DNA from: Dyella sp. M7H15-1
Lineage (GTDB): Bacteria; Pseudomonadota; Gammaproteobacteria; Xanthomonadales; Rhodanobacteraceae
Direction: 5' to 3'
Length of the DNA stretch: 64,000 nt
Assembly: GCF_004114615.1 (NCBI RefSeq)
Contig: NZ_CP035300.1
Span: 1 to 64,000 of the forward strand
Shown: one piece after another, positions 1 to 64,000 of the stretch
How positions within the stretch are numbered: position 1 is the first letter of the stretch
Layout: the number at the start of each line of letters is the position of its first letter
Notes under the pieces: generated by a model
What the model was told of the DNA's origin: nothing
Database searches by the model: none
The model's input: the letters and a program-made list of their open reading frames with translations, nothing else
Program-made: the position numbers and the translations under genes

Positions 1-424
1 GCTCGGGCAGCAAGTAGCGTGACAGCTCGCCATTTTCAGCACTCGTTGCCATGTCGGCGAAGGCGGTACGCAGCGCTTCGTTAAGAGATTTGTGCTCGAA
101 GGCGGTGTCTCCAAGCATGGTCAAGCCGTCAAACGAGGCGGAGTAGCGGCCTTCGATACCCACGCAGGGGTAGAGGTCTTCCCCGACGATTTCTTCGGCG
201 ATGACGCGAGCCTTAGCCTCGTAATGGTGCCCGGAATCGATGACGCGATCCTGTACGTAGTCGCTGAATTCACGCGCAACGCCCGTGGCGACTTCGCGTA
301 GCAGTTCGGTGCGCTTTTTGTTGGCAGATGCGCCTAGCATGGCGGGGGCATCGCTGGCGTTCCAATGTCGTGCGCGGTGGGCCAGCCATTCGGGCGTGCC
401 TTGAACAAGATCGATGATGTTCAT
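1..424 (-). CDS. YqaJ-type phage exonuclease (partial)
   Basis: The N-terminal 141 residues are visible; the gene runs off the left edge. The protein starts MNIIDLVQGTPEWLAHR and has the YqaJ/lambda-exonuclease hallmarks: the early TPEW...R segment, an N-A-S-D-A-P-A-M-L-G stretch, and nuclease-core motifs SASFDG and FEHKS (Asp and ExK metal ligands). Members of this family degrade one DNA strand to feed a single-strand annealing protein. The start codon overlaps the upstream gene's stop as ATGA (421-424), so the two are probably translated as a pair, as in phage recombination modules. The call is firm; the C-terminal half is not seen. Confidence 0.85.
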   Translation of the reverse strand, partial: MNIIDLVQGTPEWLAHRARHWNASDAPAMLGASANKKRTELLREVATGVAREFSDYVQDRVIDSGHHYEAKARVIAEEIVGEDLYPCVGIEGRYSASFDGLTMLGDTAFEHKSLNEALRTAFADMATSAENGELSRYLLPE

Positions 425-1467
425 TGCGCGGCACTCCCATTGGCCCACGACGCGATTTCCATCTTCTGAGCGTCGGTGAGCTGTTCCCTTGTTTGGATCA
501 TGGCAATCAGGTCGTTGACGCTCTTGCCGGCCTCGATGGCTTTGCGCCAGCCTTCGGATTTCTTGGCGAAGGATTCGTCGGTGCACGTTGACGACGTTTT
601 CGGATCGGTGCCCTTGTTTTGCTCGGCCTTGTTCTCCATGACGCTTTTCCACGAGGATTCGCCGTCCTTGATGGCGCCATAGATGCCGCGCAGGTTGACC
701 AGCTCGGCTGGCGAACAGGTGTCCAGGCTGTGGCCGAGGAACTCGGCCAGGTCCGCTGCCTTCACGCCGATGTCGCCGAAGGCATCAGCAATGCGTTTAC
801 GCTCGGCGTTGGGATCGCGTGCAGCCTCATCCAGGCGTATCGCCTTGATGATGGCTTCGGCCTCATCCTGAAGGTCGCCTGGGATGATGCGCAGGCCCAA
901 GGTACGGATGGCCTTGGAAATCTGCGCGGCGCGCTTGTTCAACAGATCGTCGTCGGTGGCAGGCACCGTGTAGACGTTCTTGTTGTAGCTGTTCTTGCGC
1001 ACGCTGATGTAGGTGCCGTCGTCGGCGGGTTTGGAGCGTTCGACGGTCTTGGTGACGCGCACATCGAGGGGATAAGTGAGGTTGGATTCCAGGTCGGTAA
1101 CGGAGACGCGGTGAATTTCTTTGATTTCGTCTTCGAAAATCATCGTGGTTTCCACCAGCACATTGGTCATGCAGCGCAGCGCGACTTCCACGAAGCGGAT
1201 ACCAAGACCCTCCACTCCGTTGCCGATGGGCTTTCGGTAGTAGGCGCTCTTGTTATTGGCGAAGCTGGGGCGCCGGCATTCTTTCAGCAGATCTTGGCGC
1301 ACCTGATCCCACTGGCGTGGACGGCGCAAGGCCATGACGTAACGCGCTTCGACCATCGCTTTAGCCTGGGCAGCCACCGCTGTCGATGAGGTTTCCTGAA
1401 CTGCCAGGGTGGTACTGGTGCCGCCGAAATCCTGACGAACAGCCATGGCTTGCGTGGGGGAATTCAT
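421..1467 (-). CDS. Probable phage recombination (annealing) protein
   Basis: 348-residue soluble protein directly upstream of and overlapping the YqaJ exonuclease gene. A central region (about 45-200) rich in charged and beta-prone residues and a helical C-terminus are visible, but no motif is certain. The position next to a YqaJ exonuclease is where RecT/Erf/Bet-type single-strand annealing proteins sit, so that role is inferred from context. The ATG at 1465-1467 is preceded by an AGGAGA-type ribosome binding site. Alternative: an exonuclease accessory protein of another kind. The gene itself is secure; the function is moderate. Confidence 0.6.
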   Translation of the reverse strand: MNSPTQAMAVRQDFGGTSTTLAVQETSSTAVAAQAKAMVEARYVMALRRPRQWDQVRQDLLKECRRPSFANNKSAYYRKPIGNGVEGLGIRFVEVALRCMTNVLVETTMIFEDEIKEIHRVSVTDLESNLTYPLDVRVTKTVERSKPADDGTYISVRKNSYNKNVYTVPATDDDLLNKRAAQISKAIRTLGLRIIPGDLQDEAEAIIKAIRLDEAARDPNAERKRIADAFGDIGVKAADLAEFLGHSLDTCSPAELVNLRGIYGAIKDGESSWKSVMENKAEQNKGTDPKTSSTCTDESFAKKSEGWRKAIEAGKSVNDLIAMIQTREQLTDAQKMEIASWANGSAAQ

Positions 1468-1487
1468 GGAATGGGTCTCCTGCGGGT

Positions 1488-1784
1488 TCAGTCGATCACG
1501 GTCGGAACATCGTCGATGCGCGCGTAGGGATATTTTTCTGAGTGCGGCTTGATGTGATATCGGAAGTGTTTGCCGAGCGATTCGGCACCCTTGAACGCTG
1601 CACAGTCTTCGGACGAAAATCCGCTGTAGTGATAAAGCGACCCGAGTGTCTTATCGTTGCCCCATCCTTTAAAAAAGCGGATCGCGAGTGTCTTCGTATC
1701 GGGATCGTGCCCGATGCTGTGAATTTGCGATGACTGCACATTGAGCATCTCGATGTGGGGTGTACTTTCGTTTCTGGCGCTCAT
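1488..1784 (-). CDS. KTSC domain protein
   Basis: 98-residue small protein. The start at 1784 was chosen over a longer frame because ATG there follows AAGGATTGAAG, a good ribosome binding site, and the homologous part begins here. The body reads VQSSQIHSIGHDPDTKTLAI and then a G-S-L-Y-H-Y segment, the pattern of KTSC domains, which are small basic modules common in phages and sometimes fused to nucleases or lysyl-tRNA synthetases. The molecular role is not known. It is the next gene upstream of the recombination pair in the leftward early operon. Confidence 0.7.
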   Translation of the reverse strand: MSARNESTPHIEMLNVQSSQIHSIGHDPDTKTLAIRFFKGWGNDKTLGSLYHYSGFSSEDCAAFKGAESLGKHFRYHIKPHSEKYPYARIDDVPTVID

Positions 1785-1830
1785 CTTCAATCCTTTGCCG
1801 GCCATGCCGGCGTGTGAGATGTCTTTAAGA

Positions 1831-2043
1831 TCAAGCCGCTTGCCCACCCAACACCGAGCGTTCAAGTCCGAACGCGCGCTTGACGATGTGCAGGGCCTGA
1901 TGAGAGGACGCGCCGCTGACAACAAGGCGCCAGGCCATGGCGTGGCCGCGTGCGACGTTCTCGCGGTTGAGTCCAGCGCGGCGCAGCATGCCTTGCGCTT
2001 CGCGGCGATTTAAAAACTCCCGGTGTGTGATGACGGTGGTCAC
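1831..2043 (-). CDS. Small phage early protein
   Basis: 70 residues, basic and helical, starting with GTG (2041-2043) whose bases overlap the stop of the upstream gene as GTGA. This translational coupling and the position in the early operon support it. No domain recognised. Confidence 0.5.
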   Translation of the reverse strand: MTTVITHREFLNRREAQGMLRRAGLNRENVARGHAMAWRLVVSGASSHQALHIVKRAFGLERSVLGGQAA

Positions 2044-2300
2044 AGGTCGCCCTCCAGATTGCGAAAACCATCCAACGCCTTGGCCAGTGCGAGGGGGTCG
2101 GTAACGTTGATGAAAATGCCGGCCATCTCGACATGCGCGGCGGTCATGTGCGGGTGGAAAAACTCGGCTTCTTCTCGCTTCGAGGCGATGGGCTTCGCTG
2201 CATGGGCGACGCGCTTAAGTGCGATGACTGTGCGGACGAGATTCGCGTGTTCGCGCTCGGCAACGCTGTGAGCCATTTGGAATACGCTTGGGAAACTCAT
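2040..2300 (-). CDS. Small phage early protein
   Basis: 86 residues. The start at 2300 (MSFPSVFQ) is preferred to the longer frame because CCAGGAA lies just upstream and the upstream gene's stop overlaps it as ATGA. The sequence is Ala/His-rich with a predicted helix (VAEREHANLVRTVIALKRV). No recognised domain. It is coupled to the next gene downstream by a GTGA overlap. Confidence 0.55.
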   Translation of the reverse strand: MSFPSVFQMAHSVAEREHANLVRTVIALKRVAHAAKPIASKREEAEFFHPHMTAAHVEMAGIFINVTDPLALAKALDGFRNLEGDL

Positions 2301-2488
2301 TTCCTGGTGTCCTTGGTGATGAGTGGTTGCGGGACGGTCACGCGGATGCGCGGCTTCTGCTGGCGCTGGTGGTGGCCTTCGCCATAGAAACGTGCTGCCC
2401 ATAGGCCGCGGCGCTCGTCGTTGTTGAGCGAGCGGCAACTTTCAGGCCGATGATTCGTACGCGTGATGAGGTGGAGCAATGCATTCAT
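2297..2488 (-). CDS. Small basic phage early protein
   Basis: 63 residues, strongly basic, with the ATG at 2486-2488 preceded by GGAGACC at good spacing and the stop overlapping the next start (ATGA, 2297-2300). No domain recognised. Part of the leftward early operon. Confidence 0.5.
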   Translation of the reverse strand: MNALLHLITRTNHRPESCRSLNNDERRGLWAARFYGEGHHQRQQKPRIRVTVPQPLITKDTRK

Positions 2489-2560
2489 GCAACGGTCTCC
2501 AGGTAGGTGCCCGCCGCCGGAGCTTCGGCGCGCGGCGAGGGAGGACGCACAGGGGGATCT

Positions 2561-2638
2561 CTACTGCGGCGGCTGACGCTTGCCCCGGCGCTGTTTGCGT
2601 TCGTACTGCTCTTGCGAGAGGTAATAAGTGCTGCTCAT
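2561..2638 (-). CDS. 25-residue micro-ORF in early operon
   Basis: A very short frame, MSSTYYLSQEQYERKQRRGK and five more residues, whose ATG (2636-2638) overlaps the stop of the upstream gene as ATGA, like its neighbours. The composition (aromatic N-terminus, basic C-terminus) is not random-looking. It fills most of an otherwise empty gap in the operon. Too short to assign a function. Confidence 0.4.
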   Translation of the reverse strand: MSSTYYLSQEQYERKQRRGKRQPPQ

Positions 2639-2880
2639 GCAGCACCGCCAATGCGAGCAAGACAACGCTGTGCGTGCTCCACGATCGGCTGGCAGGCCGC
2701 GCCCCAGCGATGCGCGGCATCCGAGCGGACCACCATGCGAGCCACTTCAATCAATGCTGAGATGTCTTCACGCGCCTGCAACAGGTTCTCGACGTGTCCG
2801 GAGTCCCAGCTTTCGCGAAGATCGGCGACGATGGAATCGATCACAGCCAACGGATGGAGGGATTCGTCGGCGAGGGTCAC
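2635..2880 (-). CDS. Small phage early protein
   Basis: 81 residues, predicted all-helical, acidic N-terminal half (SIVADLRESWDSGHVENLLQ). The GTG start (2878-2880) overlaps the upstream stop as GTGA; the stop overlaps the next micro-ORF as ATGA. No recognised family. Confidence 0.55.
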   Translation of the reverse strand: MTLADESLHPLAVIDSIVADLRESWDSGHVENLLQAREDISALIEVARMVVRSDAAHRWGAACQPIVEHAQRCLARIGGAA

Positions 2881-3278
2881 AGTGCGGTCCTCAATTCATA
2901 CGCGCGAGCTTCCGCGCGTGCCTCGGCCCGATCGTGACGCACATCCTCATCCTCACGTTGCACAACGCCCTCGGCGCGGATGTTGGCGGTGTCGTCGCAT
3001 TCGGCCAGCACTAGGTCGCGCAGGCAGCGCATCGTTGCGGCGAGTTCGGCGTCATGGCCGCCATCGCGCAGCACTTTGATCAGGGCAGGCTGCTGCTTCG
3101 CTTCGGTGCGTGCAGTAACGTTGCCCAGGGATTCCCAGAGGATGTCGCCGTCCTCGCGATATTCAGCGCGGAGCTGCTCGACCTTGGCCTCAATGCGGGC
3201 TTGGTAGGCGGATTCGCGGTCGAGGGCGTGCTGATAGGCTGCGAGGTCGCGGGAGACGATGCAGGGAAGGGCGCTCAT
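2877..3278 (-). CDS. Coiled-coil phage early protein
   Basis: 133 residues, highly charged and almost entirely helical, with heptad-like stretches around residues 25-45 and 105-130. The ATG at 3276-3278 overlaps the stop of the 45-residue gene upstream (ATGA). Function unknown; second gene after the leftward promoter. Confidence 0.6.
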   Translation of the reverse strand: MSALPCIVSRDLAAYQHALDRESAYQARIEAKVEQLRAEYREDGDILWESLGNVTARTEAKQQPALIKVLRDGGHDAELAATMRCLRDLVLAECDDTANIRAEGVVQREDEDVRHDRAEARAEARAYELRTAL

Positions 3279-3412
3279 GTGTCACCCCAGACGCCGAGAC
3301 CGATCGAGACGGCCGCGCCCAGGTACAGCAGGGGGTGGTCGATCAGGGGGATGGGTGCTGGCGCCAGCCCTGGGGCTGCGTCGTTGACCGGTTTGCGTGG
3401 TTCCTTGAACAT
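3275..3412 (-). CDS. 45-residue first gene of leftward operon
   Basis: Short Pro-rich protein beginning MFKEPRKPVNDAAPG and ending in a hydrophobic stretch (about residues 28-42, LLYLGAAVSIGLGVW) that could form one membrane helix. Its stop overlaps the next start as ATGA. It is the first gene after the leftward promoter at about 3448-3476, so it should be among the earliest made. No known family. Confidence 0.5.
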   Translation of the reverse strand: MFKEPRKPVNDAAPGLAPAPIPLIDHPLLYLGAAVSIGLGVWGDT

Positions 3413-3447
3413 GCGGCAAGCCCCAGGGCGTTGTTTGCGTGGGGTTA

Positions 3448-3487
3448 AATAAACTACATGTTTATTATAATGTCAACTATAAGTTTA
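3448..3487 (-). promoter_or_regulatory. Leftward early promoter with two operators
   Basis: On the minus strand a perfect TTGACA -35 box (3471-3476) and a weak -10 TTTATT (3448-3453) are 17 bases apart. Two near-palindromes of the form TAAACTnnnAGTTTA overlap them: 3473-3487 (TCAACTATAAGTTTA) on the -35 and 3450-3464 (TAAACTACATGTTTA) on the -10, each one base off perfect. The same palindrome is perfect at 6441-6455 between the repressor and Cro-like genes, so these are most likely CI/Cro operators. Confidence 0.7.
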
Positions 3488-3575
3488 TTAGTTGATGAAC
3501 TGAGGGCTTATTTGCAGTGCGCAGGACTTTCCCGCGGTCAGTCGGCCGCGTTCATTGGCATTAGGAGGCGTCACC

Positions 3576-4049
3576 GTGAAAAGACCGATCCCTAGACTTC
3601 TTAGCGCAGCCATGGTGGCTGCCGTTTTTGCAATTGCGTCGCCGTGTACCAGTAGTGCTCAGTCTGCACCCGGGCTTGGTACAAATCAGCCAAACATGCC
3701 GGATGTGAGTGCGAACCCACAGTTTCATGTCTACCGATGGAATCTCTCTGGCGTCGCGTATGTGCAGGTCAATGACATTGCTGGCAACGTGCTGGTAGCG
3801 TTCGCTGCCGGCGGTGGGCAGGTACTCGTTTTACCTATCGGTAACCCAGCAAACGTGTCAGTCGTGAGCCCGTCAGTCAATGCTGCCAATATCGGTTCGA
3901 CCGTGTACAACACAGCCACAATCAATGTGACTCAGCGCTCGGGTGTCTTCTCGGTAAGCAATTCGCAAACGCCTGTACATACACAGGCGATGATGTATTG
4001 CCCGGATCCAGGCGAATGCACGGCGGTCGAACATCAGTTGACGAACTAA
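3576..4049 (+). CDS. Secreted protein of unknown function
   Basis: The GTG at 3576 follows TTAGGAGG at good spacing, which decides the start. The 157-residue product has a classical signal peptide (KRPIPRLLSAAMVAAVFAIA, cleavage near SSAQS), then a predicted beta-rich domain with the single motif MMYCPDPGEC near the C-terminus. It is convergent with, and overlaps by 4 bases, the MASE1 sensor gene in the immunity region. A secreted product here suggests expression in the lysogen rather than a virion role. No family recognised. Confidence 0.65.
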   Translation: MKRPIPRLLSAAMVAAVFAIASPCTSSAQSAPGLGTNQPNMPDVSANPQFHVYRWNLSGVAYVQVNDIAGNVLVAFAAGGGQVLVLPIGNPANVSVVSPSVNAANIGSTVYNTATINVTQRSGVFSVSNSQTPVHTQAMMYCPDPGECTAVEHQLTN

Positions 4050-5593
4050 ACGTCTCTCAGCACGACGCCGATCATGGGAAGTCGGCGTCGTTTACTGTTT
4101 TTGTAGACCCCGTTGAAGGTTAGGGCAAGATTTTCAACTTCTTCGAGCTCCAGCGTCCCGGGCGGGAGCTTTGGCTGATCTCCGAGGCTTGGCCAGGCCT
4201 TCAGAACGAGTGCGACATTGTTGGTCTCAGTACGGTATGTGCATAGCCTGGCAGCTATGCGATAAGCGGCATGTTCCCTGGCCAGATGAAGTGCTACGTC
4301 ATAGGTGAGTCGATACAAGATCAACTGTACGTCGTATGGAAGATTCAAAAGCTCGGGTCCAACTCGCACGGAGTACGAAATGCCAGCATCGTTTAGCGTT
4401 TGTGCCAAAGGGCCATAGGCGAGAGCAACACGCAGGCCACGCGCATCCAGGGGGCGAGCGTCCAGCGTTGAAATCGTATGCTGAATATCACTACGTATCG
4501 CTGCTGTGCCACTCCAACGCAATAGTGCGCCGGCCTCGGACGCTCTGGTGGAACGCAGATGAAGCGCGGCATCATCGATGCAGCTTTGCAGAACGACAAA
4601 GGTTCGCTCGACGATGGAGGCGGCGTGGCGCATCCGTGATTCGCCCCAATATAGGTTTTTCCGGGCTAGTCGTTTGTGCAAAATACTCAAGCGATCAATG
4701 GCATCTACCCTCAACTGATTTTCGGTAACGCTCGCGCCAAGCAGTAGCATGCCTGTGGCGACAAGGCCCAATAGCGCTTGGCTCTGCAGTTGCTCGAAAT
4801 CACGATAACCACGCATGGTTAATTCAAGTGATGCGCTCGCAAGAATCGTCACACTGATCGCGCCAATCCAGCCGCGACGGAACGTCATCCATACGATGGG
4901 TGCGAGCATGAAGATGGCAGCTAATCGCTGGATATCTTGCGATCCCGATATGCGATTGACGAGCAACAACATCCCAAGTATTGCCACGACGCCAGACATC
5001 GACGCCAAGAATCCATTCATTCCAGCGCGAAATTCAGTGACGGCTTCCTGGAATTCTTTTTGGCGCGCGATAAACCAAGTCATTGCCACCGGCGCGAACA
5101 TCAAGATTCCAAGATAGTTTCCAAGTGTGAAGTCGCACAAATAAAACACGGGACTTTCGCGCGGGTGCGTGATCTTCGCGGAATAGGTAATCGCTTGCAT
5201 GGCGACAATCCCGCTTAGCGCTATCAAGATCGAAACAGCACCCGCTGTTCGGAGCATTTGCAGGCAAAGGGTAGAGAGTTTGCCACGAATATCAAATCCG
5301 CTTTGTAGCCGAAGCCACGCGATGATGACGGCCGTGGCAAGTGGGGGTAGAAGAACGCTTAGTGTCAGCCATTGCCACCCATACTCATTGACATGAGATG
5401 CGCGGAAGTACAGCGATCCGGCGCAATCCGCAAATAGGATGTAGGGCCAATAACGGAATGGTAGAAAGAGCAGGGCAGAGAAACGCAAGCCGCTCGACAG
5501 CAGCCAGTGCGACAGAGAAAGTTCTCGAGTGATGACGTAAAGCAGTGTGTAACCGACGAGCAGCAGCACTTCCCTAAAACCAATCGTTCGCAT
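4046..5593 (-). CDS. MASE1-type membrane sensor, degenerate kinase tail
   Basis: 515 residues from the ATG at 5591-5593, chosen over a TTG at 5629 because GGGGGAG precedes it. About eight hydrophobic segments fill the first 300 residues in the MASE1 pattern (YWPYILFADCAGSLYF; G-N-Y-L-G-I-L-M-F-A-P). The C-terminal 200 residues resemble the dimerisation and ATPase part of UhpB-like kinases, but no phospho-accepting His box is visible and the N-box-like stretch LYRLTYDVALHLAREH lacks the usual Asn. It is therefore probably not an active kinase. It lies 32 bases after the repressor stop on the same strand, so it is probably co-transcribed and made in the lysogen. Confidence 0.75.
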   Translation of the reverse strand: MRTIGFREVLLLVGYTLLYVITRELSLSHWLLSSGLRFSALLFLPFRYWPYILFADCAGSLYFRASHVNEYGWQWLTLSVLLPPLATAVIIAWLRLQSGFDIRGKLSTLCLQMLRTAGAVSILIALSGIVAMQAITYSAKITHPRESPVFYLCDFTLGNYLGILMFAPVAMTWFIARQKEFQEAVTEFRAGMNGFLASMSGVVAILGMLLLVNRISGSQDIQRLAAIFMLAPIVWMTFRRGWIGAISVTILASASLELTMRGYRDFEQLQSQALLGLVATGMLLLGASVTENQLRVDAIDRLSILHKRLARKNLYWGESRMRHAASIVERTFVVLQSCIDDAALHLRSTRASEAGALLRWSGTAAIRSDIQHTISTLDARPLDARGLRVALAYGPLAQTLNDAGISYSVRVGPELLNLPYDVQLILYRLTYDVALHLAREHAAYRIAARLCTYRTETNNVALVLKAWPSLGDQPKLPPGTLELEEVENLALTFNGVYKNSKRRRLPMIGVVLRDV

Positions 5594-5625
5594 CCAAACT
5601 CCCCCGTCGGTCACAGAATCGGACG

Positions 5626-6435
5626 TCAAAACTTCCTGCAGCCGATGCTCCCGATGACGCGACCTCCGATTTCTAAGTCTTCTAACTCCACACCTGAGAG
5701 CTCGAGTGAATCTTCATATGCGTGTGTCCCTCTGAAGCGAAGTACGCCCTTTCCGCGCACTTGAATCCGCCGAATTTGTGGAATACCGCCGATCTTGTAG
5801 GCATAGACACCGTCGGCCTCCACCTGGCAGACGGATGTGTCGACAAAAACGAGGTCCCCTTTTTCAATTTCGCCACGCATGACATCGTTCGGGTTCGGAT
5901 ATACGCGAACCGAAGGTGTAAGCAGATCGACGTTCCCTCGCAGTAAAGTAGAAGGAATGTCAATGAAACGTGTACGCTCCTGAGCGTAGCCCGCCAGAAA
6001 CTCGAATCGAGCATATGCGGTGGCGAGCGCTCTGTTTGAGGCTGATTGCGACCGTAGATCCCTGTCATTTCCTGCCTCGAGTGCTGAGACTTGAAGCGTC
6101 CCATGATCGGTCTGGTGGGGACCGGCACCAAGGCCAGCCTCCAGCCAGTCCACCGTAAGTCCTTCTACTCCCTTCGACGCGGCAAGCTCCCTCAGGCGGG
6201 CCATATGCGCCTCGCCCACCTTTTCCCGCTTGAAAGCGCTGTAAAGGTTCTGGGAAGTCACCCCGGGCAGGTTCGCAAACTCTGCCCGCGAAATGTCAAG
6301 CATCTCAAGAGCTTCCAGGAATCGTTTCTGGAAGGGGGTCTCGGTTTTTTTTGATGCGCGCGAGCGATGTCCATCAACCATCTGTTTATGGTGATTTGGT
6401 CGGTGCCGTCCACGCAATGAACCGATAGTTTGCAT
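5626..6435 (-). CDS. CI-like prophage repressor, S24 fold
   Basis: Up to 269 residues. An N-terminal helix-turn-helix (about residues 35-90, FLEALEMLDISRAEFANLPG) is followed by a linker and a LexA/S24-type C-terminal domain (about 150-269, EKGDLVFVDTS; GGRVIGSIGC). The usual catalytic serine position (D-S-M) reads DVM, and the usual lysine (VKR) reads IRR, so self-cleavage looks impossible. The start is uncertain: the ATG at 6435 abuts the operator with no ribosome site, and an ATG at 6379-6381 (MVDGHRSR) is the alternative. It should bind the TAAACTnnnAGTTTA operators and silence both early promoters. Confidence 0.8.
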   Translation of the reverse strand: MQTIGSLRGRHRPNHHKQMVDGHRSRASKKTETPFQKRFLEALEMLDISRAEFANLPGVTSQNLYSAFKREKVGEAHMARLRELAASKGVEGLTVDWLEAGLGAGPHQTDHGTLQVSALEAGNDRDLRSQSASNRALATAYARFEFLAGYAQERTRFIDIPSTLLRGNVDLLTPSVRVYPNPNDVMRGEIEKGDLVFVDTSVCQVEADGVYAYKIGGIPQIRRIQVRGKGVLRFRGTHAYEDSLELSGVELEDLEIGGRVIGSIGCRKF

Positions 6436-6460
6436 TTATATAAACTGTAAGTTTATTATA
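6430..6460 (+). promoter_or_regulatory. Rightward early promoter and perfect operator
   Basis: A -35 TTGCAT (6430-6435) and -10 TATTAT (6454-6459), 18 bases apart, place transcription start close to 6466, the A of the Cro-like start codon. The perfect palindrome TAAACTgtaAGTTTA (6441-6455) lies between the boxes. On the minus strand, TATAAT at 6455-6460 could serve the repressor. One operator can therefore block both promoters. Confidence 0.65.
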
Positions 6461-6465
6461 GTGAC

Positions 6466-6729
6466 ATGAACCCACTAGACCGCGCAGTCGCAATCTTTGA
6501 TAGCCAGGCGGCCCTCGCTCGGGCAATGGGTGGCCTTCCTCAGGAAATCCACCGATGGATCAAGAGAGGCTGGGTTCCTGCCAACCGCTGCCAAGCGGTG
6601 GTTGCGGCTGTCAACAAGGAGTTGCCCAGTGCCATGCAGCGCGGCCTGGTGCCAGAGATCGCTAGGCCGTTGACATTGCATGAATTGAACTCGGTCTTCC
6701 CACCTCCCCAAGAGAGGGAGGCTGTATGA
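6466..6729 (+). CDS. Cro/YdaS-like DNA-binding protein
   Basis: 87 residues, with a YdaS-type helix-turn-helix in the first 50 (FDSQAALARAMGGLPQEIHR, then W-I-K-R-G-W-V-P-A). It is divergent from the repressor and first in the rightward operon, as cro is in lambdoid phages, so it probably competes for the same operators. There is no Shine-Dalgarno, and the predicted transcription start coincides with the ATG, so the message may be leaderless. The stop overlaps a 14-codon frame (ATGA). Confidence 0.8.
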   Translation: MNPLDRAVAIFDSQAALARAMGGLPQEIHRWIKRGWVPANRCQAVVAAVNKELPSAMQRGLVPEIARPLTLHELNSVFPPPQEREAV

Positions 6730-6770
6730 AGCTGCCTCACTTTGAATTCGGAAAGGGTGGTGTGCGATGA
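6726..6770 (+). CDS. 14-residue coupled micro-ORF
   Basis: The frame MKLPHFEFGKGGVR starts inside the stop of the Cro-like gene (ATGA, 6726-6729) and its own stop overlaps the next start (ATGA, 6767-6770). Coupling at both ends suggests a bridging or leader ORF rather than chance, though a product this small may only carry ribosomes to the next gene. Confidence 0.4.
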   Translation: MKLPHFEFGKGGVR

Positions 6771-7021
6771 GTGAGCAATCCACAGAAACAGAAGTGCTGA
6801 TGTGGTGTGGACTCGGCCCTTTCGACACTCCCATGATGGGGATTGAGGCGAAAGGGCCGGAAGCAAAGCTCGCGCTGGAAGTTTTGGGCGTGGCGATGCC
6901 AGTCTTTACTTCACTACTTCGGTCTTTGTATGACCACACGCGGCGCACGCGTAACGATCCAGTCGTCAGCCCAGGCTCTTGCCTGGCTGAGTTCGATCCA
7001 GCTCCGAGGCGGTCACTGTGA
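6767..7021 (+). CDS. Small phage early protein
   Basis: 84 residues, acidic N-terminal half, starting at an ATG that overlaps the preceding micro-ORF stop. No domain recognised. Its last 55 bases overlap the convergent zinc-ribbon gene. Confidence 0.5.
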   Translation: MSEQSTETEVLMWCGLGPFDTPMMGIEAKGPEAKLALEVLGVAMPVFTSLLRSLYDHTRRTRNDPVVSPGSCLAEFDPAPRRSL

Positions 7022-7190
7022 ACGTCATCTCCCGGCATTTCGGGCACTGGTCGCCCTTGGCCTGCGCCAAGCGGTCCTCGAGTTTTTGCACGCGTTCGCG
7101 CAGTTCGTCCAGTTCGGACGGGGCTTTCTTGAGGCGCTTCCAAAGCTCGATGCGATCGAGCAAAGCCAATAAATCGCTTGAGCTGAACAC
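6966..7190 (-). CDS. Coiled-coil zinc-ribbon small protein
   Basis: 74 residues on the strand opposite the surrounding operon. GTG start (7188-7190) behind a strong GGAGGAATCC site. Residues 1-45 form a charged coiled coil (LDELRERVQKLEDRLAQ) and are followed by CPKC, one half of a zinc-ribbon-like knuckle. Similar short coiled-coil plus CPxC proteins are common in proteobacterial phages. Role unknown; lying antisense in the early operon, it may be expressed separately. Confidence 0.6.
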   Translation of the reverse strand: MFSSSDLLALLDRIELWKRLKKAPSELDELRERVQKLEDRLAQAKGDQCPKCREMTFTVTASELDRTQPGKSLG

Positions 7191-7311
7191 GGATTCCTCC
7201 CTGCTTGGAGTGATTGGTGTGCGGGCAGCCGCAGCTTACCAACACCGGCAGGGCTTCGCCCTCATAAACACCCGTCATCACGCACTCCAGAAAATCAGAA
7301 GGATTTGAAAC

Positions 7312-7497
7312 ATGTACGCCGATCCACGTCACATCCGCGATAACCCGATAAAGGTTCGCTTGAATGACGACGAATACGCCGCGATCGAAGCGCTGGCGCG
7401 TCTGAATAAGCGACAGCCGGCCGTGTTCGCTCGCGAGCTCCTCATGCAAGGCATCTCGTTGCTGGAGCAGCGTAGCGAGACGGCACATGTGGCGTGA
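7312..7497 (+). CDS. Ribbon-helix-helix-like protein
   Basis: 61 residues with the pattern PIKVRLNDDEYAAIEALARL: a short beta strand, then two helices, as in CopG/Arc-type DNA-binding proteins. Behind an AGAAGGA ribosome site. Probably a small regulator in the early region. Confidence 0.65.
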   Translation: MYADPRHIRDNPIKVRLNDDEYAAIEALARLNKRQPAVFARELLMQGISLLEQRSETAHVA

Positions 7498-7545
7498 AGG
7501 CGCTGTGCAGTCCCTTAAAAGCTCCTCTGCGACCGCGGGGTATTG

Positions 7546-7752
7546 ATGGCAGAGATCACGGCTCATCTCAGTGAGGACGAGTTGCGCGCGCTGCAGGTCG
7601 CCGCACAGCACACAGGCAAGTCGGTCGAGGAAATTGCATCTGAGGCGGTGTCGGCCGCGATCCGCATGCGCTACACGCTGCGGGAAATGCGATCAAACGT
7701 AGTCACGTTTCAGGGCCTCAAAAGTCTCGACAGGAGACATAATCGTGAATAA
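7546..7752 (+). CDS. Small ribbon-helix-helix-like protein
   Basis: 68 residues; ATG at 7546 preferred to an adjacent in-frame TTG. The sequence ITAHLSEDELRALQVAAQHT then GKSVEEIASEAVSAAI fits a strand and two helices of CopG type. The stop overlaps the GTG of the next gene by eight bases. Confidence 0.55.
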   Translation: MAEITAHLSEDELRALQVAAQHTGKSVEEIASEAVSAAIRMRYTLREMRSNVVTFQGLKSLDRRHNRE

Positions 7753-8107
7753 CTCACCACTGAATAACGCATTGCTCCGCGCACCTGATGTCTGTCGCGT
7801 TGAAACGCCGGCGGCAAGGACGAACGATCCCATCACCTCGCATCCGGCTGTTGAGGAAGTCACCCGCAGCGGTCAGCGCCACACCAACATGCTCGCCGTG
7901 ATAGATGCGGTTTGCGCACATCCCGGGCTCACCAGCGCGGAACTTGCGCAATACACCCCGCTTGGGCGTCACGAAGTTGCACGCAGTTTGCCAGAAGCCG
8001 CACGCGCGAATGCAGTGGTGAAGGGCGACAAGCGGCAATGCTTTTTCACTGGCAATCTCGCGCTCACCTGGTGGCCAGCGGAACACCTGCAGGCGGCGGC
8101 AGCATGA
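7745..8107 (+). CDS. Winged-helix-like phage protein
   Basis: 120 residues from a GTG behind CAGGAGACAT. The central part (AVIDAVCAHPGLTSAELAQY, then LGRHEVARSLPEA) looks like a MarR-like winged helix that would bind DNA. The stop overlaps the next start (ATGA). Family not identified. Confidence 0.6.
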   Translation: MNNSPLNNALLRAPDVCRVETPAARTNDPITSHPAVEEVTRSGQRHTNMLAVIDAVCAHPGLTSAELAQYTPLGRHEVARSLPEAARANAVVKGDKRQCFFTGNLALTWWPAEHLQAAAA

Positions 8108-8463
8108 AGACTGCAGAGATCAAGGCGCTTTTTCCGGATGAGGCGTCGCTGTGCGACATTTTCATCCGCGACATGCGCGCGATGGGTGGCTGGACGATCT
8201 ATCCCGAAACAGCTGACTTCGGCATTCTGCTGGTGCGCGATGCGACTGGCCATCAGCTCGGCGTCGAGGCGAAGTTGCAACTCAACGCGAAGGTTGCAAG
8301 CCAGATCTTGCCTACAGATCGAATGGGGTATCGCGACGGTCGCGCCGTGGAGCTCAGCACACCGTATTTTCTGGATGGTGTGAAGTACTTGGAAGCGGCG
8401 GAACGCGGGCTGGCCATGCCGTCGCTGTTCGATTCGCTGCCCGACGTGGGGATGGCGGCATGA
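8104..8463 (+). CDS. Putative PD-(D/E)XK nuclease-like protein
   Basis: 119 residues. The start at 8104 overlaps the previous stop (ATGA) and the stop overlaps the next start (ATGA). The stretch DFGILLVRDATGHQLGVEAK with Q about ten residues later has the order Asp, strand, Glu-x-Lys, Gln of restriction-endonuclease-like folds and VRR-NUC-type phage nucleases. A Holliday-junction or recombination role is possible but inferred only from this motif and the replication context. Confidence 0.5.
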   Translation: MKTAEIKALFPDEASLCDIFIRDMRAMGGWTIYPETADFGILLVRDATGHQLGVEAKLQLNAKVASQILPTDRMGYRDGRAVELSTPYFLDGVKYLEAAERGLAMPSLFDSLPDVGMAA

Positions 8464-9317
8464 ATTATTTCGAGTTCTACCCGGGCGATTATCTGCGCGA
8501 TACCACGTCGCTAAATCTCACAGAACACGGCGCATATTTGCGTCTTTTAATCGCCTACTACAGCAAAGAGAAACCGCTGCCCGCTGAGCATAAAGAGTTG
8601 TATCAGATTTCATGTGCAATTTCTGCGGCCGACAAGGCGGCGACACGCAAGGTCGCCGATGAGTTCTTCCCGGTCGCTGTTGACGGATTTCGCCATAAAA
8701 ATCGCGTAGATGAGGAAATTGCGAAGGCACAGAAGCGCATCAAGACTGCCCAGGAAAACGGGGCAAAAGGTGGGAGAAAATCGAACCGATTGGGTAACCC
8801 GCCGGGTAAGCCAACAGGAAGCCCCGCGGGGGCTTCGGTAGGAAACCCAACAGGAACCCAGCGGGGAACCCGCTCTGGTGAAGCTCTCCATACACCACAC
8901 GTCATACACCAAACACCAGAAGATCAAGAGCCTAAATCTCGCTCCGAACCTGACATGCTCGAAAGATTCAACGGTGAGAGGGAAAGAGATGGCACCCCCC
9001 CTCTCACCCCGGCCGATGTCTGCGTCGCGCTGCGGACGCTCGACGTTGCGAAGTTGGTCCCAGGTTACGCGCCGCTGTACGGGGCCATCCGCGAGGGTGC
9101 AAAGCTGGAGCGGTTCGTGAAGGCCGCGAAGGCGGTAAGGGCCGATCAGCGGAACCTCGCCTACATCGTCGGGAAGGTGCGCGGCGAACTCGCAGACGAA
9201 CGCGCAGCGGCCGATGCCCAGCAGCATTTGGAGCAGAAGAACCGCGCCGTCGGCGAGCAATGGGCGACCCAGGGCCACGACGAATCCGAAGAGGATGAAG
9301 ACCGTGCAACCTTCTGA
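8460..9317 (+). CDS. DUF1376 (YdaU-type) replication protein
   Basis: 285 residues. The N-terminal DUF1376 domain is clear (MNYFEFYPGDYLRDTTSLNL, T-E-H-G-A-Y-L-R-L-L). A Gly/Pro/Asn-rich low-complexity linker follows (about 105-140, repeated GNP/PTG units), then a basic helical C-terminal part. Proteins of this type sit where lambda O-like origin-binding proteins sit. It is coupled to the genes before and after it by overlaps. A phage origin may lie within or near this gene, but I could not identify iterons. Confidence 0.75.
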   Translation: MNYFEFYPGDYLRDTTSLNLTEHGAYLRLLIAYYSKEKPLPAEHKELYQISCAISAADKAATRKVADEFFPVAVDGFRHKNRVDEEIAKAQKRIKTAQENGAKGGRKSNRLGNPPGKPTGSPAGASVGNPTGTQRGTRSGEALHTPHVIHQTPEDQEPKSRSEPDMLERFNGERERDGTPPLTPADVCVALRTLDVAKLVPGYAPLYGAIREGAKLERFVKAAKAVRADQRNLAYIVGKVRGELADERAAADAQQHLEQKNRAVGEQWATQGHDESEEDEDRATF

Positions 9318-9969
9318 TCGCAAGCCATTTGCCGATGTGCTCACCGAAGTCATGGCGTACTACGGCAAAGAGGTTTCGCCCTTTCAGCTCGACGTGTTTT
9401 GGCAGGGCCTCAAAAGTCACGAATTCGAGGATGTCAGCCGCGCTTTCACGCTGCACGCTCGCGATCCTGATCGCGGGCAGTTCACGCCGAAGCTTGCCGA
9501 CATCACGCGGCTGCTTGAAGGCTCGACCACCACGCAGGGCATGCGCGCCTGGGCAAAGGTCGACCGTGCCGTCCGGTGCGTCGGTGCCAATCGCTCCGTG
9601 GTCTTCGACGATCCGCTGATCCACGTCGTCATCATCGAAATGGGCGGCTGGATTCCGCTGTGCCGCTCGCAGGAAGACGAAATGCCCTTCAAGGCGCGCG
9701 AGTTTGAAAAGCGCTACGCGGCGTATCGGTTACGGCGCGAGGTGCCGGTATTCCCGCCACGCCTCATCGGCGACAACGAAGCACAGAACAAGCTCAACGG
9801 CTTCAGCGACTACGCGGTGCAGCCGGTCCTGATCGGTGATGTGGGAAGGGCGCAGCGGGTGATGGAGCGTGGGCAGGCGGTGCCGGCGCTCCGCATCACC
9901 GACTCGAAGACTGTCGCAGGTCATGTGCTCGCGCACCTGGTTGATCATTGCAAAGGGGAGGCGGCATGA
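9295..9969 (+). CDS. Phage replication partner protein (P-like position)
   Basis: 224 residues from the ATG at 9295 (GAAGAGG upstream), overlapping the end of the DUF1376 gene. The N-terminus KPFADVLTEVMAYYGKEVSP and the segment QFTPKLADITRLLEG match the helical pattern of phage proteins that follow the replication initiator and may load helicase. No Walker motif. The function is inferred from position. Confidence 0.6.
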   Translation: MKTVQPSDRKPFADVLTEVMAYYGKEVSPFQLDVFWQGLKSHEFEDVSRAFTLHARDPDRGQFTPKLADITRLLEGSTTTQGMRAWAKVDRAVRCVGANRSVVFDDPLIHVVIIEMGGWIPLCRSQEDEMPFKAREFEKRYAAYRLRREVPVFPPRLIGDNEAQNKLNGFSDYAVQPVLIGDVGRAQRVMERGQAVPALRITDSKTVAGHVLAHLVDHCKGEAA

Positions 9970-10103
9970 GTTTCCTTTGTCGGATCAGGCTTCATGCGTG
10001 GAAGCTTCGATTTCTTCCGCCCGAAACGCTTGTCGACGGTTGCAAGGCGTTCCTGATCATTGGCAGGCAATGTCGCCGCTGCGGTTTGCGCCGGAACGCA
10101 TGA
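9966..10103 (+). CDS. 45-residue basic protein with CxxC
   Basis: Starts MSFLCRIRLHAWKLRFLPPE and contains CRRCG near the C-terminus. The start overlaps the previous stop (ATGA) and the stop overlaps the next start (ATGA), which supports translation. Probably a small zinc-binding protein; function unknown. Confidence 0.5.
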   Translation: MSFLCRIRLHAWKLRFLPPETLVDGCKAFLIIGRQCRRCGLRRNA

Positions 10104-10303
10104 TCCGCTGCGAAACCTGCCAACACTTCCAGCGCGACCGGATCAACCCGGCCGCCGGCATGTGGCGATGCGGACATCCCTCGACGCACGGGTACTTCTA
10201 CCCAATGCAGCGACACCAGTGTGCCGACCATGCCGAGATTGGCACGGCGCGCGCGCAGGAGCGTCACCCGATGGGCGGGGCGCAACCTATCCATTCACCC
10301 TGA
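10100..10303 (+). CDS. Small cysteine-rich phage protein
   Basis: 67 residues starting MIRCETCQHFQRD, with further cysteines in WRCGHPS and QCADH, a likely zinc knuckle of four ligands. Such proteins are frequent beside RusA and late-control genes in phages. Coupled to the gene before by ATGA. Confidence 0.6.
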   Translation: MIRCETCQHFQRDRINPAAGMWRCGHPSTHGYFYPMQRHQCADHAEIGTARAQERHPMGGAQPIHSP

Positions 10304-10341
10304 CCCCAGTTCGCCCTGATTTGAAAAATTTCGGAGAGAAA

Positions 10342-10806
10342 ATGGATACCGCCATCGTGATCGCTTTCACCATCCCCGGGGAGCCTGTTGCGAAGGGGCG
10401 CGCCCGGTCAACGCCGCTGATGCGGAACGGTTGGCCTGTGATCGGCAAAGGTGGTCGGCCAGTGGTCACCCAGTACACGCCGGAAAAGACGGCGCGGTAT
10501 GAGAACCTGGTGCGTCTGGCTGCCCAGCAAGCGATGGCTGGGCGAGATCCAGAGCAGGGTGCTGTAGAGCTCACGGTGCGAGCGTTCTTGCCGATCCCGG
10601 CCAGTTGGAGCATGAGGAAACAGCGTGCCGCTGCGCTGGGCGAGATCAAGCCGACAAAGAAGCCAGACCTGGACAACCTGCTCAAAGCCATCAAGGATGG
10701 CGCGAATGGGGTCACCTGGCGCGACGACGCGCAGGTGGTCGATGTACGCAGCAGCAAGCGGTATGGGACCCCTCGCGTTGAGGTCGAGATTCGGAGCGCG
10801 GCGTGA
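10342..10806 (+). CDS. rusA: RusA-like Holliday junction resolvase
   Basis: 154 residues from the ATG at 10342 (GGAGAGAA upstream). The family core is clear: FTIPGEPVAKGRAR at the N-terminus and KPDLDNLLKAIKDGANGV followed by W-R-D-D-A-Q-V, which supplies the catalytic aspartates. RusA enzymes cut four-way junctions made during phage recombination and replication and so clear DNA for packaging. The stop overlaps the next gene (GTGA). Confidence 0.92.
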   Translation: MDTAIVIAFTIPGEPVAKGRARSTPLMRNGWPVIGKGGRPVVTQYTPEKTARYENLVRLAAQQAMAGRDPEQGAVELTVRAFLPIPASWSMRKQRAAALGEIKPTKKPDLDNLLKAIKDGANGVTWRDDAQVVDVRSSKRYGTPRVEVEIRSAA

Positions 10807-11078
10807 CCTGCAAAGCGTCCTTCGCCGATTATGTTCAAGGCGTTGCCGACACATTGGCAGAGCGCTATGGCGTACCGCGCGCCGAGGCCGATCGGATTGC
10901 TTGTGACCTCGAGCTGGAAGTGATCAGGGTGTTGGTGACCCAGTCGCAGCGCCTGATGCGGGACTATCAGGAAAAAGGGCCCGTGAAGCTGGCCAAGCGT
11001 ACCGGTGAGCACCGTGTGACGCTCTGGAGGAAGAATCGTCGAGCAGCTGCTGTGATGCGCGAGACGGCACGAAAGTGA
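10803..11078 (+). CDS. Small HTH protein
   Basis: 91 residues starting with a GTG that overlaps the rusA stop. The C-terminal part GPVKLAKRTGEHRVTLWRKN is a convincing helix-turn-helix, and the N-terminal half is helical. It closes the early operon just before the cargo block. Possibly a regulator of middle or late expression; not assigned. Confidence 0.55.
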   Translation: MTCKASFADYVQGVADTLAERYGVPRAEADRIACDLELEVIRVLVTQSQRLMRDYQEKGPVKLAKRTGEHRVTLWRKNRRAAAVMRETARK

Positions 11079-11209
11079 GCGACTTTTTCGGGCACTCACG
11101 CGTAGCCGATACGCAGTAAAATGACTAAATCTCCTCCATGGATCCAGCCGCGCCCATGTCATGACCGAATCGGGAGCGACATCAAGGGGGCGCTGTAGAA
11201 TTGAGTAAG

Positions 11210-11794
11210 ATGAAAATGTGCGCGAGCAAACTGCTACCGGGTCCGACGGCGCGGTTGCGACTGCGTCCGTGGACGCAGTCGGATAGGCTGCAATTTCGTG
11301 AGATGAACGTGGACAGGCGCGTGATGGAGTATTTCCCCGCGCCATTAAGCGCCGCCGAGAGCGATGCTTTCGCTGATCGCATCAGCGAACATCAAGAAAA
11401 ACACGGTTTTAGTCTTTGGGCTGTGGAGCTGCGCTCCACGTCGACTTTCATTGGTTTTACCGGACTGGCTGTCCCCCGATGGGAGTTGCCTTTCACTCCC
11501 TGCGTTGAGATCGGTTGGCGTCTTGCGCGTCACTCCTGGGGGCAAGGTTACGCAACCGAAGCCGCAAAAGCTGCGTTGGCTTTTGGCTTTGACGAACTGG
11601 TACTTGAAGAAGTCGTGTCCTTTACTGCAGAAATCAATAATCGCTCGCGACGCGTCATGGAGCGACTTGGCATGCAGCACTGCGAAAGCGAAGACTTCTG
11701 TCATCCCGCTCTGCCGCCTGCCCATCCATTGGCAAAACACGTCTTGTATCGACTCACTCGTGAAGCATGGAAGAAAACCGAGGTAGGTAAATGA
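11210..11794 (+). CDS. GNAT-family N-acetyltransferase (RimJ/RimL-like)
   Basis: 194 residues. The start at ATG 11210 is preferred to an upstream TTG. Family pattern: TARLRLRPWTQSDRLQF, IGFTGLAVP, VEIGWRLARHSWGQGYATEA (acetyl-CoA P-loop) and NNRSRRVMERLGM, as in acetyltransferases acting on ribosomal-protein or small-molecule amines. The substrate cannot be read from sequence. It sits between the phage early operon and the pilus operon and is not part of phage machinery, so it is probably accessory cargo. Confidence 0.85.
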   Translation: MKMCASKLLPGPTARLRLRPWTQSDRLQFREMNVDRRVMEYFPAPLSAAESDAFADRISEHQEKHGFSLWAVELRSTSTFIGFTGLAVPRWELPFTPCVEIGWRLARHSWGQGYATEAAKAALAFGFDELVLEEVVSFTAEINNRSRRVMERLGMQHCESEDFCHPALPPAHPLAKHVLYRLTREAWKKTEVGK

Positions 11795-11982
11795 CGACCG
11801 ATTCGCTGTATCCAGACAACTTTTTCGTGCTGGTTACAGTCTGACCTTCAGCCGGCCTGCGCCCGTGCCGCTCGTTGATGTCATCTATTTATCCATTAAA
11901 ATCATTGATTTAGGCCGATATGCGGCGGATTTTTCACGAATCCCGGCCAACCCTCGGCTATAGGTGGTGGAATTCTGAGCTT
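11795..11982. other. Gap before pilus operon end
   Basis: No supported gene. A 17-codon frame begins at 11791 overlapping the GNAT stop, but nothing else supports it. Confidence 0.4.
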
Positions 11983-12948
11983 TCAGAACGCGATAGTCGC
12001 CGTGATGGTGTCGCTGTAATTGCCTGGTGGCGGTGTCGTTTGCGCCGGAATGAGGCCGTAGACTGTCGCGCTTTGGGGGGCGCCGGTGCCGGTGTCGGTA
12101 TACATGCTGGTTCCCGCGGTGCCATCGCCCCATGGCGTGCCGTGGGCGGAGTCCAGGTAGAGCTGATAGGACACCGTCCCCCCTCCGCCTTGCAGGGATA
12201 GGGTACGGGCGCTCACGTTGCCGCTGCCGCCGCCATTGAGGGCGATGCGATAGGCATCGTTGTTGGTGCAGGTTACCGAGATCGACGTCGTGGCATTGAT
12301 GGCGCTGCTCAGCAAGCCGGTGGTGCCGAAGCTGAGGTTGTTGGCATTGATCAGGCAATCGTTGACCACGGTGGCGCTGGCCGTAAAAGGAAACGCCGTC
12401 GCCGGCGTGGTGATGGCCGGGCATCCCGGCGCTGTCAACAAATAGTACGCATAGTTGAGAGCGGTCTGGGCGCCGCTGAAGGATTGGCTATACACGGTAC
12501 TGCTGTCGCTGGCGGTCGGCACCAGCGGCTGACTGGCGGTGATGAGGCCATAGTACGAAACCGTATGGTTGGCCGAGGTTCCTATCAGTGGCTTGGCAAT
12601 CGTGACGGATATAGGTGTCGTACCGGCGCTGGTCGATCCCCAGGCTATGGAATTGGCTGCATCCTGGTACAGGCCATACTGCAAGGCATTGCTGCCGTTG
12701 GTCATGCTGAGCGGCGTGCTTGCGTTGAGGTTGAGGCAGACCTGCGCGTTGGGCGCCAGGGAAATCAGGGTCCAGTTGCAAGTCACGGTGATGGAGCCGC
12801 TGGCTGACACGGCAGCGCCGCTGATGGGATTGACGTTGCCGAAATTGATGTTGGTAGGCGCGGCCGAGCAGGTTTGTGCATGCACCACCTGCCCGACGAG
12901 CAGGAGCAGGGCGGCCAGCAACAGCTGCCATCGGTTGCGCCGGCTCAT
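11983..12948 (-). CDS. Csu-type pilus tip protein (two SCPU domains)
   Basis: 321 residues from the ATG at 12946-12948, which overlaps the usher stop (ATGA). A signal peptide (RRNRWQLLLAALLLLVGQVV) precedes two spore-coat-protein-U domains: one starting near CSAAPTNINFGNVNPISGAA and one near DCLINANNLSFGTTGLLSSA, each with its paired cysteines and a C-terminal strand (SDTITATIAF). A two-domain SCPU protein at the end of a chaperone-usher operon corresponds to the CsuE tip adhesin, which anchors archaic pili to surfaces. Confidence 0.8.
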   Translation of the reverse strand: MSRRNRWQLLLAALLLLVGQVVHAQTCSAAPTNINFGNVNPISGAAVSASGSITVTCNWTLISLAPNAQVCLNLNASTPLSMTNGSNALQYGLYQDAANSIAWGSTSAGTTPISVTIAKPLIGTSANHTVSYYGLITASQPLVPTASDSSTVYSQSFSGAQTALNYAYYLLTAPGCPAITTPATAFPFTASATVVNDCLINANNLSFGTTGLLSSAINATTSISVTCTNNDAYRIALNGGGSGNVSARTLSLQGGGGTVSYQLYLDSAHGTPWGDGTAGTSMYTDTGTGAPQSATVYGLIPAQTTPPPGNYSDTITATIAF

Positions 12949-15350
12949 GGATGCACGTCCTCGCGGCGACAGATCAGCGGCCCAATCAAGGGCAGGGCGT
13001 GGTCGGTCGGCGGCTTGTAAGGGAAGGTGACGGTGCAATGCCACGCAGCGCCATCGAGCTGGAGATGATTGTTGGCCTTCAGGCCGTCGACGAAGGTAAG
13101 GCCGTCGTAGCCGACAATGGTGTCGGTGCCGCTTTCGAGGTGATGGACGCGTGTTCCGGCGGGTATCGGCTTGCCCGACGCGTCATGCAGAAGAATCGAT
13201 GCAGCGGTGTATCGTGAGATCGGAAACCACCCTAGCACTCCTGCTTGGACTTGCGGCACCAGCACCATCGCGGTGGTCTCGATGCGCATGTCGACCGGCA
13301 GCCCCGAGGTGTCGATCGCAATGTGATTGGGCTGGTAGGCATTCAGATCCGGTACCAGCAGGTGGCCGCTATCGTTGGTATGACCAAGCAGTCGATTCTC
13401 ATGCAGGACCGGCACACCCGCCACGCCATTCGTCGAGACCAGGGCGAAGCCGTCATAGATGCGCCGGGAGAATTGCACGTCGCCATCCATCAGCACGATG
13501 GAGCCAAGCGCGTCGAGCGATGCCGTGGTGTGTCCTGCATAGTTCTGCACAACGCCAGTCAGCTGGCCGGCGTTGCCGAGGTATTGCAACTGCGCCTGGT
13601 GAAAGCCCATCTGGTTGAACTGACCCGTTTGCACACCCCAACCCCAGCCCCCTGCGTAGTCGACCGGACGCAACGCCTGCAGATTGTTGTAGGCGCGTCC
13701 GCCCTGGACGCCTGCCACTGCGTCCAAGGACACATTCTCGTCCAACCCAAGGCTCACATTGAGAAACACACCGCGTGAAGCGTGTTGGTGAAAGTCGCGA
13801 TACGCGCTCAGATTCACCGACAGGTTGTGGCGCAGACTGAGGCCGTAGGACACAGATGCAATACGCGAGGCTTTCACGTGTGGAAACTTCGAACTGATAT
13901 AGCTCACGGCAAAGTTCTGGCTGCTGAAAAAGGGGAGTGAGAGGGTCAGCCGATCGGTATGCGTGGGGACGAGGGCGCCGTCGCGAGCGGCAAGATCCCC
14001 GTAGTGGCCAAACGTACGAATGCTCTGCGCATCGATGGCGTAGTGCGGTTCGATCCATTGATAACCGGTGCTGAGCTGGGTGCCCGCCAGGCGGCCCGCG
14101 CTGAACCCGATCGCGCCATTGACGACACCGTCCACGCCGAGCCTGAGCAATGCTCCGGCGCCGGCGTTGAAAAGATGATCGGTCGCCTCGCCATGCGCTT
14201 CGACGGTAAGCGCATCGCTGAAGCCGTGGCGCCAGGATCCGCTGCCGACTGGGTGCGGACCGTAGTCGAACGAAGTGAGACCGTAGTTGTGCCGCAAAAA
14301 ACCGGCCTCCACCGAATAGCTCGACAAGCCCGTCGCCAGCATTTGGGTATCGATGTAGATAGGCATCGACATCGTCACGGTTTGGCCTAGGGCGTTGCGC
14401 GTGATCAGGGTGGCATTGCCGCCGCCCGTGATACCGGGGACTTCATTGACCACAAACGGCCCGCTCGGCACCTGCACGTTGAAATGCTGCATGTTGTTCA
14501 CGTACAGGTCGAGCGATGAGGGCACCAGGGTCGATCCGGTCAAGACCGGAAGTGGGAAGGTGACCAGGTCCGGGCGCAGGGCGAAGTTGCTCCGCCACTG
14601 GAAGCCGGCGAAACGTATCGAGCGCGACCAGTCCAGCGACGAGGTGATGGCATCGCCCCATTGAAAGGTGCTCAGCGTATCCGGGTTGGATCGGCTCCAC
14701 GAGGTGTCAAAGCGCAGATAGTGGCGTGAGGCGGAATCCAGATACGCAATGCCGGTGTTGCTGAACACCCCGGCAGGATCGAAATAGCGCTGTTCCATCC
14801 ACAACGCGAAACGGTTACCTGTCTGGTTTTGTGCAAAGACATCGTAGTTGAGGACAAAACCGCGCCCTGATGTCGCCGGCATCGTTGGTGGCAACTGCCG
14901 TGAATCGACTACGTAAGGTTGCTGCACATTGTCCGGTAGCGTTATCGCGACACGCTGGTGCGTTCTGTCATAACGATAGCGAACCCCTGCAATCGCATCG
15001 AGCGGCACTTGGGCCGAGGTGGCGATACCCAGCTTGTCGGTTGCCAGGCCCATATGGGCAAGATCGGCTCCGCTGGCGGACAACTTCGCTCCGGTCGCCT
15101 GGAAGTGCACGATGAATGAAAGCTCCTGTCCGTTCACCGCCACCTCCAGGTAGACATCCTGGGGTTGGCGCATTTCCCCTGCGAAACTGGCAGGGACGGC
15201 GGCGCGTCCTGGAAACGCGATGAGCGCACCCGCCAGGGCCATCCCCAACAATGCTTCGCACGGAATCGGGCGAACGGCATGGTCCCCACTAACTGCGCCG
15301 GCTTGGAACGCGCATAGACGTGCTTCGCGACGGGCGCGGTGTTTGAGCAC
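12945..15350 (-). CDS. Outer-membrane pilus usher (Csu/FimD type)
   Basis: 801 residues from a GTG three bases after the chaperone stop. A basic N-terminus and hydrophobic segment precede the usher N-domain (DVYLEVAVNGQELSFIVHFQ). The long beta-barrel follows, with FVLNYDVFAQNQTGNRFALW and GGNATLITRNALGQTV, and then C-terminal domains (LVSTNGVAGVPVLHENRLLG; FVDGLKANNHLQL). The length is normal for archaic-type ushers. It would recruit chaperone-subunit complexes and export the pilus. No frameshift is seen, so it looks intact. Confidence 0.9.
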   Translation of the reverse strand: MLKHRARREARLCAFQAGAVSGDHAVRPIPCEALLGMALAGALIAFPGRAAVPASFAGEMRQPQDVYLEVAVNGQELSFIVHFQATGAKLSASGADLAHMGLATDKLGIATSAQVPLDAIAGVRYRYDRTHQRVAITLPDNVQQPYVVDSRQLPPTMPATSGRGFVLNYDVFAQNQTGNRFALWMEQRYFDPAGVFSNTGIAYLDSASRHYLRFDTSWSRSNPDTLSTFQWGDAITSSLDWSRSIRFAGFQWRSNFALRPDLVTFPLPVLTGSTLVPSSLDLYVNNMQHFNVQVPSGPFVVNEVPGITGGGNATLITRNALGQTVTMSMPIYIDTQMLATGLSSYSVEAGFLRHNYGLTSFDYGPHPVGSGSWRHGFSDALTVEAHGEATDHLFNAGAGALLRLGVDGVVNGAIGFSAGRLAGTQLSTGYQWIEPHYAIDAQSIRTFGHYGDLAARDGALVPTHTDRLTLSLPFFSSQNFAVSYISSKFPHVKASRIASVSYGLSLRHNLSVNLSAYRDFHQHASRGVFLNVSLGLDENVSLDAVAGVQGGRAYNNLQALRPVDYAGGWGWGVQTGQFNQMGFHQAQLQYLGNAGQLTGVVQNYAGHTTASLDALGSIVLMDGDVQFSRRIYDGFALVSTNGVAGVPVLHENRLLGHTNDSGHLLVPDLNAYQPNHIAIDTSGLPVDMRIETTAMVLVPQVQAGVLGWFPISRYTAASILLHDASGKPIPAGTRVHHLESGTDTIVGYDGLTFVDGLKANNHLQLDGAAWHCTVTFPYKPPTDHALPLIGPLICRREDVHP

Positions 15351-15353
15351 GCG

Positions 15354-16073
15354 TCAGGGTGATATATCGATGGTGACATGGTCTTCAACCGACAATGCAT
15401 TGACGTAGGCGCGAATGTCGACAGGCGCCTTGAGCGCACCATGACTGTCCAGGTTCAAGCGCCATTGCATGGTCCGGCCGGCCAGCGCGTAGCCTAGCAG
15501 TCCTTTTTCCACCAGGTAGGTTTTCCCATCGCCGGCCATCAACTGCACCATGCTTATGCGTGCGCGACGACGTCCGCTATTGGTGACACGCAGCCACCAG
15601 CCTTCGGCATCCTGTCGTGCGTGCCAGGCCAGCGCCGGTGCTCCGGTTGCACCCTCCGGTTCGACGAATACCGGCACCGAGTAGCGCAGTCTTATCGTTA
15701 CGCCATTTTCGTCGGCGCTATCGGCGGCAGGCAGTTCATCGATCAGTAGACGGTAGCTTTGCTCCTGGCCGGCATTGCTGTCATGGCTTAGAACCAACCG
15801 GACGTACTGTTCGCCGTGGGCGGGGATTTCGATCAGGGGCGGGCTGGCGACCAGGTCCTGGGTGGCCTGCATGTTGTCCTGGCCATTGGACTGGTCCCAG
15901 CGGAACACTCGTACCTGTCCGTACAGCGGTTGATCGCCGGGATTTCGCAAGGTGAGGGTGGCGGCGCCTTCGCCGTGCCTGAGCTCGATCATCACCGGAG
16001 AAATTTGCAGCGACGACGCGCGCCCGATGACGCAAAGCATCAGCATTCCCACCGCAAGCAGCAGGCGTCGCAC
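15354..16073 (-). CDS. Periplasmic pilus chaperone (CsuC/PapD type)
   Basis: 239 residues with a signal peptide (RRLLLAVGMLMLCVIGRASS). The PapD-like fold is recognisable from LQISPVMIELRHGEGAATLT, NPGDQPLYGQVRVFRW, LIEIPAHGEQYVRLVL and QSYRLLIDELP, in normal order. The G1 donor-strand region RLRYSVPVFVEP is present. It would bind subunits in the periplasm and deliver them to the usher three bases downstream. Confidence 0.9.
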   Translation of the reverse strand: MRRLLLAVGMLMLCVIGRASSLQISPVMIELRHGEGAATLTLRNPGDQPLYGQVRVFRWDQSNGQDNMQATQDLVASPPLIEIPAHGEQYVRLVLSHDSNAGQEQSYRLLIDELPAADSADENGVTIRLRYSVPVFVEPEGATGAPALAWHARQDAEGWWLRVTNSGRRRARISMVQLMAGDGKTYLVEKGLLGYALAGRTMQWRLNLDSHGALKAPVDIRAYVNALSVEDHVTIDISP

Positions 16074-16087
16074 CAGGGCGCCCGTAC

Positions 16088-16612
16088 TCAGAAATAGACC
16101 GTTGCGGTAACGGTTGTCTGGTAAGTATCAGGTTTTGGCGTCGTTTGGGATGGCGCCTGGCCGTACACCGTGATGGACTGGGCCGCACCCGTTCCGGTTC
16201 CACCGACCGTATTGGTGCCCTGCGTATTGCCCCATATGGTCGTGTGGCCGGCGTCCTGGTATAGCTCGAAGCCAACCGTGGTGCTTGTATTGCCGACCGT
16301 TGTGCCGGCCATTAGTCGGCTGGCTACGGTTGAACCGCTCACTGTGCCGGCGTCCAGGCCGACATTGTAGGGCGTAGTGTCACTGCACGTGACGGACACC
16401 GTCGTCTGCTGATTGACGGCGGCCGACAGTACGCCGGTGGCGCCGAAATTCAACGGATTGGCGGTAATGCTGCAATTGGCCTGCAGCGTCAAGGTGGCAG
16501 TGAAGGTCGATGTAGCGGTGCCGTTACTATAGACGGCTGCGGCTAGCGGCGTCGGTAGGGTATCGGCGATCACAGCAACAGCTAACGCAAAGCACAGCAG
16601 ATGGCGCTTCAT
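16088..16612 (-). CDS. Csu-type major pilin (SCPU domain)
   Basis: 174 residues from the ATG at 16610-16612, behind an AGGGGAG site. A signal peptide (KRHLLCFALAVAVIADTL) is followed by the spore-coat-U domain: NCSITANPLNFGATGVLSAA, VSVTCSDTTPYNVGLDAG, and the C-terminal strand YQTTVTATVYF. A single SCPU domain in first position matches CsuA/B-type main subunits. Only one minor subunit gene (the tip) is present, so this is a minimal pilus operon. Confidence 0.88.
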   Translation of the reverse strand: MKRHLLCFALAVAVIADTLPTPLAAAVYSNGTATSTFTATLTLQANCSITANPLNFGATGVLSAAVNQQTTVSVTCSDTTPYNVGLDAGTVSGSTVASRLMAGTTVGNTSTTVGFELYQDAGHTTIWGNTQGTNTVGGTGTGAAQSITVYGQAPSQTTPKPDTYQTTVTATVYF

Positions 16613-16809
16613 GGAGGGCTCCCCTTGAGTTGCGGAATGGCTAGACAACATGCCCCCAAACGCACCACTTCCACATCGCTTCCTGAGCATGAATTGCATT
16701 ATCTTTCCCGCATTTATAGGCTAGGTCAAGTATCGCCTGGCGATGGATTTGTGGCATGGTGTTTCGAAGCATCGCTCAAGGCCGATCGAACGTGACGGCC
16801 GCCTTGGCG
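16613..16809. other. Pilus operon upstream region
   Basis: About 200 bases that should contain the pilus promoter, read leftward. On the minus strand a TTGACC (16724-16729) and GATAAT (16698-16703) exist but are 20 bases apart, so I do not call them a promoter. No gene seen. Confidence 0.4.
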
Positions 16810-17118
16810 TTACGCCACTTTCGTGTCCCTGCACCCAAGTCTTGCGATGACCACCTCGAAATTGTTGATCTGTTCCCAGATGCCGAGGAACTCGACCGTG
16901 TTCCGGTTACGCAGCCAGCCATACAGGATGCGCTCATCGCCGAAGCGCTTCACCATGTCAGTCAGCGAGATGTAGTCCTGCTCGTGGCGACTTGCGATGC
17001 CGATCTCGGCATACTGCACGACGATGCTGCGGTTCTTCAATATCGCTCCCATGACTGTCGGGAAATAGATGTTTTGCGACCGGTGAAACACCTTGCGTTG
17101 TGGTCGCGTTGTGACCAC
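16810..17118 (-). pseudogene. Truncated KilA-N domain protein
   Basis: 102 residues. The segment QDYISLTDMVKRFGDERILY then GWLRNRNTVEFLGIWEQINN is the N-terminal half of a KilA-N DNA-binding domain. Where homologues continue with a phage-antirepressor-like fold, this frame turns into an unrelated 16-residue tail and stops. It therefore looks like a deletion remnant of a phage regulator left at the border between the pilus operon and the toxin-antitoxin genes. Confidence 0.6.
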
Positions 17119-17120
17119 AA
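17098..17120. promoter_or_regulatory. Palindromic operator candidate for TA cluster
   Basis: Perfect 8-bp inverted repeat TTGTGGTC / GACCACAA with a 7-base spacer, 33 bases upstream of the DinJ-like start. This is where type II antitoxins normally bind to autoregulate. It also overlaps the start of the KilA-N remnant. Confidence 0.5.
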
Positions 17121-17153
17121 TTAGATGTGTAATTTGTTCTGAGAGAGTGGGCT

Positions 17154-17360
17154 ATGAGCGCCGCCGCCGACACCTATGTCCGAGCCCGAATCGATTCCGT
17201 CACCAAGGAACGCGCCGCCGTCGCCCTTGGAGCGATGGGGCTATCAATTTCCGACGCCATGCGATTACTAATGTTGCGGATTGCCGACGAACGCTGCCTA
17301 CCTTTCGATGTGAAGGCGCCTAACGCCCCTACAGAGGATGCAGTTCCCCATGGTTTGTAG
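17154..17360 (+). CDS. RelB/DinJ-family antitoxin
   Basis: 68 residues. The ribbon-helix-helix N-terminus DTYVRARIDSVTKERAAVAL and MGLSISDAMRLLMLRIADER, then LPFDV, is the RelB/DinJ signature. Antitoxins of this family neutralise RelE/YafQ-type mRNA interferases, but no such toxin follows; a 58-codon gene and a Doc gene do. It may be an orphan that now regulates the Doc pair. Confidence 0.8.
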   Translation: MSAAADTYVRARIDSVTKERAAVALGAMGLSISDAMRLLMLRIADERCLPFDVKAPNAPTEDAVPHGL

Positions 17361-17374
17361 AGCAAAGGTGCGTT

Positions 17375-17551
17375 ATGAGTAGTAAGCCCAAAAAAGTGAT
17401 ACACGGTGTTGAGCTGATGCCTAGGCCGATCATCCACCCGAAGAAGGTTGTAACCGTCGCCACTCCGGAAGGTCGGAGTGAGGTTATTCGCGCCGTCCGG
17501 AAAGTCATGGCCACACACGATAAGGTACTCAGGGCACTCAAGGATCGATGA
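17375..17551 (+). CDS. 58-residue basic protein, likely Doc antitoxin
   Basis: Starts MSSKPKKVIHGVELMPRPII behind an AAAGGTG site and ends exactly at the Doc start (TGA then ATG with no gap). Very basic, with a C-terminal helix (VIRAVRKVMATHDKVLRALK). Its place directly before doc is that of the antitoxin, but it does not look like Phd. Possibly an unrecognised antitoxin family. Confidence 0.6.
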   Translation: MSSKPKKVIHGVELMPRPIIHPKKVVTVATPEGRSEVIRAVRKVMATHDKVLRALKDR

Positions 17552-17941
17552 ATGTTGGATCTCGAATATGTGATCGCCGTACATGACGAAATCCTTGCGA
17601 AATACGGCGGCCTCCCTGGTTTTGCCAATGGTGGACGTGGTGGCGTTGAGGCAGCGATACAGCGTGTTGAAAACCACATTTTCTATGCCGACCTCAATGA
17701 TGTCTTCGGCATTGCCGCAGCGTACGCGATAGCTATCGCCCGTGGCCATGTGTTCAATGATGCAAACAAGCGTACCGGGCTAGCTTGTGCGATGACTTAC
17801 CTTGAGGCAGAAGGGATAGTTATTGGGGAGTTTTCGAACCTTGAAGAGGTCATGGTGGATGTTGCGCAAGGAACCGTTGATCAAGGGGATTTTGCCGAAT
17901 ATCTCGGTACGATCTGGCGAAGGTCACAAGGCGCAGAATAA
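17552..17941 (+). CDS. doc: Doc (Fic-fold) toxin
   Basis: 129 residues. The motif HVFNDANKRTG matches the Doc active site (HxFxDANKR), and the start LDLEYVIAVHDEILAKYGG, then GLPGF, is typical. Doc proteins phosphorylate elongation factor Tu and stop translation. The catalytic His, Asp, Asn, Lys and Arg are all present, so the toxin appears intact. It is the last gene of the TA cluster. Confidence 0.9.
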   Translation: MLDLEYVIAVHDEILAKYGGLPGFANGGRGGVEAAIQRVENHIFYADLNDVFGIAAAYAIAIARGHVFNDANKRTGLACAMTYLEAEGIVIGEFSNLEEVMVDVAQGTVDQGDFAEYLGTIWRRSQGAE

Positions 17942-18199
17942 TTGGGCAAGCCACCGAGAGTGTCACATCAAGCCCGATCTGCCGCTGGTTCGCTAAAGGA
18001 ATTCTGACACTCCCCAGAATAACGCGGTTTGGTCACGCAGTGAACTTTGGGACTGATGGAATTGTCGGCGGTTCCGGCTTACTCCAAGGCGGCAGCTGGT
18101 GACACGACTGCTTGTTCTACCCCGTGTTGCACAAACCCCGTTGAACGTGCAACACGAGGTGCTATTGAATAGCTGTCACCCCGAAATCGGAGTGACACC
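17942..18199. other. Intergenic region with inverted repeats
   Basis: No gene. It contains a perfect 9-bp inverted repeat GTGTTGCAC (18124-18132) and GTGCAACAC (18147-18155) with a 14-base loop. A second, imperfect one (TCACCCCGA / TCGGAGTGA, 18177-18196) ends four bases before the GTG start of the next gene and includes its weak ribosome site. Operator or leader-control roles are possible. Confidence 0.4.
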
Positions 18200-18415
18200 G
18201 TGCTCAAGCGAACCTGCTGCCCTGGTTGGGCCAAAGCGCATTCGCGCATCATGCAGACCGTACCGCGCATCGCGGCCACGGATCAGCACAAGACCCTCGC
18301 GGTCATCCAGGAAGTCAAAGAGCATCATCTCCGGCGCGCCAATGCCATTGCGCAGCATGCGGCGAATATCGCGTGGTGTGGCTGGGGCCGATCCGCGTGG
18401 CGGAGCTGCGCATGA
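18200..18415 (+). CDS. Small phage protein upstream of Q-like gene
   Basis: 71 residues from a GTG, with a helical centre (QHKTLAVIQEVKEHHLRRAN). It is coupled to the next gene by ATGA (18412-18415). Family unknown; it belongs to the short three-gene unit ending in the Q-like regulator. Confidence 0.5.
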   Translation: MLKRTCCPGWAKAHSRIMQTVPRIAATDQHKTLAVIQEVKEHHLRRANAIAQHAANIAWCGWGRSAWRSCA

Positions 18416-18624
18416 TTCGCGCCCGCAACGCATTGCGGCCAGATGCCGCCTGTCATTCGGCTGACGTACTGACACCCGTCGAGCGTGCCGCAGATCGCGA
18501 GAAGAAGCCGCACCATCCAAAGCCGCAGACGCAATCGGAACCGCGGCATGACCGGCAGCTCAAGTGGCGTGACGTGCCGGCGATCCGCGCTATTCTCCAG
18601 TCCCTGCTGAGGGTAGGCCGATGA
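18412..18624 (+). CDS. Small phage protein upstream of Q-like gene
   Basis: 70 residues, basic, Pro/His-rich middle (KKPHHPKPQTQSEPRHDRQ) and a C-terminal helix (DVPAIRAILQSLLRVG). Start and stop both overlap neighbours (ATGA at each end). Function unknown. Confidence 0.5.
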   Translation: MIRARNALRPDAACHSADVLTPVERAADREKKPHHPKPQTQSEPRHDRQLKWRDVPAIRAILQSLLRVGR

Positions 18625-19205
18625 ACACCGTCCTTTCCGAGCCGCTGTTTGCCTCTACACACGCCGCGCTGACCTTCTGCCTAAACTTCGTGGAACAGCA
18701 GTACGATCGGCCATTGATGAATCGGTTGGCTTCGCCTGTCATAGGCAATGGCAAAGGCCTTGCCGGGATCGACGGATCTGCGCAAGCCGGTATGATCCGC
18801 GCTGAGCTGCGGCGTCTGGATCGCCTCGAAGAGTGCGCCCTTGTTGCACGTTGCGCACCGCCGTTTCTGCCCTGTAGTTGCGGTCATAGCTGCTGCAGTG
18901 GGCAGAAACAGCATCGCGAATGGGCGGACGCCGTTGGTGAGTTGGCGCGCGAGTTGAGGCACTCGGTTTTTCAAGATCGGGAGGTCAACATTTCGCTGCG
19001 GCGCGGCTATGTGATGAGGCACTTCACTTCCAAGAAATACCGTGAAGATGCCGAGGTAGTGGCCGAGCGATTCGGCATTGTGCGAAGCACCTTTTTTGCC
19101 CACTACGCGAAGGTCAAAACTCACTTGGCGAAGCTGGAAGACCGTGCCTATGACGCGCTGAATCAACGATTGCGAACGGGTGGTGTCGTAGGCGATCTGG
19201 ATTAG
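18621..19205 (+). CDS. Zinc-finger protein, likely Q-like late regulator
   Basis: 194 residues. A cysteine cluster (CAPPFLPCSCGHSCCSGQK, about 78-96) suggests a zinc finger, and the C-terminal half carries a helix-turn-helix-like region (YREDAEVVAERFGIVRSTFF). It lies between early genes and terminase and is followed within a few bases by a promoter and hairpin arranged like lambda PR'-tR'. That position is why I infer a late antiterminator role; there is no direct Q homology I can assert. Confidence 0.5.
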   Translation: MNTVLSEPLFASTHAALTFCLNFVEQQYDRPLMNRLASPVIGNGKGLAGIDGSAQAGMIRAELRRLDRLEECALVARCAPPFLPCSCGHSCCSGQKQHREWADAVGELARELRHSVFQDREVNISLRRGYVMRHFTSKKYREDAEVVAERFGIVRSTFFAHYAKVKTHLAKLEDRAYDALNQRLRTGGVVGDLD

Positions 19206-19210
19206 ATCGC

Positions 19211-19293
19211 TTGACATCGGACAAAAGCAGTCCAAAATACACCCCCAATCGATAGTCTCATAACTACGTCCGAAGCCCGCCAAGTGCGGGCTT
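19211..19293 (+). promoter_or_regulatory. Candidate late promoter with early terminator
   Basis: Perfect TTGACA (19211-19216) and CAAAAT (19233-19238) are 16 bases apart, five bases after the Q-like gene stop. About 30 bases beyond the predicted start lies a perfect 9-bp hairpin GAAGCCCGC / GCGGGCTTC (19272-19293) without a long T run. The layout resembles lambda PR' and tR'. Confidence 0.5.
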
Positions 19294-19314
19294 CGCCGTT
19301 TCCGGAAGGCGCAT

Positions 19315-20061
19315 TTGACGGATCTGAGCATTACATGGCGCCCGCTTGAGGTGCTGATTCCCTACGTCCGCAACGCGCGCACCCACTCTGATGCGCAGGT
19401 GGCGCAGCTCGCCGCCAGCACCGCTGGTCTTACTGATGACGATGCAGCGCCGGCAGTGGCCGAAGCCGGGGTGTCGCAGTCGGGGGATATCTGGATCTGC
19501 GGCGATCACCGCGTGATGTGCGGCAACAGCGCAAACGTGACGGACGTAGAGCAGTTAATGGACGGCTACAAGGCCGATCTCATCATCACCGACCCGCCGT
19601 ATAACGTCGCATACCAGGGGAAACCGCCGATGCGCTGACCATCCAGAACGACAGCATAGGCGTGGAGGCGTTCTATCAGTTCTTGCTGGCGGCCTACGAC
19701 GCCATGTTCAAGGCGGCGAAGGATGGCGCCGGTCTGTATGTGTTCCATGCAGACAGTGAAGGCGTGAATTTCCGCAAAGCCATGGCTGACGCCGGCTTCA
19801 AGCTGGCGCAGTGTTGCGTATGGGTGAAGCAATGCTTCGTGATGGGTCGGCAGGATTACCACTGGCAACACGAACCCGTGCTCTACGGCTGGAAGCCGAT
19901 CGGCGCGGCTTATGGAGCTTGATCCGAAGTATTGCGACGTGATCGTGCGTCGCTGACAAGCGTTCACAGGGCAGCAGGCAGTGCTGGCCGCAGACAGGCG
20001 TGCTTTCGACATGGTGGAAATGGCGCGCGTAGAGGTCACCTATGCCGGGAGCGAAGGGTAA
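19315..20061 (+). pseudogene. Decayed ParB-methyltransferase gene
   Basis: The pieces of one ParB-like/DNA-methyltransferase protein lie in order but broken. A ParB-like start (TWRPLEVLIPYVRNARTHSD) loses its middle. The methylase motif DPPY follows in DLIITDPPYNVAYQGK, then a frameshift near 19620. The next section (AFYQFLLAAYDAMFKAAKDG ... WVKQCFVMGRQDYHWQHEPV, YGWKP) ends early near 19922. The C-terminal part (ELDPKYCDVIVRR) has TGA where a Trp is expected, before QAFTGQQAV. Intact versions are widespread in prophages and modify phage DNA; this one cannot. Confidence 0.8.
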
Positions 20062-20470
20062 ATCAGGCGGCAAGCGCTGCGGCGCCGGTCGGTCGGCATT
20101 TCTGCCGACACGGCAGCAGCGCGAACTGGTCGAGCAGTTGGCCGCGTTCGGCATTCGGCACGTGGATATCCCGCTGTTTATCAAGGATGCCGCCGGCAAG
20201 CCCATCACCGAGCCTACGCTCCGCAAGCATTTCGCTGAGGAACTCGATACCGGTCGCGTCAAGGCAAACGTCAAGGTTGCGCAGACGCTGTACAAGAAAG
20301 CACTCACGGGTGACACAACGTCGATGATCTTCTGGCTGAAGTGCCGCGGCGATTGGAAGGATGCCCAGCGCGTCGAGCTGACTGGCAACGCTGGTAGCCC
20401 GATCCAGAGCGTCAACATGACCACCGAAGAGTTCCGCGAAATAGCTAGGAGCGTCGCCGACGAGGTTTAA
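20042..20470 (+). CDS. Terminase small subunit-like protein
   Basis: 142 residues directly before the large terminase. Basic Gly-rich N-terminus (PGAKGKSGGKRCGAGRS), a helix-turn-helix-like region (LVEQLAAFGIRHVDIPLFI), and a C-terminal part ending RGDWKDAQRV, as in many DUF-type small terminases. It should recognise the packaging site. The start lies inside the tail of the methyltransferase pseudogene. Confidence 0.75.
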   Translation: MPGAKGKSGGKRCGAGRSAFLPTRQQRELVEQLAAFGIRHVDIPLFIKDAAGKPITEPTLRKHFAEELDTGRVKANVKVAQTLYKKALTGDTTSMIFWLKCRGDWKDAQRVELTGNAGSPIQSVNMTTEEFREIARSVADEV

Positions 20471-20473
20471 GGC

Positions 20474-21865
20474 ATGTGCCCATTCAGTCCGCATGAGCAA
20501 TTCGCGGCTGAGAGCATGGCGCGGGCCGATCTGTATTTCTTCTCGCGCTGGATGTTTCTGCAGCGCAAGCGATTCAAATGGCTGCGCGGGCCGCACCACA
20601 AGAGCATCTGTGACGCGCTGATGCGCGTGTTCTGCGGCGAGTGCAGGCGGCTTATCATCAACGTGCCGCCGCGCTACTCGAAAACAGAGCTGGCGGTGGT
20701 GAATTTCATCGCATGGGCGTTGGGCCAAGTGCCGGATGCCGAGTTCATCCATGCCAGCTACGCGGCCCCGCTGGCGGTCAACAACAGCGCGAACGTGCGT
20801 GCCTTGGTGCAGCACGAAGCGTATCAACGGATTTTCCCCGAATGCCGTCTGGCATCGGACGCAAAAAGTCACTGGACGACAGCAAAGGGTGGCGTGATGT
20901 ACGCGGCCGGCGCTGGCGGCACGATTACCGGCTTCGGCGCCGGCAAGCACCGCGAGGGTTTTGGCGGCGCCATCATCATCGACGATCCGCACAAGCCGGA
21001 TGAGGCAAGGAGCGATGTGATCCGACAGGGCGTCATCGACTGGTTCCAGAATACGCTGGAAAGCCGCAAGAACAGCAAGAACACACCGATCATCCTGATC
21101 ATGCAGCGCCTGCATGAAAGGGATCTGTCGGGCTGGTTGCTGGATGGCGGCAACGGAGAAACGTGGGAGCACGTCTGCCTTTCAGCGATTCAAGACGATG
21201 GCTCGGCGCTCTGGCCGGAAAAACACACGATCGAGGATCTGCGCCGCATGGAGCAGTCCGCGCCGTATGTGTTTGCCGGGCAGTATCGGCAGCGTCCAGC
21301 ACCACCAGAAGGCGGCGTGATCAAGCCGGACATGCTGGAGGTCATTGATGCCATCCCGGCCGGCAACCTCCGGTGGATGCGCGGTTGGGACTTGGCTTCG
21401 ACCGTCGATGGTGATTACACCGCCGGCGGCAGGCTCGGGAAACTATCGGACGGCCGCTTCGTCATCGCGGACATGGTGCGCTTGCGCTGTGGACCCGACG
21501 AACGCGACACGGCGCTCATGAATACGGCGTCCCGCGACGGCCGCACGGTGCGTATCAGTCTGCCGCAAGACCCTGGGCAGGCTGGCAAGACGCAGGTGCT
21601 GTATCTGACCCGGAAGCTTTCCGGCTACCCGGTGACTACCTCGCCGGAATCGGGCGACAAGGTAACGCGGGCAGAGCCACTGGCGGCGCAGATCAACGTG
21701 GGCAATGTGCTGATGCTGCGCGGCCCATGGAACGACGCACTGATCAACGAAATGCGGCTGTTCCCGAATGGAGCGCACGATGACCAGGTGGACGCGCTTT
21801 CGCGCGCGTTCTCCGGATTGCTCGAATCGCATGACCCCGCGCAGGTGAAACCGCTGCGCATGTAA
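20474..21865 (+). CDS. Terminase large subunit (Terminase_6)
   Basis: 463 residues. The ATPase part has the Walker A-like NVPPRYSKTEL (about 63-73) and Walker B GGAIIIDDPHKP (about 163-175). The nuclease part has GWDLASTVDGDYTA with metal-binding Asp residues and the terminal HDDQVDALSRA. It packages DNA into the procapsid and cuts it. It is complete and follows the small subunit by three bases. Confidence 0.95.
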   Translation: MCPFSPHEQFAAESMARADLYFFSRWMFLQRKRFKWLRGPHHKSICDALMRVFCGECRRLIINVPPRYSKTELAVVNFIAWALGQVPDAEFIHASYAAPLAVNNSANVRALVQHEAYQRIFPECRLASDAKSHWTTAKGGVMYAAGAGGTITGFGAGKHREGFGGAIIIDDPHKPDEARSDVIRQGVIDWFQNTLESRKNSKNTPIILIMQRLHERDLSGWLLDGGNGETWEHVCLSAIQDDGSALWPEKHTIEDLRRMEQSAPYVFAGQYRQRPAPPEGGVIKPDMLEVIDAIPAGNLRWMRGWDLASTVDGDYTAGGRLGKLSDGRFVIADMVRLRCGPDERDTALMNTASRDGRTVRISLPQDPGQAGKTQVLYLTRKLSGYPVTTSPESGDKVTRAEPLAAQINVGNVLMLRGPWNDALINEMRLFPNGAHDDQVDALSRAFSGLLESHDPAQVKPLRM

Positions 21866-21886
21866 TCCATTTACGCAGGTTCCGCT

Positions 21887-23266
21887 GTGAACTCACCCAA
21901 CGTCCGATCCCTTTCGCCTGTTATGGAGGCGCAGTCCGAGTCATGGCCGATGATCAAGGCTTTGATGGGCGGCACTGCGGACATTCGCGCCGTCGGCAAA
22001 ACGCTTTTGCCGAAGTGGCCGGGCGAAGACGGCGACAGTTATGCCGCGCGCTTGAAGACGTCGGTTTTGTATCCGGCTTTTCGGCATACGGTTTGCGTCA
22101 ATGCGGCACGGCCTTTTGCAAAGCCTCCTACGGTCGTGGCAGAGAACATTCCCGAGGAATGGCTGAAAGACATTGACCAACTCGGCATGCCGCTGCCGGC
22201 GATGTCGAATGCGCTGCTGATCCATGCACTCGCGTATGGCTTGTGCGGCGTGCTGGTGGACTATCCGCCGGCGGAAGGTGTTCGCACCCGCGCGGATGAA
22301 AAGCAGGCCAGCTTTCGGCCGTATTTCGTCAGCTATATGCCGCAGCAGATCCTGGGCTGGAAGATGCAGGGCACGCGGCTGGTGCAGTTGCGCCTGCTGG
22401 AAAGCATCGAGGTCGATGATGGTCCATGGGCCACGAAGTGCATCGAACAGGTCCGCGTGCTCACCCCTGGTGCGTGGCAGACGTATCGCCCGAATCCGAA
22501 CATCAAGGAGCAGTGGGACCTCTTTGCCGAAGGAAGTCATTCGCTGAAAGAGATTCCGTGGGTCTTTTTCTATGGCAACCGTCTCGGCTTCGGTCGTGGC
22601 GAATGCCCGCTGCTCGATCTCGCGTACTTGAATGTTGAGCACTATCAGTCCAGCAGCGATCAGCAGAACGTGTTGCATGTCGCGCGCGTGCCTATCCTTG
22701 TGGCAATCGGCTTTGGTGAATCAGAAATCAAGATAGGCGCATCGTCAGCCATCACCAGCGAGAACGAAAAGGCCTCGCTGACATACACCGAACACACCGG
22801 TGCTGCGATCGAGGCGGGCAAGCAGTCTTTGGATGACCTGGAAGACCGCATGCGCGCCATTGGTGCCGAGCTGATCGATCAGGAGCAGGCGCCCACGGCC
22901 ACCCAGATCAACTCGGAGGACGAAGTTGCGCGCTCGCTGCTGCAGCAGATCGTCGAGCAGTTCGAAGAATCGCTGGAACAAGCCCTTAGCTTCATGGCTC
23001 AGTGGGTTGGAAAGCCCGCGGATGGCATCGAGGTGGAGTTGTTCAAGGCTTACGAACAGGCGCCAAGCACGGATGTGTCGACGCTGACGTCTGCGGCCAG
23101 TGCCGGTGCCATTTCCAAGCAGACACTGTTCGAGGAGCTAAAGCGACGCGACGTGCTCGCACCCGATCGCGAGTGGGCCGATGAAGCGACCCGACTCAAA
23201 GCAGAGGCGCCGGACCCTTCGACGGATCCGAACGCTGATCCAAACAGCAAACCGAAGGCCCCGTAA
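21887..23266 (+). CDS. Portal protein (DUF4055)
   Basis: 459 residues from GTG 21887. The pattern (TSVLYPAFRHTVCVNAARPF, KPPTV; GVLVDYPP; FRPYFVSYMPQQILGWK) is that of DUF4055 proteins, the portal of several P22-coat-type phages. The C-terminus is acidic with Asp-Pro repeats (DPSTDPNADPNSKPKAP). Its stop codon sits in the stem of a terminator-like hairpin. Confidence 0.85.
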   Translation: MNSPNVRSLSPVMEAQSESWPMIKALMGGTADIRAVGKTLLPKWPGEDGDSYAARLKTSVLYPAFRHTVCVNAARPFAKPPTVVAENIPEEWLKDIDQLGMPLPAMSNALLIHALAYGLCGVLVDYPPAEGVRTRADEKQASFRPYFVSYMPQQILGWKMQGTRLVQLRLLESIEVDDGPWATKCIEQVRVLTPGAWQTYRPNPNIKEQWDLFAEGSHSLKEIPWVFFYGNRLGFGRGECPLLDLAYLNVEHYQSSSDQQNVLHVARVPILVAIGFGESEIKIGASSAITSENEKASLTYTEHTGAAIEAGKQSLDDLEDRMRAIGAELIDQEQAPTATQINSEDEVARSLLQQIVEQFEESLEQALSFMAQWVGKPADGIEVELFKAYEQAPSTDVSTLTSAASAGAISKQTLFEELKRRDVLAPDREWADEATRLKAEAPDPSTDPNADPNSKPKAP

Positions 23267-23281
23267 CGGGGGGGCTTTTTC
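23255..23281 (+). terminator. Terminator-like hairpin after portal
   Basis: GGCCCCG TAA CGGGGGGGC followed by five T residues; it overlaps the portal stop codon. Confidence 0.6.
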
Positions 23282-23326
23282 ATGGCCGATACGCGGATGC
23301 GCTAAGCCGCTACTGGATAACAAACG

Positions 23327-24091
23327 ATGAAACTCAAGACAGTCGAACTCAATGGCAAGCACTACGCCGAAATCACGGACGGCAAGCCGGTCTACGTGCA
23401 CGACGACGGCAAGGAAATCCCTTTCGATGCCGTGCAGACCGTGGACACCATCAAGCGCCTCAACGGCGAGGCCAAGGGTCACCGCGAACGTGCGGAAACC
23501 GCCGAGGGCGCACTGAAGGTCTTCGAAGGCCTCGATGCCGCCGCGGCGCGTAAGGCGCTGGATGTCGTGAAGAACCTGGACGACAAGAAGCTGGTGGACG
23601 CTGGCGAAGTAGATCGCGTGAAGTCCGAGGCCATCAAGGCCGTCGAAGACAAATACGCACCGATCGTCAAGGAGCGCGACAAGCTGCAAGCCTCGCTGGT
23701 GTCTGAGAAGGTCGGCGGAAGTTTTGCGCGCAGCAAGATGATTGCCGACAAGTTGGCCATCCCAGCCGACCTGGTGCAGGCGCGCTTCGGCGAGCACTTC
23801 AGGCTCGAAGGCGAAAACGTGGTCGCCTACGACAAATCGGGCAACAAGCTCTTCAGTCGCTCCAGTCCCGGCGAGTTGGCGACATTCGATGAAGCACTTG
23901 AGATGATCGTCGAGCAATACCCCTACCGCGATTCGATCCTCAAAGGGTCTGGTGCCAGCGGCGGCGGCGCGCAGAACAACCATCCCGGCCATGCCGGTGG
24001 CAACAAGAGCATGCCGCGCGCGCAGTTCGACAAGCTCGATCCTGGCGCGCAGATGGCGCACGTCAAGGGCGGCGGAGCGATCACCGACTGA
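23327..24091 (+). CDS. Scaffold-like head protein (DUF6651 type)
   Basis: 254 residues between portal and coat. N-terminal strands (LKTVELNGKHYAEITDGKPV), then a long charged coiled coil (about 45-130, VDTIKRLNGEAKGHRERAET), then a Gly-rich linker (GSGASGGGAQNNHPGHAGGN). Position and helical build fit a scaffolding protein that guides coat assembly. The family call is from memory of phages with the same gene order. Confidence 0.65.
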   Translation: MKLKTVELNGKHYAEITDGKPVYVHDDGKEIPFDAVQTVDTIKRLNGEAKGHRERAETAEGALKVFEGLDAAAARKALDVVKNLDDKKLVDAGEVDRVKSEAIKAVEDKYAPIVKERDKLQASLVSEKVGGSFARSKMIADKLAIPADLVQARFGEHFRLEGENVVAYDKSGNKLFSRSSPGELATFDEALEMIVEQYPYRDSILKGSGASGGGAQNNHPGHAGGNKSMPRAQFDKLDPGAQMAHVKGGGAITD

Positions 24092-24130
24092 TCACGCATT
24101 ACTGCTGACCACCCATCAATACCACCCCGA

Positions 24131-24155
24131 GGCCGTTCAATCGAGCGGCCTTTTT
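24131..24155 (+). terminator. Terminator-like hairpin before coat gene
   Basis: GGCCG ... CGGCC with a 10-base loop followed by TTTTT. Confidence 0.6.
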
Positions 24156-24242
24156 CATGCCCGCAACGCGGATGCCGCGCGGGTGCTCGGGCCGGATGGC
24201 TCACGAACGCACTCCTGATCTTTCCGAACCCCGGAGTCATCC

Positions 24243-25403
24243 ATGTCGAATACGCTTACCAGCCTCATTCCCGACCTGTACGAGGCGATCGATGTCGTCT
24301 CGCGCGAGATGGTCGGCTTCATTCCGTCGGTGACCTTGAGTGCGACCGCAGAACGCGCGGCGCTTAATGAGCCGATTCGCGTGCCGATCACGCCGGCAGC
24401 GGCTGCCGAGGACGTCACCCCTGGCCAGCTGCCGCCCGACGATGGTGATCAAAACATCGACAACAATCAGATCATCATTACCAAGTCCCGCATGGTGCCG
24501 TTCCGCTGGACTGGTGAAGAGCAGAAGGGCGTGGACAACCAGTCGCCGAATGGCGGTTATGCGCCGATTCGTCAGAACCAGATCCAGCAAGCGATTCGCA
24601 CGCTGGTGAACGAGATCGACGCGAATGTCGGCACCCTTTTCAACACGGTGTCGCGCGCGGAAGGCACTCCTGGCACGACACCGTTTGCGACCGGCCTGAC
24701 CGACACCGCGCAACTGCGCAAGATCCTTTCCGACAACGGTGCGCCGCTGTCCGGCATGCAGTGCGTGATCGACACGACCGCCGGCGCGAATCTGCGCAGC
24801 CTGACCCAACTGACCAAGGCGAACGAAGCCGGCACGGTGGAACTGCGCGCCCAGGGCAAGCTGCTGGAGCTGCATGGATTCACCCTGCGCGAATCAGCGG
24901 GCGTTGCCGAATCGGTGGCGGCTGGCTCCGTAACCGGTGCCGTTACTGCCGCAGGTGCCAAGGGGGCGACCAGTGTCACCCTGACCCCCCCGGCCGGTGG
25001 CGCTGTGGCTCTGCTGGCCGGCGATGTCATCACGCTCGCTGGCGATCCCAACAAGTACGTCGTGGCGCAAGCCGTCAACATCGGTGCTTCCACCAACGGC
25101 ACCGTTGTGATCGGCGCACCGGGTCTGCGCGTGACTGCCGCTACCGCAGCGGTGACGGTGCTGGGTGCTTCGACCCGCAACATGGCGTTTGCGCGCTCGG
25201 CGATCGTGCTTGCCACCCGCCTGCCGGCTCTGCCGGAAGAGGGCGACATGGCGGATGACCGCACCATCATCGTCGATCCACGCAGCGGCATCGCCTTCGA
25301 GTTCGCGATGTACCGCCAGTACCGCCGTGTCCGCTACGAGGTGTCCATTGCCTACGGCTGGGCCAACATCAAGCCGGAACACTCCGCGCTCCTGCTTGGT
25401 TGA
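24243..25403 (+). CDS. Major capsid protein (P22 coat type)
   Basis: 386 residues. The P22 gp5-like pattern is clear: SLIPDLYEAIDVVSREMVGF, EPIRVPITPAAAAEDVTPGQ, MVPFRWTGEEQKGVDNQ, and a C-terminal AFARSAIVLATRLPALPEEG with a following basic, Tyr-rich stretch (FAMYRQYRRVRYEVS). It has an HK97-type fold with an inserted I-domain in that family. A P22 coat coupled to a contractile tail is a recognised but less common combination. Confidence 0.88.
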   Translation: MSNTLTSLIPDLYEAIDVVSREMVGFIPSVTLSATAERAALNEPIRVPITPAAAAEDVTPGQLPPDDGDQNIDNNQIIITKSRMVPFRWTGEEQKGVDNQSPNGGYAPIRQNQIQQAIRTLVNEIDANVGTLFNTVSRAEGTPGTTPFATGLTDTAQLRKILSDNGAPLSGMQCVIDTTAGANLRSLTQLTKANEAGTVELRAQGKLLELHGFTLRESAGVAESVAAGSVTGAVTAAGAKGATSVTLTPPAGGAVALLAGDVITLAGDPNKYVVAQAVNIGASTNGTVVIGAPGLRVTAATAAVTVLGASTRNMAFARSAIVLATRLPALPEEGDMADDRTIIVDPRSGIAFEFAMYRQYRRVRYEVSIAYGWANIKPEHSALLLG

Positions 25404-25454
25404 TCCCATCGGTTGCGGGGTCTACGGCCTCGCAACCCTATCGAGGAAATGAAC

Positions 25455-25706
25455 ATGTCCAATTCCCTGTTGGTCGCCATCGAGAAAGGCGGCCAGACGT
25501 TGCGCGTGCACATCGATGCGCTCGAACAGCATCTGCAACTTGGTTGGAAGAAGGTCGAGGCTGAGGCTGAAAAGTTGGCCGCTGAGGTCGAGACTGAGCT
25601 CGAGGAAGTCGGTGCGGATGTCGAGAAGGGCGCGCAAAACGCTGGAGCCGCGGTGAAACGCGTCGGTCGGCGCGGCAATGCTGGCTCGGCCAATCCGGAG
25701 GCGTAA
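25455..25706 (+). CDS. Coiled-coil head protein
   Basis: 83 residues from the ATG at 25455 (spacing to GAGGAA decides between two close ATGs). Almost entirely acidic helix (KKVEAEAEKLAAEVETELEE), ending basic and Gly-rich. It lies directly after the coat gene; possibly a decoration or assembly factor. Confidence 0.55.
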   Translation: MSNSLLVAIEKGGQTLRVHIDALEQHLQLGWKKVEAEAEKLAAEVETELEEVGADVEKGAQNAGAAVKRVGRRGNAGSANPEA

Positions 25707-25712
25707 TTCGCC

Positions 25713-26117
25713 ATGGCATTGACCGCTCAGCAGGTCGCCGACGTGCGGCGCTTCGCCGGCTATCCGATGCTGGGCACGGACACGCCGGCGGATGATTCCC
25801 GCGACTTCGCCTACGGCTTCGTGTCGCCTGGTATCTGGCAAACGCTCTTTCACCGGTTGAACAACCTGACGCCGGAGAACGAAAACACGCTGATCACCGT
25901 CTACCTGACGAACCTCTCCACGCTGGAGACCGCCATCGTGAACGCCGCGGCGAATCTCGATACCGCGCAGGCGTCGGTGTGGGTGCATAACCCCACCGAA
26001 GTGCATGACCGGGAACGCTTGTTCGACAGCTGGCGCCGGCGCATGTGCGCATTCATTGGCATTGCGCCAGGGCCGGTGCTTGGTGCTGGTGGCGGTGCGC
26101 GCATCGTGCGTTGCTGA
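25713..26117 (+). CDS. Head completion/connector-like protein
   Basis: 134 residues with the N-terminal phrase LTAQQVADVRRFAGYPMLG seen in small head-tail connector proteins of myophages. The rest is helical. Placed between coat and tail genes, it probably binds the portal. The family is not named with certainty. Confidence 0.6.
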   Translation: MALTAQQVADVRRFAGYPMLGTDTPADDSRDFAYGFVSPGIWQTLFHRLNNLTPENENTLITVYLTNLSTLETAIVNAAANLDTAQASVWVHNPTEVHDRERLFDSWRRRMCAFIGIAPGPVLGAGGGARIVRC

Positions 26118-26140
26118 TTTTTTCAGATTCCCAAAAAAGC

Positions 26141-26175
26141 GAAACCCCGCAGGGCAGCAACCTTGCGGGTTTCTC
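26141..26175 (+). terminator. Terminator-like hairpin
   Basis: GAAACCCCGCAGG pairs with CCTTGCGGGTTTC around a short loop; T residues follow (TTTCTCGTTTC). Confidence 0.5.
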
Positions 26176-26199
26176 GTTTCAACCCTCTGCAGACTCAAA

Positions 26200-26340
26200 A
26201 TGGATAACCAAGGCATTCAATTCGACGGCATGTTTTCGCCGTGGATGCGTTTCTGCATGGGGGTAGCCATCGTTATTGTTGCTATGGCAATGCTTTTGCT
26301 CGCATCAACGCCGCTTGTAAACGCCATCCGCTGGTGGTGA
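26200..26340 (+). CDS. 46-residue single-span membrane protein
   Basis: MDNQGIQFDGMFSPWMRF precedes a hydrophobic helix (MGVAIVIVAMAMLLLAS). It starts just beyond a terminator-like hairpin and ends three bases before the next gene. An unusual membrane protein inside the head-tail genes; function unknown. Confidence 0.55.
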   Translation: MDNQGIQFDGMFSPWMRFCMGVAIVIVAMAMLLLASTPLVNAIRWW

Positions 26341-26343
26341 TGA

Positions 26344-26991
26344 ATGGATAGCTCAACCCTACAAACCAAGCTCTACGCCGGTTATGCAGCTGCGGCGAAG
26401 CGGATCGGCCAAGCGTTCACGCAGTACCGACCTGCAGCCGGAACGGCGGCACTCGCTGCCGGCAACGTGATCGGTACGGTCCTGGCTGCATTCGACGCAG
26501 GCACCTTCAATTTCGCAAAGGGCCAGGACTACGGCAAAGCCTCCTGGGAATGTCTCGCCGACGGCCGCGTGCTGCAGCCGGGTGATTACCTGAGCGGCAA
26601 CAGCGGCACGTATTTCATCGCCGCCATGCAGCCGCTCGTGCCGATCCAGGCCGTGCAGTGCAATTGCACGGTAACGCTGTGGCGGCCACAGCAGCAGCCC
26701 GGTGTGGGCGCGCTGGGTTACGGCGGCAGCACGAAGAGCAACGAAACGGAGGTTGCCACCAGCTTCCCGGCATCGGTGCTTGCTGCAACGAAAACCGGGC
26801 ACGCTCCCAACAACCTGCCGGGTGACGTTGCCGCGGCGTGGTACACGCTACTGCTGCCGGCACTCCCGGGTGGTGCGCAACTGCTCGCCCACGATGTACT
26901 GACGAATGACCTGGGTTATCGCTACGTCCTTTTGTCGGTCGAACTCTCCACGCTGGGCTGGCGCTGCTCGATGATGCAGGCGGAAACCTGA
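26344..26991 (+). CDS. Phage head-tail joining region protein
   Basis: 215 residues with alternating strands (GTYFIAAMQPLVPIQAVQCN; GYRYVLLSVELSTLGWRCSM). It is coupled to the next gene by a TGATG overlap. The position suggests a tail terminator or head-tail adaptor, but I do not recognise the family. Confidence 0.55.
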   Translation: MDSSTLQTKLYAGYAAAAKRIGQAFTQYRPAAGTAALAAGNVIGTVLAAFDAGTFNFAKGQDYGKASWECLADGRVLQPGDYLSGNSGTYFIAAMQPLVPIQAVQCNCTVTLWRPQQQPGVGALGYGGSTKSNETEVATSFPASVLAATKTGHAPNNLPGDVAAAWYTLLLPALPGGAQLLAHDVLTNDLGYRYVLLSVELSTLGWRCSMMQAET

Positions 26992-27842
26992 TGGCCGATA
27001 TCGATGACGTCACCACGGCGCTGGAGAACGCCATCGCAGCGGTGGTGTACCCCAATGGCACCGCGCAACCGTCGGCTATCGGCGTGCCCGCGGCGATCTA
27101 CCCAGGCTGGCCCACCAGCTCACAGTTGGATGCCGATCTCCGTGTACTCGGCAGCGGCGGCAACGGCAAGATCCACATCACCATCTTCCCGCGCCCGCAC
27201 GAGAAGAACACCACGCGGTTCCCAATGCAGTACACGGAGCATAGCTACAGCCCCGCGACGTTGGCGCTCTCCATCGCTGGCCAGCAGGTGACCATCAGCG
27301 GCGGCGTCAGCACGCCGCAGAACGTGGTGCTGATCGTGAGCGGCCAGATCTATACCTATGCGGTGCAGGCGTGCGATACGCTGCCGAGCATCGCGACGGC
27401 GCTGGCGCAAAAGATCGCCGGCGCGACAGCCGCTGGCGCGGTGGTTACGCTCCCGGCCACCGCAAGGATCACCGCGGTGCGGGCTGGCGGCAGCGGCACC
27501 ATAATAGCGCTGACGAAACAACAGCAGCGCGAGTTCCAGATCACGATCTGGGCGGACACGCCGGCGCATCGAAGCGCGGCGGCTGGTGCGATCGACAGCG
27601 CGTTGTCTCCAATCATCTGGCTACAGCTGCCGGATGGCAGCTCCGGGCGCCTACGCTACGTGCAGACGCTGATCGACGACGTCAACCAAAAAGCTAGCCT
27701 CTATCGGCGCGACTTGATCTACAGCGTCGAATATAGCACTACCAACACCATCACGGCCACCCAGGTGGTTGCGGTCGAGCAAAACAACTCGCTGTCGATG
27801 CCTGATGGCACGACGGAACCGCTTTCCACGACCTACCAGTGA
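26991..27842 (+). CDS. Tail completion-like protein
   Basis: 283 residues. Starts ADIDDVTTALENAIAAVVYP and carries FQITIWADTPAHRSAAAGAI, then a segment IDSALSPIIWLQLPDG; this two-part pattern resembles tail terminator or neck proteins of myophages of the Burkholderia/Xanthomonas group. It precedes the sheath by one small gene. Function from context. Confidence 0.6.
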   Translation: MADIDDVTTALENAIAAVVYPNGTAQPSAIGVPAAIYPGWPTSSQLDADLRVLGSGGNGKIHITIFPRPHEKNTTRFPMQYTEHSYSPATLALSIAGQQVTISGGVSTPQNVVLIVSGQIYTYAVQACDTLPSIATALAQKIAGATAAGAVVTLPATARITAVRAGGSGTIIALTKQQQREFQITIWADTPAHRSAAAGAIDSALSPIIWLQLPDGSSGRLRYVQTLIDDVNQKASLYRRDLIYSVEYSTTNTITATQVVAVEQNNSLSMPDGTTEPLSTTYQ

Positions 27843-27849
27843 GGCACAC

Positions 27850-28050
27850 ATGACGCTTCTCCCCTTGATCGTTACGCAGCCCTTCGGCGACTACAAACAC
27901 GGCGACCGCATCGACGATGAAGCCGCGGTGATGGATGCGCTGGAGCATCACCCGCACTTCGTGGTGCAGGTGCCAGGCGACGTGAAGTCTCCCGCCAAGG
28001 CCAAGACGACAGATGCTAGGGCCGGCGACGCGAAGCTCGCAGCCAAATAA
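27850..28050 (+). CDS. Small phage protein before tail sheath
   Basis: 66 residues: beta-prone start (LLPLIVTQPFGDYKHGDRI), then a charged Lys/Ala-rich tail. Short proteins of this kind sit upstream of sheath genes in many myophages. Function unknown. Confidence 0.55.
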   Translation: MTLLPLIVTQPFGDYKHGDRIDDEAAVMDALEHHPHFVVQVPGDVKSPAKAKTTDARAGDAKLAAK

Positions 28051-28077
28051 ATCCGCTCGTCACCCCTCTCTACTGAA

Positions 28078-28100
28078 CCCGCCTCGTGGCGGGGTTTTTT
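28078..28100 (+). terminator. Terminator-like hairpin before sheath
   Basis: CCCGCC tcgt GGCGGG followed by six T residues; the sheath ribosome site follows within 15 bases. Confidence 0.65.
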
Positions 28101-28115
28101 ATGCCCGGAGGAAGC

Positions 28116-29669
28116 ATGTCTCAGATCGTTCAGCAGGGACAGATCAATACCACCGCGCTGGTGGTGCCGGATCTGTACGTCCAGATCATTCCGCCCGCCA
28201 TTTCTCAACTCAATGGCGTCCCGTCCAACGTGCTTGGCATCGTCGGCACCGCGCCATGGGGGCCGGTCGGCGCGCCGGTTGTGTTCGGCAACATGGCGCA
28301 GTACTGGCAGAACTTCGGCAATATCCAGAACCGCAAGTACGACATGGGCACGGCCGTTGCTGCGGCGGTGCTGCAGGGCGCCAACAACTTCCGCGGTGTC
28401 CGCGTTACGGATGGCACTGACACCGCGGCAACGGCCACGCTCAAGGACGCCACATCGGCCATTGGCCTGACGTTGACCTCGACGTACACCGGATCGCTCG
28501 CCAACGGCGACATCGTGACGATTGCCATCGGCACTCAGGCGAATAGCTGGAAGCTGGTCCTGGCACGTCCCGGCATGACGCCGGAAGTCTTCGACAACAT
28601 CGGTGGCGGCGCGAGTCCAGTGGTCGGAGCGGCACTTTGGGCCGCGCTGGCCAACGCGGTAAACCATGGCGTCGCCGGCATCCGCGGGCCGTCTGGCTTG
28701 ATGGTGGCCGCGGTCGGTCCCAGTACGGCCGCGCCGGTGGTCAGCGCCGCGACCCTTGCGGGTGGCGCCGACGGTGCTACCACGATCAACGGCACCGTGT
28801 TGCTGGGTGTCGATGGCAATACTCGCAAGGGCATGTATGCGCTGCGCAGTGCCGGGTGTGCCGTGGCAGTGCTGACCGACTGCGACGATTCGACGACGTA
28901 TGCAGCGCAGATCGCCTTCGGTCTGTCTGAAGGCATCGACATGATTGCCGTGACGCCGGCCGGCGATACGCCGGCGAATGCGGCCACCACCAAATCCACC
29001 GCCGGCATCGACGCCTACGACCTCAAGTTGCTGTTGGGCGATTGGGTGTACTGGAACGACACGGTCAATGGTCTGGTGCGCATGATTTCGCCACAGGGCT
29101 TCGTGGCCGGCCTGCTGGCCAATTTGGCACCGCAGTATTCGGCGCTCAACAAGCCGATCAGTGGCATCGTCGGCACGCAGCGCAGTTATGCCAACAACCC
29201 GTATTCGTCGGCGGAACTGCAGGTGCTGGGACAGGCCGGTGTCGATGTGATCGCGAACCCGTGCCCGGGCGGCAGCTTCTTCGGTTGCCGCTTCGGCCAC
29301 AACAGCAGCTCGAACGCGGCGATCAATGGCGACAACTACACCCGCATGACCAACTACCTTGGGGCGACCTTTGCCGCCGGCATGGGGCAGTTCGTCGGCC
29401 GCCTGCAGTCTACGCAGCAGAACGATCCGACTCGCCGCGGCGTCAACGCCACGCTGAGCAACTTCCTGCAGAACATGCAGCAGCAGGGGCAGATCGACAG
29501 CTTCAGTGTGCAGTGCGACCTCAACAACAACCCGCCGTCGCGCATTGCCGCGGGCTATCTGCAAGCCGATGTGGCCGTGAAGTACCTGTCCGTCGTCGAG
29601 AAGTTCCTCGTGAACTTGCAGGGCGGCCAGACCGTTTCGGTGACCAAGGTCTCCACGCAATACCCGTGA
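28116..29669 (+). CDS. Contractile tail sheath protein
   Basis: 517 residues; the ATG at 28116 has CGGAGGAAG upstream. Sheath features: an N-terminal domain starting VPDLYVQIIPPAISQLNGVP and LGIVGTAPWGPVGAPVVF (passage into the sheath fold), a variable middle, and a conserved C-terminal domain (NNYLGATFAAGMGQFVGRLQ-like region; AAGYLQADVAVKYLSVVEKF). It shows that the phage is a myovirus. Intact. Confidence 0.9.
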   Translation: MSQIVQQGQINTTALVVPDLYVQIIPPAISQLNGVPSNVLGIVGTAPWGPVGAPVVFGNMAQYWQNFGNIQNRKYDMGTAVAAAVLQGANNFRGVRVTDGTDTAATATLKDATSAIGLTLTSTYTGSLANGDIVTIAIGTQANSWKLVLARPGMTPEVFDNIGGGASPVVGAALWAALANAVNHGVAGIRGPSGLMVAAVGPSTAAPVVSAATLAGGADGATTINGTVLLGVDGNTRKGMYALRSAGCAVAVLTDCDDSTTYAAQIAFGLSEGIDMIAVTPAGDTPANAATTKSTAGIDAYDLKLLLGDWVYWNDTVNGLVRMISPQGFVAGLLANLAPQYSALNKPISGIVGTQRSYANNPYSSAELQVLGQAGVDVIANPCPGGSFFGCRFGHNSSSNAAINGDNYTRMTNYLGATFAAGMGQFVGRLQSTQQNDPTRRGVNATLSNFLQNMQQQGQIDSFSVQCDLNNNPPSRIAAGYLQADVAVKYLSVVEKFLVNLQGGQTVSVTKVSTQYP

Positions 29670-29676
29670 TTCGTCA

Positions 29677-29699
29677 GCCACCTTCGGGTGGCTTCTTTT
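29677..29699 (+). terminator. Terminator-like hairpin after sheath
   Basis: GCCACC ttcg GGTGGC followed by TTCTTTTTT. Confidence 0.65.
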
Positions 29700-29747
29700 T
29701 TCTCGAGCCCGGCCACGCGTCGGACATTTCGTTTTCGGAGACTCTCC

Positions 29748-30182
29748 ATGCCGGCAAACAACCGCAACACGGGCCGCGACATCACGATCGACCTCGCCAC
29801 CGCGAACGGTCCGCTTCCGTTCCCACCGACGATTCTATCGATCGACGCCAAACCCAAATACAAGACGATCGATTCCCATCCGATCAATGGCGTCCCGCAG
29901 GAGACGAACATTCCAGTCGGCTGGGAAATCGACATCGAGTTCGAGCGTGCTGGCCCGACATTCGATGCCTACGCCGCCGCGCTCGAAGCCGCTTATTTCA
30001 GTGGCCAGAACCTCCAGCCCGGCACGATCAACGAGACCATCCAGGAACCGACAGGCGGTATTTCCCAGTGGCGTTACACCAACGTCGTGGTGCGCCTCGA
30101 CGATGCCGGCTCGTTCAAGGGTGATGCCCTCGTCCACCAGAAGGTTCGCGCCTTCGCGTCCAACAAGATCCAGGTGCAGTAA
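29748..30182 (+). CDS. Tail tube protein
   Basis: 144 residues with a beta-rich build (DITIDLATANGPLPFPPTIL, EIDIEFERAGPTFDAYAAAL). Placed between sheath and tail chaperone as tube genes always are, and of the usual size. The C-terminal A of its stop codon is shared with the next start. Confidence 0.8.
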   Translation: MPANNRNTGRDITIDLATANGPLPFPPTILSIDAKPKYKTIDSHPINGVPQETNIPVGWEIDIEFERAGPTFDAYAAALEAAYFSGQNLQPGTINETIQEPTGGISQWRYTNVVVRLDDAGSFKGDALVHQKVRAFASNKIQVQ

Positions 30183-30577
30183 TGAGCAACGACAACAACG
30201 TGAAAGTGCAGGTGCTGGACAGCGCCGATGTGAAGGCCGCTGGCACCGTGGCAGCGCCGAGAGAGATCACCGTCACGGATGCGCGCGGGCGCGTGATGGG
30301 CATTCGGAAGCCGCCGTTTTTGGCTCAGTTCGATCTGATCGAAGCACTTGGCGCCGCGGCCGAAAACAAGACTTTCATGGGCATGGCATCGTTGGTGATG
30401 TGGGTGAAAAGCATCGACGGCGAGTCGGTTTCCCTGCCGACATCCAAGCTGCAAATCAGGGCGCTCCTGCAGAGGCTTGACGAAGACGGCTACACCGCGG
30501 TCGCCGAGGGGATCGAGGCGCACTTTGCAGGTGACATCAACGAAGCCGAAGCGCAGACGTCCGTAAAAAACGCCTAA
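30182..30577 (+). CDS. Tail assembly chaperone, short form
   Basis: 131 residues in frame 0. Located between tube and tape measure, the place of lambda G or Mu/P2 E-like chaperones. Near its end is the classic slippery heptamer A AAA AAC; a -1 shift there gives a longer product ending at 30762 whose extension carries RAWLVRYGVPFRLAFDWPDS and a second helical part. Both forms would coat the tape measure during tail assembly. Confidence 0.8.
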   Translation: MSNDNNVKVQVLDSADVKAAGTVAAPREITVTDARGRVMGIRKPPFLAQFDLIEALGAAAENKTFMGMASLVMWVKSIDGESVSLPTSKLQIRALLQRLDEDGYTAVAEGIEAHFAGDINEAEAQTSVKNA

Positions 30578-30762
30578 GGCACCCCGACTTTCGCCGCCGC
30601 GCATGGTTGGTGAGGTATGGGGTGCCATTTCGGCTCGCATTCGATTGGCCTGATAGCAGACCGCTGGCAGAAGCAGACATGGACGCTCTGTCAATCATGT
30701 TTGCGCAGTTCAACGGAGCGAAGTTCGATATACAGAACATGCGCTTTATCGAGGAAAAGTGA
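30565..30762 (+). CDS. Tail chaperone -1 frameshift extension
   Basis: The slippery sequence A AAA AAC (30565-30571) is followed after six bases by a perfect 8-bp stem GGCACCCC (30578-30585) / GGGGTGCC (30619-30626). Re-reading in -1 gives about 64 more residues to the TGA at 30760-30762, which overlaps the next start. The frame has no good start codon of its own early on, so frameshifting is the natural explanation. Confidence 0.8.
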   Translation, partial: KKRLRHPDFRRRAWLVRYGVPFRLAFDWPDSRPLAEADMDALSIMFAQFNGAKFDIQNMRFIEEK

Positions 30763-31262
30763 TGCGCAAATTTCACTCATTCGCAGCTTTCGCTGACCAT
30801 CTTGTCCAGCAGGCGGCTCAGGAAGTGGTTGCGCTGCACGAGGGCTTGGAGATAGTGGTGAGGCGCATCGAGCGTGACGCCAAGGATGAAATCGGCCATT
30901 ACCAGGCAGCAGCCGGGTCGTTCCCGGCATGGGAGGAACTGGCTGACAGCACCGAGTTGGAAAAGGAGCGTCTTGACTATCCGCTTGACGCACCCTTGGA
31001 GCGAACACTTGCTCTGCAGGAATCGATCGGGCGCGAAGTCGGCTCGCTGGAGGGTGTCGTGGCCAGCGATTCGGACGTGATGGTTTACCAGGAGCTAGGC
31101 ACTGAGCGCATACCGCCAAGGCCTGTCCTCGGGCCGGCGGCGCTGCGTAATGAAGATCTGATCAAGAGGGTAATCGGTGCCGCGGCAATCACCGGTGTGC
31201 TTGGTGGTGCCGCGCCGATGTTGCTGGGGGGCTACGACTTCAAGACGGAAGACAATCGCTAA
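30762..31262 (+). CDS. Virion morphogenesis-like protein
   Basis: 166 residues, ATG sharing bases with the frameshift-product stop. A helical N-terminus (FADHLVQQAAQEVVALHEGL) and the phrase VYQELGTERIPPRPVLGPAA resemble HK97 gp10/virion-morphogenesis proteins, where IPPRPFL is typical. A hydrophobic stretch (IGAAAITGVLGGAAPMLLGG) is near the end. Likely a tail-completion factor. Confidence 0.65.
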   Translation: MRKFHSFAAFADHLVQQAAQEVVALHEGLEIVVRRIERDAKDEIGHYQAAAGSFPAWEELADSTELEKERLDYPLDAPLERTLALQESIGREVGSLEGVVASDSDVMVYQELGTERIPPRPVLGPAALRNEDLIKRVIGAAAITGVLGGAAPMLLGGYDFKTEDNR

Positions 31263-31531
31263 AAAATGGAGCTGAGTATTGCCCAGGCAATTGTTCCTAC
31301 GACCGCGGCAACACCCAAGCCAACCACGACACCAAGAATGCCCCAGATCAGTGTGGTGAAAAGCAAGATGCCTTCCTCGATCCAACGAGCGAAGGCTACC
31401 AAGCGTTGCCCGAATGATGGGCGTTGTTCCCACCGAACCACTTCATCGGGCCGCATCACCGGGTACTGAAAGGCCGATGACCGATCCGCCAACCATTCCC
31501 GAAAACGAATCCACCACGGAACTCTCGCCAT
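31259..31531 (-). CDS. Antisense single-pass membrane protein
   Basis: 90 residues on the strand opposite the tail genes: an aromatic, basic N-terminal half (WWIRFREWLADRSSAFQYPV) and a long hydrophobic segment (LLFTTLIWGILGVVVGLGVA). Its ATG (31529-31531) overlaps the tape-measure ATG (31530-31532) in the palindrome CATG, so the genes start back to back. It may be a lysogen-expressed gene such as a superinfection-exclusion protein, but that is conjecture. Confidence 0.55.
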   Translation of the reverse strand: MARVPWWIRFREWLADRSSAFQYPVMRPDEVVRWEQRPSFGQRLVAFARWIEEGILLFTTLIWGILGVVVGLGVAAVVGTIAWAILSSIF

Positions 31532-33710
31532 GTTCGAAGCCTGGAAAATTGGGATACGTGTCAGCCTCGTAGACTACGCCAGTATCGGTCTTCGTGCCAT
31601 GTCGGTGGCCTTCATCCGAACGGCGGGGGATGCAAAGAAGCTTGAGCAGCGGCTCGAAAGGATCAAAGGGCATTTCGTGGGTGGTGGCCTGGCGATAGGG
31701 GCTGGCGTTGGGATGATCACCGCCCTTGAGCCGGCAATGAAGGCGTCCCAGTCATGGTTGGAAACCACTGCCAAGCTGCGTCAGATGGGACTCGGGGATG
31801 TCCAGATTGCAGACGCACAGAAGTTCGTCAAGGCGTCAAACATCATCGCAACGTCGATGCAAGACCGCTACAGCGCATTCGCCGACTTGCAGGGTGCTTT
31901 TCGCGAATCTGGTATGCCGGGCATGAAGGCTATGGACGCCGCCAAGACGCTGATGCCATCGTTCACGAAGTACGACGTAGCCACCGGCATGTTGAGCGGC
32001 GAAAAGCAGCAACTTGCCGAATCGATGCGGCAGCAAATGAGCAAGGTCGTGGAATTGCGTGGCGGTCTCACTAGTTCGTTGCGTGCAAAGGAGATTGTGG
32101 ACGCCGTATTCAAGGCGGTTCAAAGCAGCGGCGGGATGGTTTCTGCGCGCGACCTGCGCCAATTCCAGACGCAAGGTGGAACGGCGGTAACGCAGTTCTC
32201 GGACAGGGTCGTCATGGGACAGCTTGAGCCGATCATGGGTGAGTTTGGTGGTAGTTCAACGGGCACTGCTTTCCAGACGGCCTTTAATCGAACGCATGGC
32301 ATTCTCAGTCTTGTGCCGAGCTTATTGGCGAATGAGGCAGTCAAACTCGGCGTGTGGGATAAACAGAAGCTCATTCCCGGAAATCGTGGTGGATTTCGTG
32401 TGAACGGCGATCCTTTGGATAAGGGGCTTGCTGATCTGGAGGCAAAAGATCCCACGCAGTTCGCCGAAAAATTGATGTCGATCTATCAGGCGCATGGTGT
32501 CAAGGATTGGACATCTATCGCTCGTGAAAACGAAATTTTGCTTGGCCGCACCGGTGGTAGGGTTTACACAAAAATGATGCAGCAGCTCCCGGTCATGATG
32601 AGGGCATCTGTTGCATACGATAAGTCGCTTTCGCCCGATCAGATACTCAAGACGCCGGAGGCCGCCAATCTGTTGGCGGTCACGAAACTCAAAAAGGCGT
32701 GGGAAGATTTCAATACAACTCTCGGCAACAGTTCGAACATCATGAACACTGTTGCATCGCGCTTGGGCAAGCTTACTGGTGTGCTGAAGTGGCTCAACAC
32801 GGAAGCTGGTAAGCATCCGAAGATGGCTTCTTTCGCCGTGAATACATGGCTTGGCTTGACCGCCGGGGCAATGCTCGGCGGTGCCATGCGCATCTTGTGG
32901 GGTGGCCTTAAGTCGTTCCAGCTCATGGGTGACGCCGCAAAAGGCCTTGTCCGATGGACGAAGCTCTGGGCGATGGGTCGGCAGTTGAAGAACGGAGGGC
33001 GCACGATTGGCTTCTTCGAGAGCAAGTTCTGGAAGATTGTGGATGCGGTGAAGATCGCAGGTGGCGCTGTTTGGCGCTTAGGTGGCCGCCTGATCAATTT
33101 GGCGCGGCGCATCCCAATGGGATGGATGGGTCGACTTGGTCGTGGCTTCGTCTCTTTGGCGGGCCGTGCCGCTGGGCTTCTGTGCACACTACCCGGTGTC
33201 ATTTCCGGTCTGGGAAGCCTCATTACGAAGCTCCCAGGTATGGCTGTCGGATTGCAGGCTGTCGCTGTGGCAGGCGCCGCCATTCTCGGCTGGGAAGTCG
33301 GCAAGCTGATCAACAAACACCTGATCGAAGGGACAACTGCTGGAAGAAAGTTCGGTGATTGGATCGGCAGTGCTGAGGCGCACGTCATGGCCTTCTTCGG
33401 TAGTAGCGTGGCACAAGAGGCGATCGATCGAGACGCGAAGGCCAAGCAGAGTATGCGGGAGACCGATCAGAAGTTGTACGAAATACAAGCTGCGCGAAAT
33501 CTGAACCAGTGGCGCGCTCATTTGGCGGATTATTTCCAATCCCAGTCAAGCCAAACGGTCCAGGTGAATTCTAAGGTCTATCTCAACGAACGCGAGGTCG
33601 GTCGCGCTGTAACTCAGCACCAAACGCGCGAGGCGTCCCGACCGCAGACGGGTATGTCGTCGTTCGACAGCTCGATGATGCCGGGGCCGATCGGGTACGT
33701 CGGGGGATAG
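31530..33710 (+). CDS. Tail tape measure protein
   Basis: 726 residues. A Mu-like N-terminus (YASIGLRAMSVAFIRTAGDA) is followed by helical, coiled regions and hydrophobic segments around residues 430-600 (GLTAGAMLGGAMRILWGGLK; GLLCTLPGVISGLGSLITKL). Its length sets the tail length, which by the usual rule of about 1.5 angstrom per residue is roughly 110 nm. The start at 31530 has a weak ribosome site. Confidence 0.85.
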   Translation: MFEAWKIGIRVSLVDYASIGLRAMSVAFIRTAGDAKKLEQRLERIKGHFVGGGLAIGAGVGMITALEPAMKASQSWLETTAKLRQMGLGDVQIADAQKFVKASNIIATSMQDRYSAFADLQGAFRESGMPGMKAMDAAKTLMPSFTKYDVATGMLSGEKQQLAESMRQQMSKVVELRGGLTSSLRAKEIVDAVFKAVQSSGGMVSARDLRQFQTQGGTAVTQFSDRVVMGQLEPIMGEFGGSSTGTAFQTAFNRTHGILSLVPSLLANEAVKLGVWDKQKLIPGNRGGFRVNGDPLDKGLADLEAKDPTQFAEKLMSIYQAHGVKDWTSIARENEILLGRTGGRVYTKMMQQLPVMMRASVAYDKSLSPDQILKTPEAANLLAVTKLKKAWEDFNTTLGNSSNIMNTVASRLGKLTGVLKWLNTEAGKHPKMASFAVNTWLGLTAGAMLGGAMRILWGGLKSFQLMGDAAKGLVRWTKLWAMGRQLKNGGRTIGFFESKFWKIVDAVKIAGGAVWRLGGRLINLARRIPMGWMGRLGRGFVSLAGRAAGLLCTLPGVISGLGSLITKLPGMAVGLQAVAVAGAAILGWEVGKLINKHLIEGTTAGRKFGDWIGSAEAHVMAFFGSSVAQEAIDRDAKAKQSMRETDQKLYEIQAARNLNQWRAHLADYFQSQSSQTVQVNSKVYLNEREVGRAVTQHQTREASRPQTGMSSFDSSMMPGPIGYVGG

Positions 33711-33924
33711 GGAGCAGCAAGTGCTCTCGCCACACCATGTTCAAATGGGTGTGCGCGGCTCAATGCCGTAAAAAACAACCTGTAGGGTGGTTTCGTTGCC
33801 ACCAAAAAAGCGAAGCCCCGGCAGATAGAAATTCGCTACTTCTTCTCTCTGATGGACTTTCACCATTTACCTTTTGCCAGCTTGGCTGGCGCACTGGGTG
33901 GCCCCGAAATTTGCCCCGAAATTC
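33711..33924. other. Gap after tape measure gene
   Basis: No gene seen. Contains a GGTGG/CCACC hairpin (33786-33804) followed by A rather than T residues. Confidence 0.4.
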
Positions 33925-34631
33925 TTACAAAGCCCGCCCAAAGGAATGCAGCACCGTCTCCTTGATAGGGCCGGTGCCGCCGGGTTGTAGTGTCACCCTG
34001 AACACCGTTCCCATGCCATAGGCCCCGCAGCTGGAAGTCGTGCCATAGAAATTGCTGTTCGCCCCCTCGATCAAGCCGGCCTGCGGATGAACGCCGTCGA
34101 AGCTGCCCGAATTGCCAAAGTAATACATCCCCGTCATCATGAAGGTGCCGTCGAGCTTTAGTCTCAACTTGAACACCGTTCCGAGGTTCTCCCCCCCCCC
34201 CCCCGCCGCTGTAAGTCGTGCCATAGAACGCGCCGTCTTTCCCTTGGATCAGCCCGGCCTGCGGATTCGAGGCATAGGGGGGCTGTCGAGAAGGTATACA
34301 CGCACGTTTCCTTGAAGGTGCCGTCGAATTGTGGCGCCAACTTGAACACCGCCCCTCTTAAGAGGAAGCCGGCGGCGCTGGAAGTCTTGCCATAGAAATT
34401 GCCGTCTTTCCCCAGGATCAGGCCGGCCTGCGGGTTGATACCGTCATTTGCTTTGCCACTCAGACCGGCGGCATGATTCTCGACACCGACTTGAGGGGAA
34501 ATCTGAAAAGTGGAAAGGGCATGAGCCGAGTTACTGTTCGACATGGCCGCTTCACCCGCGTGGCACACGATGAAAGGCGAAACGAATCCGACAATAACGC
34601 TCAACCTGAATGCTTGATAGAGCTTTGACAT
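33925..34631 (-). pseudogene. TIGR03803-type repeat protein, frameshifted
   Basis: Secreted repeat protein in three reading frames. From the ATG at 34629-34631 a signal peptide (KLYQAFRLSVIVGFVSPFIV) leads to beta-propeller-like repeats of the type GLILGKDGNFYGKTSSA, AVFKLAPQFDGTFKE, then GLIQGKDGAFYGTTYSGG, GTVFKLRLKLDGTF and GLIEGANSNFYGTTSS. The frame breaks at a run of six C (near 34277-34282) and at a run of fourteen C on the plus strand (34191-34204). One base fewer in each would restore a single ORF of about 235 residues. Not a phage structural gene; inserted between tail genes. Confidence 0.7.
34191..34204. repeat. 14-base C homopolymer inside coding frame
   Basis: A run of fourteen C (G on the coding strand) within the repeat-protein gene; a length change by one base would change the reading frame. 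Confidence 0.9.
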
Positions 34632-34633
34632 AT

Positions 34634-34675
34634 GAATATCCAATTTGGAATATCCAATTTGGAATATCCAATTTG
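34634..34675. repeat. Three perfect 14-bp tandem repeats
   Basis: The unit GAATATCCAATTTG occurs three times without change, beginning three bases before the start codon of the repeat-protein gene. It occupies the leader/promoter space of that gene. Confidence 0.95.
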
Positions 34676-34797
34676 TGGTACGACTAGTGGCTAAGGGCTG
34701 GGCTGTTACGTTGAGACCAATGCTTTTATTATATCCACTACCATAAAGTTTGCTCCACTGTCAAGGATGTTTTTAGTCACGGAATCAGGGAAAACAC

Positions 34798-34923
34798 ATG
34801 CAATTTCACACGCGGGTGAACTCCATTATCAATGCATGCTTCGTGCTGCCATTCGCAGCTCTGTTCTTGCTTCTTGCGGCGCCGATATTGCGAACGGCCT
34901 TTGAAATCCTCATGGGCAAGTGA
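34798..34923 (+). CDS. 41-residue membrane protein
   Basis: MQFHTRVNSIINACFVLPFA and a hydrophobic stretch (LPFAALFLLLAAPIL) with one predicted membrane helix, ending MGK three bases before the next gene. A possible small phage gene; the region upstream contains the 13-mer TCACGGAATCAGG (34777-34789) that recurs near 44-47 kb. Confidence 0.5.
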   Translation: MQFHTRVNSIINACFVLPFAALFLLLAAPILRTAFEILMGK

Positions 34924-34926
34924 TCC

Positions 34927-35886
34927 ATGTCCCAAGTCACCCTTTCCCTTGGCGACATGACGTTCGGGGCGTTCGAAGTCCCCGAGTCCATACCGTGGGG
35001 CGGCGAGCAGGCATTGACCGTGCACGAGCTGGTCGGCGGCACGCGTGTCATCGATGCTATGGGGCGCAAGGATGCGCCTATCGAATGGTCCGGCATTTTC
35101 ATGGGATCGACGGCCGTCGATCGCGCGCAGTACCTCAACACACAGCGCATTATCGGCCAGCCGTTGACGCTGACCTGGTCCAGCTTCAACTTCCTGGTGG
35201 TGATCCGCCGCTTCATGGCGAATTACGAGTTCGAGTATCGAATGCCCTACCAGATCACGCTGGAGGTCGTGCAGGACAACGCCACGCCGACAGTTGCCGG
35301 CGATGTGCCTGACATCGATGCGCAGCTCACGCAGGATATGAATACGGCCAACAGTCTCGGCAGCCAGATCGGTGACGGGCCGCTGTCTGGACTGCTGGGC
35401 ACGCTGGGTTCGGCAATCGGCGCCGTTTCGAGCTTTGCCAATGTGGCACAGTCCGTTATCAGCAGCGTTTTGCAGCCGATTCAGGCAGTGCAGGGCCGTG
35501 TGCAGACGCTGATCGCTGCCGCCGATAACACGATGCTCAATGTAACAACCCTGGGCGGCGTTCTCCCGGCGAATACGGTCTCCCAGACGGTCGGACGGAT
35601 GAGTGCGCAACTCAATGCCTACCAGCAACAACCCCTGCTGCTCAATCTCCGCAACGTGATGGGGCGCATGACGATAAACCTGGGATCGGGAGCGGGCGCG
35701 ACGAGGTCGATGACGGTCGCCGGCGGCAACCTGATGCGGATCGCGTCGCAGACGTACAACGACCCCATGGCCTGGACGGGTATCGCCAAGGCCAATGGCC
35801 TGAACGACCCGCTGATAAGCGGCGTGCAGACGCTCCAGATTCCGAATCAACCGGACAACGCCGGCGGCGTGCTGAGCACTTCCTGA
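34927..35886 (+). CDS. LysM-containing baseplate protein
   Basis: 319 residues. The N-terminal part (SLGDMTFGAFEVPESIPWGG, V-D-A-M-G-R) is like the tail/baseplate proteins that precede hub genes. The C-terminal 50 residues form a LysM-like domain (NLMRIASQTYNDPMAWTGIA, LQIPN) that can bind the cell wall. It probably joins tail tube to hub, as T4 gp53-like proteins do. Confidence 0.75.
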   Translation: MSQVTLSLGDMTFGAFEVPESIPWGGEQALTVHELVGGTRVIDAMGRKDAPIEWSGIFMGSTAVDRAQYLNTQRIIGQPLTLTWSSFNFLVVIRRFMANYEFEYRMPYQITLEVVQDNATPTVAGDVPDIDAQLTQDMNTANSLGSQIGDGPLSGLLGTLGSAIGAVSSFANVAQSVISSVLQPIQAVQGRVQTLIAAADNTMLNVTTLGGVLPANTVSQTVGRMSAQLNAYQQQPLLLNLRNVMGRMTINLGSGAGATRSMTVAGGNLMRIASQTYNDPMAWTGIAKANGLNDPLISGVQTLQIPNQPDNAGGVLSTS

Positions 35887-35889
35887 CCC

Positions 35890-37011
35890 ATGAGCAACCA
35901 TCCATCGCTTGCGAACGGCACTGTGCGAGCGCCGCGGGGAATCGTGCGTGTGAATGGCCAGCAGATTGCTGGCTGGGCGGAGTGGGAGGTCGAAAGCCAC
36001 ACCTACCGAGAGTCGTCGACGTTCCGCGTGCTGCTGGTGCTGTCCGCCCTCGCGGCCCCGAACGATGAAGCTTGGTTCTGCTCGCAGACCACCATGACGG
36101 TGGAGGTGTATGGCGGCTTCCCGACCGATCCCAGCCATTACGGCGTATCCGATCTTGATCGGGTGCTGGTGGGGAATGTGGATGACATGCATTACGACCC
36201 AGTGCAGCGCACGCTGGAGCTGACGGGCCGCGATCTCACCTCACTGCTGATCGATGCGAAGACGACAGAGACGTTCTGCAACCAGACGGCGAGCCAGATC
36301 GCGACTACGCTGGCGCAGCGACATGGGCTGACGCCGGTAGTGACGGTGACGTCGGACATGGCCGGCCGCTATTACCAGATCGACCACATCCAGCTCACCG
36401 ATGCGCACACTGAATGGGACTTGCTCACGTGGCTGGCCGCGCAAGTGGGGTATGTCGTCTATGTGAAGGCGCATGAACTGCACTTCGAGCCAGCACCGAA
36501 TCCGTCAACGGCTCCCGTGTATCCGATCATGTGGACGCCGGCCGACACCACGCAGACGTTCCAGGCAACGGTCGAACAGCTCAGCTTCTCGCGCACGCTG
36601 ACGGTCGGCAAGACCATGACGGTCACGGTGCGTAGCTGGAACCCAAAACAGCGGCACGGATTCAGCCAGACGTACCCGACCGGCCGGACCAAAGGCATTC
36701 GGCCAGGCACGGCTACCGCGCCGGCACAGCAGTACTTCCTGACCATTCCCAACCTCATGCCTGATCAGGCCGTGAAGCGGGCACAGGCCAAGTACAACGA
36801 GCTGATCCGGCAAGAGATGCGGATGTCGGTGGTCATGCCCGGCTACAGCGCGCTCACGATTGCCCACGTCATCCAGGTGACCGGCACCGGCACCGTGTTC
36901 GACCAGAATTACTTTCCGGAAAGCATCGTGCGTCGCATGGGTATCGACGAGAGCTATTTCATGAGCGTCAGCGCGCGAAATCACTCGAACGATGTGCAGG
37001 TGGCGGAATGA
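35890..37011 (+). CDS. Baseplate hub protein (gpD/gp27-like)
   Basis: 373 residues. Pattern RTLELTGRDLTSLLIDAKTT, TASQIATTLAQRHGLTPVV and EWDLLTWLAAQVGYVVYVKA is typical of phage late control D/hub proteins. It forms the hub to which the spike attaches. The stop overlaps the spike start by four bases (ATGA). Confidence 0.8.
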   Translation: MSNHPSLANGTVRAPRGIVRVNGQQIAGWAEWEVESHTYRESSTFRVLLVLSALAAPNDEAWFCSQTTMTVEVYGGFPTDPSHYGVSDLDRVLVGNVDDMHYDPVQRTLELTGRDLTSLLIDAKTTETFCNQTASQIATTLAQRHGLTPVVTVTSDMAGRYYQIDHIQLTDAHTEWDLLTWLAAQVGYVVYVKAHELHFEPAPNPSTAPVYPIMWTPADTTQTFQATVEQLSFSRTLTVGKTMTVTVRSWNPKQRHGFSQTYPTGRTKGIRPGTATAPAQQYFLTIPNLMPDQAVKRAQAKYNELIRQEMRMSVVMPGYSALTIAHVIQVTGTGTVFDQNYFPESIVRRMGIDESYFMSVSARNHSNDVQVAE

Positions 37012-37613
37012 GGGGCATGCTCAATGTCATGCGCGGCCAGGCCGGTGCCGCGATGCAGAGACTTCGGTACGCCAAACGCGGCGTCGTTTCTGCCTATGAC
37101 CCGAACACCTATCTGGTGAAGGTGCAATTCCCGTTCGACGATGGCGCACAGCCGGAAACTGGGTGGATTCCACTAGGCGCGCTTGCAGTCGGCAAGCAGT
37201 TCGGTATTTACGCGCCGCCATCGATCAATGATCAGGTGTTGGTGGTCTTCCAGGACGGTGCTCTTGAAGCAGGGATCGCTATCCAATGCATCTTCGATGA
37301 CATTTCGCCGCCGCTGCCGGTGCCATCCGGCGAGATGTGGGCGGTGCATGCCAAGGGGCAGGTGTTCAAGCTTACCAACGACGGCCGGGCCACCTTCATG
37401 GACGGGCATGGCGCCTCTGTCGTGTTGAATGGTGACGGCACGATGACGTCGGCCGGCACCTGGACGCATCAGGGCAAGCTGACGGTGCAGAAGGACTTCA
37501 CCGTGCAGGGTAATACGGCCGTGGCGGCGATCAAATCGAACAGCCACGACATCGGCAGCACGCACCAGCACATCAATAGCGGTGGCAGCGGCCTCGGCGG
37601 CGTGCCGCAATAA
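37008..37613 (+). CDS. Baseplate spike (gpV/gp45-like)
   Basis: 201 residues. An OB-like N-terminal domain (RGVVSAYDPNTYLVKVQFPF) is followed by a beta-helix with repeated strands and a tip ending SNSHDIGSTHQHINSGGS, where the H-x-H pair is the likely iron site of membrane-piercing spikes. Starts within the hub stop codon. Confidence 0.85.
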   Translation: MRGMLNVMRGQAGAAMQRLRYAKRGVVSAYDPNTYLVKVQFPFDDGAQPETGWIPLGALAVGKQFGIYAPPSINDQVLVVFQDGALEAGIAIQCIFDDISPPLPVPSGEMWAVHAKGQVFKLTNDGRATFMDGHGASVVLNGDGTMTSAGTWTHQGKLTVQKDFTVQGNTAVAAIKSNSHDIGSTHQHINSGGSGLGGVPQ

Positions 37614-37616
37614 GGA

Positions 37617-38036
37617 ATGTTTGTGGATCGGACCTTGTATGACCTCTCCCACTACTGGAGCGGGGATTGCAGCGCCGCGGCGAATGGCGATCTGCTGACC
37701 GCAAGCGATACGGAGCGTGCCAAGCAACGGATCCTGCGCCGACTGCTGACGAATCCAGCGCAGAAAGATGCCGCCGGCAACGTGACCGTGCATGGCGACT
37801 ACATTTTCCATCCTGATTACGGTGCCGGACTTCCGCGCCTGGTCGGCTCGTTGGCCAGCCCGGCGGAAATACGCGCCCTGATTCGTGGCCAGATGCTGCT
37901 CGAAGCCAGCGTGGCACGTAACCCAGCACCGAATATCACGGTGACTTCGATCAGCGATGGCATCAGCGTGCAGATCAACTACACGGATGCGTCGAGCGGC
38001 ACGCCCATCGTGCTGGCGTTCAACGTGAGCAAGTAG
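37617..38036 (+). CDS. Baseplate protein W (gp25-like)
   Basis: 139 residues with the gp25/GpW signature GDYIFHPDYGAGLPRLVG, followed by a helix (LASPAEIRALIRGQMLLEAS) and strands. It starts the wedge part of the baseplate. Spacing to the spike gene is three bases. Confidence 0.85.
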   Translation: MFVDRTLYDLSHYWSGDCSAAANGDLLTASDTERAKQRILRRLLTNPAQKDAAGNVTVHGDYIFHPDYGAGLPRLVGSLASPAEIRALIRGQMLLEASVARNPAPNITVTSISDGISVQINYTDASSGTPIVLAFNVSK

Positions 38037-38062
38037 CGCTCGATCCTCATCACCCCATGCAA

Positions 38063-38097
38063 AGGCCCCGGGCGCGCAAGCGACCGGGGCTTTTCCG
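38063..38097 (+). terminator. Terminator-like hairpin before baseplate J
   Basis: GCCCCGG ... CCGGGGC stem, loop GCGCGCAAGCGA, then TTTT. Confidence 0.6.
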
Positions 38098-38112
38098 TTT
38101 CCGGCTTCGGAC

Positions 38113-39246
38113 ATGCCTCCTATCACATCCAAGAGCTTCACCCAGATCGTCAGCGATATCGCGACAGGGATACAGGGCAGGGTGCGCGCGCTGCTGGACT
38201 TCTCCGAAGGCTCGGCACTGCTCGCCGTATCCGAAGCCATTTCGGCAGTAGTGATCTGGCTGCAATCGCTGATCCTGGTGCTGCTCAACACGACGCGCGC
38301 GGCGCTATGTACTGGCTTCGACCTGGACAGTTGGATGGCCGACTATGGCCTGACACGCATCCAGGCGACACCGGCGACGGGGCAGGTCACCTTCGCGCGC
38401 TTTACGCCGACCATGCAGGCGACTATTGCGGTGGGCACGCAGGTCCAAACCGGCGACGGCACACAGTCGTTCACGGTGATCGCCGATGCGACGCAAGCGG
38501 CATTCAATGCGGCGCTGAATGCCTACATCATCCCCGCGGGAACCCGCAGCATCTCCGCGACGGTGATGGCGGTGACGGCCGGCACCGGTGGCAATGTATC
38601 GGCCGGTTCGATCAGCCAGGTCGGCCAAGCATTGCCCTACGTCGACACGGTGACGAATCCGTCGCCATTCGCGAACGGCGAAAACGCGGAAACCGATGCT
38701 GCTTTCCGTACCCGCTTCATTTCCTACTTGGGCAGCCTTTCCCGGGCGACGAAAACCGCCATAGGCAACGCGTTGTTGTCGATGCAGACCGGTGTCAGCT
38801 ACACGCTGGTCGAGAACCAGGCGTACAACGGCATCGCGCAGCTCGGTTTCTTCTATGTCGTTGTGGATGATGGCTCCGGCCACCCGAGTTCCACGTTCCT
38901 CTCGACGGCTTACAACGCGATCGACGCGGTGAGACCCTTCACCGTGTCGTTCGCCGTCTTCGCGCCTGTCACGATGACGGCCAACGTGGTCATGTATGTC
39001 ACGGTGGCCTCCGGCTATGACCCCGTAGCGACGAAAGCGGCAGTGCAAGCGGCGACGCAGACCTATCTCGCGTCCCTGACGCTTGGCCAGACGTGTGCGT
39101 ACACCAGACTCGCCCAGGTGGCCTATGACGCATCGCCAGGGGTCACCAATATCACCGGCCTCACGCTCAATGGCGGGACCGCTGATCTTGTCGTGACGAA
39201 TCAGCACCGACTTCTTCGGGCTGTCGCTGCCAAGGCAAACCGGTGA
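38113..39246 (+). CDS. Baseplate J-like protein
   Basis: 377 residues. Pattern typical of baseplate J (gp47): FTQIVSDIATGIQGRVRALL; an early FDLDSWMADYGLTRIQATPA; the core NPSPFANGENAETDAAFRTR; and C-terminal TCAYTRLAQVAYDASPGVTN. The last 17 residues (TNQHRLLRAVAAKANR) look out of register with the family, because the next gene's coding sequence begins there in another frame. Confidence 0.85.
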   Translation: MPPITSKSFTQIVSDIATGIQGRVRALLDFSEGSALLAVSEAISAVVIWLQSLILVLLNTTRAALCTGFDLDSWMADYGLTRIQATPATGQVTFARFTPTMQATIAVGTQVQTGDGTQSFTVIADATQAAFNAALNAYIIPAGTRSISATVMAVTAGTGGNVSAGSISQVGQALPYVDTVTNPSPFANGENAETDAAFRTRFISYLGSLSRATKTAIGNALLSMQTGVSYTLVENQAYNGIAQLGFFYVVVDDGSGHPSSTFLSTAYNAIDAVRPFTVSFAVFAPVTMTANVVMYVTVASGYDPVATKAAVQAATQTYLASLTLGQTCAYTRLAQVAYDASPGVTNITGLTLNGGTADLVVTNQHRLLRAVAAKANR

Positions 39247-39664
39247 AACGGACGATTCGTTCCAAACGCGGATTCTGGCAAACCTGTTCCGCGAAAAAGC
39301 GACGCGGCACGCGATTGTGCTGGTGCTGACCCAACTCACCGACCGAGCGCCGGTGATCATCGAACCGACTCGGCCAGCAGACTGCGGCGGCTATGGCGCG
39401 CCGAACGGCGGCTACGGCGTGGCAGGCGCCTACGGTTCGCTGTTGCTGCCCTACCAGGCCTTCGTCATCGCGTTTCGGCCTTTCAGTGCGCAGGGCGTCG
39501 CCGGCATGGCCGGCTATGACAGTCCAGCAGGTGGCTACGGCGTTGCTGGCGGCTACAGCTCGCTATCCCTGATCACGGCCGGTGTCAGCGATGCGGCCAT
39601 CTTTGCTGCGGTCGACGCGGTGAAGCCGGCCGGCACGATCGTCTGGGTCCGCATCGCAAGCTGA
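39200..39664 (+). CDS. Baseplate/tail protein without standard start
   Basis: The frame from 39197 reads coherently: ISTDFFGLSLPRQTGETDDS, FQTRILANLFREKATRH, then GGYGAPNGGYGVAGAYGS and a repeated GGYGVAGGYSS. This resembles small baseplate-region proteins after J. There is no ATG, GTG or TTG between the in-frame stop at 39194 and a GTG at 39317. The family-like start would be an ATC at 39200, or the frame is entered by a +1 shift from baseplate J. The gene body is convincing, the start is not. Confidence 0.6.
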   Translation: MSTDFFGLSLPRQTGETDDSFQTRILANLFREKATRHAIVLVLTQLTDRAPVIIEPTRPADCGGYGAPNGGYGVAGAYGSLLLPYQAFVIAFRPFSAQGVAGMAGYDSPAGGYGVAGGYSSLSLITAGVSDAAIFAAVDAVKPAGTIVWVRIAS

Positions 39665-39695
39665 TTCGCTCAACCGACAACTCGAAAACCACCTC

Positions 39696-39719
39696 AGCCC
39701 CCACTGCACGGGCTTTTTT
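39696..39719 (+). terminator. Terminator-like hairpin before tail fibre
   Basis: AGCCC ... GGGCT around an 8- to 10-base loop, followed by TTTTT. Confidence 0.6.
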
Positions 39720-39735
39720 ATTGCCTGGAGAACCC

Positions 39736-41448
39736 ATGCGCCGCCAAATCGTCTATCCCGGCCAAGTGCCGCTCGAAACGGACCTACTCAATACCAATCG
39801 CAATGTGATGATCGCGCTCGGCAAACTCGCTGGCGCGGTGCTCGGCACGGGCGGTCTTGTGAATGGCCTCGCCGTCACGCCGACGCAGCCCGCGAGCTTG
39901 TCCGTGCAGATGGGTGCCGGTGAGATCTATCAACTCGAAAACATCGATAACACGGCATACAGCTCGCTTGCCGCAGATACGATGGACACCTGCGTAAAAC
40001 AGGGTATCCAGTTGCAGCCGGTGACGATCGCGATTGCGCCGCCAAGCACGGCCGGCTACTCGCAGTGTTATCTCATCGAAGCGACATACCAGGAAGTCGA
40101 CGGCAACAACATCGTGCTGCCGTACTTCAACAGCGGCAACATCAATCAGGCGTTCAATGGTCCGCCTAGCAATCCGGGCGAGCAGCAGGCGACGCAGCGC
40201 GATGGACAGGTCTTTCTTCAGGCAAAAGCGGGCATCGCCGCCGCGACGGGCTCGCAGGTCGCCCCTGCCCTCGATCCTGGTTACATCGCCCTCGCGGTTG
40301 TAACAGTCGCGAACGGCCAGGCAACGATCACAGCGACCAACATCCAAGCAGTGACGACCGGCGTGCTGCCGACGAACGTGTTGCAGCTAATGCAGCAAGG
40401 GACAATGAACTATGCGATTGACACCGGAGCTGCCAACGCATACGTCGCGAATCTTGCCCCGCAGCCCGCGGCGCTTCCGCCCGGCATGTTCATCAGCCTG
40501 GGGAGCATCAAGGCGACCAATACCGGTCAAAGCACGCTCGCTGTGCCAACTGCGGCTGGCATTGTCACCCTTCCGATCCAGGGCGCAGGAGGTGCTGTGC
40601 TGCAAGGTGGCGAGCTTATCGCTGGCGGCGGCGCACTGCTTTGTGTCAACGCTACGGCGAGCGCGTTGCATCTCGTTTGGACGAATGGGGCAACGCCGCT
40701 GGGTCACGGTTCCTATGGTTCTACGCCCGCGCAGTTCGACAGCAGCACGAAGTTGGTGACAACTGCTTTTCTTAAAGCCGCGGGTGCCCAGTTTTCTAAC
40801 ACCATCCAGTTATCAGCTAACACTGTGCTTGGCGCAAACCACATCGGGGCGCTCCTCGTTGTCACCCAAAACGCCGGACCTATAACACTGACGCTGCCTC
40901 CGACGGCAAATCAGCCCATCGGAAGTCAGATTGCCATTCTTAATCAAAATATCTATTCGGTGACGGTGCAATCGGGCGACGCAGGCAGCATTGCTGCAGG
41001 TGCTGCACCTTGGGCTAGCATTTCCATTGCCGCCTGCGACTCCGCGATTTTGTCTACGCTGACTGCGAATGCGAATTCAAATTGGGAGCTGGTAAGTGGC
41101 TCTGCGCTAAACGCCTTCTCATCGACCTTCGGCTCATCGTTGATGGCGAATGGTTACAAAAAGATCCCAGACCCTAGCAGTCCAACGGGATACATTATTT
41201 TGCAGTGGGGAGTGGTTGGACTTACGAGCACAGCAACGATGGCTACGGCCAATTTCCCTACGACGTTTCCGAACGGATGCTTGAACATGGTTTCAAGTGA
41301 CACCGGGAATACAACATGGACCACCGGTGTTTCTCCCGCGTCAAATTCTCAATACACGGTTTGGTGTAACCCCCACTCGTCAAACACTGGCACGCTTGTC
41401 GCAAAGAACGCGCAAGCGACGATCAGGTGGTTGGCCTTTGGCTACTAA
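39736..41448 (+). CDS. Tail fibre protein
   Basis: 570 residues; ATG at 39736 behind CTGGAGAA. The N-terminal 180 residues (QIVYPGQVPLETDLLNTNRN) resemble baseplate-attachment domains of phage fibres. A linker leads to Ala/Thr/Ser-rich beta repeats (residues about 330-460) and a C-terminal gp53-like receptor-binding domain (GYKKIPDPSSPTGYIILQWG; IRWLAFGY). Base composition becomes more AT-rich in the last third, a common sign of receptor-domain exchange. Confidence 0.8.
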   Translation: MRRQIVYPGQVPLETDLLNTNRNVMIALGKLAGAVLGTGGLVNGLAVTPTQPASLSVQMGAGEIYQLENIDNTAYSSLAADTMDTCVKQGIQLQPVTIAIAPPSTAGYSQCYLIEATYQEVDGNNIVLPYFNSGNINQAFNGPPSNPGEQQATQRDGQVFLQAKAGIAAATGSQVAPALDPGYIALAVVTVANGQATITATNIQAVTTGVLPTNVLQLMQQGTMNYAIDTGAANAYVANLAPQPAALPPGMFISLGSIKATNTGQSTLAVPTAAGIVTLPIQGAGGAVLQGGELIAGGGALLCVNATASALHLVWTNGATPLGHGSYGSTPAQFDSSTKLVTTAFLKAAGAQFSNTIQLSANTVLGANHIGALLVVTQNAGPITLTLPPTANQPIGSQIAILNQNIYSVTVQSGDAGSIAAGAAPWASISIAACDSAILSTLTANANSNWELVSGSALNAFSSTFGSSLMANGYKKIPDPSSPTGYIILQWGVVGLTSTATMATANFPTTFPNGCLNMVSSDTGNTTWTTGVSPASNSQYTVWCNPHSSNTGTLVAKNAQATIRWLAFGY

Positions 41449-41460
41449 AGGAGTTCTTGC

Positions 41461-42006
41461 ATGACCATCTACTATTCGGCGTCTCAGAAAGGGTTTTATG
41501 ACGACGCCATTTATCCGAATTCAGCGCTGCCTAAGGATATCGTGGAAGTCCCGCATGCCACGTACCAAAGCTTGATCGCGGCGCAGTCTGATGTGGCGGT
41601 GATTCAAAGTGACAACGCGGGCAATCCCGTTATCGCTCAGCCTCCGGCCCCAACGTTAGATGAAAGTAAGAAGTCGCAGATTGCGCTGATTTGTGCCGCG
41701 TGCGCGATGGCCATCAAAAGTGGTTTCACATCGTCGGCATGGGCATCGGTCACTACGTATGGATCCAATGCGACCGACCAAGCCAATCTCGTCAGCATCG
41801 CTCAGGCGGGCCAGGGTGGTTCGCTCTGGTGCGCGTCTAGTAGTGACACCTGGGCTTTGACTGGACATACGGCAGCACAGGTGACACAGGTGTTGACCGA
41901 CTGGAACAAATACCGTTCGGCTCAGCAGTCCAAATACGCGAACCTCGTTTCCAAGATCAACGCGGCAACGTCGATGAGCGCTGTGGAAGCCATTGTCTGG
42001 TCGTAG
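41461..42006 (+). CDS. Tail fibre assembly protein (DUF4376-like)
   Basis: 181 residues directly after the fibre. The N-terminus (YYSASQKGFYDDAIYPNSAL, V-E-V-P-H) is that of tail-fibre assembly chaperones. The C-terminal 100 residues contain Trp- and Ala-rich helices (ALICAACAMAIKSGFTSSAW). It should fold and attach the fibre. Confidence 0.8.
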   Translation: MTIYYSASQKGFYDDAIYPNSALPKDIVEVPHATYQSLIAAQSDVAVIQSDNAGNPVIAQPPAPTLDESKKSQIALICAACAMAIKSGFTSSAWASVTTYGSNATDQANLVSIAQAGQGGSLWCASSSDTWALTGHTAAQVTQVLTDWNKYRSAQQSKYANLVSKINAATSMSAVEAIVWS

Positions 42007-42081
42007 CGAACCGTTCAAGCAGTTCCGATTCAGGCCGCCATCGAGTGACCTTTTTCATGCCCGAAATCGGGAAGGAGATGC

Positions 42082-42318
42082 ATGGAATACAAAACCGCAT
42101 TTGACATTGTCCTGGGTGCCGCATTGACGGTGCTTGGCTGGGTAGCGCGTGAGCTGTGGGGGGCAGTCAAGGAATTGCGCGCCGATTTCGCGAAGCTGCG
42201 TGCAGAGTTGCCGAGGGAATACGTCCTCAAGGAAGACATGAAGGAGGCGTTCGAGCCCGTACATCAGAAACTCGACAAGATTTTCGACAAGCTCGAAGAG
42301 AAGGCGGACAAGGTATGA
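42082..42318 (+). CDS. Membrane-anchored coiled-coil lysis protein
   Basis: 78 residues: one membrane helix (TAFDIVLGAALTVLGWVAR) and a charged coiled coil (ELRADFAKLRAEL, KLDKIFDKLEEKADKV). Located just before the endolysin and overlapping its start (ATGA), it could be a holin or antiholin of type II/III topology. Confidence 0.6.
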   Translation: MEYKTAFDIVLGAALTVLGWVARELWGAVKELRADFAKLRAELPREYVLKEDMKEAFEPVHQKLDKIFDKLEEKADKV

Positions 42319-42773
42319 AGCCGTCGGATTTCATCATGGCTATTGCGCCGGCCGCGCAGGCGTCTATGCATGCGACGCGTGTTCCTGCGTCGTTCGTGGT
42401 CTCCGAGGGCGCACTCGAATCAGGCTGGGGCACCTCGGCCCTTGCGCGTGATGGGTGCAACCTGTTCGGCGTAAAAGCCGATGCTTCGTGGAAGGGTGGA
42501 ACACTCACCATGCGTACGCGGGAGTTTCTGCGCGGCCAGTGGGTAATCGTGCCAGCGAGTTGGCGCAAGTATGCCAATTGGTCTGGCTGCATGGCCGACC
42601 ATGCTTCGTTTCTGCTCAACAACCCACGCTATAAGCCAGCGTTCGAACACCATGACGGCGAGAGCTTCGCGCGCGCAGTCGCTGCAGCTGGCTATGCCAC
42701 CGATCCTCAGTACACCACAAAAATCATCGAAGTGATTCGCGCATACCACCTGGCCGCACTCGATCTCGCGTAG
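42315..42773 (+). CDS. Endolysin, GH73-type glucosaminidase
   Basis: 152 residues. FlgJ/GH73 core: ASFVVSEGALESGWGTSALA, with the catalytic Glu in ESGWG; then GCNLFGVKADASWKGGTL, TREF, and a C-terminal YATDPQYTTKIIEVI. It cuts the glycan strand of peptidoglycan. No signal peptide, so it needs a holin to leave the cytoplasm. Confidence 0.88.
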   Translation: MKPSDFIMAIAPAAQASMHATRVPASFVVSEGALESGWGTSALARDGCNLFGVKADASWKGGTLTMRTREFLRGQWVIVPASWRKYANWSGCMADHASFLLNNPRYKPAFEHHDGESFARAVAAAGYATDPQYTTKIIEVIRAYHLAALDLA

Positions 42774-42803
42774 CCGCGCGCGTCCACCAAGCCGCACACC
42801 ACC

Positions 42804-42833
42804 AAGCCGCCTTCGGGAGGCTTTTCCTTTTTC
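42804..42833 (+). terminator. Terminator-like hairpin after endolysin
   Basis: AAGCC gccttcggga GGCTT followed by TTCCTTTTT. Confidence 0.5.
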
Positions 42834-42844
42834 TGGAGCACCTC

Positions 42845-43009
42845 ATGGATATACCCATATTCGTCGACAGCCTGCACAACATGCTGTCGTTGATGGCGAA
42901 GTTCCACCGCTCAGCGACACACGGTATCCACCACCGCACCGGTCCGACCTGGCCGTTCCAGGGATTTTCACGAAGTGTCAGCTTCGTCTTTTCTCCGGAT
43001 GAGCCATAA
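42845..43009 (+). CDS. 54-residue lysis-region protein
   Basis: Starts MDIPIFVDSLHNMLSLMAKF behind CTGGAGCACC and ends two bases before the holin-like gene. His-rich middle (HRSATHGIHHRTG). No family recognised. Confidence 0.5.
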   Translation: MDIPIFVDSLHNMLSLMAKFHRSATHGIHHRTGPTWPFQGFSRSVSFVFSPDEP

Positions 43010-43011
43010 GC

Positions 43012-43251
43012 ATGTGGCAGACCCTCGCGACATTCACCCGGCACTGCCTGACCGGTGCCGACAACCAGACCTACGACATCGGCCGATTGTTGTGGGTACT
43101 CGCCTTCATGGTCGGCATGGGTCTGGCCATCGCAAGTTTCATCACTAGCCGGCCATTCGACCTTGAGCACTACGGCCTCGGTGTCGGCGCCGTGCTGGCC
43201 GCCGGCGGCTGGTCCCTTTCGATGAAAGCAAGGACGGAGCCGAAGCAATGA
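43012..43251 (+). CDS. Holin-like membrane protein
   Basis: 79 residues with two predicted membrane helices (LLWVLAFMVGMGLAIASFIT and LGVGAVLAAGGWSLS) and a charged C-terminus. Placed between endolysin and spanin genes, it is probably the holin. It overlaps the Rz gene start by four bases (ATGA). Confidence 0.7.
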   Translation: MWQTLATFTRHCLTGADNQTYDIGRLLWVLAFMVGMGLAIASFITSRPFDLEHYGLGVGAVLAAGGWSLSMKARTEPKQ

Positions 43252-43646
43252 TTCCAGGTATTTCGTGGTTGCGTATCGGTGCGGCACTACTGCGGGTGCT
43301 CGGGCTCGCCAGCATCGGTGCATGGCTTGGCTATCGAGTCTGCAGTGATCACTATGCGCCGCTGCTTGCCGACGCGCAGCAGCAAATCGGTCAGTACCAA
43401 ACGGTCAACGCGCAAATGCGCGCGGTAGTGAAACAGCAGAACGCTGCGATCGACGACGCTCTGAAGCTGGCTAAGCAGCGCGAGCAGGCAGCGGAAGATG
43501 CACAGCGAACGGCGTTGGGTGCATCGCAGGCCTATCAGCAGAAGGCGGCTGTCATCCTTGCGAGTCGGCCAGCGAGTGCAGATGAATGCGCTGCCGCTTC
43601 TGCTGCCTTCGATGTCGAACTCGAACAGGAGAGGGAGCAAAAATGA
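43248..43646 (+). CDS. Inner-membrane spanin (Rz-like)
   Basis: 132 residues: an N-terminal membrane anchor (IGAALLRVLGLASIGAWLGY) and a periplasmic coiled coil (QQIGQYQTVNAQMRAVVKQQ). It joins with Rz1 to span the periplasm and fuse the membranes in the last lysis step. Overlaps the Rz1 start by ATGA. Confidence 0.85.
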   Translation: MIPGISWLRIGAALLRVLGLASIGAWLGYRVCSDHYAPLLADAQQQIGQYQTVNAQMRAVVKQQNAAIDDALKLAKQREQAAEDAQRTALGASQAYQQKAAVILASRPASADECAAASAAFDVELEQEREQK

Positions 43647-43903
43647 AGCGAATCATTTTGATGGCCGCTTTGGCCTTGGGTGGCTGTGGCATCAAGTCGG
43701 TGCATCCTTTCGTCCCGGTAACGGTGAAAGTGCCGATGCCAATGCCATGCAAGGTAACGCTGCCCCAGGCCCCTGCGTGGGCGATAGATGCGCTGCCACT
43801 GGGTAGCGACGTCTGGGGTCAGATGACGGCGTTGCGTGCCGAGCGTTTGCAGCGGATGGGCTACGAGAGGCAGTTACTCGCGGTTATCGAATCGTGTCAG
43901 TGA
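43643..43903 (+). CDS. Outer-membrane spanin lipoprotein (Rz1-like)
   Basis: 86 residues from the ATG at 43643. Signal peptide with a lipobox-like LALGGC (Cys about residue 15), then Pro-rich (HPFVPVTVKVPMPMPCKVTL) as expected of Rz1. It is the last recognisable phage gene; the chromosome or scar DNA begins soon after. Confidence 0.8.
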   Translation: MKRIILMAALALGGCGIKSVHPFVPVTVKVPMPMPCKVTLPQAPAWAIDALPLGSDVWGQMTALRAERLQRMGYERQLLAVIESCQ

Positions 43904-44016
43904 GACGGCACTTTCCTGCAACGCGTTGGTGTCCTGGATGCACAAAACCTCAGGTAAACACTGGATCGTCAGCGTTATTTAGCGAAGAGATAATGGGTTA
44001 TTTACTGAATCTGTAA
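43904..44016. other. End of prophage, attachment region unresolved
   Basis: No gene. The right attachment site may be here, but the left end is outside the window, so no direct repeat can be tested. Confidence 0.3.
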
Positions 44017-44159
44017 CCTGATTCCGTGAGCTCCTGACTCGCACCCCGCATGTCCGCTTGCTTTGCAAGTGATCTTTGACTCACCCGGCGGGTGAGTGGG
44101 TGATCTCACGCAAAGCAAGCGGACATGCGGGGTGCGAGTCAGGAGCTCACGGAATCAGG
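44017..44159. repeat. 143-bp palindrome with recurrent 12-bp ends
   Basis: Two 50-base arms (44017-44066 and 44110-44159) are exact reverse complements, with an inner hairpin (CTCACCCG / CGGGTGAG) in the loop. The outer ends are CCTGATTCCGTG and CACGGAATCAGG. A degenerate copy lies at 47215-47335. It looks like a small non-autonomous mobile element or a very strong hairpin. It ends 14 bases before the effector start codon. Confidence 0.85.
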
Positions 44160-44173
44160 TGTAAAACATTGGT

Positions 44174-45652
44174 ATGCTAAAAAACATCGACTTCGCCTCC
44201 ATGAGGTTCTCCGTTAGCCACGAAGAGGCCAACGCCCTTAATAATACCCCGGAATCTACCGTTCTAGAACGCGATGGCCGCCAATTTAAGGTTTCCGTTG
44301 TCACTGAAGTTCAAGGAGATACGGTAAAGAAAGGAATTACGGTAAAGCAATTAGGAGATCGATGGGCCCTCTTTAAGTCGGCTGTCCACGACTTTTTCGA
44401 CGTGGTCACTGGGACGATCACCGAAAGAAGGTGCATCGCCGCGTTTGCCGCGGATCAAATCAAAGCGGATCAAATCAAATACGAAAATGCGGGTCCACCC
44501 GATCAGGCAACAACCCCAAGAACGAGAGGGCCTTCCGGCGTACCAGGCCTCACATACCTTTTGAAGCTGATACGGAAAAAAATGGCGCCTGATAAAAGCG
44601 TGCCGTATCTGCCTAAAAAGCATAAGCACTCCCCGCCAACGAACCTAAACGGCGAGGCTCCTCTCCATGCGTCAACTGGCAAACCGCAGAAAACCGCCTT
44701 GTGCCGCAATTTATCGGTCCAATTTGCCTACGACGCCATGCATACTAAGGCTGGCAAAGTCGACTTAAAAAAATACAGTTCTGTCGACGGCATCACTCAG
44801 CATGTGTCCACACACGGGACCGACGCTGATTGGATAAAGATGAAGCTTTATGCCCAAGAAGGGCACCTGGTCGATGCTGATGAGTTTGGCAAGTTGCTGA
44901 GTGAGCAATTCAAAAAGATCGAACACGGGTCTGGAAATGGTACTAAGGTACGTGCCCTGCTGGTCGAGTCGACTAACCATTCGATGGCCACTCGAATGCT
45001 TGTGAAACGGCCTGCCGACAAAAACGTCTATGTTGTCTCGTTTTATGAGCCCAACTCTACGGATCGCTCTGTACGTTCTGAGGAATGTAAGGAGGGAGAT
45101 AAGCTAGCCAAGTTAGAAGGCCGGACCTTGCGGGGCTATATCGAATGGGATGGTCAACATGATTCATTTTACCAGGATATTTTTGGAGATGATAACTGTG
45201 CGATGGTGTATGTGTGCAGCGATCAGACCACAGGACAGCCGCCTTTGCAAACAAGCCAAGGACGAGCATTGACCAGTCGCTGTGAAAAACTTTCGCCGAC
45301 CGTGATATGGCACCTTCTGGCCGAAAACTTCTCGGTGGATCTGGCCAACCTGTCTAAGGACAGGGACTTCGCTCAGTTAGATGTGGCAACGCAATCAACA
45401 CTACTCGCTGCAAAAGATAAGGACGGTGTACCGGGGCTTTTTGTAGCCTTGCGAATGGGCCATACCGAGGCGATCAAAGCATACGGTAAGTTACTCAAGC
45501 TATTACCCAAGGAAGACCAAGCCCCGTTCTTCGCTGAGCTGCGCAAAGCAAAAAGTCCGTCTGGGAGATCATGTGAACAAACTGCCATGAAACACAGCAG
45601 CGATGATAAGGCGAAAGTCGCATACTCGGAGTTATGCGCAACTTTTACCTGA
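44174..45652 (+). CDS. ShET2/EspL-like cysteine-protease effector
   Basis: 492 residues, AT-richer than the surrounding genes. No signal peptide, as expected for type III effectors. The catalytic core of the ShET2/EspL family fits: Cys177 (TALCRNLS), His269 (STNHSMATRM) and an acidic residue at 292 (VVSFYEPNS; YDPN in the family, so Asp is replaced by Glu). The spacings of 92 and 23 residues are close to those of EspL (84 and 22). The C-terminus has one ankyrin-like unit (DKDGVPGLFVALRMGHTEAI). EspL degrades host RHIM proteins; the target here is unknown. Flanked by the recurrent 12-bp motif in inverted orientation. Confidence 0.7.
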   Translation: MLKNIDFASMRFSVSHEEANALNNTPESTVLERDGRQFKVSVVTEVQGDTVKKGITVKQLGDRWALFKSAVHDFFDVVTGTITERRCIAAFAADQIKADQIKYENAGPPDQATTPRTRGPSGVPGLTYLLKLIRKKMAPDKSVPYLPKKHKHSPPTNLNGEAPLHASTGKPQKTALCRNLSVQFAYDAMHTKAGKVDLKKYSSVDGITQHVSTHGTDADWIKMKLYAQEGHLVDADEFGKLLSEQFKKIEHGSGNGTKVRALLVESTNHSMATRMLVKRPADKNVYVVSFYEPNSTDRSVRSEECKEGDKLAKLEGRTLRGYIEWDGQHDSFYQDIFGDDNCAMVYVCSDQTTGQPPLQTSQGRALTSRCEKLSPTVIWHLLAENFSVDLANLSKDRDFAQLDVATQSTLLAAKDKDGVPGLFVALRMGHTEAIKAYGKLLKLLPKEDQAPFFAELRKAKSPSGRSCEQTAMKHSSDDKAKVAYSELCATFT

Positions 45653-45659
45653 TTCCGTG
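45648..45659. repeat. Recurrent motif CCTGATTCCGTG
   Basis: 12-mer overlapping the effector stop codon. Its reverse complement CACGGAATCAGG ends the palindrome at 44159, lies within 34777-34789, and ends the degenerate copy at 47335. Confidence 0.8.
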
Positions 45660-45889
45660 CCCCCTCCTCGGCATGATTCCGCTTGCCCGTCCAAGGAGGC
45701 GATCAGCACGATGATGATGACGCACTCAGCTATCTGATGTCAGGAAAAGAACCACTCACCGCAGCGCACGGTCTTTTCACCGACGCTTGCAGGCATCGCC
45801 GGGAGCATTTCCATGCTTGCGTGCAGCCGCATATCTCGCGATCGTTCGCGCGAAGGGATTGTTGATCAATCCACCCAAGTTAACGCCCC
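45660..45889. other. Mobile-element debris without gene
   Basis: About 230 bases with no supported frame, between the effector and the transposase fragment. Confidence 0.4.
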
Positions 45890-46243
45890 TCAACACGCCT
45901 TGTAACCGGTGGGCTTATGCGGCTTGGGCCGATGCCGGTCCCGCGACTTGGACTTACCCGGTCGATGCACAAAGGTTCGCCGTGCAATGAGATCCAGCAC
46001 GTTACGGAGACGGTTGCCGATGTCATGCCCCAACAGAATCGCCGACAACACCGACCGAAAGGCGGTCATGGCATAGCTGCGGTTGATTCTGCGCTTTTCC
46101 GGCAAATGGGCCTCTTTGTGAGCCTTGGCCGTGACTAACGAATGCAGGTTGTCGCACATGACTTTGGCGTCCAGATCCTGCATCACGGCCAGTTGCGACA
46201 GACCCGAGACATGTTCCAGATTGAGGCGATGTTTGAGGCATTA
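45890..46243 (-). pseudogene. IS4-family transposase C-terminal fragment
   Basis: Reading leftward from about 46243 the sequence gives LNLEHVSGLSQLAVMQDLDA, KVMCDNLHSLVTAKAHKEAH and RSVLSAILLGHDIGNRL, the C-terminal part of an IS4-like DDE transposase; the N-terminal two-thirds are absent. It is joined directly to the reverse-transcriptase fragment, so one insertion has truncated the other. Confidence 0.65.
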
Positions 46244-46416
46244 TGAGTCCACTCTTGATGAACCTGTTCATGCACTATGTATTCGATACCTGGATGCAAC
46301 GCCTATACCCGTCATGTCCTTTCGCCCGTTATGCCGATGATGCAGTGGTTCACTGTCACAGTGAGAAGATGGCGCATCCGCAGTGGTTCGTGCACTGGCG
46401 CCTGATGGAGATTTAG
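46243..46416 (+). pseudogene. Group II intron reverse transcriptase fragment
   Basis: 57 codons: SPLLMNLFMHYVFDTWMQRL, then RYADDAVVHCHSEKMA, where YADD is the polymerase active-site motif of group II intron proteins. It then jumps to a C-terminal-like WFVHWRLME and stops, so the thumb and maturase are deleted. The intron 3' end lies 700 bases on, beyond IS200. Confidence 0.7.
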
Positions 46417-46536
46417 GTTCAATGGCACTAACTCAGAATGAGGTAAGCCCCCGGCTTTGCCGGGGGACTCACCAAGGTTTGACCTATACGGCGGTCGTAG
46501 TGAACCTGAAATCTCGACCAAGAGACGAGGTTCACG

Positions 46537-46968
46537 ATGAAAGAGTATCAAAGCTTGAGTCATGCCCGTTGGGACTGTAAGTACCGCGTGGTGTTCATTC
46601 CCAAGCGGAGAAAGAAGCAGGTGTTTGGAGAGTTACGCAAGCACTTGGGCGAGGTCTTCCACGAGTTGGCTTCGCACAAGGAATCGCAGATTGTGGAAGG
46701 CCACCTGATGAGCGACCACATTCACATGTGCATCAGCATTCCGCCGAAGTATGCAGTGTCGAACGTGGTGGGTTACCTCAAGGGTAAGAGTGCCATCACC
46801 ATTGCGCGCAAGTTCGGAGGACGGAATCGAAACTTCACTGGGGAGTCGTTTTGGGCACGAGGCTATTTCGTCTCGACGGTGGGCTTGGACGAAGCGATGG
46901 TGAGGGCATACATCCGAAACCAAGAGCAAGAGGATGAACGTTACGAACAGATGAAGCTGGGCGTGTAG
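46537..46968 (+). CDS. tnpA: IS200-family transposase TnpA, copy 1
   Basis: 143 residues, Y1 HUH transposase: HUH motif DHIHMCISIPP, catalytic Tyr in RAYIRNQE, N-terminal SHARWDCKYRVVFIPKRR. Residue 17 is Arg where copy 2 has His (YRVVF versus YHVVF; His is usual in the family). It cuts and joins single-stranded DNA at the hairpin ends. The substitution could affect activity. Confidence 0.92.
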   Translation: MKEYQSLSHARWDCKYRVVFIPKRRKKQVFGELRKHLGEVFHELASHKESQIVEGHLMSDHIHMCISIPPKYAVSNVVGYLKGKSAITIARKFGGRNRNFTGESFWARGYFVSTVGLDEAMVRAYIRNQEQEDERYEQMKLGV

Positions 46969-47045
46969 CCCGCCGCCTTCAGGCGGCTCACGCTGTTATC
47001 GCCCCTTTGAGGGGCTCACCCAATAAAGCCCCCGGCTTTGCCGGG

Positions 47046-47201
47046 ACGACGGCCATGGATTTTTCGCAGTATTCGAGCGAAGTGCGGCTTAAGTTAGTGC
47101 CATTGGATTTAGGTTGGGTAATGGAAGCCGTATGAGCTGAGAGGTTCATGTACGGTTTTGCGAGAGACTCCGGGTGAAACTCCCGGGGTCTACTCTCCCC
47201 G
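47046..47201 (+). mobile_element. Group II intron 3' end plus transposase start
   Basis: Begins with a short frame MDFSQYSSEVRLKLVPLDLG resembling the start of IS transposase OrfA proteins. It then has the conserved intron domain V-like stretch (47118-47155, GCCGTATGAG ... TCATGTACGG) and an end typical of bacterial introns (GAAACTCCCGGGGTCTACTC). It sits inside the right-end hairpin of IS200 copy 1. Confidence 0.6.
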
Positions 47202-47214
47202 GGGGGATACTTAC

Positions 47215-47335
47215 TCGCACCCCGCATGCCCGTTTGCTTTGCGTGAGATCACCCACTCACCCGCTGGGTGAGTCAAAGATCACTCGCAAACCTAGAGGCC
47301 ATGCGCACTGCGCGTTAGGAGGTCACGGAATCAGG
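47215..47335. repeat. Degenerate copy of the 143-bp palindrome
   Basis: Shares the inner arm (CTCGCACCCCGCATG), the loop in inverted orientation and the outer end CACGGAATCAGG with 44017-44159, but its right arm has decayed and the left outer end is missing. Confidence 0.75.
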
Positions 47336-47531
47336 TAATAACAAAGGCCGCGCGGTGAGACGTATAGTTGACGACTTAGTTTGAGTCTCACGGGGGGACT
47401 CAAGCCCGCCACCTTGAAATTCCTACGCATAAATTACGTGCAAAAACGTTTGAAGCCGCATTGCTAAGCCATTTTCAGGTGCCCCCCTTGGGCACCATGA
47501 CATAAAACCGACTACTCCCGGTTGCTCTACA

Positions 47532-47575
47532 AAAAGCCCCAAAAGCCTATAAAAACAAAGGCTTTTGGGGCTTTT
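47532..47575. terminator. Strong bidirectional terminator
   Basis: A perfect 16-bp stem, AAAAGCCCCAAAAGCC / GGCTTTTGGGGCTTTT, with a 12-base loop; serves the GyrI-like gene read leftward. Confidence 0.85.
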
Positions 47576-47597
47576 CTGTGGCGATTTTGTCGACGAA

Positions 47598-48083
47598 CTA
47601 TCGGATCGGAAGAAAGATATCCACGATGGCCTCGTGTTCCGGCACGTCTGGAAAGAAGCACACGCGTTGCAGGTAGACTGGGAAATTGCGTGATTCCTCG
47701 CCGCTTTGCGGCAACCATTCCGAATAGAGGTACGCCACGGATTGACCCAGCGTGTCATCCGAACCTACGTGCCGCAATACTGCGCAGCGACCAGCGGGAA
47801 TGGTTTTGCTGACGATCCCGAATGAATTGTCCTCGATGGCTTGGTCTATGGCCACGCACAGATCGAAGCGATAGCTTGATGGTGCTACCTCGCACGGGTC
47901 GTCATAGAGGATGTTGAACGTCGCATGCCGGCCGTGCGGAAGATGACGTTGCTTGCGCCATTCGATGAATTGGCGGATGGAGTCACCTAAAAGGTTCGGG
48001 TCGCCGCGATGTTCGAACACGGCGATGGGGATTTCTTCGACATCCACCAGTCTGATCTGGCGGGCTTGCAGTTTGCTTGGCAT
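47598..48083 (-). CDS. GyrI-like effector-binding domain protein
   Basis: 161 residues. The stretch VDVEEIPIAVFEHRGDPNLL and the end HVGSDDTLGQSVAYLYSEWL, FPVYLQRVCFF, IVDIFLPI match SbmC/GyrI-like domains, which bind small molecules and can be stand-alone (gyrase-inhibitor or drug-binding type). Ends before a strong terminator. A chromosomal gene surviving among insertion sequences. Confidence 0.8.
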   Translation of the reverse strand: MPSKLQARQIRLVDVEEIPIAVFEHRGDPNLLGDSIRQFIEWRKQRHLPHGRHATFNILYDDPCEVAPSSYRFDLCVAIDQAIEDNSFGIVSKTIPAGRCAVLRHVGSDDTLGQSVAYLYSEWLPQSGEESRNFPVYLQRVCFFPDVPEHEAIVDIFLPIR

Positions 48084-48171
48084 ATGCTAGTTCCTCAGCT
48101 CGGAAAAACGTTGGTGCGGAGGGAAGTGCGCATGAGTGATGAATCTGGGTGAGGGGCCTTTTCACACTTCC

Positions 48172-49551
48172 TCAGCCCAGTGGTCTGATTCGGAAGTTGC
48201 GTCCTTTGATCTTGCCGGCACGCAATCGCTCCATGGCCTTGTTTGCTAGTTCGCGACGGATGGCGACATAGGCGCGCGTGGTGAACACGTCGATCTTGCC
48301 AATGTCGCTGGCGTTGAGGCCAGCGTCTCCCGTCAGCGCCCCAAGGATGTCACTGGGGCGAAGCTTGTCCTGGCGGCCGGCATCGATCACCAGCGTTTTC
48401 ATCGGCGCGAGATTCAATGTCTTGCCGCGCGGCGGCGAAAACTTCAGTGGATGCCACGTCAGTGGCGTGCCTAGCACTTGTTCGATGTTGTCCGCCTTGG
48501 GCCGCTCGCGCGGCGTGCATAGCGACATTGCCAGACCGGATTGACCTGCGCGTCCGGTACGGCCGATGCGATGCGTATGCGTATCCGGATCGTGTGCCAT
48601 GTCGTAGCTGATGACCAACGGCAAGGCGTTGATGTCCAGTCCGCGGGCGGCTACATCGGTAGCGACCAGCACGGCGCAACTGCGATTGGCAAAGCGCACC
48701 AGCACCTCGTCGCGATCACGCTGTTCCATGTCGCCGTGCAAGGCCAGCGCGGAAAAGCCACGGCGATCCAGTTCCTCGGCAATCGCATCCACATCGCGGC
48801 GCATATTGCAGAACACCAGCGCATGCTGGCCACGTTCGCCGGTAAGCAGTTGCGCCAAGGCGTCCAACTTACGCGCCGATTCCACCTCGATGAATTGCTG
48901 CTCGATCGCGGGCTGGGTTTCTTGTGGTGCTTCCACCGTCACCTCGACCGGATCGCGTTGCAGGCGTCGGCTGGCGTTGCGGATTTCTTCCGGATAGGTG
49001 GCGGAGAACAGCAGCGTCTGATGATGTTTAGCAATGCGTTTGACAATATCGTCGATGGCCTCGCTGAAGCCCATGTCCAGCATACGATCGGCCTCATCTA
49101 GCACCAGCACCTTGATGCCGCCGCCATGCAGGCTGCCGCGCTTGAGGTGCTCCTGCACGCGACCTGGCGTGCCGACCACAATGTGCGGATCATGCGCCAG
49201 CGACGCCAATTGCGGCCCCAGCGGCATGCCTCCGCACAGGGTGAGCAGTTTCACGTTGGGAATGTTCGCAGCGAGTTTGCGGATCGCCTTGCTAACTTGG
49301 TCGGCCAGCTCGCGGGTAGGGCACAGCACCAGCGCTTGCAGGCGGATCATTTCCACACTCAACGATTGCAGCAGGCTCAGGCCGAAGGCCGCGGTCTTAC
49401 CGCTGCCGGTTTGTGCCTGGGCAATCACGTCGCGGCCTTCCAGCATAGCTGGCAGGCTTTGCGCCTGGATCGGCGTCATACGGTTGTAGCCAAGCGTGTC
49501 GACGCTGGCCAGCAAGGCGGCTTTGAGGGGCAGGGTATGAAAGGAAGTCAT
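48172..49551 (-). CDS. dbpA: ATP-dependent RNA helicase DbpA
   Basis: 459 residues from the ATG at 49549-49551. All DEAD-box motifs are in order: MTPIQAQSLPAMLEGRDVIA, AQTGSGKT, PTRELADQ, GTPGR, DEAD, SAT, ARGLDI, HRIGRTGRAGQSG. A C-terminal DbpA RNA-binding domain follows (LRPSDILGALTGDAGLNASD, IGKIDVFTTRAYVAI) that targets hairpin 92 of 23S rRNA. It acts in 50S assembly. An IS21 end lies about 30 bases before its start, so its native promoter is probably displaced. Confidence 0.92.
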   Translation of the reverse strand: MTSFHTLPLKAALLASVDTLGYNRMTPIQAQSLPAMLEGRDVIAQAQTGSGKTAAFGLSLLQSLSVEMIRLQALVLCPTRELADQVSKAIRKLAANIPNVKLLTLCGGMPLGPQLASLAHDPHIVVGTPGRVQEHLKRGSLHGGGIKVLVLDEADRMLDMGFSEAIDDIVKRIAKHHQTLLFSATYPEEIRNASRRLQRDPVEVTVEAPQETQPAIEQQFIEVESARKLDALAQLLTGERGQHALVFCNMRRDVDAIAEELDRRGFSALALHGDMEQRDRDEVLVRFANRSCAVLVATDVAARGLDINALPLVISYDMAHDPDTHTHRIGRTGRAGQSGLAMSLCTPRERPKADNIEQVLGTPLTWHPLKFSPPRGKTLNLAPMKTLVIDAGRQDKLRPSDILGALTGDAGLNASDIGKIDVFTTRAYVAIRRELANKAMERLRAGKIKGRNFRIRPLG

Positions 49552-49576
49552 CCCACATAATTGCGTATTTCGGCCC

Positions 49577-51003
49577 ATCGTGACCACCCATTTCGGCAAG
49601 GCGTGACCGATCATTTCGGTAAACCGTGACCGTCCGTTTCGGTTGATCGTGACCGATTTTTGAGGGTCACCGAAATGAGCGGTCACGGCTTACCGAAACG
49701 CGCCCCTCGTTGTGCATAACTTCAACGCAACGGCATCCTCCACAGTTTTTTGGAGTGGCGATGCCGACCCCGCGAGTAGCTATGCGCAAGATCAAAGAAT
49801 GTCTTCGACTGAAGCTGGAGTGCGACCTGTCGCACGAACGCCTCGCCTTGGCCTTGGGCCTGTCCAAGGGCGTGGTCAGCAAATACGTGACACGTGCGGT
49901 GGCCGATCGACTACGCCGGCCCCACCTTGGGCGTCGTCAACCCCGACACCGGCGAGCTGCGGCGTGCGCACATCTTCGTGGCCGTGCTGGGTGCGTCCAG
50001 TTTCACCTATGCCTGCGCCACACCGGGCGAAACGCAGATCGACTGGCTGCGCGGCTTGACGCAGGCGTTGGCATTTTTTGGTGGCGTGCCGGCGCTGGTG
50101 GTACCTGACAATCCGCGCGCGCTGATCACCCAGCCGGATCGCTACGAGCCCGCGCTCAACCGTGCCACGCAGGCGTGTGCAGAGCATTACGGCATGGCGA
50201 TCCTGCCGGCCCGCCCACGACGCCCGCAGGACAAGGCCAAGGTCGAGGTCGGCGTGCAGGTGGTCGAGCGCTGGATCCTCGCGCGCTTGCGCCATCCGTG
50301 CTTTTTTACCTTCAGCGCGCTCAATCACGCCATCGCCGACCTGCTGACGGACTTGAATGCACGGCCGTTCAAGAAGCTCGACGGCTCGCGCCGTTCGTGG
50401 TTCGAGACGATCGACCGTCCCGCCCTGATGCCCTTGCCGGCGCAACCCTTATGAGCTGGCGCGCTTCAAGCCGTGCAAGGTCAACATCGATTACCACATC
50501 GAGGTCGATGGCCATTACTACAGCGTGCCGCATAGCCTGGTACGCAAGACCGTCGAGGCGCGCATCACCGACACCACCGTCGAGATCCTGCATGCCGGCC
50601 AACGCATCGCCAGCCACGTCCGTTCCCCGGCGCGCGGACGCCACACCACGGTCGCCGACCACATGCCGGCCGCCCATCGTGCCCATCGGAAATGGACACC
50701 CGGACGCTTCCTGCGCTGGGCCGCCGACATCGGTGTGGCGACCCGTCAACGGGTCGAACACCTGCTGACCGAACGGCCGCATCCGGAGATGGGCCATCGC
50801 AGTTGCCTGGGACTGCTGGCGCTCGCGCGCCAGTACGGCCACACCCGCCTGGAAGCCGCCTGCACACGGACGTGGGCGATCGGTTCGCGCACACGCAAAT
50901 CCGTGCAGTCGATCCTGCCCAACCACCTCGATCAGCAACCCTTGCCCAGCGCTATCACCCAGACCGCCTGGGTCACGCCGGACCACGCCAACTTGCGTGG
51001 CCC
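49577..51003 (+). mobile_element. IS21-family element 1, remnant
   Basis: Left end with three direct repeats of about 23 bases (CGTGACC ... TTTCGG) at 49578-49650 and an inverted copy near 49665-49705, as in IS21 multiple-terminal-repeat ends. It carries only a damaged istA and is cut off by IS21 element 2; istB and the right end are gone. Confidence 0.7.
49761..51003 (+). pseudogene. istA: istA, internally deleted and frameshifted
   Basis: The start (MRKIKECLRLKLECDLSHER, LALALGLSKGVVSKYV) is the IstA helix-turn-helix. It then jumps near 49890 straight to the catalytic part ([44 protein letters not shown]), so about 100 residues are missing. A frameshift near 50450 separates ALMPLPAQP from the C-terminal ELARFKPCKVNIDYHIEVDG. 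The C-terminus is interrupted near HANLRGPAY by the next IS21. Non-functional. Confidence 0.85.
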
Positions 51004-51058
51004 TGCGTATTCCGAGGTGAATCGGCCACCCTGGCGGGCTGAGCACGGGGTGGTTGGA

Positions 51059-51820
51059 TTATGGGATGGCGGCGGAGATCGAGGCTACAGCTGGGTCGGT
51101 CCGTTTACGCATGGAGTCGCCGCTGAGGGCGACGCGGTAGCTGTTGTGGACGAGGCGGTCGAGAATGGCGTCGGCGAGGGTCGGATCACCCAGATACATG
51201 TGCCATTGCTCGACGGGTAACTGACTGGTGATCAACGTCGATTTCCTGTCGTAGCGGTCATCGAGAATCTCCAGCAAGTCACGGCGGTTGGCATCGGCGA
51301 GCGGTGTCAATGCGAAGTCATCAAGGACGATCAAGTCGACCTTGGCGAGCGCTCGGAAGTAAGTGCTTTTGCGTGATTCGATGCTGGCCTTGGTCAGCTC
51401 TTCGATCAGGCGTGGGACGCGGAAGTAGCGCACGGCGTAATCGGCACGACACGCCGCCTGCGCGAGTGCGCAACCCAGATAACTTTTACCCACGCCGGTG
51501 GGACCGGTGATGAGTACGTTGAGGTGCTCCTTGAGCCAGGCCAGCGTGGTGAGCTTGGCGAGCAAGCGACGATCGATGCCGCGTGAGGTACGTATATCCA
51601 GATCCTCCAGGCTGGCGTTTTGGCCAAGCTTGGCCCAACGCAGACGTTGATGTAGTCGTTGCGTGTCGCGGTCGGCGACTTCGTGCTGGACGAGCAAAGC
51701 CAATCGATCTTCGAAGGGCAAGCCATCGGCGTGGGTCGAAGCCAGCGGGTGAGTCAGCGCCGCCGCCATGCTGCGCAAGCGTAGTGCCTGCAATTGTTCG
51801 ATCAAGGGATTGAGCAACAT
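51059..51820 (-). CDS. istB: IS21 helper ATPase IstB
   Basis: 253 residues from the ATG at 51818-51820 (GGAGA upstream). AAA+ motifs: Walker A GPTGVGKSYLGCAL, Walker B VDLIVLDDFAL; the DnaC/IstB family pattern continues (LLEILDDRYDRKSTLITSQL, PVEQWH). It chooses and loads targets for IstA. Looks intact. Confidence 0.9.
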   Translation of the reverse strand: MLLNPLIEQLQALRLRSMAAALTHPLASTHADGLPFEDRLALLVQHEVADRDTQRLHQRLRWAKLGQNASLEDLDIRTSRGIDRRLLAKLTTLAWLKEHLNVLITGPTGVGKSYLGCALAQAACRADYAVRYFRVPRLIEELTKASIESRKSTYFRALAKVDLIVLDDFALTPLADANRRDLLEILDDRYDRKSTLITSQLPVEQWHMYLGDPTLADAILDRLVHNSYRVALSGDSMRKRTDPAVASISAAIP

Positions 51821-51833
51821 CGTGAGGTCTCCG

Positions 51834-53361
51834 TCAGTGGTAGTAAGAAGGCCTGCGCACGTTGGCATGTTCGGGCAAGTCCAGCGTCAATTCGGTTTGC
51901 GGCAAGGCGTGCTTGATCAGTGCGCGAATGGCGCGATAGCTGGTGCTGTTGTGTGCGAGTGCCTGTTTGTAAGCGGCTTCCAGTTGCAGCGGCGAGAAGT
52001 CATGGGCCAAGCGCAAAATGCCCAGACAGGCGCGCAAGGCATACTCGGGGTGTTTGCGCATGTGCATCTGGCTTTTCAGGACGCCGACGGTGTTCGGCCC
52101 GATCGTCTCGGCGCGCACCAACAACGGGCTGAGCGTCAGTTCGGCGACGGCTGCATGACCTGCCGTGCGGTGCGCGGGGCAGGTTGTAAACCCGCCGCGC
52201 ATGTCGGAGCGCGGATGGGTCGCCACACGCGCACCGCGCAGATAAACCTCCACGCTGGATACGCACAGTCGCACGTCAACGGTGCGGCCGGTGAGCGCAT
52301 GCGGCGCCGAGTAACGATGACGATCCACTTCGACGTGGTAGTCCAGATGCACCTTGGCTTTCTTCCACTCGGCGTATTCGTAACGTGTGCCGGGCAGCGG
52401 TTTCAAGGCAGGCTTTTCCACTGCATCGAATACGCCATGACGGCTGCCTTCGCGCTTCTGGAAAGGTTGACGATTGAGCTCCTCCAGCAGCGGCCGGATC
52501 GCGGCATTGCCCTCGTTGAGCGAGAAGAACGTCTGCTCGCGCAAGGGCGCAAGAAGGCGTCGTTCGACCACCAGAATGCTGGACTCGGCGACGGCCTTGT
52601 CACGGGGTTTTCTGACGCGAGCGGGCAAGATCGTGGTGGCGTAGTGCTCAGCCCAATCCTGATACGAGGGATTGATATCCGGATCGTAGCGATGAGCTTT
52701 GAGTACACTGGACTTGAGATTGTCCGGCACGATGGCAGCCGGCACGCCACCGAAGAATTCCAGCGCACGCACATGCGAGGCCAGCCAATCGGGTGCTGTT
52801 TGTGTCCACGTCGCTTCGACGTAGAGGTAGCTTGAATGCTCCAGCGCCGCGACGAAGATTTGCGCTTGTCGTAACTCGCCCGTGCGACGGTCGACGATGC
52901 CCATCGTCTGCCCGGCATAGTCGACAAACAGCTTGTCGCCAGGCATGTGGGTTTGACGCAGTACCACTTCGCGCGTGCCGGCCCACTCACGATACAGATC
53001 GGCAAAACGGCTGTACTGATAGCCAGCCGTCCGGATGCAACGTTTTGTACTCCTGCCACAGCAGCATCAAGGTCACGCCCTTGCGCGACAATTCACGATG
53101 CGCCACCGGCCAGTCCGGTCGTGGCGCCGGGGTCGTTTCACGTGTCGGGGACGGTGGATACAAGCGATGCGTCAGCGCTTCCTCGTCGACCTCCTCAGGC
53201 AGCGGCCAGCTCACGCCGGCGGCGATGGCGCGTCGCTGGAGGTCACTGACCGTGCTGCAGGCGATGCCCACGCTGCTGGCGATCTGTCGGGCGGACAGAC
53301 TGGCGGCGGTAAGCCGCAGAACCTCTCGGATCTTGCGCATGGACAACCTCTCTTTGGGCAT
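51834..53361 (-). pseudogene. istA: istA with 4-bp tandem duplication
   Basis: The N-terminal half (from MPKERLSMRKIREVLRLTAA) and C-terminal half (LRQTHMPGDKLFVDYAGQTM; IVPDNLKSSVLKA; KPRDKAVAESSILV, DDE-type) are in different frames. On the coding strand GACGGCTGGCTATCAG holds GGCT twice; removing one copy restores DGYQYSRFADLYREW. The transposase is inactive unless frameshifting occurs here. Confidence 0.85.
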
Positions 53362-53716
53362 CGCTCGGCTCGCTTGGGTTAAAGCGGCGAGGGTGCCCGA
53401 TGGGTGGTCCGTGCAGGGCCTCAACCGGGTGGCCGATTCCTCTCGGAATGGGTGGCCGATTTGCGTCGGAATAGGTGGCCGATTTGGCTCGGAATCAGTG
53501 GCCGATTAACGTCGGAATACGCACTGCTGCACCCGGTGATGCTGTTAGCCTCATCATACGCGTAGGTGATGTGCTGGGTGTTGTCGGGGTAGCTGACCGT
53601 CAGCAGGCGATTCAGGGCGTCATAGGTCATGGCAGCGGTGATGCCCTTGGCATCCGTGCTCGTCAGCACGTTGCCTGTCGCATCGAAGGTCTGGCTGGTG
53701 GTGCCAGTGTCAGGGC

Positions 53717-54343
53717 TAACTCAGAATGAGGTAAGCCCCCGGCTTTGCCGGGGGACTCACCAAGGTTTGACCTATACGGCGGTCGTAGTGAACCTGAAAT
53801 CTCGACCAAGAGACGAGGTTCACGATGAAAGAGTATCAAAGCTTGAGTCATGCCCGTTGGGACTGTAAGTACCACGTGGTGTTCATTCCCAAGCGGAGAA
53901 AGAAGCAGGTGTTTGGAGAGTTACGCAAGCACTTGGGCGAGGTCTTCCACGAGTTGGCTTCGCACAAGGAATCGCAGATTGTGGAAGGCCACCTGATGAG
54001 CGACCACATTCACATGTGCATCAGCATTCCGCCGAAGTATGCAGTGTCGAACGTGGTGGGTTACCTCAAGGGTAAGAGTGCCATCACCATTGCGCGCAAG
54101 TTCGGAGGACGGAATCGAAACTTCACTGGGGAGTCGTTTTGGGCACGAGGCTATTTCGTCTCGACGGTGGGCTTGGACGAAGCGATGGTGAGGGCATACA
54201 TCCGAAACCAAGAGCAAGAGGATGAACGTTACGAACAGATGAAGCTGGGCGTGTAGCCCGCCGCCTTCAGGCGGCTCACGCTGTTATCGCCCCTTTGAGG
54301 GGCTCACCCAATAAAGCCCCCGGCTTTGCCGGGGGATACTTAC
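53717..54343 (+). mobile_element. IS200/IS605-type element, copy 2, complete
   Basis: About 627 bases, from TAACTCAGAATGAG with left hairpin to the right hairpin and GGGGGATACTTAC. Inserted in the RHS gene in the opposite orientation. Single tnpA gene, no tnpB. Serves as the reference for the broken copy 1. Confidence 0.85.
53825..54256 (+). CDS. tnpA: IS200-family transposase TnpA, copy 2
   Basis: 143 residues, identical to copy 1 except His at residue 17. HUH motif DHIHM and Tyr in AYIRNQE intact. Likely the functional copy. Confidence 0.93.
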   Translation: MKEYQSLSHARWDCKYHVVFIPKRRKKQVFGELRKHLGEVFHELASHKESQIVEGHLMSDHIHMCISIPPKYAVSNVVGYLKGKSAITIARKFGGRNRNFTGESFWARGYFVSTVGLDEAMVRAYIRNQEQEDERYEQMKLGV

Positions 54344-56641
54344 TTGGCCAGTCGCATCGCTCAGACCATCGTAGCTGTAGGTGGTGTTGAGGCCGCTGGG
54401 ATCGGTGACTTGGGTGAGGCGATCCAAGCTGTCGTAGTGATACGCCGTCGTGGTGTTCTGGGTGGTGGTATCGCTGCCGTTGTAGTTGTCGATTGTCTGC
54501 ACCAGGCGGTTGAGGGCGTCGTAGCCTTGCTGGCGCTGGATACCTAAACCGTCACTGTTTTGCACCAGGTTGCCGTTGGCGTCGTAGCTGGTGCCGGCGC
54601 TTGCATCGAAGATGGTGTGGTGGAGGCCATCCATCACCGTGGTGAGCTGGCCCAAGGTGTTGAAGCTGCGGGTGAGGCTTTTGTGCAAGGTGCCAGTGGC
54701 GTCATGGACCTGTTCGGCGGTTTGGTTGCCGGCGGCGTCCAGGGTGTATTGGATGGTGTTGCCGAGCGCATCGGTGATTTTGGTGAGGCGATGTGCGGTG
54801 TCGTAGCCGTAAGTGGTGGTGACGCCATCCGGATCGGTGACGGTTTGTACGGCACCGTAGGGCATGTAAGTGAAGCTAGTCGTCGCGCCGCCGACCGTGC
54901 GCGAGGCGAGCCAGCCGCGCGGGGTGTAGGTCATATCGGTGTTGACGCCGTTGGCGTCGGTGATGCGCGTGATGCGGCCGTCGGCATCGTAGGAAGCGAG
55001 GGTGGTGACGTGGCCCAGGGCATCGGTGACGGTGTGCAGATCGCCGGCTTGGTAGCAGGCCGCGCCCGGCGTGCCGCAGTTCGTCGCGCTACCGGTCATG
55101 TAGTAGCGGTAGGTGGTGGTTTGGGTGAGATCGGTGCGCGGACCGGTGGCGGTCAGTAGCAAGCCGACCAACGGACACTGCACGGTGTCGACGGCGGTGC
55201 AGTAGGTGTAGGTGCTGCGGCGCACGCCAGCGGGGACGGTGCCCGTCGTACTACAGCTATAACCTGATGCCGCACTGTTAGTCGGATCGATGTCGCAGCG
55301 AGCCAGGGTTTGGCCGGTGGTGTGGTAGACCCATTGGGTGGAGCTGATGACGGTGCCGCTGGCGTTGGCCACGGAGCGAGTCAGCGGCAACCTCAAGGCA
55401 TCGTTCCAAAGAAGGGTGGTGGTGCGCTGGGTGCTTGCTCCTTGTGCATCAACTCGCTGAGACAGCAGGTTGGCGTTGTCGTAACTAAACGCCGTAATAT
55501 TGCCTAGACCGTCAGTGGCCGTTGCAACTCTGCCGTTGCTACCAAACGTATAAGTCATAGGCAAACGTAAGCGTGCGTCCTCGTGCATCCTGCACGCTGG
55601 CGATTTGACCCGCACTATTACGCGTCACTGTTTGCGTAAAGCCGTTTCGATCTGCCATCGACAGTAAATTTCCGGATGCATCGTAGGTCTCGGTTTCACC
55701 TTTCTCATTCAAATAAGTGAAACCAATAAAATTGCCATTGCTGTCCTGCGTGGATGTGAGCGAGCCGTCAACATCTGCGTCCAACGTCCACACACCATTC
55801 GCGTAGTCCGCGATATAGGTTTTGCCGTCGGGTCGTGTCACGTAGGCTGAGACAAAGGTTGTGCCAGGCATGCTGTATGCCCGCACGGTTCGTAAATAGT
55901 TCAGCGATCTATGGGTGCCGAGCACCATTTCAGTTTGTGATGTAGAGCCGCTATTCCCTGTGCTGTTATAGGTCCACGTCAACTCCAAGGGGAATGGACC
56001 GCTTCCTTGGTATTCCGTTTTAGTCTCGTAGACATTCCCGCTGCCGACGTCAATAGGGTCGCCACACGAGCAATCCGACTTTCCACGTGACTTTTGAATG
56101 TCAGTGCCCGTCGGAGAAGGACAAGAGATCCCAGGATAACGGTAGGCAGGTGCTGGCGGCGAAGTACAGGAAGACCATTGCTCGGTGATATTGTCCAGGG
56201 TGTAGGACGGTGGGTTTGATATCTCACCGGAACTACACAATCGGTGCTCGGAATAAGGTTCCCAAAAATCCCCATCAGAGTAGTCCGCGGCATGCCTCAT
56301 TCGCGCATTCCCCAGAAAAACGGGAAAAATGGGGTGTGTTCCGCATGCGCTTTGCTGCGCATACCAAGGCCAGCCTGCCTCAAGCGCTGCTACTGCAGAA
56401 GGATAACGCTGGGTCGACGGATCTTGATTGTAATTGGTGCTGGCGAAATAGTTGATGGGAGCGTGATCCGCACGCGCGTTTAGCGCCACACCCAACAGGC
56501 ATAGCAGCAAACAAACCATCGCATAACGGCTCACTATCGACCAAAGCGTTGGCCGCCTTGTCGTTTTACTAAAAACGGTGGGTCTATTCTTACAAAGAGT
56601 ATGCCAACCTAGATCGAGCACGCACTCAACGTGACATACAA

Positions 56642-57054
56642 AATCGAAACTAGCCGATGGCCTGGCCCGGCGCATCGGGCGTGGCCGAGTAGGAACACCC
56701 TGGAAAAGCACTCGGCCCATCCATCTGGTATTGCGCCCACCATTTGGCGAGTGCCACCGATATCGTAGGGGACGTGCCATCGTTATGGTACGCATAGTTG
56801 TCATGAAAGGGTGGCCCGCAAAACGTCATGCTCGCCGTCATGGGGGTGGCGAGCGATGGCGTACGAAAAGAGGTAAAGGGTTCAACTCCGAAAAAAGATG
56901 TGCGTAATCGGATGGCCTTAAGGGTATCGGCATGCGACAGCACGGACTTTAAGTAGGTGGGGCGTATCGGATGATCAAAAATTGATCGGTTCTTGATGGC
57001 ATTCGGTTTCAGTGAATGCACCCCTCCCCTGCTGACGCTGGGGAGGGGTGTCAC
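56642..57054 (-). CDS. Hypothetical protein upstream of RHS gene
   Basis: 134 residues possible from 57054; the real start may be internal. The C-terminal half (TFCGPPFHDNYAYHNDGTSP, ALAKWWAQYQMDGPSAFPGC) is Tyr/Trp/Pro-rich and looks coding. It may be a fragment of a gene broken by the same rearrangements. No family recognised. Confidence 0.35.
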
Positions 57055-57069
57055 AAGGTCTGATCAACA

Positions 57070-57429
57070 TCAGTGTTGCGCGGATTCCTCCTCGGCTGCC
57101 GGCTTGGCTTTCTTGGCGTGCTTGGGTTTGGCTGGTGCCTCGCCCTCAGCCTTGGTGGTGTTTTCGCCGCTGAGCAGGATGGCGTCGTGGTTCTTCTGTA
57201 GCGTGGCTTGGCCGATGCCCTTCACTTGGGCAAGGTCGTCGGCACTCTTGAACGGGCCGTGTTCCTCGCGGAAGGCCACGATGGCCTTGGCTTTGGCCAG
57301 GCCGACGCCATCCAGCGATTTGGCGATCGTTTCGGCGTCGGCCGTGTTGATGTTCACCGGCGTGGCGGCGAGGGCCGGCAAGGCAAACGCGAACGCCAGT
57401 GCGGCGATGACAACGATTTTCTTGAACAT
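57070..57429 (-). CDS. ComEA-like helix-hairpin-helix protein
   Basis: 119 residues: signal peptide (FKKIVVIAALAFAFALPALA), then a helix-hairpin-helix pair (VNINTADAETIAKSLDGVGL, AKAKAIVAFREEHGPFKSAD, DLAQVKGIG), and a Lys/Ala/Pro-rich tail. ComEA-type proteins bind incoming DNA in the periplasm during transformation; here the isolated gene has the DNA-binding domain and export signal only. Confidence 0.85.
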   Translation of the reverse strand: MFKKIVVIAALAFAFALPALAATPVNINTADAETIAKSLDGVGLAKAKAIVAFREEHGPFKSADDLAQVKGIGQATLQKNHDAILLSGENTTKAEGEAPAKPKHAKKAKPAAEEESAQH

Positions 57430-57662
57430 GTTTGATGTCTCCCTTGATCGAAAAGTTGCGGCCTTTTCCGTGCCGCCATGTCACTTTGCGCCATTGCGAG
57501 TGCGCCTTCCCAGTCGGTGAAGCACGTGCATACGTGCTTGCCTGAAGCGAGTTTTGTTGTCAGCGCTTGCATGCGGGCGCTGTGCGCACGTTGCCGTCCT
57601 TCACCTATTGAGGTGAAACAGGGTTGCTAGAATCGCTTTTTCACTTCCGCCATGGAGTCCGT

Positions 57663-59084
57663 ATGGATGCCGCGCGTATGACCCGCTTCGTCAGTGATCT
57701 CTGGGATGCTGAAATCGTCCCGCAACTGATGGATTACATCCGGATTCCCAACCAATCGCCGATGTTCGATAAAGATTGGGTGGCGCATGGTCACATGGAT
57801 GCGGCCGTGAAGCTGATGGAAACCTGGGTGCGCACCAAGTTGCCGTTGCTGCCCGGTGCCACGCTCGAGGTGGTGCGGCTGGAGGGCCGCACACCGCTGA
57901 TCTATATGGAAGTGCCGGGTCAGAGCGACGATACGGTGGTGCTTTATGGCCATCTCGACAAGCAGCCTGAAATGACGGGTTGGTCAGAGGGCTTGGGCCC
58001 ATGGACACCGGTATTGAAGGGCGACAAGCTCTACGGTCGCGGAGGTGCGGACGATGGTTACGCGATCTTCGGTTCGCTGGCCGCACTGCTGGCGCTGCAG
58101 GAGCAAGGCATTGCGCACGCGCGCTGCGTGATCATGATTGAAGCCTGTGAGGAATCGGGCAGCTACGACTTGCCGTATTACGTGGATCACCTCGCTTCCC
58201 GTATTGGCAATCCATCGCTGGTGGTTTGCCTTGATTCCGGTTGCGGCAACTACGACCAGCTTTGGCTGACCACGTCGTTGCGTGGCCTGACTGGTGGGGA
58301 GTTGACGGTGCAGGTGCTGGAAGAGGGTGTGCACTCGGGCGATGCGTCCGGTGTGGTGCCGTCCAGCTTTCGTATCCTGCGTGAGTTGCTCTCGCGCCTG
58401 GAAGATCCGGAAACCGGTCGTATCAAGCCGAAAGAGCTGTACGTGGAGATTCCGCCGCAGCGCATCGAGCAGGCCAAGGCGGCGGCTGGCGTACTGGGCA
58501 AGGAGATCTACAGCAAATTCCCGCTCGTCAATGGGATGCACCCGGTGACGGACGATCTCCCCGAACTGGTGCTCAACCGCACCTGGCGTCCGCAGCTTGC
58601 GGTAACCGGCGTGGAGGGCATTCCGCCGCTGGAAAGCGCTGGCAACGTGCTGCGCCCCCAAACCTCGGTAAAACTCAGCCTGCGTGTGCCGCCGACGCTT
58701 GATGGGGCGAAGGCGGGTGAATTCGTGAAGCAGTTGTTAGAGAAAGATCCGCCGTACGGCGCCAAGGTCAGCTTTAAGCTGGAAAAAGATAGCAGTGGCT
58801 GGCATGCGCCGCAGTTGTCGCCGTGGTTGGAAAAAGCGGTGTCTGGCGCATCTGAGCAGTATTTCGGCAGGCAGGCAGCCTACATGGGCGAGGGCGGCTC
58901 GATTCCGTTCATGGGCATGCTGGGCAGCAAGTTCCCGCAGGCGCAGTTCTTGATCACCGGGGTGCTCGGTCCGCATTCCAACGCGCATGGTCCTAACGAA
59001 TTCATCCATATTCCCACTGGCAAGAAGGTTTCGATGGTGGTGGCCGATGTGGTGGCTCGCCACTTCGAACAGGGCAAGGGCTGA
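57663..59084 (+). CDS. M20-family metallopeptidase
   Basis: 473 residues from the ATG at 57663. Dinuclear zinc motifs: VVLYGHLDKQPEM (His, Asp), YGRGGADDGYA (Asp), IEACEESGS (catalytic and ligand Glu), VCLDSGCG (Asp), GPHSNAHGPNE (His). The pattern is like carnosinase/dipeptidase-type M20 enzymes. A cytoplasmic peptide hydrolase. Intact. The gene lies just upstream of yggS, probably in one operon. Confidence 0.9.
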   Translation: MDAARMTRFVSDLWDAEIVPQLMDYIRIPNQSPMFDKDWVAHGHMDAAVKLMETWVRTKLPLLPGATLEVVRLEGRTPLIYMEVPGQSDDTVVLYGHLDKQPEMTGWSEGLGPWTPVLKGDKLYGRGGADDGYAIFGSLAALLALQEQGIAHARCVIMIEACEESGSYDLPYYVDHLASRIGNPSLVVCLDSGCGNYDQLWLTTSLRGLTGGELTVQVLEEGVHSGDASGVVPSSFRILRELLSRLEDPETGRIKPKELYVEIPPQRIEQAKAAAGVLGKEIYSKFPLVNGMHPVTDDLPELVLNRTWRPQLAVTGVEGIPPLESAGNVLRPQTSVKLSLRVPPTLDGAKAGEFVKQLLEKDPPYGAKVSFKLEKDSSGWHAPQLSPWLEKAVSGASEQYFGRQAAYMGEGGSIPFMGMLGSKFPQAQFLITGVLGPHSNAHGPNEFIHIPTGKKVSMVVADVVARHFEQGKG

Positions 59085-59091
59085 TCTGCTG

Positions 59092-59787
59092 ATGGATGTC
59101 GCGCAACTGGCTGCGAACTGGATAGCCGTGCGCCGTCGGGTCGACGAGGCATGCCGCGCCGCCGGACGTGATCCGGCGGCGGTGACCATCCTGCCGGTCA
59201 GCAAAACCTTTGGCGTGGACACGATTCGTGCTGCCATGGCCGTGGGACTGCGGCGCTTTGGTGAGAACAAAGTGCAGGAGGTTCGGAACAAGGCTGGGGC
59301 ACTGGCCGGCGAGCCGGTCGAATGGGTCGTGATCGGCCATCTGCAGACCAACAAGGCCAAGGACGTCGCCCGATTGGCCAGCGAGGTGCAATCGCTGGAC
59401 CGACTGGAACTGGCCCAGATCCTGGATCGCCGCTTGCAGCTTGAGGGCCGTAGCCTGGATGTGCTGGTGCAGGTGAAGACAGCGCGCGAGGACACTAAGT
59501 CTGGCCTGCCGGGCGAGGCGTTGCCAGCCTTCCTGCACCAGTTACGCGCCTACCCCACGCTGCGTGTGCGTGGTTTGATGACGCTGGCGACCCTGTCCGA
59601 GGAGATGGACGAGGTGCGGGCCTGCTTCCGAACCCTGCGCGAGCTGCGCGACAGTTGTGTGGCTGAGGGACACGAGTTGCCTCGGTTGTCGATGGGCATG
59701 AGCTCTGATTTCGCTCTCGCGATTGCCGAGGGCGCGACTGAGGTGAGGATCGGAACCGCCATTTTTGGTAGCCGTTCCTACACATGA
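59092..59787 (+). CDS. yggS: PLP homeostasis protein YggS
   Basis: 231 residues from the ATG at 59092, eight bases after the peptidase stop. Alanine-racemase-like barrel without racemase activity: PVSKTFG (PLP lysine), FGENKVQEV, VVIGHLQTNKAK, LDVLVQVKTAREDTKSGLPG, LSMGMSSDFALAIAEG and a final RIGTAIFGSR. It keeps pyridoxal phosphate in balance. Confidence 0.93.
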   Translation: MDVAQLAANWIAVRRRVDEACRAAGRDPAAVTILPVSKTFGVDTIRAAMAVGLRRFGENKVQEVRNKAGALAGEPVEWVVIGHLQTNKAKDVARLASEVQSLDRLELAQILDRRLQLEGRSLDVLVQVKTAREDTKSGLPGEALPAFLHQLRAYPTLRVRGLMTLATLSEEMDEVRACFRTLRELRDSCVAEGHELPRLSMGMSSDFALAIAEGATEVRIGTAIFGSRSYT

Positions 59788-60050
59788 GTGTGATTTTCAT
59801 CACGCTTTCGGTCTTAAAGATTGCCTGAAAATTTCAGAGGCATTCGCTTAAACTTGTTGTCAGTCATGAATTATTTGTTAATTAATTCATATAGTTAGCC
59901 TTTGTCACGACTTTCGCATGTTTTTCGAACGACAGGGTTCAGTTAACGCGATTCGAACATGCTGACGGTTTTGCTTTGATATCGTCACAACTTTGTCATG
60001 GTCGCCGCAGGGGGTGGTGACCGGATAAGCAACCGCCCAGAGATCCACGC
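59788..60050. other. Intergenic region before NlpC/P60 gene
   Basis: AT-rich stretch (59850-59900) with AATTATTTGTTAATTAATTC, likely to hold the promoter for the hydrolase gene. No gene seen. Confidence 0.4.
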
Positions 60051-60758
60051 ATGTCTAAAACGCGACTTGTACTCGCCGCGCTTGTCTCTGCTATGTGCTT
60101 TTCAAGCTCGGTCTTGGCCGCTACCGTCTATCATGGTGTGCAGGCACAGATTTCCGGAAAGATCTCCAGCTCTTTGCTGAATCCACTGGCAGCTTTCTCC
60201 GCAGCCCCCTCGCTGGCCCAGTCCACGATTCCTACCCAGCTTCCGATTGCCGCGCTGGCCCCCGCCAAGGCGGACGATGCAGCCGCTGTGGAAGGCGATG
60301 ACGCTGCCCAGTTCAGCGACGTCAAAACCTCGGAAGGCCTGCGCGACATACTGGTCGGTTTAGCCATGCAGCTTCGCCATGTTCGCTACGTGCGCGGTGG
60401 TCGCGATCCTTCCACCGGTTTCGATTGCAGCGGCTTCGTGCGCTACGTGTTCGAGCATGCACTAGGTCTGCAGTTGCCGACCAATTCCGCTTCCCAGTAT
60501 CTGATCGGCCACATCGTTCGCCGCAATGACATGCAGCCGGGCGACTTGGTATTCTTCCGCACCGCCGACCGCCATGGCAAGGGCCGCATCTCGCACGTTG
60601 GCATCTACCTTAGCGACGGCCAGTTCATCCATTCGCCGCGTCGTGGCGAGTCGGTGCGCGTGGACAACCTTGCTGACAGCTATTGGTCCAAGCGCTTCGC
60701 GGGCGCCCGTCGTCCGGATGCGATGGCTCAGATTGATTCGACCACGCATAACGGCTGA
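60051..60758 (+). CDS. Secreted NlpC/P60 cell-wall hydrolase
   Basis: 235 residues. Signal peptide (SKTRLVLAALVSAMCFSSSV), Ala/Pro-rich linker to about 95, then the NlpC/P60 domain: RYVRGGRDPSTGFDCSGFVR with the catalytic Cys, ISHVGIYL (His), QFIHSPR (third residue). It cuts peptide cross-links in the periplasm. Ends before a clean terminator. Confidence 0.9.
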   Translation: MSKTRLVLAALVSAMCFSSSVLAATVYHGVQAQISGKISSSLLNPLAAFSAAPSLAQSTIPTQLPIAALAPAKADDAAAVEGDDAAQFSDVKTSEGLRDILVGLAMQLRHVRYVRGGRDPSTGFDCSGFVRYVFEHALGLQLPTNSASQYLIGHIVRRNDMQPGDLVFFRTADRHGKGRISHVGIYLSDGQFIHSPRRGESVRVDNLADSYWSKRFAGARRPDAMAQIDSTTHNG

Positions 60759-60780
60759 TCGTCTCGTGCGATCGAAAAAA

Positions 60781-60805
60781 AGGCCACCTAAAAGGTGGCC
60801 TTTTT
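60781..60805 (+). terminator. Rho-independent terminator
   Basis: AGGCCACC taaaa GGTGGCC followed by TTTTT, 23 bases after the hydrolase stop. Confidence 0.85.
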
Positions 60806-61019
60806 GTTGGGTGGGGCGTGCCTGATACTGGTGCGGTGTCTCACAAATACCATCCAATCATTCCGGTGTCTTTCGCCACGATCCTGCGATCCTGTGTTGC
60901 TCGTCGTCATAGTGCCACTACGACTCCTCTTTGCGCCTTGTCTGGCGGCGAAATCCAAGCGGAATGTCTTCGCGTTACTTGTGAGACACCATACTAGCGC
61001 CTGTCCATTGAGGTTGCCC

Positions 61020-61673
61020 ATGCCTACCAACCTGCCGTCCGTTACCCGTAACTTGCTTATCGCTAATGTCGCCGTGTTCCTGTTGCAACAGGTGATGGGC
61101 GACTACCTGATAGCGCATTTTGCGTTGTGGCCGCTCGGTCCCGACCAGATGGCGCAGGGTGACGATGGCAGCGTGGTATTCGTGGGTTTTCGCCTGTGGC
61201 AACTGGTGACGTATGCCTTCATGCACGGTGGCTTCACGCATATTTTCTTCAATATGTTTGCGCTGTATATGTTTGGCGGCACGATCGAGCGTACGTTCGG
61301 TTCGCGCAATTTCACGGTGTACTACTTCGTATGCTTGCTGGGCGCAGCACTCGCGCAATTGATGGTGGTGAAGTACTACACCCATGGTTTCGAGCCGACA
61401 CTGGGCGCATCCGGTGCCATTTTCGGCTTGCTGTTGGCGTTCGGTATGCTTTATCCGCAGGAAAAACTGATGCTGATCTTTTTGCCGATTCCAATTCCCG
61501 CATGGCTTTTCGTGATGGGCTATGGTGCGATCGAGTTGGCGCTGGGCGTGACGGGTCGGCAGGCGGATGTTGCGCATTTCGCCCACCTCGGCGGTATGCT
61601 AGGTGGCTTTTTGATGATCGAGTACTGGCGCGGCAAGTTGCCCATCAAACCCAAGCGCCGCTTGATGCGCTGA
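61020..61673 (+). CDS. Rhomboid-family intramembrane protease
   Basis: 217 residues from ATG 61020. Six hydrophobic segments; HGGFTHIFFNMFALYMFG, then catalytic Ser in LGASGAIFGLL and His in AHFAHLGGMLGG, the Ser-His dyad of rhomboids. It cuts membrane proteins within their helices. Intact. Confidence 0.92.
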   Translation: MPTNLPSVTRNLLIANVAVFLLQQVMGDYLIAHFALWPLGPDQMAQGDDGSVVFVGFRLWQLVTYAFMHGGFTHIFFNMFALYMFGGTIERTFGSRNFTVYYFVCLLGAALAQLMVVKYYTHGFEPTLGASGAIFGLLLAFGMLYPQEKLMLIFLPIPIPAWLFVMGYGAIELALGVTGRQADVAHFAHLGGMLGGFLMIEYWRGKLPIKPKRRLMR

Positions 61674-61704
61674 TACAACGACGTTCCATTAACAGGCTAA
61701 TTCC

Positions 61705-63072
61705 ATGACCGAACATCTGCAGCGCCGACTGACGTCGCGCCTGATCACCTTCATGGCGCTGGGCATGGCCATTGGCACGGGCTTGTTTCTGGGCTCGGCC
61801 AGCTCCATCCAGATGGCGGGGCCATCGGTCATCTTCGCTTATCTGTTTGGTGGCCTGATGATCTTCATCATCATGCGCGCACTGGGCGAAATGGCGGTAA
61901 ACGATCCGGTGGCCGGTTCCTTCAGTAGTTATGCGCATCGTTACCTCGGGCCGTTCGCAGGTTACCTCACTGGCTGGAATTACTGGCTGCTGATGGTGGG
62001 CGTAGGTATGGCCGAGAGCACCGGCGTAGGCATCTATATGAAGGAGTGGTTCCCTGATCTGCCGCAATGGATCTGGGTGTTCGGCAGCGTGGTGATGATC
62101 GGTACGCTCAACCTGATGGCCGTGCGCGTGTACGGGGAGATGGAATTCTGGTTCACCATGATCAAAGTGGTGACCGTAGTGCTGATGATTATCGGCGGCG
62201 CATGCATCATCTGGTTCGGTTGGGGCAATAGCGGTCACCCCATGGGCCTGAGCAATTTGTGGAGCCATGGCGGTTGGTTTCCCAATGGCTTCGAAGGCAT
62301 GGTGTTGGCGTTGCCGATCGTGGTATTTGCCTTCGGTGGCATTGAGACCATCGGCATGGCGGCGGGCGAGGCGGCCGATCCGGCGAAGAACATTCCCCGT
62401 GCCGTGAATTCAGTGCTGTGGCGTATCCTGATTTTCTATGTGGGCGCGCTGATCGTGATCATGGCGATCTACCCGTGGAACCAGCTCGGCACACAAGGCA
62501 GTCCGTTTGTCACCACGTTTGCCAAGCTAGGCATCCAGCAGGCGGCGGGCATCATCAACTTTGTAGTGATTACTGCGGCGCTGTCGGGCTTCAACAGCAC
62601 CACTTTCAGTGGCAGCCGCATGCTATACAGCCTGTCGCACAAGGGGCAGGCACCTGCGTTCCTGGGTAAGGTCAGCGAACAAGGCGTGCCCATACGCAGC
62701 GTGCTGGCGTGCATGGCATGCCTGGTGATCAGCGTGCTACTCAACTACATGCTGCCCGGTCGCATCTTCGCCATGATGATGTCGATCCTGTCGTTCAACA
62801 CCGTGTGGACCTGGATGATGGTGCTGATTGCACACTTCAGCTTCCGCCGCCGTCACGGAGCTACGGCTTTCCCGTTGCGCGTGTGGCCGCTGAGCAGTGT
62901 GATCTGCCTGGCGTTCCTCACCTTTGTGCTGGTGATGCTGGGCTATAGCCCGGATACGCGCGTGGCGCTATATGTGGGGGGCGCGTGGGTGGCATTGCTA
63001 AGTATTGCGTACGTAGTCTTTGGCATCGGGCGGCGCATGAGTTTGACTGCCGGCGATGCGGATGCGGTGTGA
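61705..63072 (+). CDS. APC-family amino acid permease
   Basis: 455 residues with about twelve membrane helices and the amino-acid transporter pattern: RRLTSRLITFMALGMAIGTG, L-F-L-G-S; FSSYAHRYLGPFAGYLTGWN; FAFGGIETIGMAAGEAADPA, KNIPRAVNSVLWRI. It resembles ProY/CycA/AnsP-type importers. The substrate cannot be told from sequence. Thirty bases after the rhomboid gene. Confidence 0.9.
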   Translation: MTEHLQRRLTSRLITFMALGMAIGTGLFLGSASSIQMAGPSVIFAYLFGGLMIFIIMRALGEMAVNDPVAGSFSSYAHRYLGPFAGYLTGWNYWLLMVGVGMAESTGVGIYMKEWFPDLPQWIWVFGSVVMIGTLNLMAVRVYGEMEFWFTMIKVVTVVLMIIGGACIIWFGWGNSGHPMGLSNLWSHGGWFPNGFEGMVLALPIVVFAFGGIETIGMAAGEAADPAKNIPRAVNSVLWRILIFYVGALIVIMAIYPWNQLGTQGSPFVTTFAKLGIQQAAGIINFVVITAALSGFNSTTFSGSRMLYSLSHKGQAPAFLGKVSEQGVPIRSVLACMACLVISVLLNYMLPGRIFAMMMSILSFNTVWTWMMVLIAHFSFRRRHGATAFPLRVWPLSSVICLAFLTFVLVMLGYSPDTRVALYVGGAWVALLSIAYVVFGIGRRMSLTAGDADAV

Positions 63073-63553
63073 TGAGGTGATTTGACGTCGATCGAAACCG
63101 CGTAGGGTTATCTGACGGCACACTGTTTTGATCGATTCGAGCGAGGCCCCTTCACGGGCTTCGCTTTTTAATTTGCACTTACTGCTGCTGGTGCACTATA
63201 TGCAGGTCATGCGTCAATCAGAGCTTTCTAAAGTTTTGTGGGTTGTTTCTTACATGACAGTCTTAGCTTGAGCACATGAGTTTCGAATATGGCCGACTTT
63301 CTCTTTTTGAGTTCAGTGCTAGCGTTTATCCATCCGCACAAAAAAGGGGAAGGCGCTAGCACACGGTACGATGGCTGCTGGGGTTGGCCATATCTTCGCT
63401 TCGATAGCCAAGTGTCGAGTAAAAGGCATGAAGTTCGGGCGTCGAAGCGAGCGGCTCATGGGGCAGCCCGGCATTAGTTTTCATTTGAACATACCGCCCA
63501 GCAAAGATGCTGTTGGCATGGATGTGTTCAAGTCACAGAGCTGGAATCATTCT
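63073..63553. other. Intergenic region, no supported gene
   Basis: About 480 bases. It starts with a terminator for the permease gene (63140-63169: AGCGAGGCCC ... GGGCTTCGCTTTTT). A 62-codon plus-strand frame at 63289 has no ribosome site or recognisable feature. The last part should hold the promoter of the protease gene. Confidence 0.5.
63140..63169 (+). terminator. Terminator after permease gene
   Basis: Stem AGCGAGGCCC / GGGCTTCGCT with one bulge, followed by TTTTTAA. Confidence 0.7.
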
Positions 63554-64000
63554 ATGAAAAAAGCCTTGTTGTTTCTCTCGCTGACTCTGGCGGTCTCCAC
63601 GACAGTAAATGCTGATGAGGTTACGCGATGTTCAACCGTCGACCCTTCTCCGGATGTGATGGCGGCCATCACAGCTAAAGCTTTGGCTACGCCCCATAGC
63701 AACCCGCCAGCAGTAATTAAGATTGCTTGGCATGAAATTATAAAAAGCGACGGGACAGGCGCTATCAGTACAGAAAGGATGAGAGAGCAGATCAGTGATC
63801 TCAACCGGAGCATGCAGGCAAACGGTATACCTATCACTTTTCAGCTCGCAAGTTGGAGCGAGTACACCTCCGATTCGTGGTTTTCTTCATGCGAAGACAA
63901 TCAGGATATGCGCGATATCCTTGCGATAGCGCCGCAAAATTACATCAATGTTTACAGTTGCAGTGATGCATCTGGCTCGCTTGGCAAGGCTAGTATTCCC
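63554..64000 (+). CDS. Secreted M43-like metalloprotease (partial)
   Basis: The first 149 residues are visible; the gene runs off the right edge. Signal peptide (KKALLFLSLTLAVSTTVNAD), then the N-terminal part typical of M43/cytophagalysin-type enzymes: IKIAWHEIIKSDGTGAISTE, MREQISDLNRSMQANGIPIT, FQLAS, and INVYSCSDASGSLGKASIP. The zinc-binding HExxH would lie outside the window, so the family is inferred from the pro/core start only. Confidence 0.65.
   Translation, partial: MKKALLFLSLTLAVSTTVNADEVTRCSTVDPSPDVMAAITAKALATPHSNPPAVIKIAWHEIIKSDGTGAISTERMREQISDLNRSMQANGIPITFQLASWSEYTSDSWFSSCEDNQDMRDILAIAPQNYINVYSCSDASGSLGKASIP

Follow-up and report, generated by a model that had tools for sequence, protein, structure and literature searches.

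Four complete open reading frames, coding for a pilin, a chaperone, an usher and a tip protein, occupy positions 11983-16612, minus strand, of the window (the whole analysed stretch of 64,000 nucleotides from Dyella sp. M7H15-1). Adjacent genes either overlap by 4 bp or are separated by gaps of 3 and 14 bp. The genes on either side are plus-strand phage genes, namely those for a primosomal protein, RusA, the small and large terminase and the portal, followed beyond the portal by head, sheath, baseplate, tail fibre and endolysin genes. A sequence-only reading had described four intact, tightly spaced genes between RusA and the terminase of one prophage, and the open reading frames, the Pfam matches and the phage flanks all confirm this; it had passed over the orientation of the operon, which runs antisense to the phage genes on either side. 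The features of the region are:

10060..11078, plus strand: phage RusA (6.5e-43) and an overlapping 91-aa ORF, the last backbone genes before the insertion
11201..11794, plus strand: GNAT acetyltransferase in the inserted stretch (Acetyltransf_3, 1.4e-37)
11956..16855: block common to the window and D. flagellata (from alignments and Pfam of the neighbour gene)
11983..12948, minus strand: tip protein, two SCPU stretches, CsuE-like (Pfam SCPU, 3.7e-53)
12945..15350, minus strand: outer-membrane usher, 801 aa (Pfam Usher, 5.6e-26; PapC_C, 2e-8)
15354..16073, minus strand: periplasmic chaperone, CsuC-like (PapD_N, 2e-21; best PDB match CsuC, 6.7e-28)
16088..16612, minus strand: SCPU-domain pilin of 174 aa (Pfam SCPU, 3.4e-32, scored on the longer ORF)
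16810..17118, minus strand: KilA-N gene fragment adjoining the block (domain matched over positions 2-57 of 107 only)
17154..17941, plus strand: RelB antitoxin (17154-17360), 58-aa ORF (17375-17551) and Doc toxin (17552-17941), from Pfam and NCBIfam
18091..18123, minus strand: single Tn3-type terminal repeat, outer end at 18123, like the repeats of a Tn3-family element at 849.9-854.2 kb
18621..19205, plus strand: 194-aa gene of the phage backbone, the first recognised gene past the insertion (homologues at 49 viral loci)
19315..20039, plus strand: ParB/methyltransferase gene, frameshifted
20042..42773, plus strand: terminase, portal, head, tail and lysis genes (PHROGs)

An archaic chaperone-usher operon

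Pfam finds the SCPU domain (PF05229) in both the pilin and the tip protein, and detects both the pore domain (PF00577) and the C-terminal domain (PF13953) of the usher. In the PDB the chaperone matches CsuC, with the next different molecule, YadV, at only 1.6e-5; the pilin matches CsuE, which is also the sole match of the tip protein (2.1e-13, covering the C-terminal domain alone). The usher matches the classical ushers FimD and PapC, in its C-terminal part only. The best matches to CsuC and CsuE support the archaic (Csu/sigma) type that had been proposed at the outset. The likeness to the Csu pilus of Acinetobacter baumannii covers the chaperone, the pilin, the SCPU subunits and a putatively two-domain tip. 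The csu cluster differs in encoding four pilus subunits, according to excerpts of PMC4654587, whereas the window operon has one pilin and one tip protein.

Comparing the window copies with three Dyella copies, we found dN/dS values of 0.12-0.19 across the four operon genes, and these are therefore real genes under constraint. The pilin ORF has an alternative start at 16699. A promoter scan of the operon gave nothing prominent: two sites were found against 3.4 expected, own promoter and terminator sites being no commoner than in shuffled sequence.

The inserted stretch and its edges

Among the related viral loci that hold both RusA and the 194-aa gene (13 loci on 12 contigs), the two genes are separated by 31-1,913 bp, as compared with 7,818 bp here, implying that about 7 kb was inserted. 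The distance from RusA to the large terminase shows the same pattern (9,671 bp, against 1,574-4,885 bp in 14 viral loci). As RusA adjoins the 194-aa gene in related contigs, both flanks of the operon belong to one phage backbone; the operon sits inside that backbone and is absent from the related phages, as is expected of a moron. The 91-aa ORF overlapping RusA has neither a family nor a viral match, the stretch 18124-18620, within which the right insertion edge should lie, has no viral match, and the left end of the prophage is missing from the assembly. Since the contig ends nearby, we considered the tRNA-Leu after tpiA-secG as an attachment site and rejected it: that region in eight same-genus genomes is unmatched in the window, and one of the eight (L062), searched against the whole genome, has matches past its IPNS end only elsewhere.

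The block shared with D. flagellata has readable edges. Its left edge (11956) contains the closing codons of a convergent companion gene and its right edge (16855) the opening codons of a DJ-1/AraC-type regulator gene. In D. flagellata the operon is flanked by the genes to which these two stubs correspond. The inserted stretch also contains GNAT, KilA-N, RelB and Doc genes, which the sequence-only reading did not mention. The GNAT stretch is unmatched in the other 15 same-genus genomes, save for 28 bp of the operon edge, and the KilA-N fragment has no homology to the antirepressor of Bordetella phage vB_BaM-IFTN8. A second copy of 17091-18085, 94% identical, lies at 1.857 Mb in the same genome.

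Relatives on chromosomes, plasmids and phages

The four genes occur in the same order in 78 of 80 related named loci, the other two being interrupted by contig ends, so that the gene set is not unusually small, contrary to the first view. The sigma-type operons of Dyella, Paraburkholderia, Burkholderia, Achromobacter and Pandoraea have identical gene content and order, with ushers up to 87% identical (81-87% in three Dyella) and, in four relatives, pilins 73-84% identical. They differ from the window operon in that none of the 80 loci has a phage backbone alongside, as judged with a limited phage panel, which upholds the view that such operons are normally not phage-linked. They differ too in the companion gene, present at 46 of the 80 loci and lost in the window. 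The phage link had been expected to fail if the operon occupied the same place in strains without phage genes; the operon does occur free of phage genes in three species (D. flagellata, D. choica and D. acidisoli), though at places other than the window's site.

The operon is patchily distributed within the genus: 4 of 15 other genomes have an usher of at least 57% identity, which also fits transfer. The flanks of the D. flagellata operon are absent from this genome, in which we did not find an old chromosomal site. Usher dS to D. flagellata is 0.535, close to the 0.525 of the single core gene measured; for D. acidisoli the two values are unlike (0.857 for the usher and 0.588 for the core gene, compared over 91 codons). 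One row (G011) was left out of the core-gene dS because it contained a stop and its value was implausible.

On plasmids, relatives appear in 108 records, all below 60% identity and 22 of them on conjugative plasmids; such ushers are therefore not rare there. Usher matches in the phage collection are likewise all below 60% identity. Two records named 'Acinetobacter phage MD-2021a', of 232 and 306 kb, are listed as having a fimbrial usher of 30% identity; we rejected MW462191.1 as a phage precedent because its stretch also carries a penicillin-binding protein, a LysE transporter and a "gene transfer agent" feature, and thus looks like a host contig. Ushers in prophage regions do have a parallel in Salmonella, where excerpts of PMC9238391 report 22 cases of usher genes in predicted prophage regions (FimD, StbC, StdB, SafC and one kappa usher). 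With one exception, these prophages are called incomplete or questionable, and the excerpts demonstrate no common slot.

Origin and possible role of the operon

The operon's tie to the phage is positional. We consider it probable that the Dyella lineage supplied this ordinary archaic Csu/sigma operon, that a block of about 4.9 kb carrying it was relocated into a prophage slot and that it likely still makes host pili; both its junctions and its divergence are consistent with such a relocation. Recombination would have moved the block into the variable RusA-terminase slot of a contractile-tailed temperate phage genome, where it would have landed beside toxin-antitoxin genes and transposon debris. 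The chaperone would then pass SCPU subunits to the usher, which would secrete the pilin fibre, tipped by the two-domain protein. Because the upstream region and the operon's own direction were kept, pili for the host cell are most likely still produced from it. We infer its expression and pilus assembly, and likewise the agent and direction of the move.

It is possible, though we think it rather unlikely, that the operon is lysogenic-conversion cargo, packaged with the phage so that a cell would acquire adhesion on lysogeny and lose it on curing. In other phages this slot does hold toxin-antitoxin genes: phage vB_BaM-IFTN8, a 44-kb phage obtained by mitomycin C induction whose large terminase is 66% identical, has BrnT/BrnA directly ahead of its terminase, and locus L195, with a large terminase 84% identical, has a RelB that is 76% identical. 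The pilus genes are also intact and run antisense to the phage genes. However, IFTN8 carries no pilus genes, no usher, chaperone, pilin or tip gene was found in the 145 phage and viral loci searched, and pattern scans of viral contigs gave no usher homologue; moreover, the methyltransferase gene is frameshifted and the assembly lacks the left prophage end. A broader and somewhat more doubtful proposal is that the phage lineage uses its pre-terminase toxin-antitoxin slot for a whole archaic pilus, with lysogeny installing the adhesin and induction or curing removing it. On that proposal the convergent companion gene, a putative mini-pilin gene, would have been cut off on entry, and the prophage pilus may then also be unlike the chromosomal one in length or display. 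The operon could spread by phage.

Equally doubtful is delivery by a Tn3-family transposon, with the operon as passenger and the prophage as mere landing place. The repeat ending at 18123 is the same as those bounding the element at 849.9-854.2 kb, which has a transposase and a resolvase, and toxin-antitoxin genes occur in 39 of 190 Tn3-family elements (excerpts of PMC7157771). Nevertheless, the window has no second repeat within 3 mismatches and none of the genome's three PF01526 (Tn3 transposase) matches, Doc is not among the toxin families of that survey, and the block has its own edges inside the inserted stretch. An assembly error, or two separate phage remnants around a chromosomal operon, is very improbable: the two ends of the contig fail to join (base 1 lies within a phage gene and the far end within a chromosomal gene) and tpiA is absent, but the neighbouring of RusA and the 194-aa gene in related contigs led us to set two prophages aside, and the stubs at both block edges look biological.

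Usher pili have mostly been studied as chromosomal or plasmid traits. Here a complete archaic operon sits in a defined cargo slot of a phage and both edges of its block can be read, which makes it a concrete case for asking how surface structures enter phage genomes and whether they go on to travel. It also emerged from the comparison that the companion gene encodes a conserved small protein with no significant Pfam family.

A pilus operon between RusA and the terminase

Four complete ORFs on the minus strand, encoding a pilin, a chaperone, an usher and a tip protein, lie within the prophage at 11983-16612 of a window that covers bases 1-64000 of a single 3.52-Mb contig. The archaic Csu-type assignment proposed in the sequence-only reading is supported by profile searches against the PDB. 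The chaperone had CsuC as its top match (6.7e-28), and CsuE was the single match both for the pilin (1.4e-5) and for the tip protein (2.1e-13, confined to the C-terminal domain); the usher profile matched classical ushers, over their C-terminal part only. The operon would most likely go on making host pili through the archaic pathway. Its orientation, against the phage genes, fits independent expression, and nothing stood out in a promoter search at the operon. The dN/dS values of its genes (0.12-0.19) show constraint across the whole divergence and not specifically after the proposed move. Three more usher loci are found in the same genome, near 1.33, 2.755 and 2.806 Mb.

Related phages were collected as 130 viral loci from three scans of viral contigs, the terminase scan contributing its best 80 of 599. 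In 13 of the 130 loci, from 12 contigs, RusA occurs together with the 194-aa protein whose gene lies at 18621. The gap between their genes is 31-537 bp in 12 of these loci, 1,913 bp in one, and 7,818 bp in the window; the distance from RusA to the large terminase is 1,574-4,885 bp in 14 viral loci, as against 9,671 bp in the window. This is one phage backbone with one insertion between RusA and the 194-aa gene. In-frame protein queries with the usher, chaperone, pilin, tip protein, GNAT and KilA-N found no match in 145 phage and viral loci.

The same interval holds toxin-antitoxin genes elsewhere: BrnT/BrnA in Bordetella phage vB_BaM-IFTN8, which was recovered through mitomycin C induction, and, in the related viral locus L195, a RelB 76% identical to that of the window (large terminase 84% identical). 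Three viral loci, fetched with Doc, have 58-aa/Doc pairs. In a related prophage region of genome G176, tRNA-Gly and tRNA-Met genes lie between RusA and the terminase (L049:15113-15327), which is another use of this interval.

In the portion of the literature available to us, direct precedent for chaperone-usher, sigma-fimbriae or spore coat protein U genes in a prophage came from PMC9238391 only, the accessible part of which describes Salmonella ushers (n=22) in predicted prophage regions that, with one exception, were classed as incomplete or questionable. The accessible parts of PMC11332146, PMC3697988 and PMC4042001 hold no further prophage pilus cases.

Edges and probable origin of the operon block

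In alignments, homology to D. flagellata spans ~11956 to 16855, to D. acidisoli 11956-16752 and to D. choica 11956-16745. At the left edge a small companion gene, which in relatives is convergent with the tip gene, is reduced to its last codons (11956-11979); what remains at the right edge is the start of the coding sequence of a DJ-1/AraC-type regulator. This right edge is met by a KilA-N gene whose domain is matched only at positions 2-57 of 107. Beyond it lie RelB, a 58-aa ORF, Doc and then one end of a Tn3-type element; searches of the window found neither a second end nor a Tn3 transposase. A related element at 849.9-854.2 kb has both ends, transposase and resolvase. The RelB/58-aa/Doc stretch has a second copy, 94% identical, at 1.857 Mb (L294:5030-6025; G000:C1:1857029-1858024), and this copy adjoins a DDE transposase gene.

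Scanning named genomes for the operon gave 96 confirmed stretches, and 80 loci were kept. All four genes were found by profile search in 78, the remaining two (L088 and L127) being truncated by contig ends. An usher of at least 57% identity occurs in 4 of 15 other same-genus genomes. A limited panel of 3,285 translations (P2, lambda, Mu, IFTN8, 129 of the 130 viral loci and the window), run without a separate positive control, revealed no phage backbone near the operon at any of the 80 loci; one gene region, presumably rdgC, was matched in seven. By inspection of neighbours, the genomic place of the operon differs among relatives: beside it D. flagellata and D. choica have what we take to be chemotaxis genes, and genomes G017 and G053 what we take to be sucCD.

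In comparison with D. flagellata, the usher has a dS of 0.535 and an IPNS-like core gene (212 codons) one of 0.525; with D. acidisoli the usher value is 0.857 and the core-gene value 0.588 (91 codons). An operon of the host's own lineage that moved locally would fit these values, and the comparison, made with the IPNS-like gene as the one core gene, would also allow exchange within the genus. The flanks of the D. flagellata operon are absent from this genome, where no former site was seen.

The companion gene

A profile built from five copies, all counted in the result, placed the companion gene near 46 of the 80 operons (E 2.5e-4 or better), always on the strand opposite the usher. Examples, among others, are:

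L071:13375-13674, minus strand, companion gene downstream of the tip gene
L099:13259-13549, minus strand, companion gene downstream of the tip gene

The window has lost this gene. The 18 of the 46 that were aligned are short proteins that share two invariant cysteines and, C-terminally, a W-x-V-x-F pattern. Pfam gave no significant match for any of these 18, and one reached SCPU at E 0.1; in profile comparison the family aligns with the pilin's N-terminal half (probability 89%). The companion protein is probably secreted and, in sequence, looks like a mini-pilin, making it a candidate mini-pilin or assembly factor. It escaped the subunit profiles, which therefore overlook divergent subunits. 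The available part of PMC12124856 describes iou, an unannotated ORF between csuE and bfmS in Burkholderia thailandensis, as dispensable for biofilm; we set it beside the companion gene by description only.

Prophage backbone and its surroundings

The backbone was annotated with PHROGs:

5626-6435, repressor
up to 42773, primosomal protein, RusA, terminases, portal, scaffold, head, sheath, baseplate, fibre and endolysin

Its structural genes look complete, and its ParB/methyltransferase gene is frameshifted. Of the 196 other relatives covered by the whole search, 6 gave the large terminase; none of the 15 other genomes from the same genus did. Since DNA common to other same-genus genomes begins, among the matches listed, at ~47604 at its leftmost, the right end of the prophage lies between ~42.8 and 47.6 kb. 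The assembly lacks the left end: base 1 falls within a phage gene, which we take to be YqaJ-like, and does not join the other contig end (G000:C1:3523985), which falls within a presumably IPNS-like gene. A search for the TIM family (tpiA) found no member in this assembly and one in each of the 10 same-genus genomes searched.

A MASE1 membrane-sensor ORF (4046-5629, minus strand) adjoins the repressor gene and is possibly a further cargo gene. Just past the lysis genes lies an ORF (44174-45652, plus strand) with a ShET2-type N-terminal Pfam match (1.7e-41); a 127-bp stretch upstream of it recurs at 47210-47336. Two adjoining stretches at 49907-53525 have many genome copies (~95% and 77% identity) and contain rve and Mu-type transposase matches; this Dyella genome is rich in insertion sequences.
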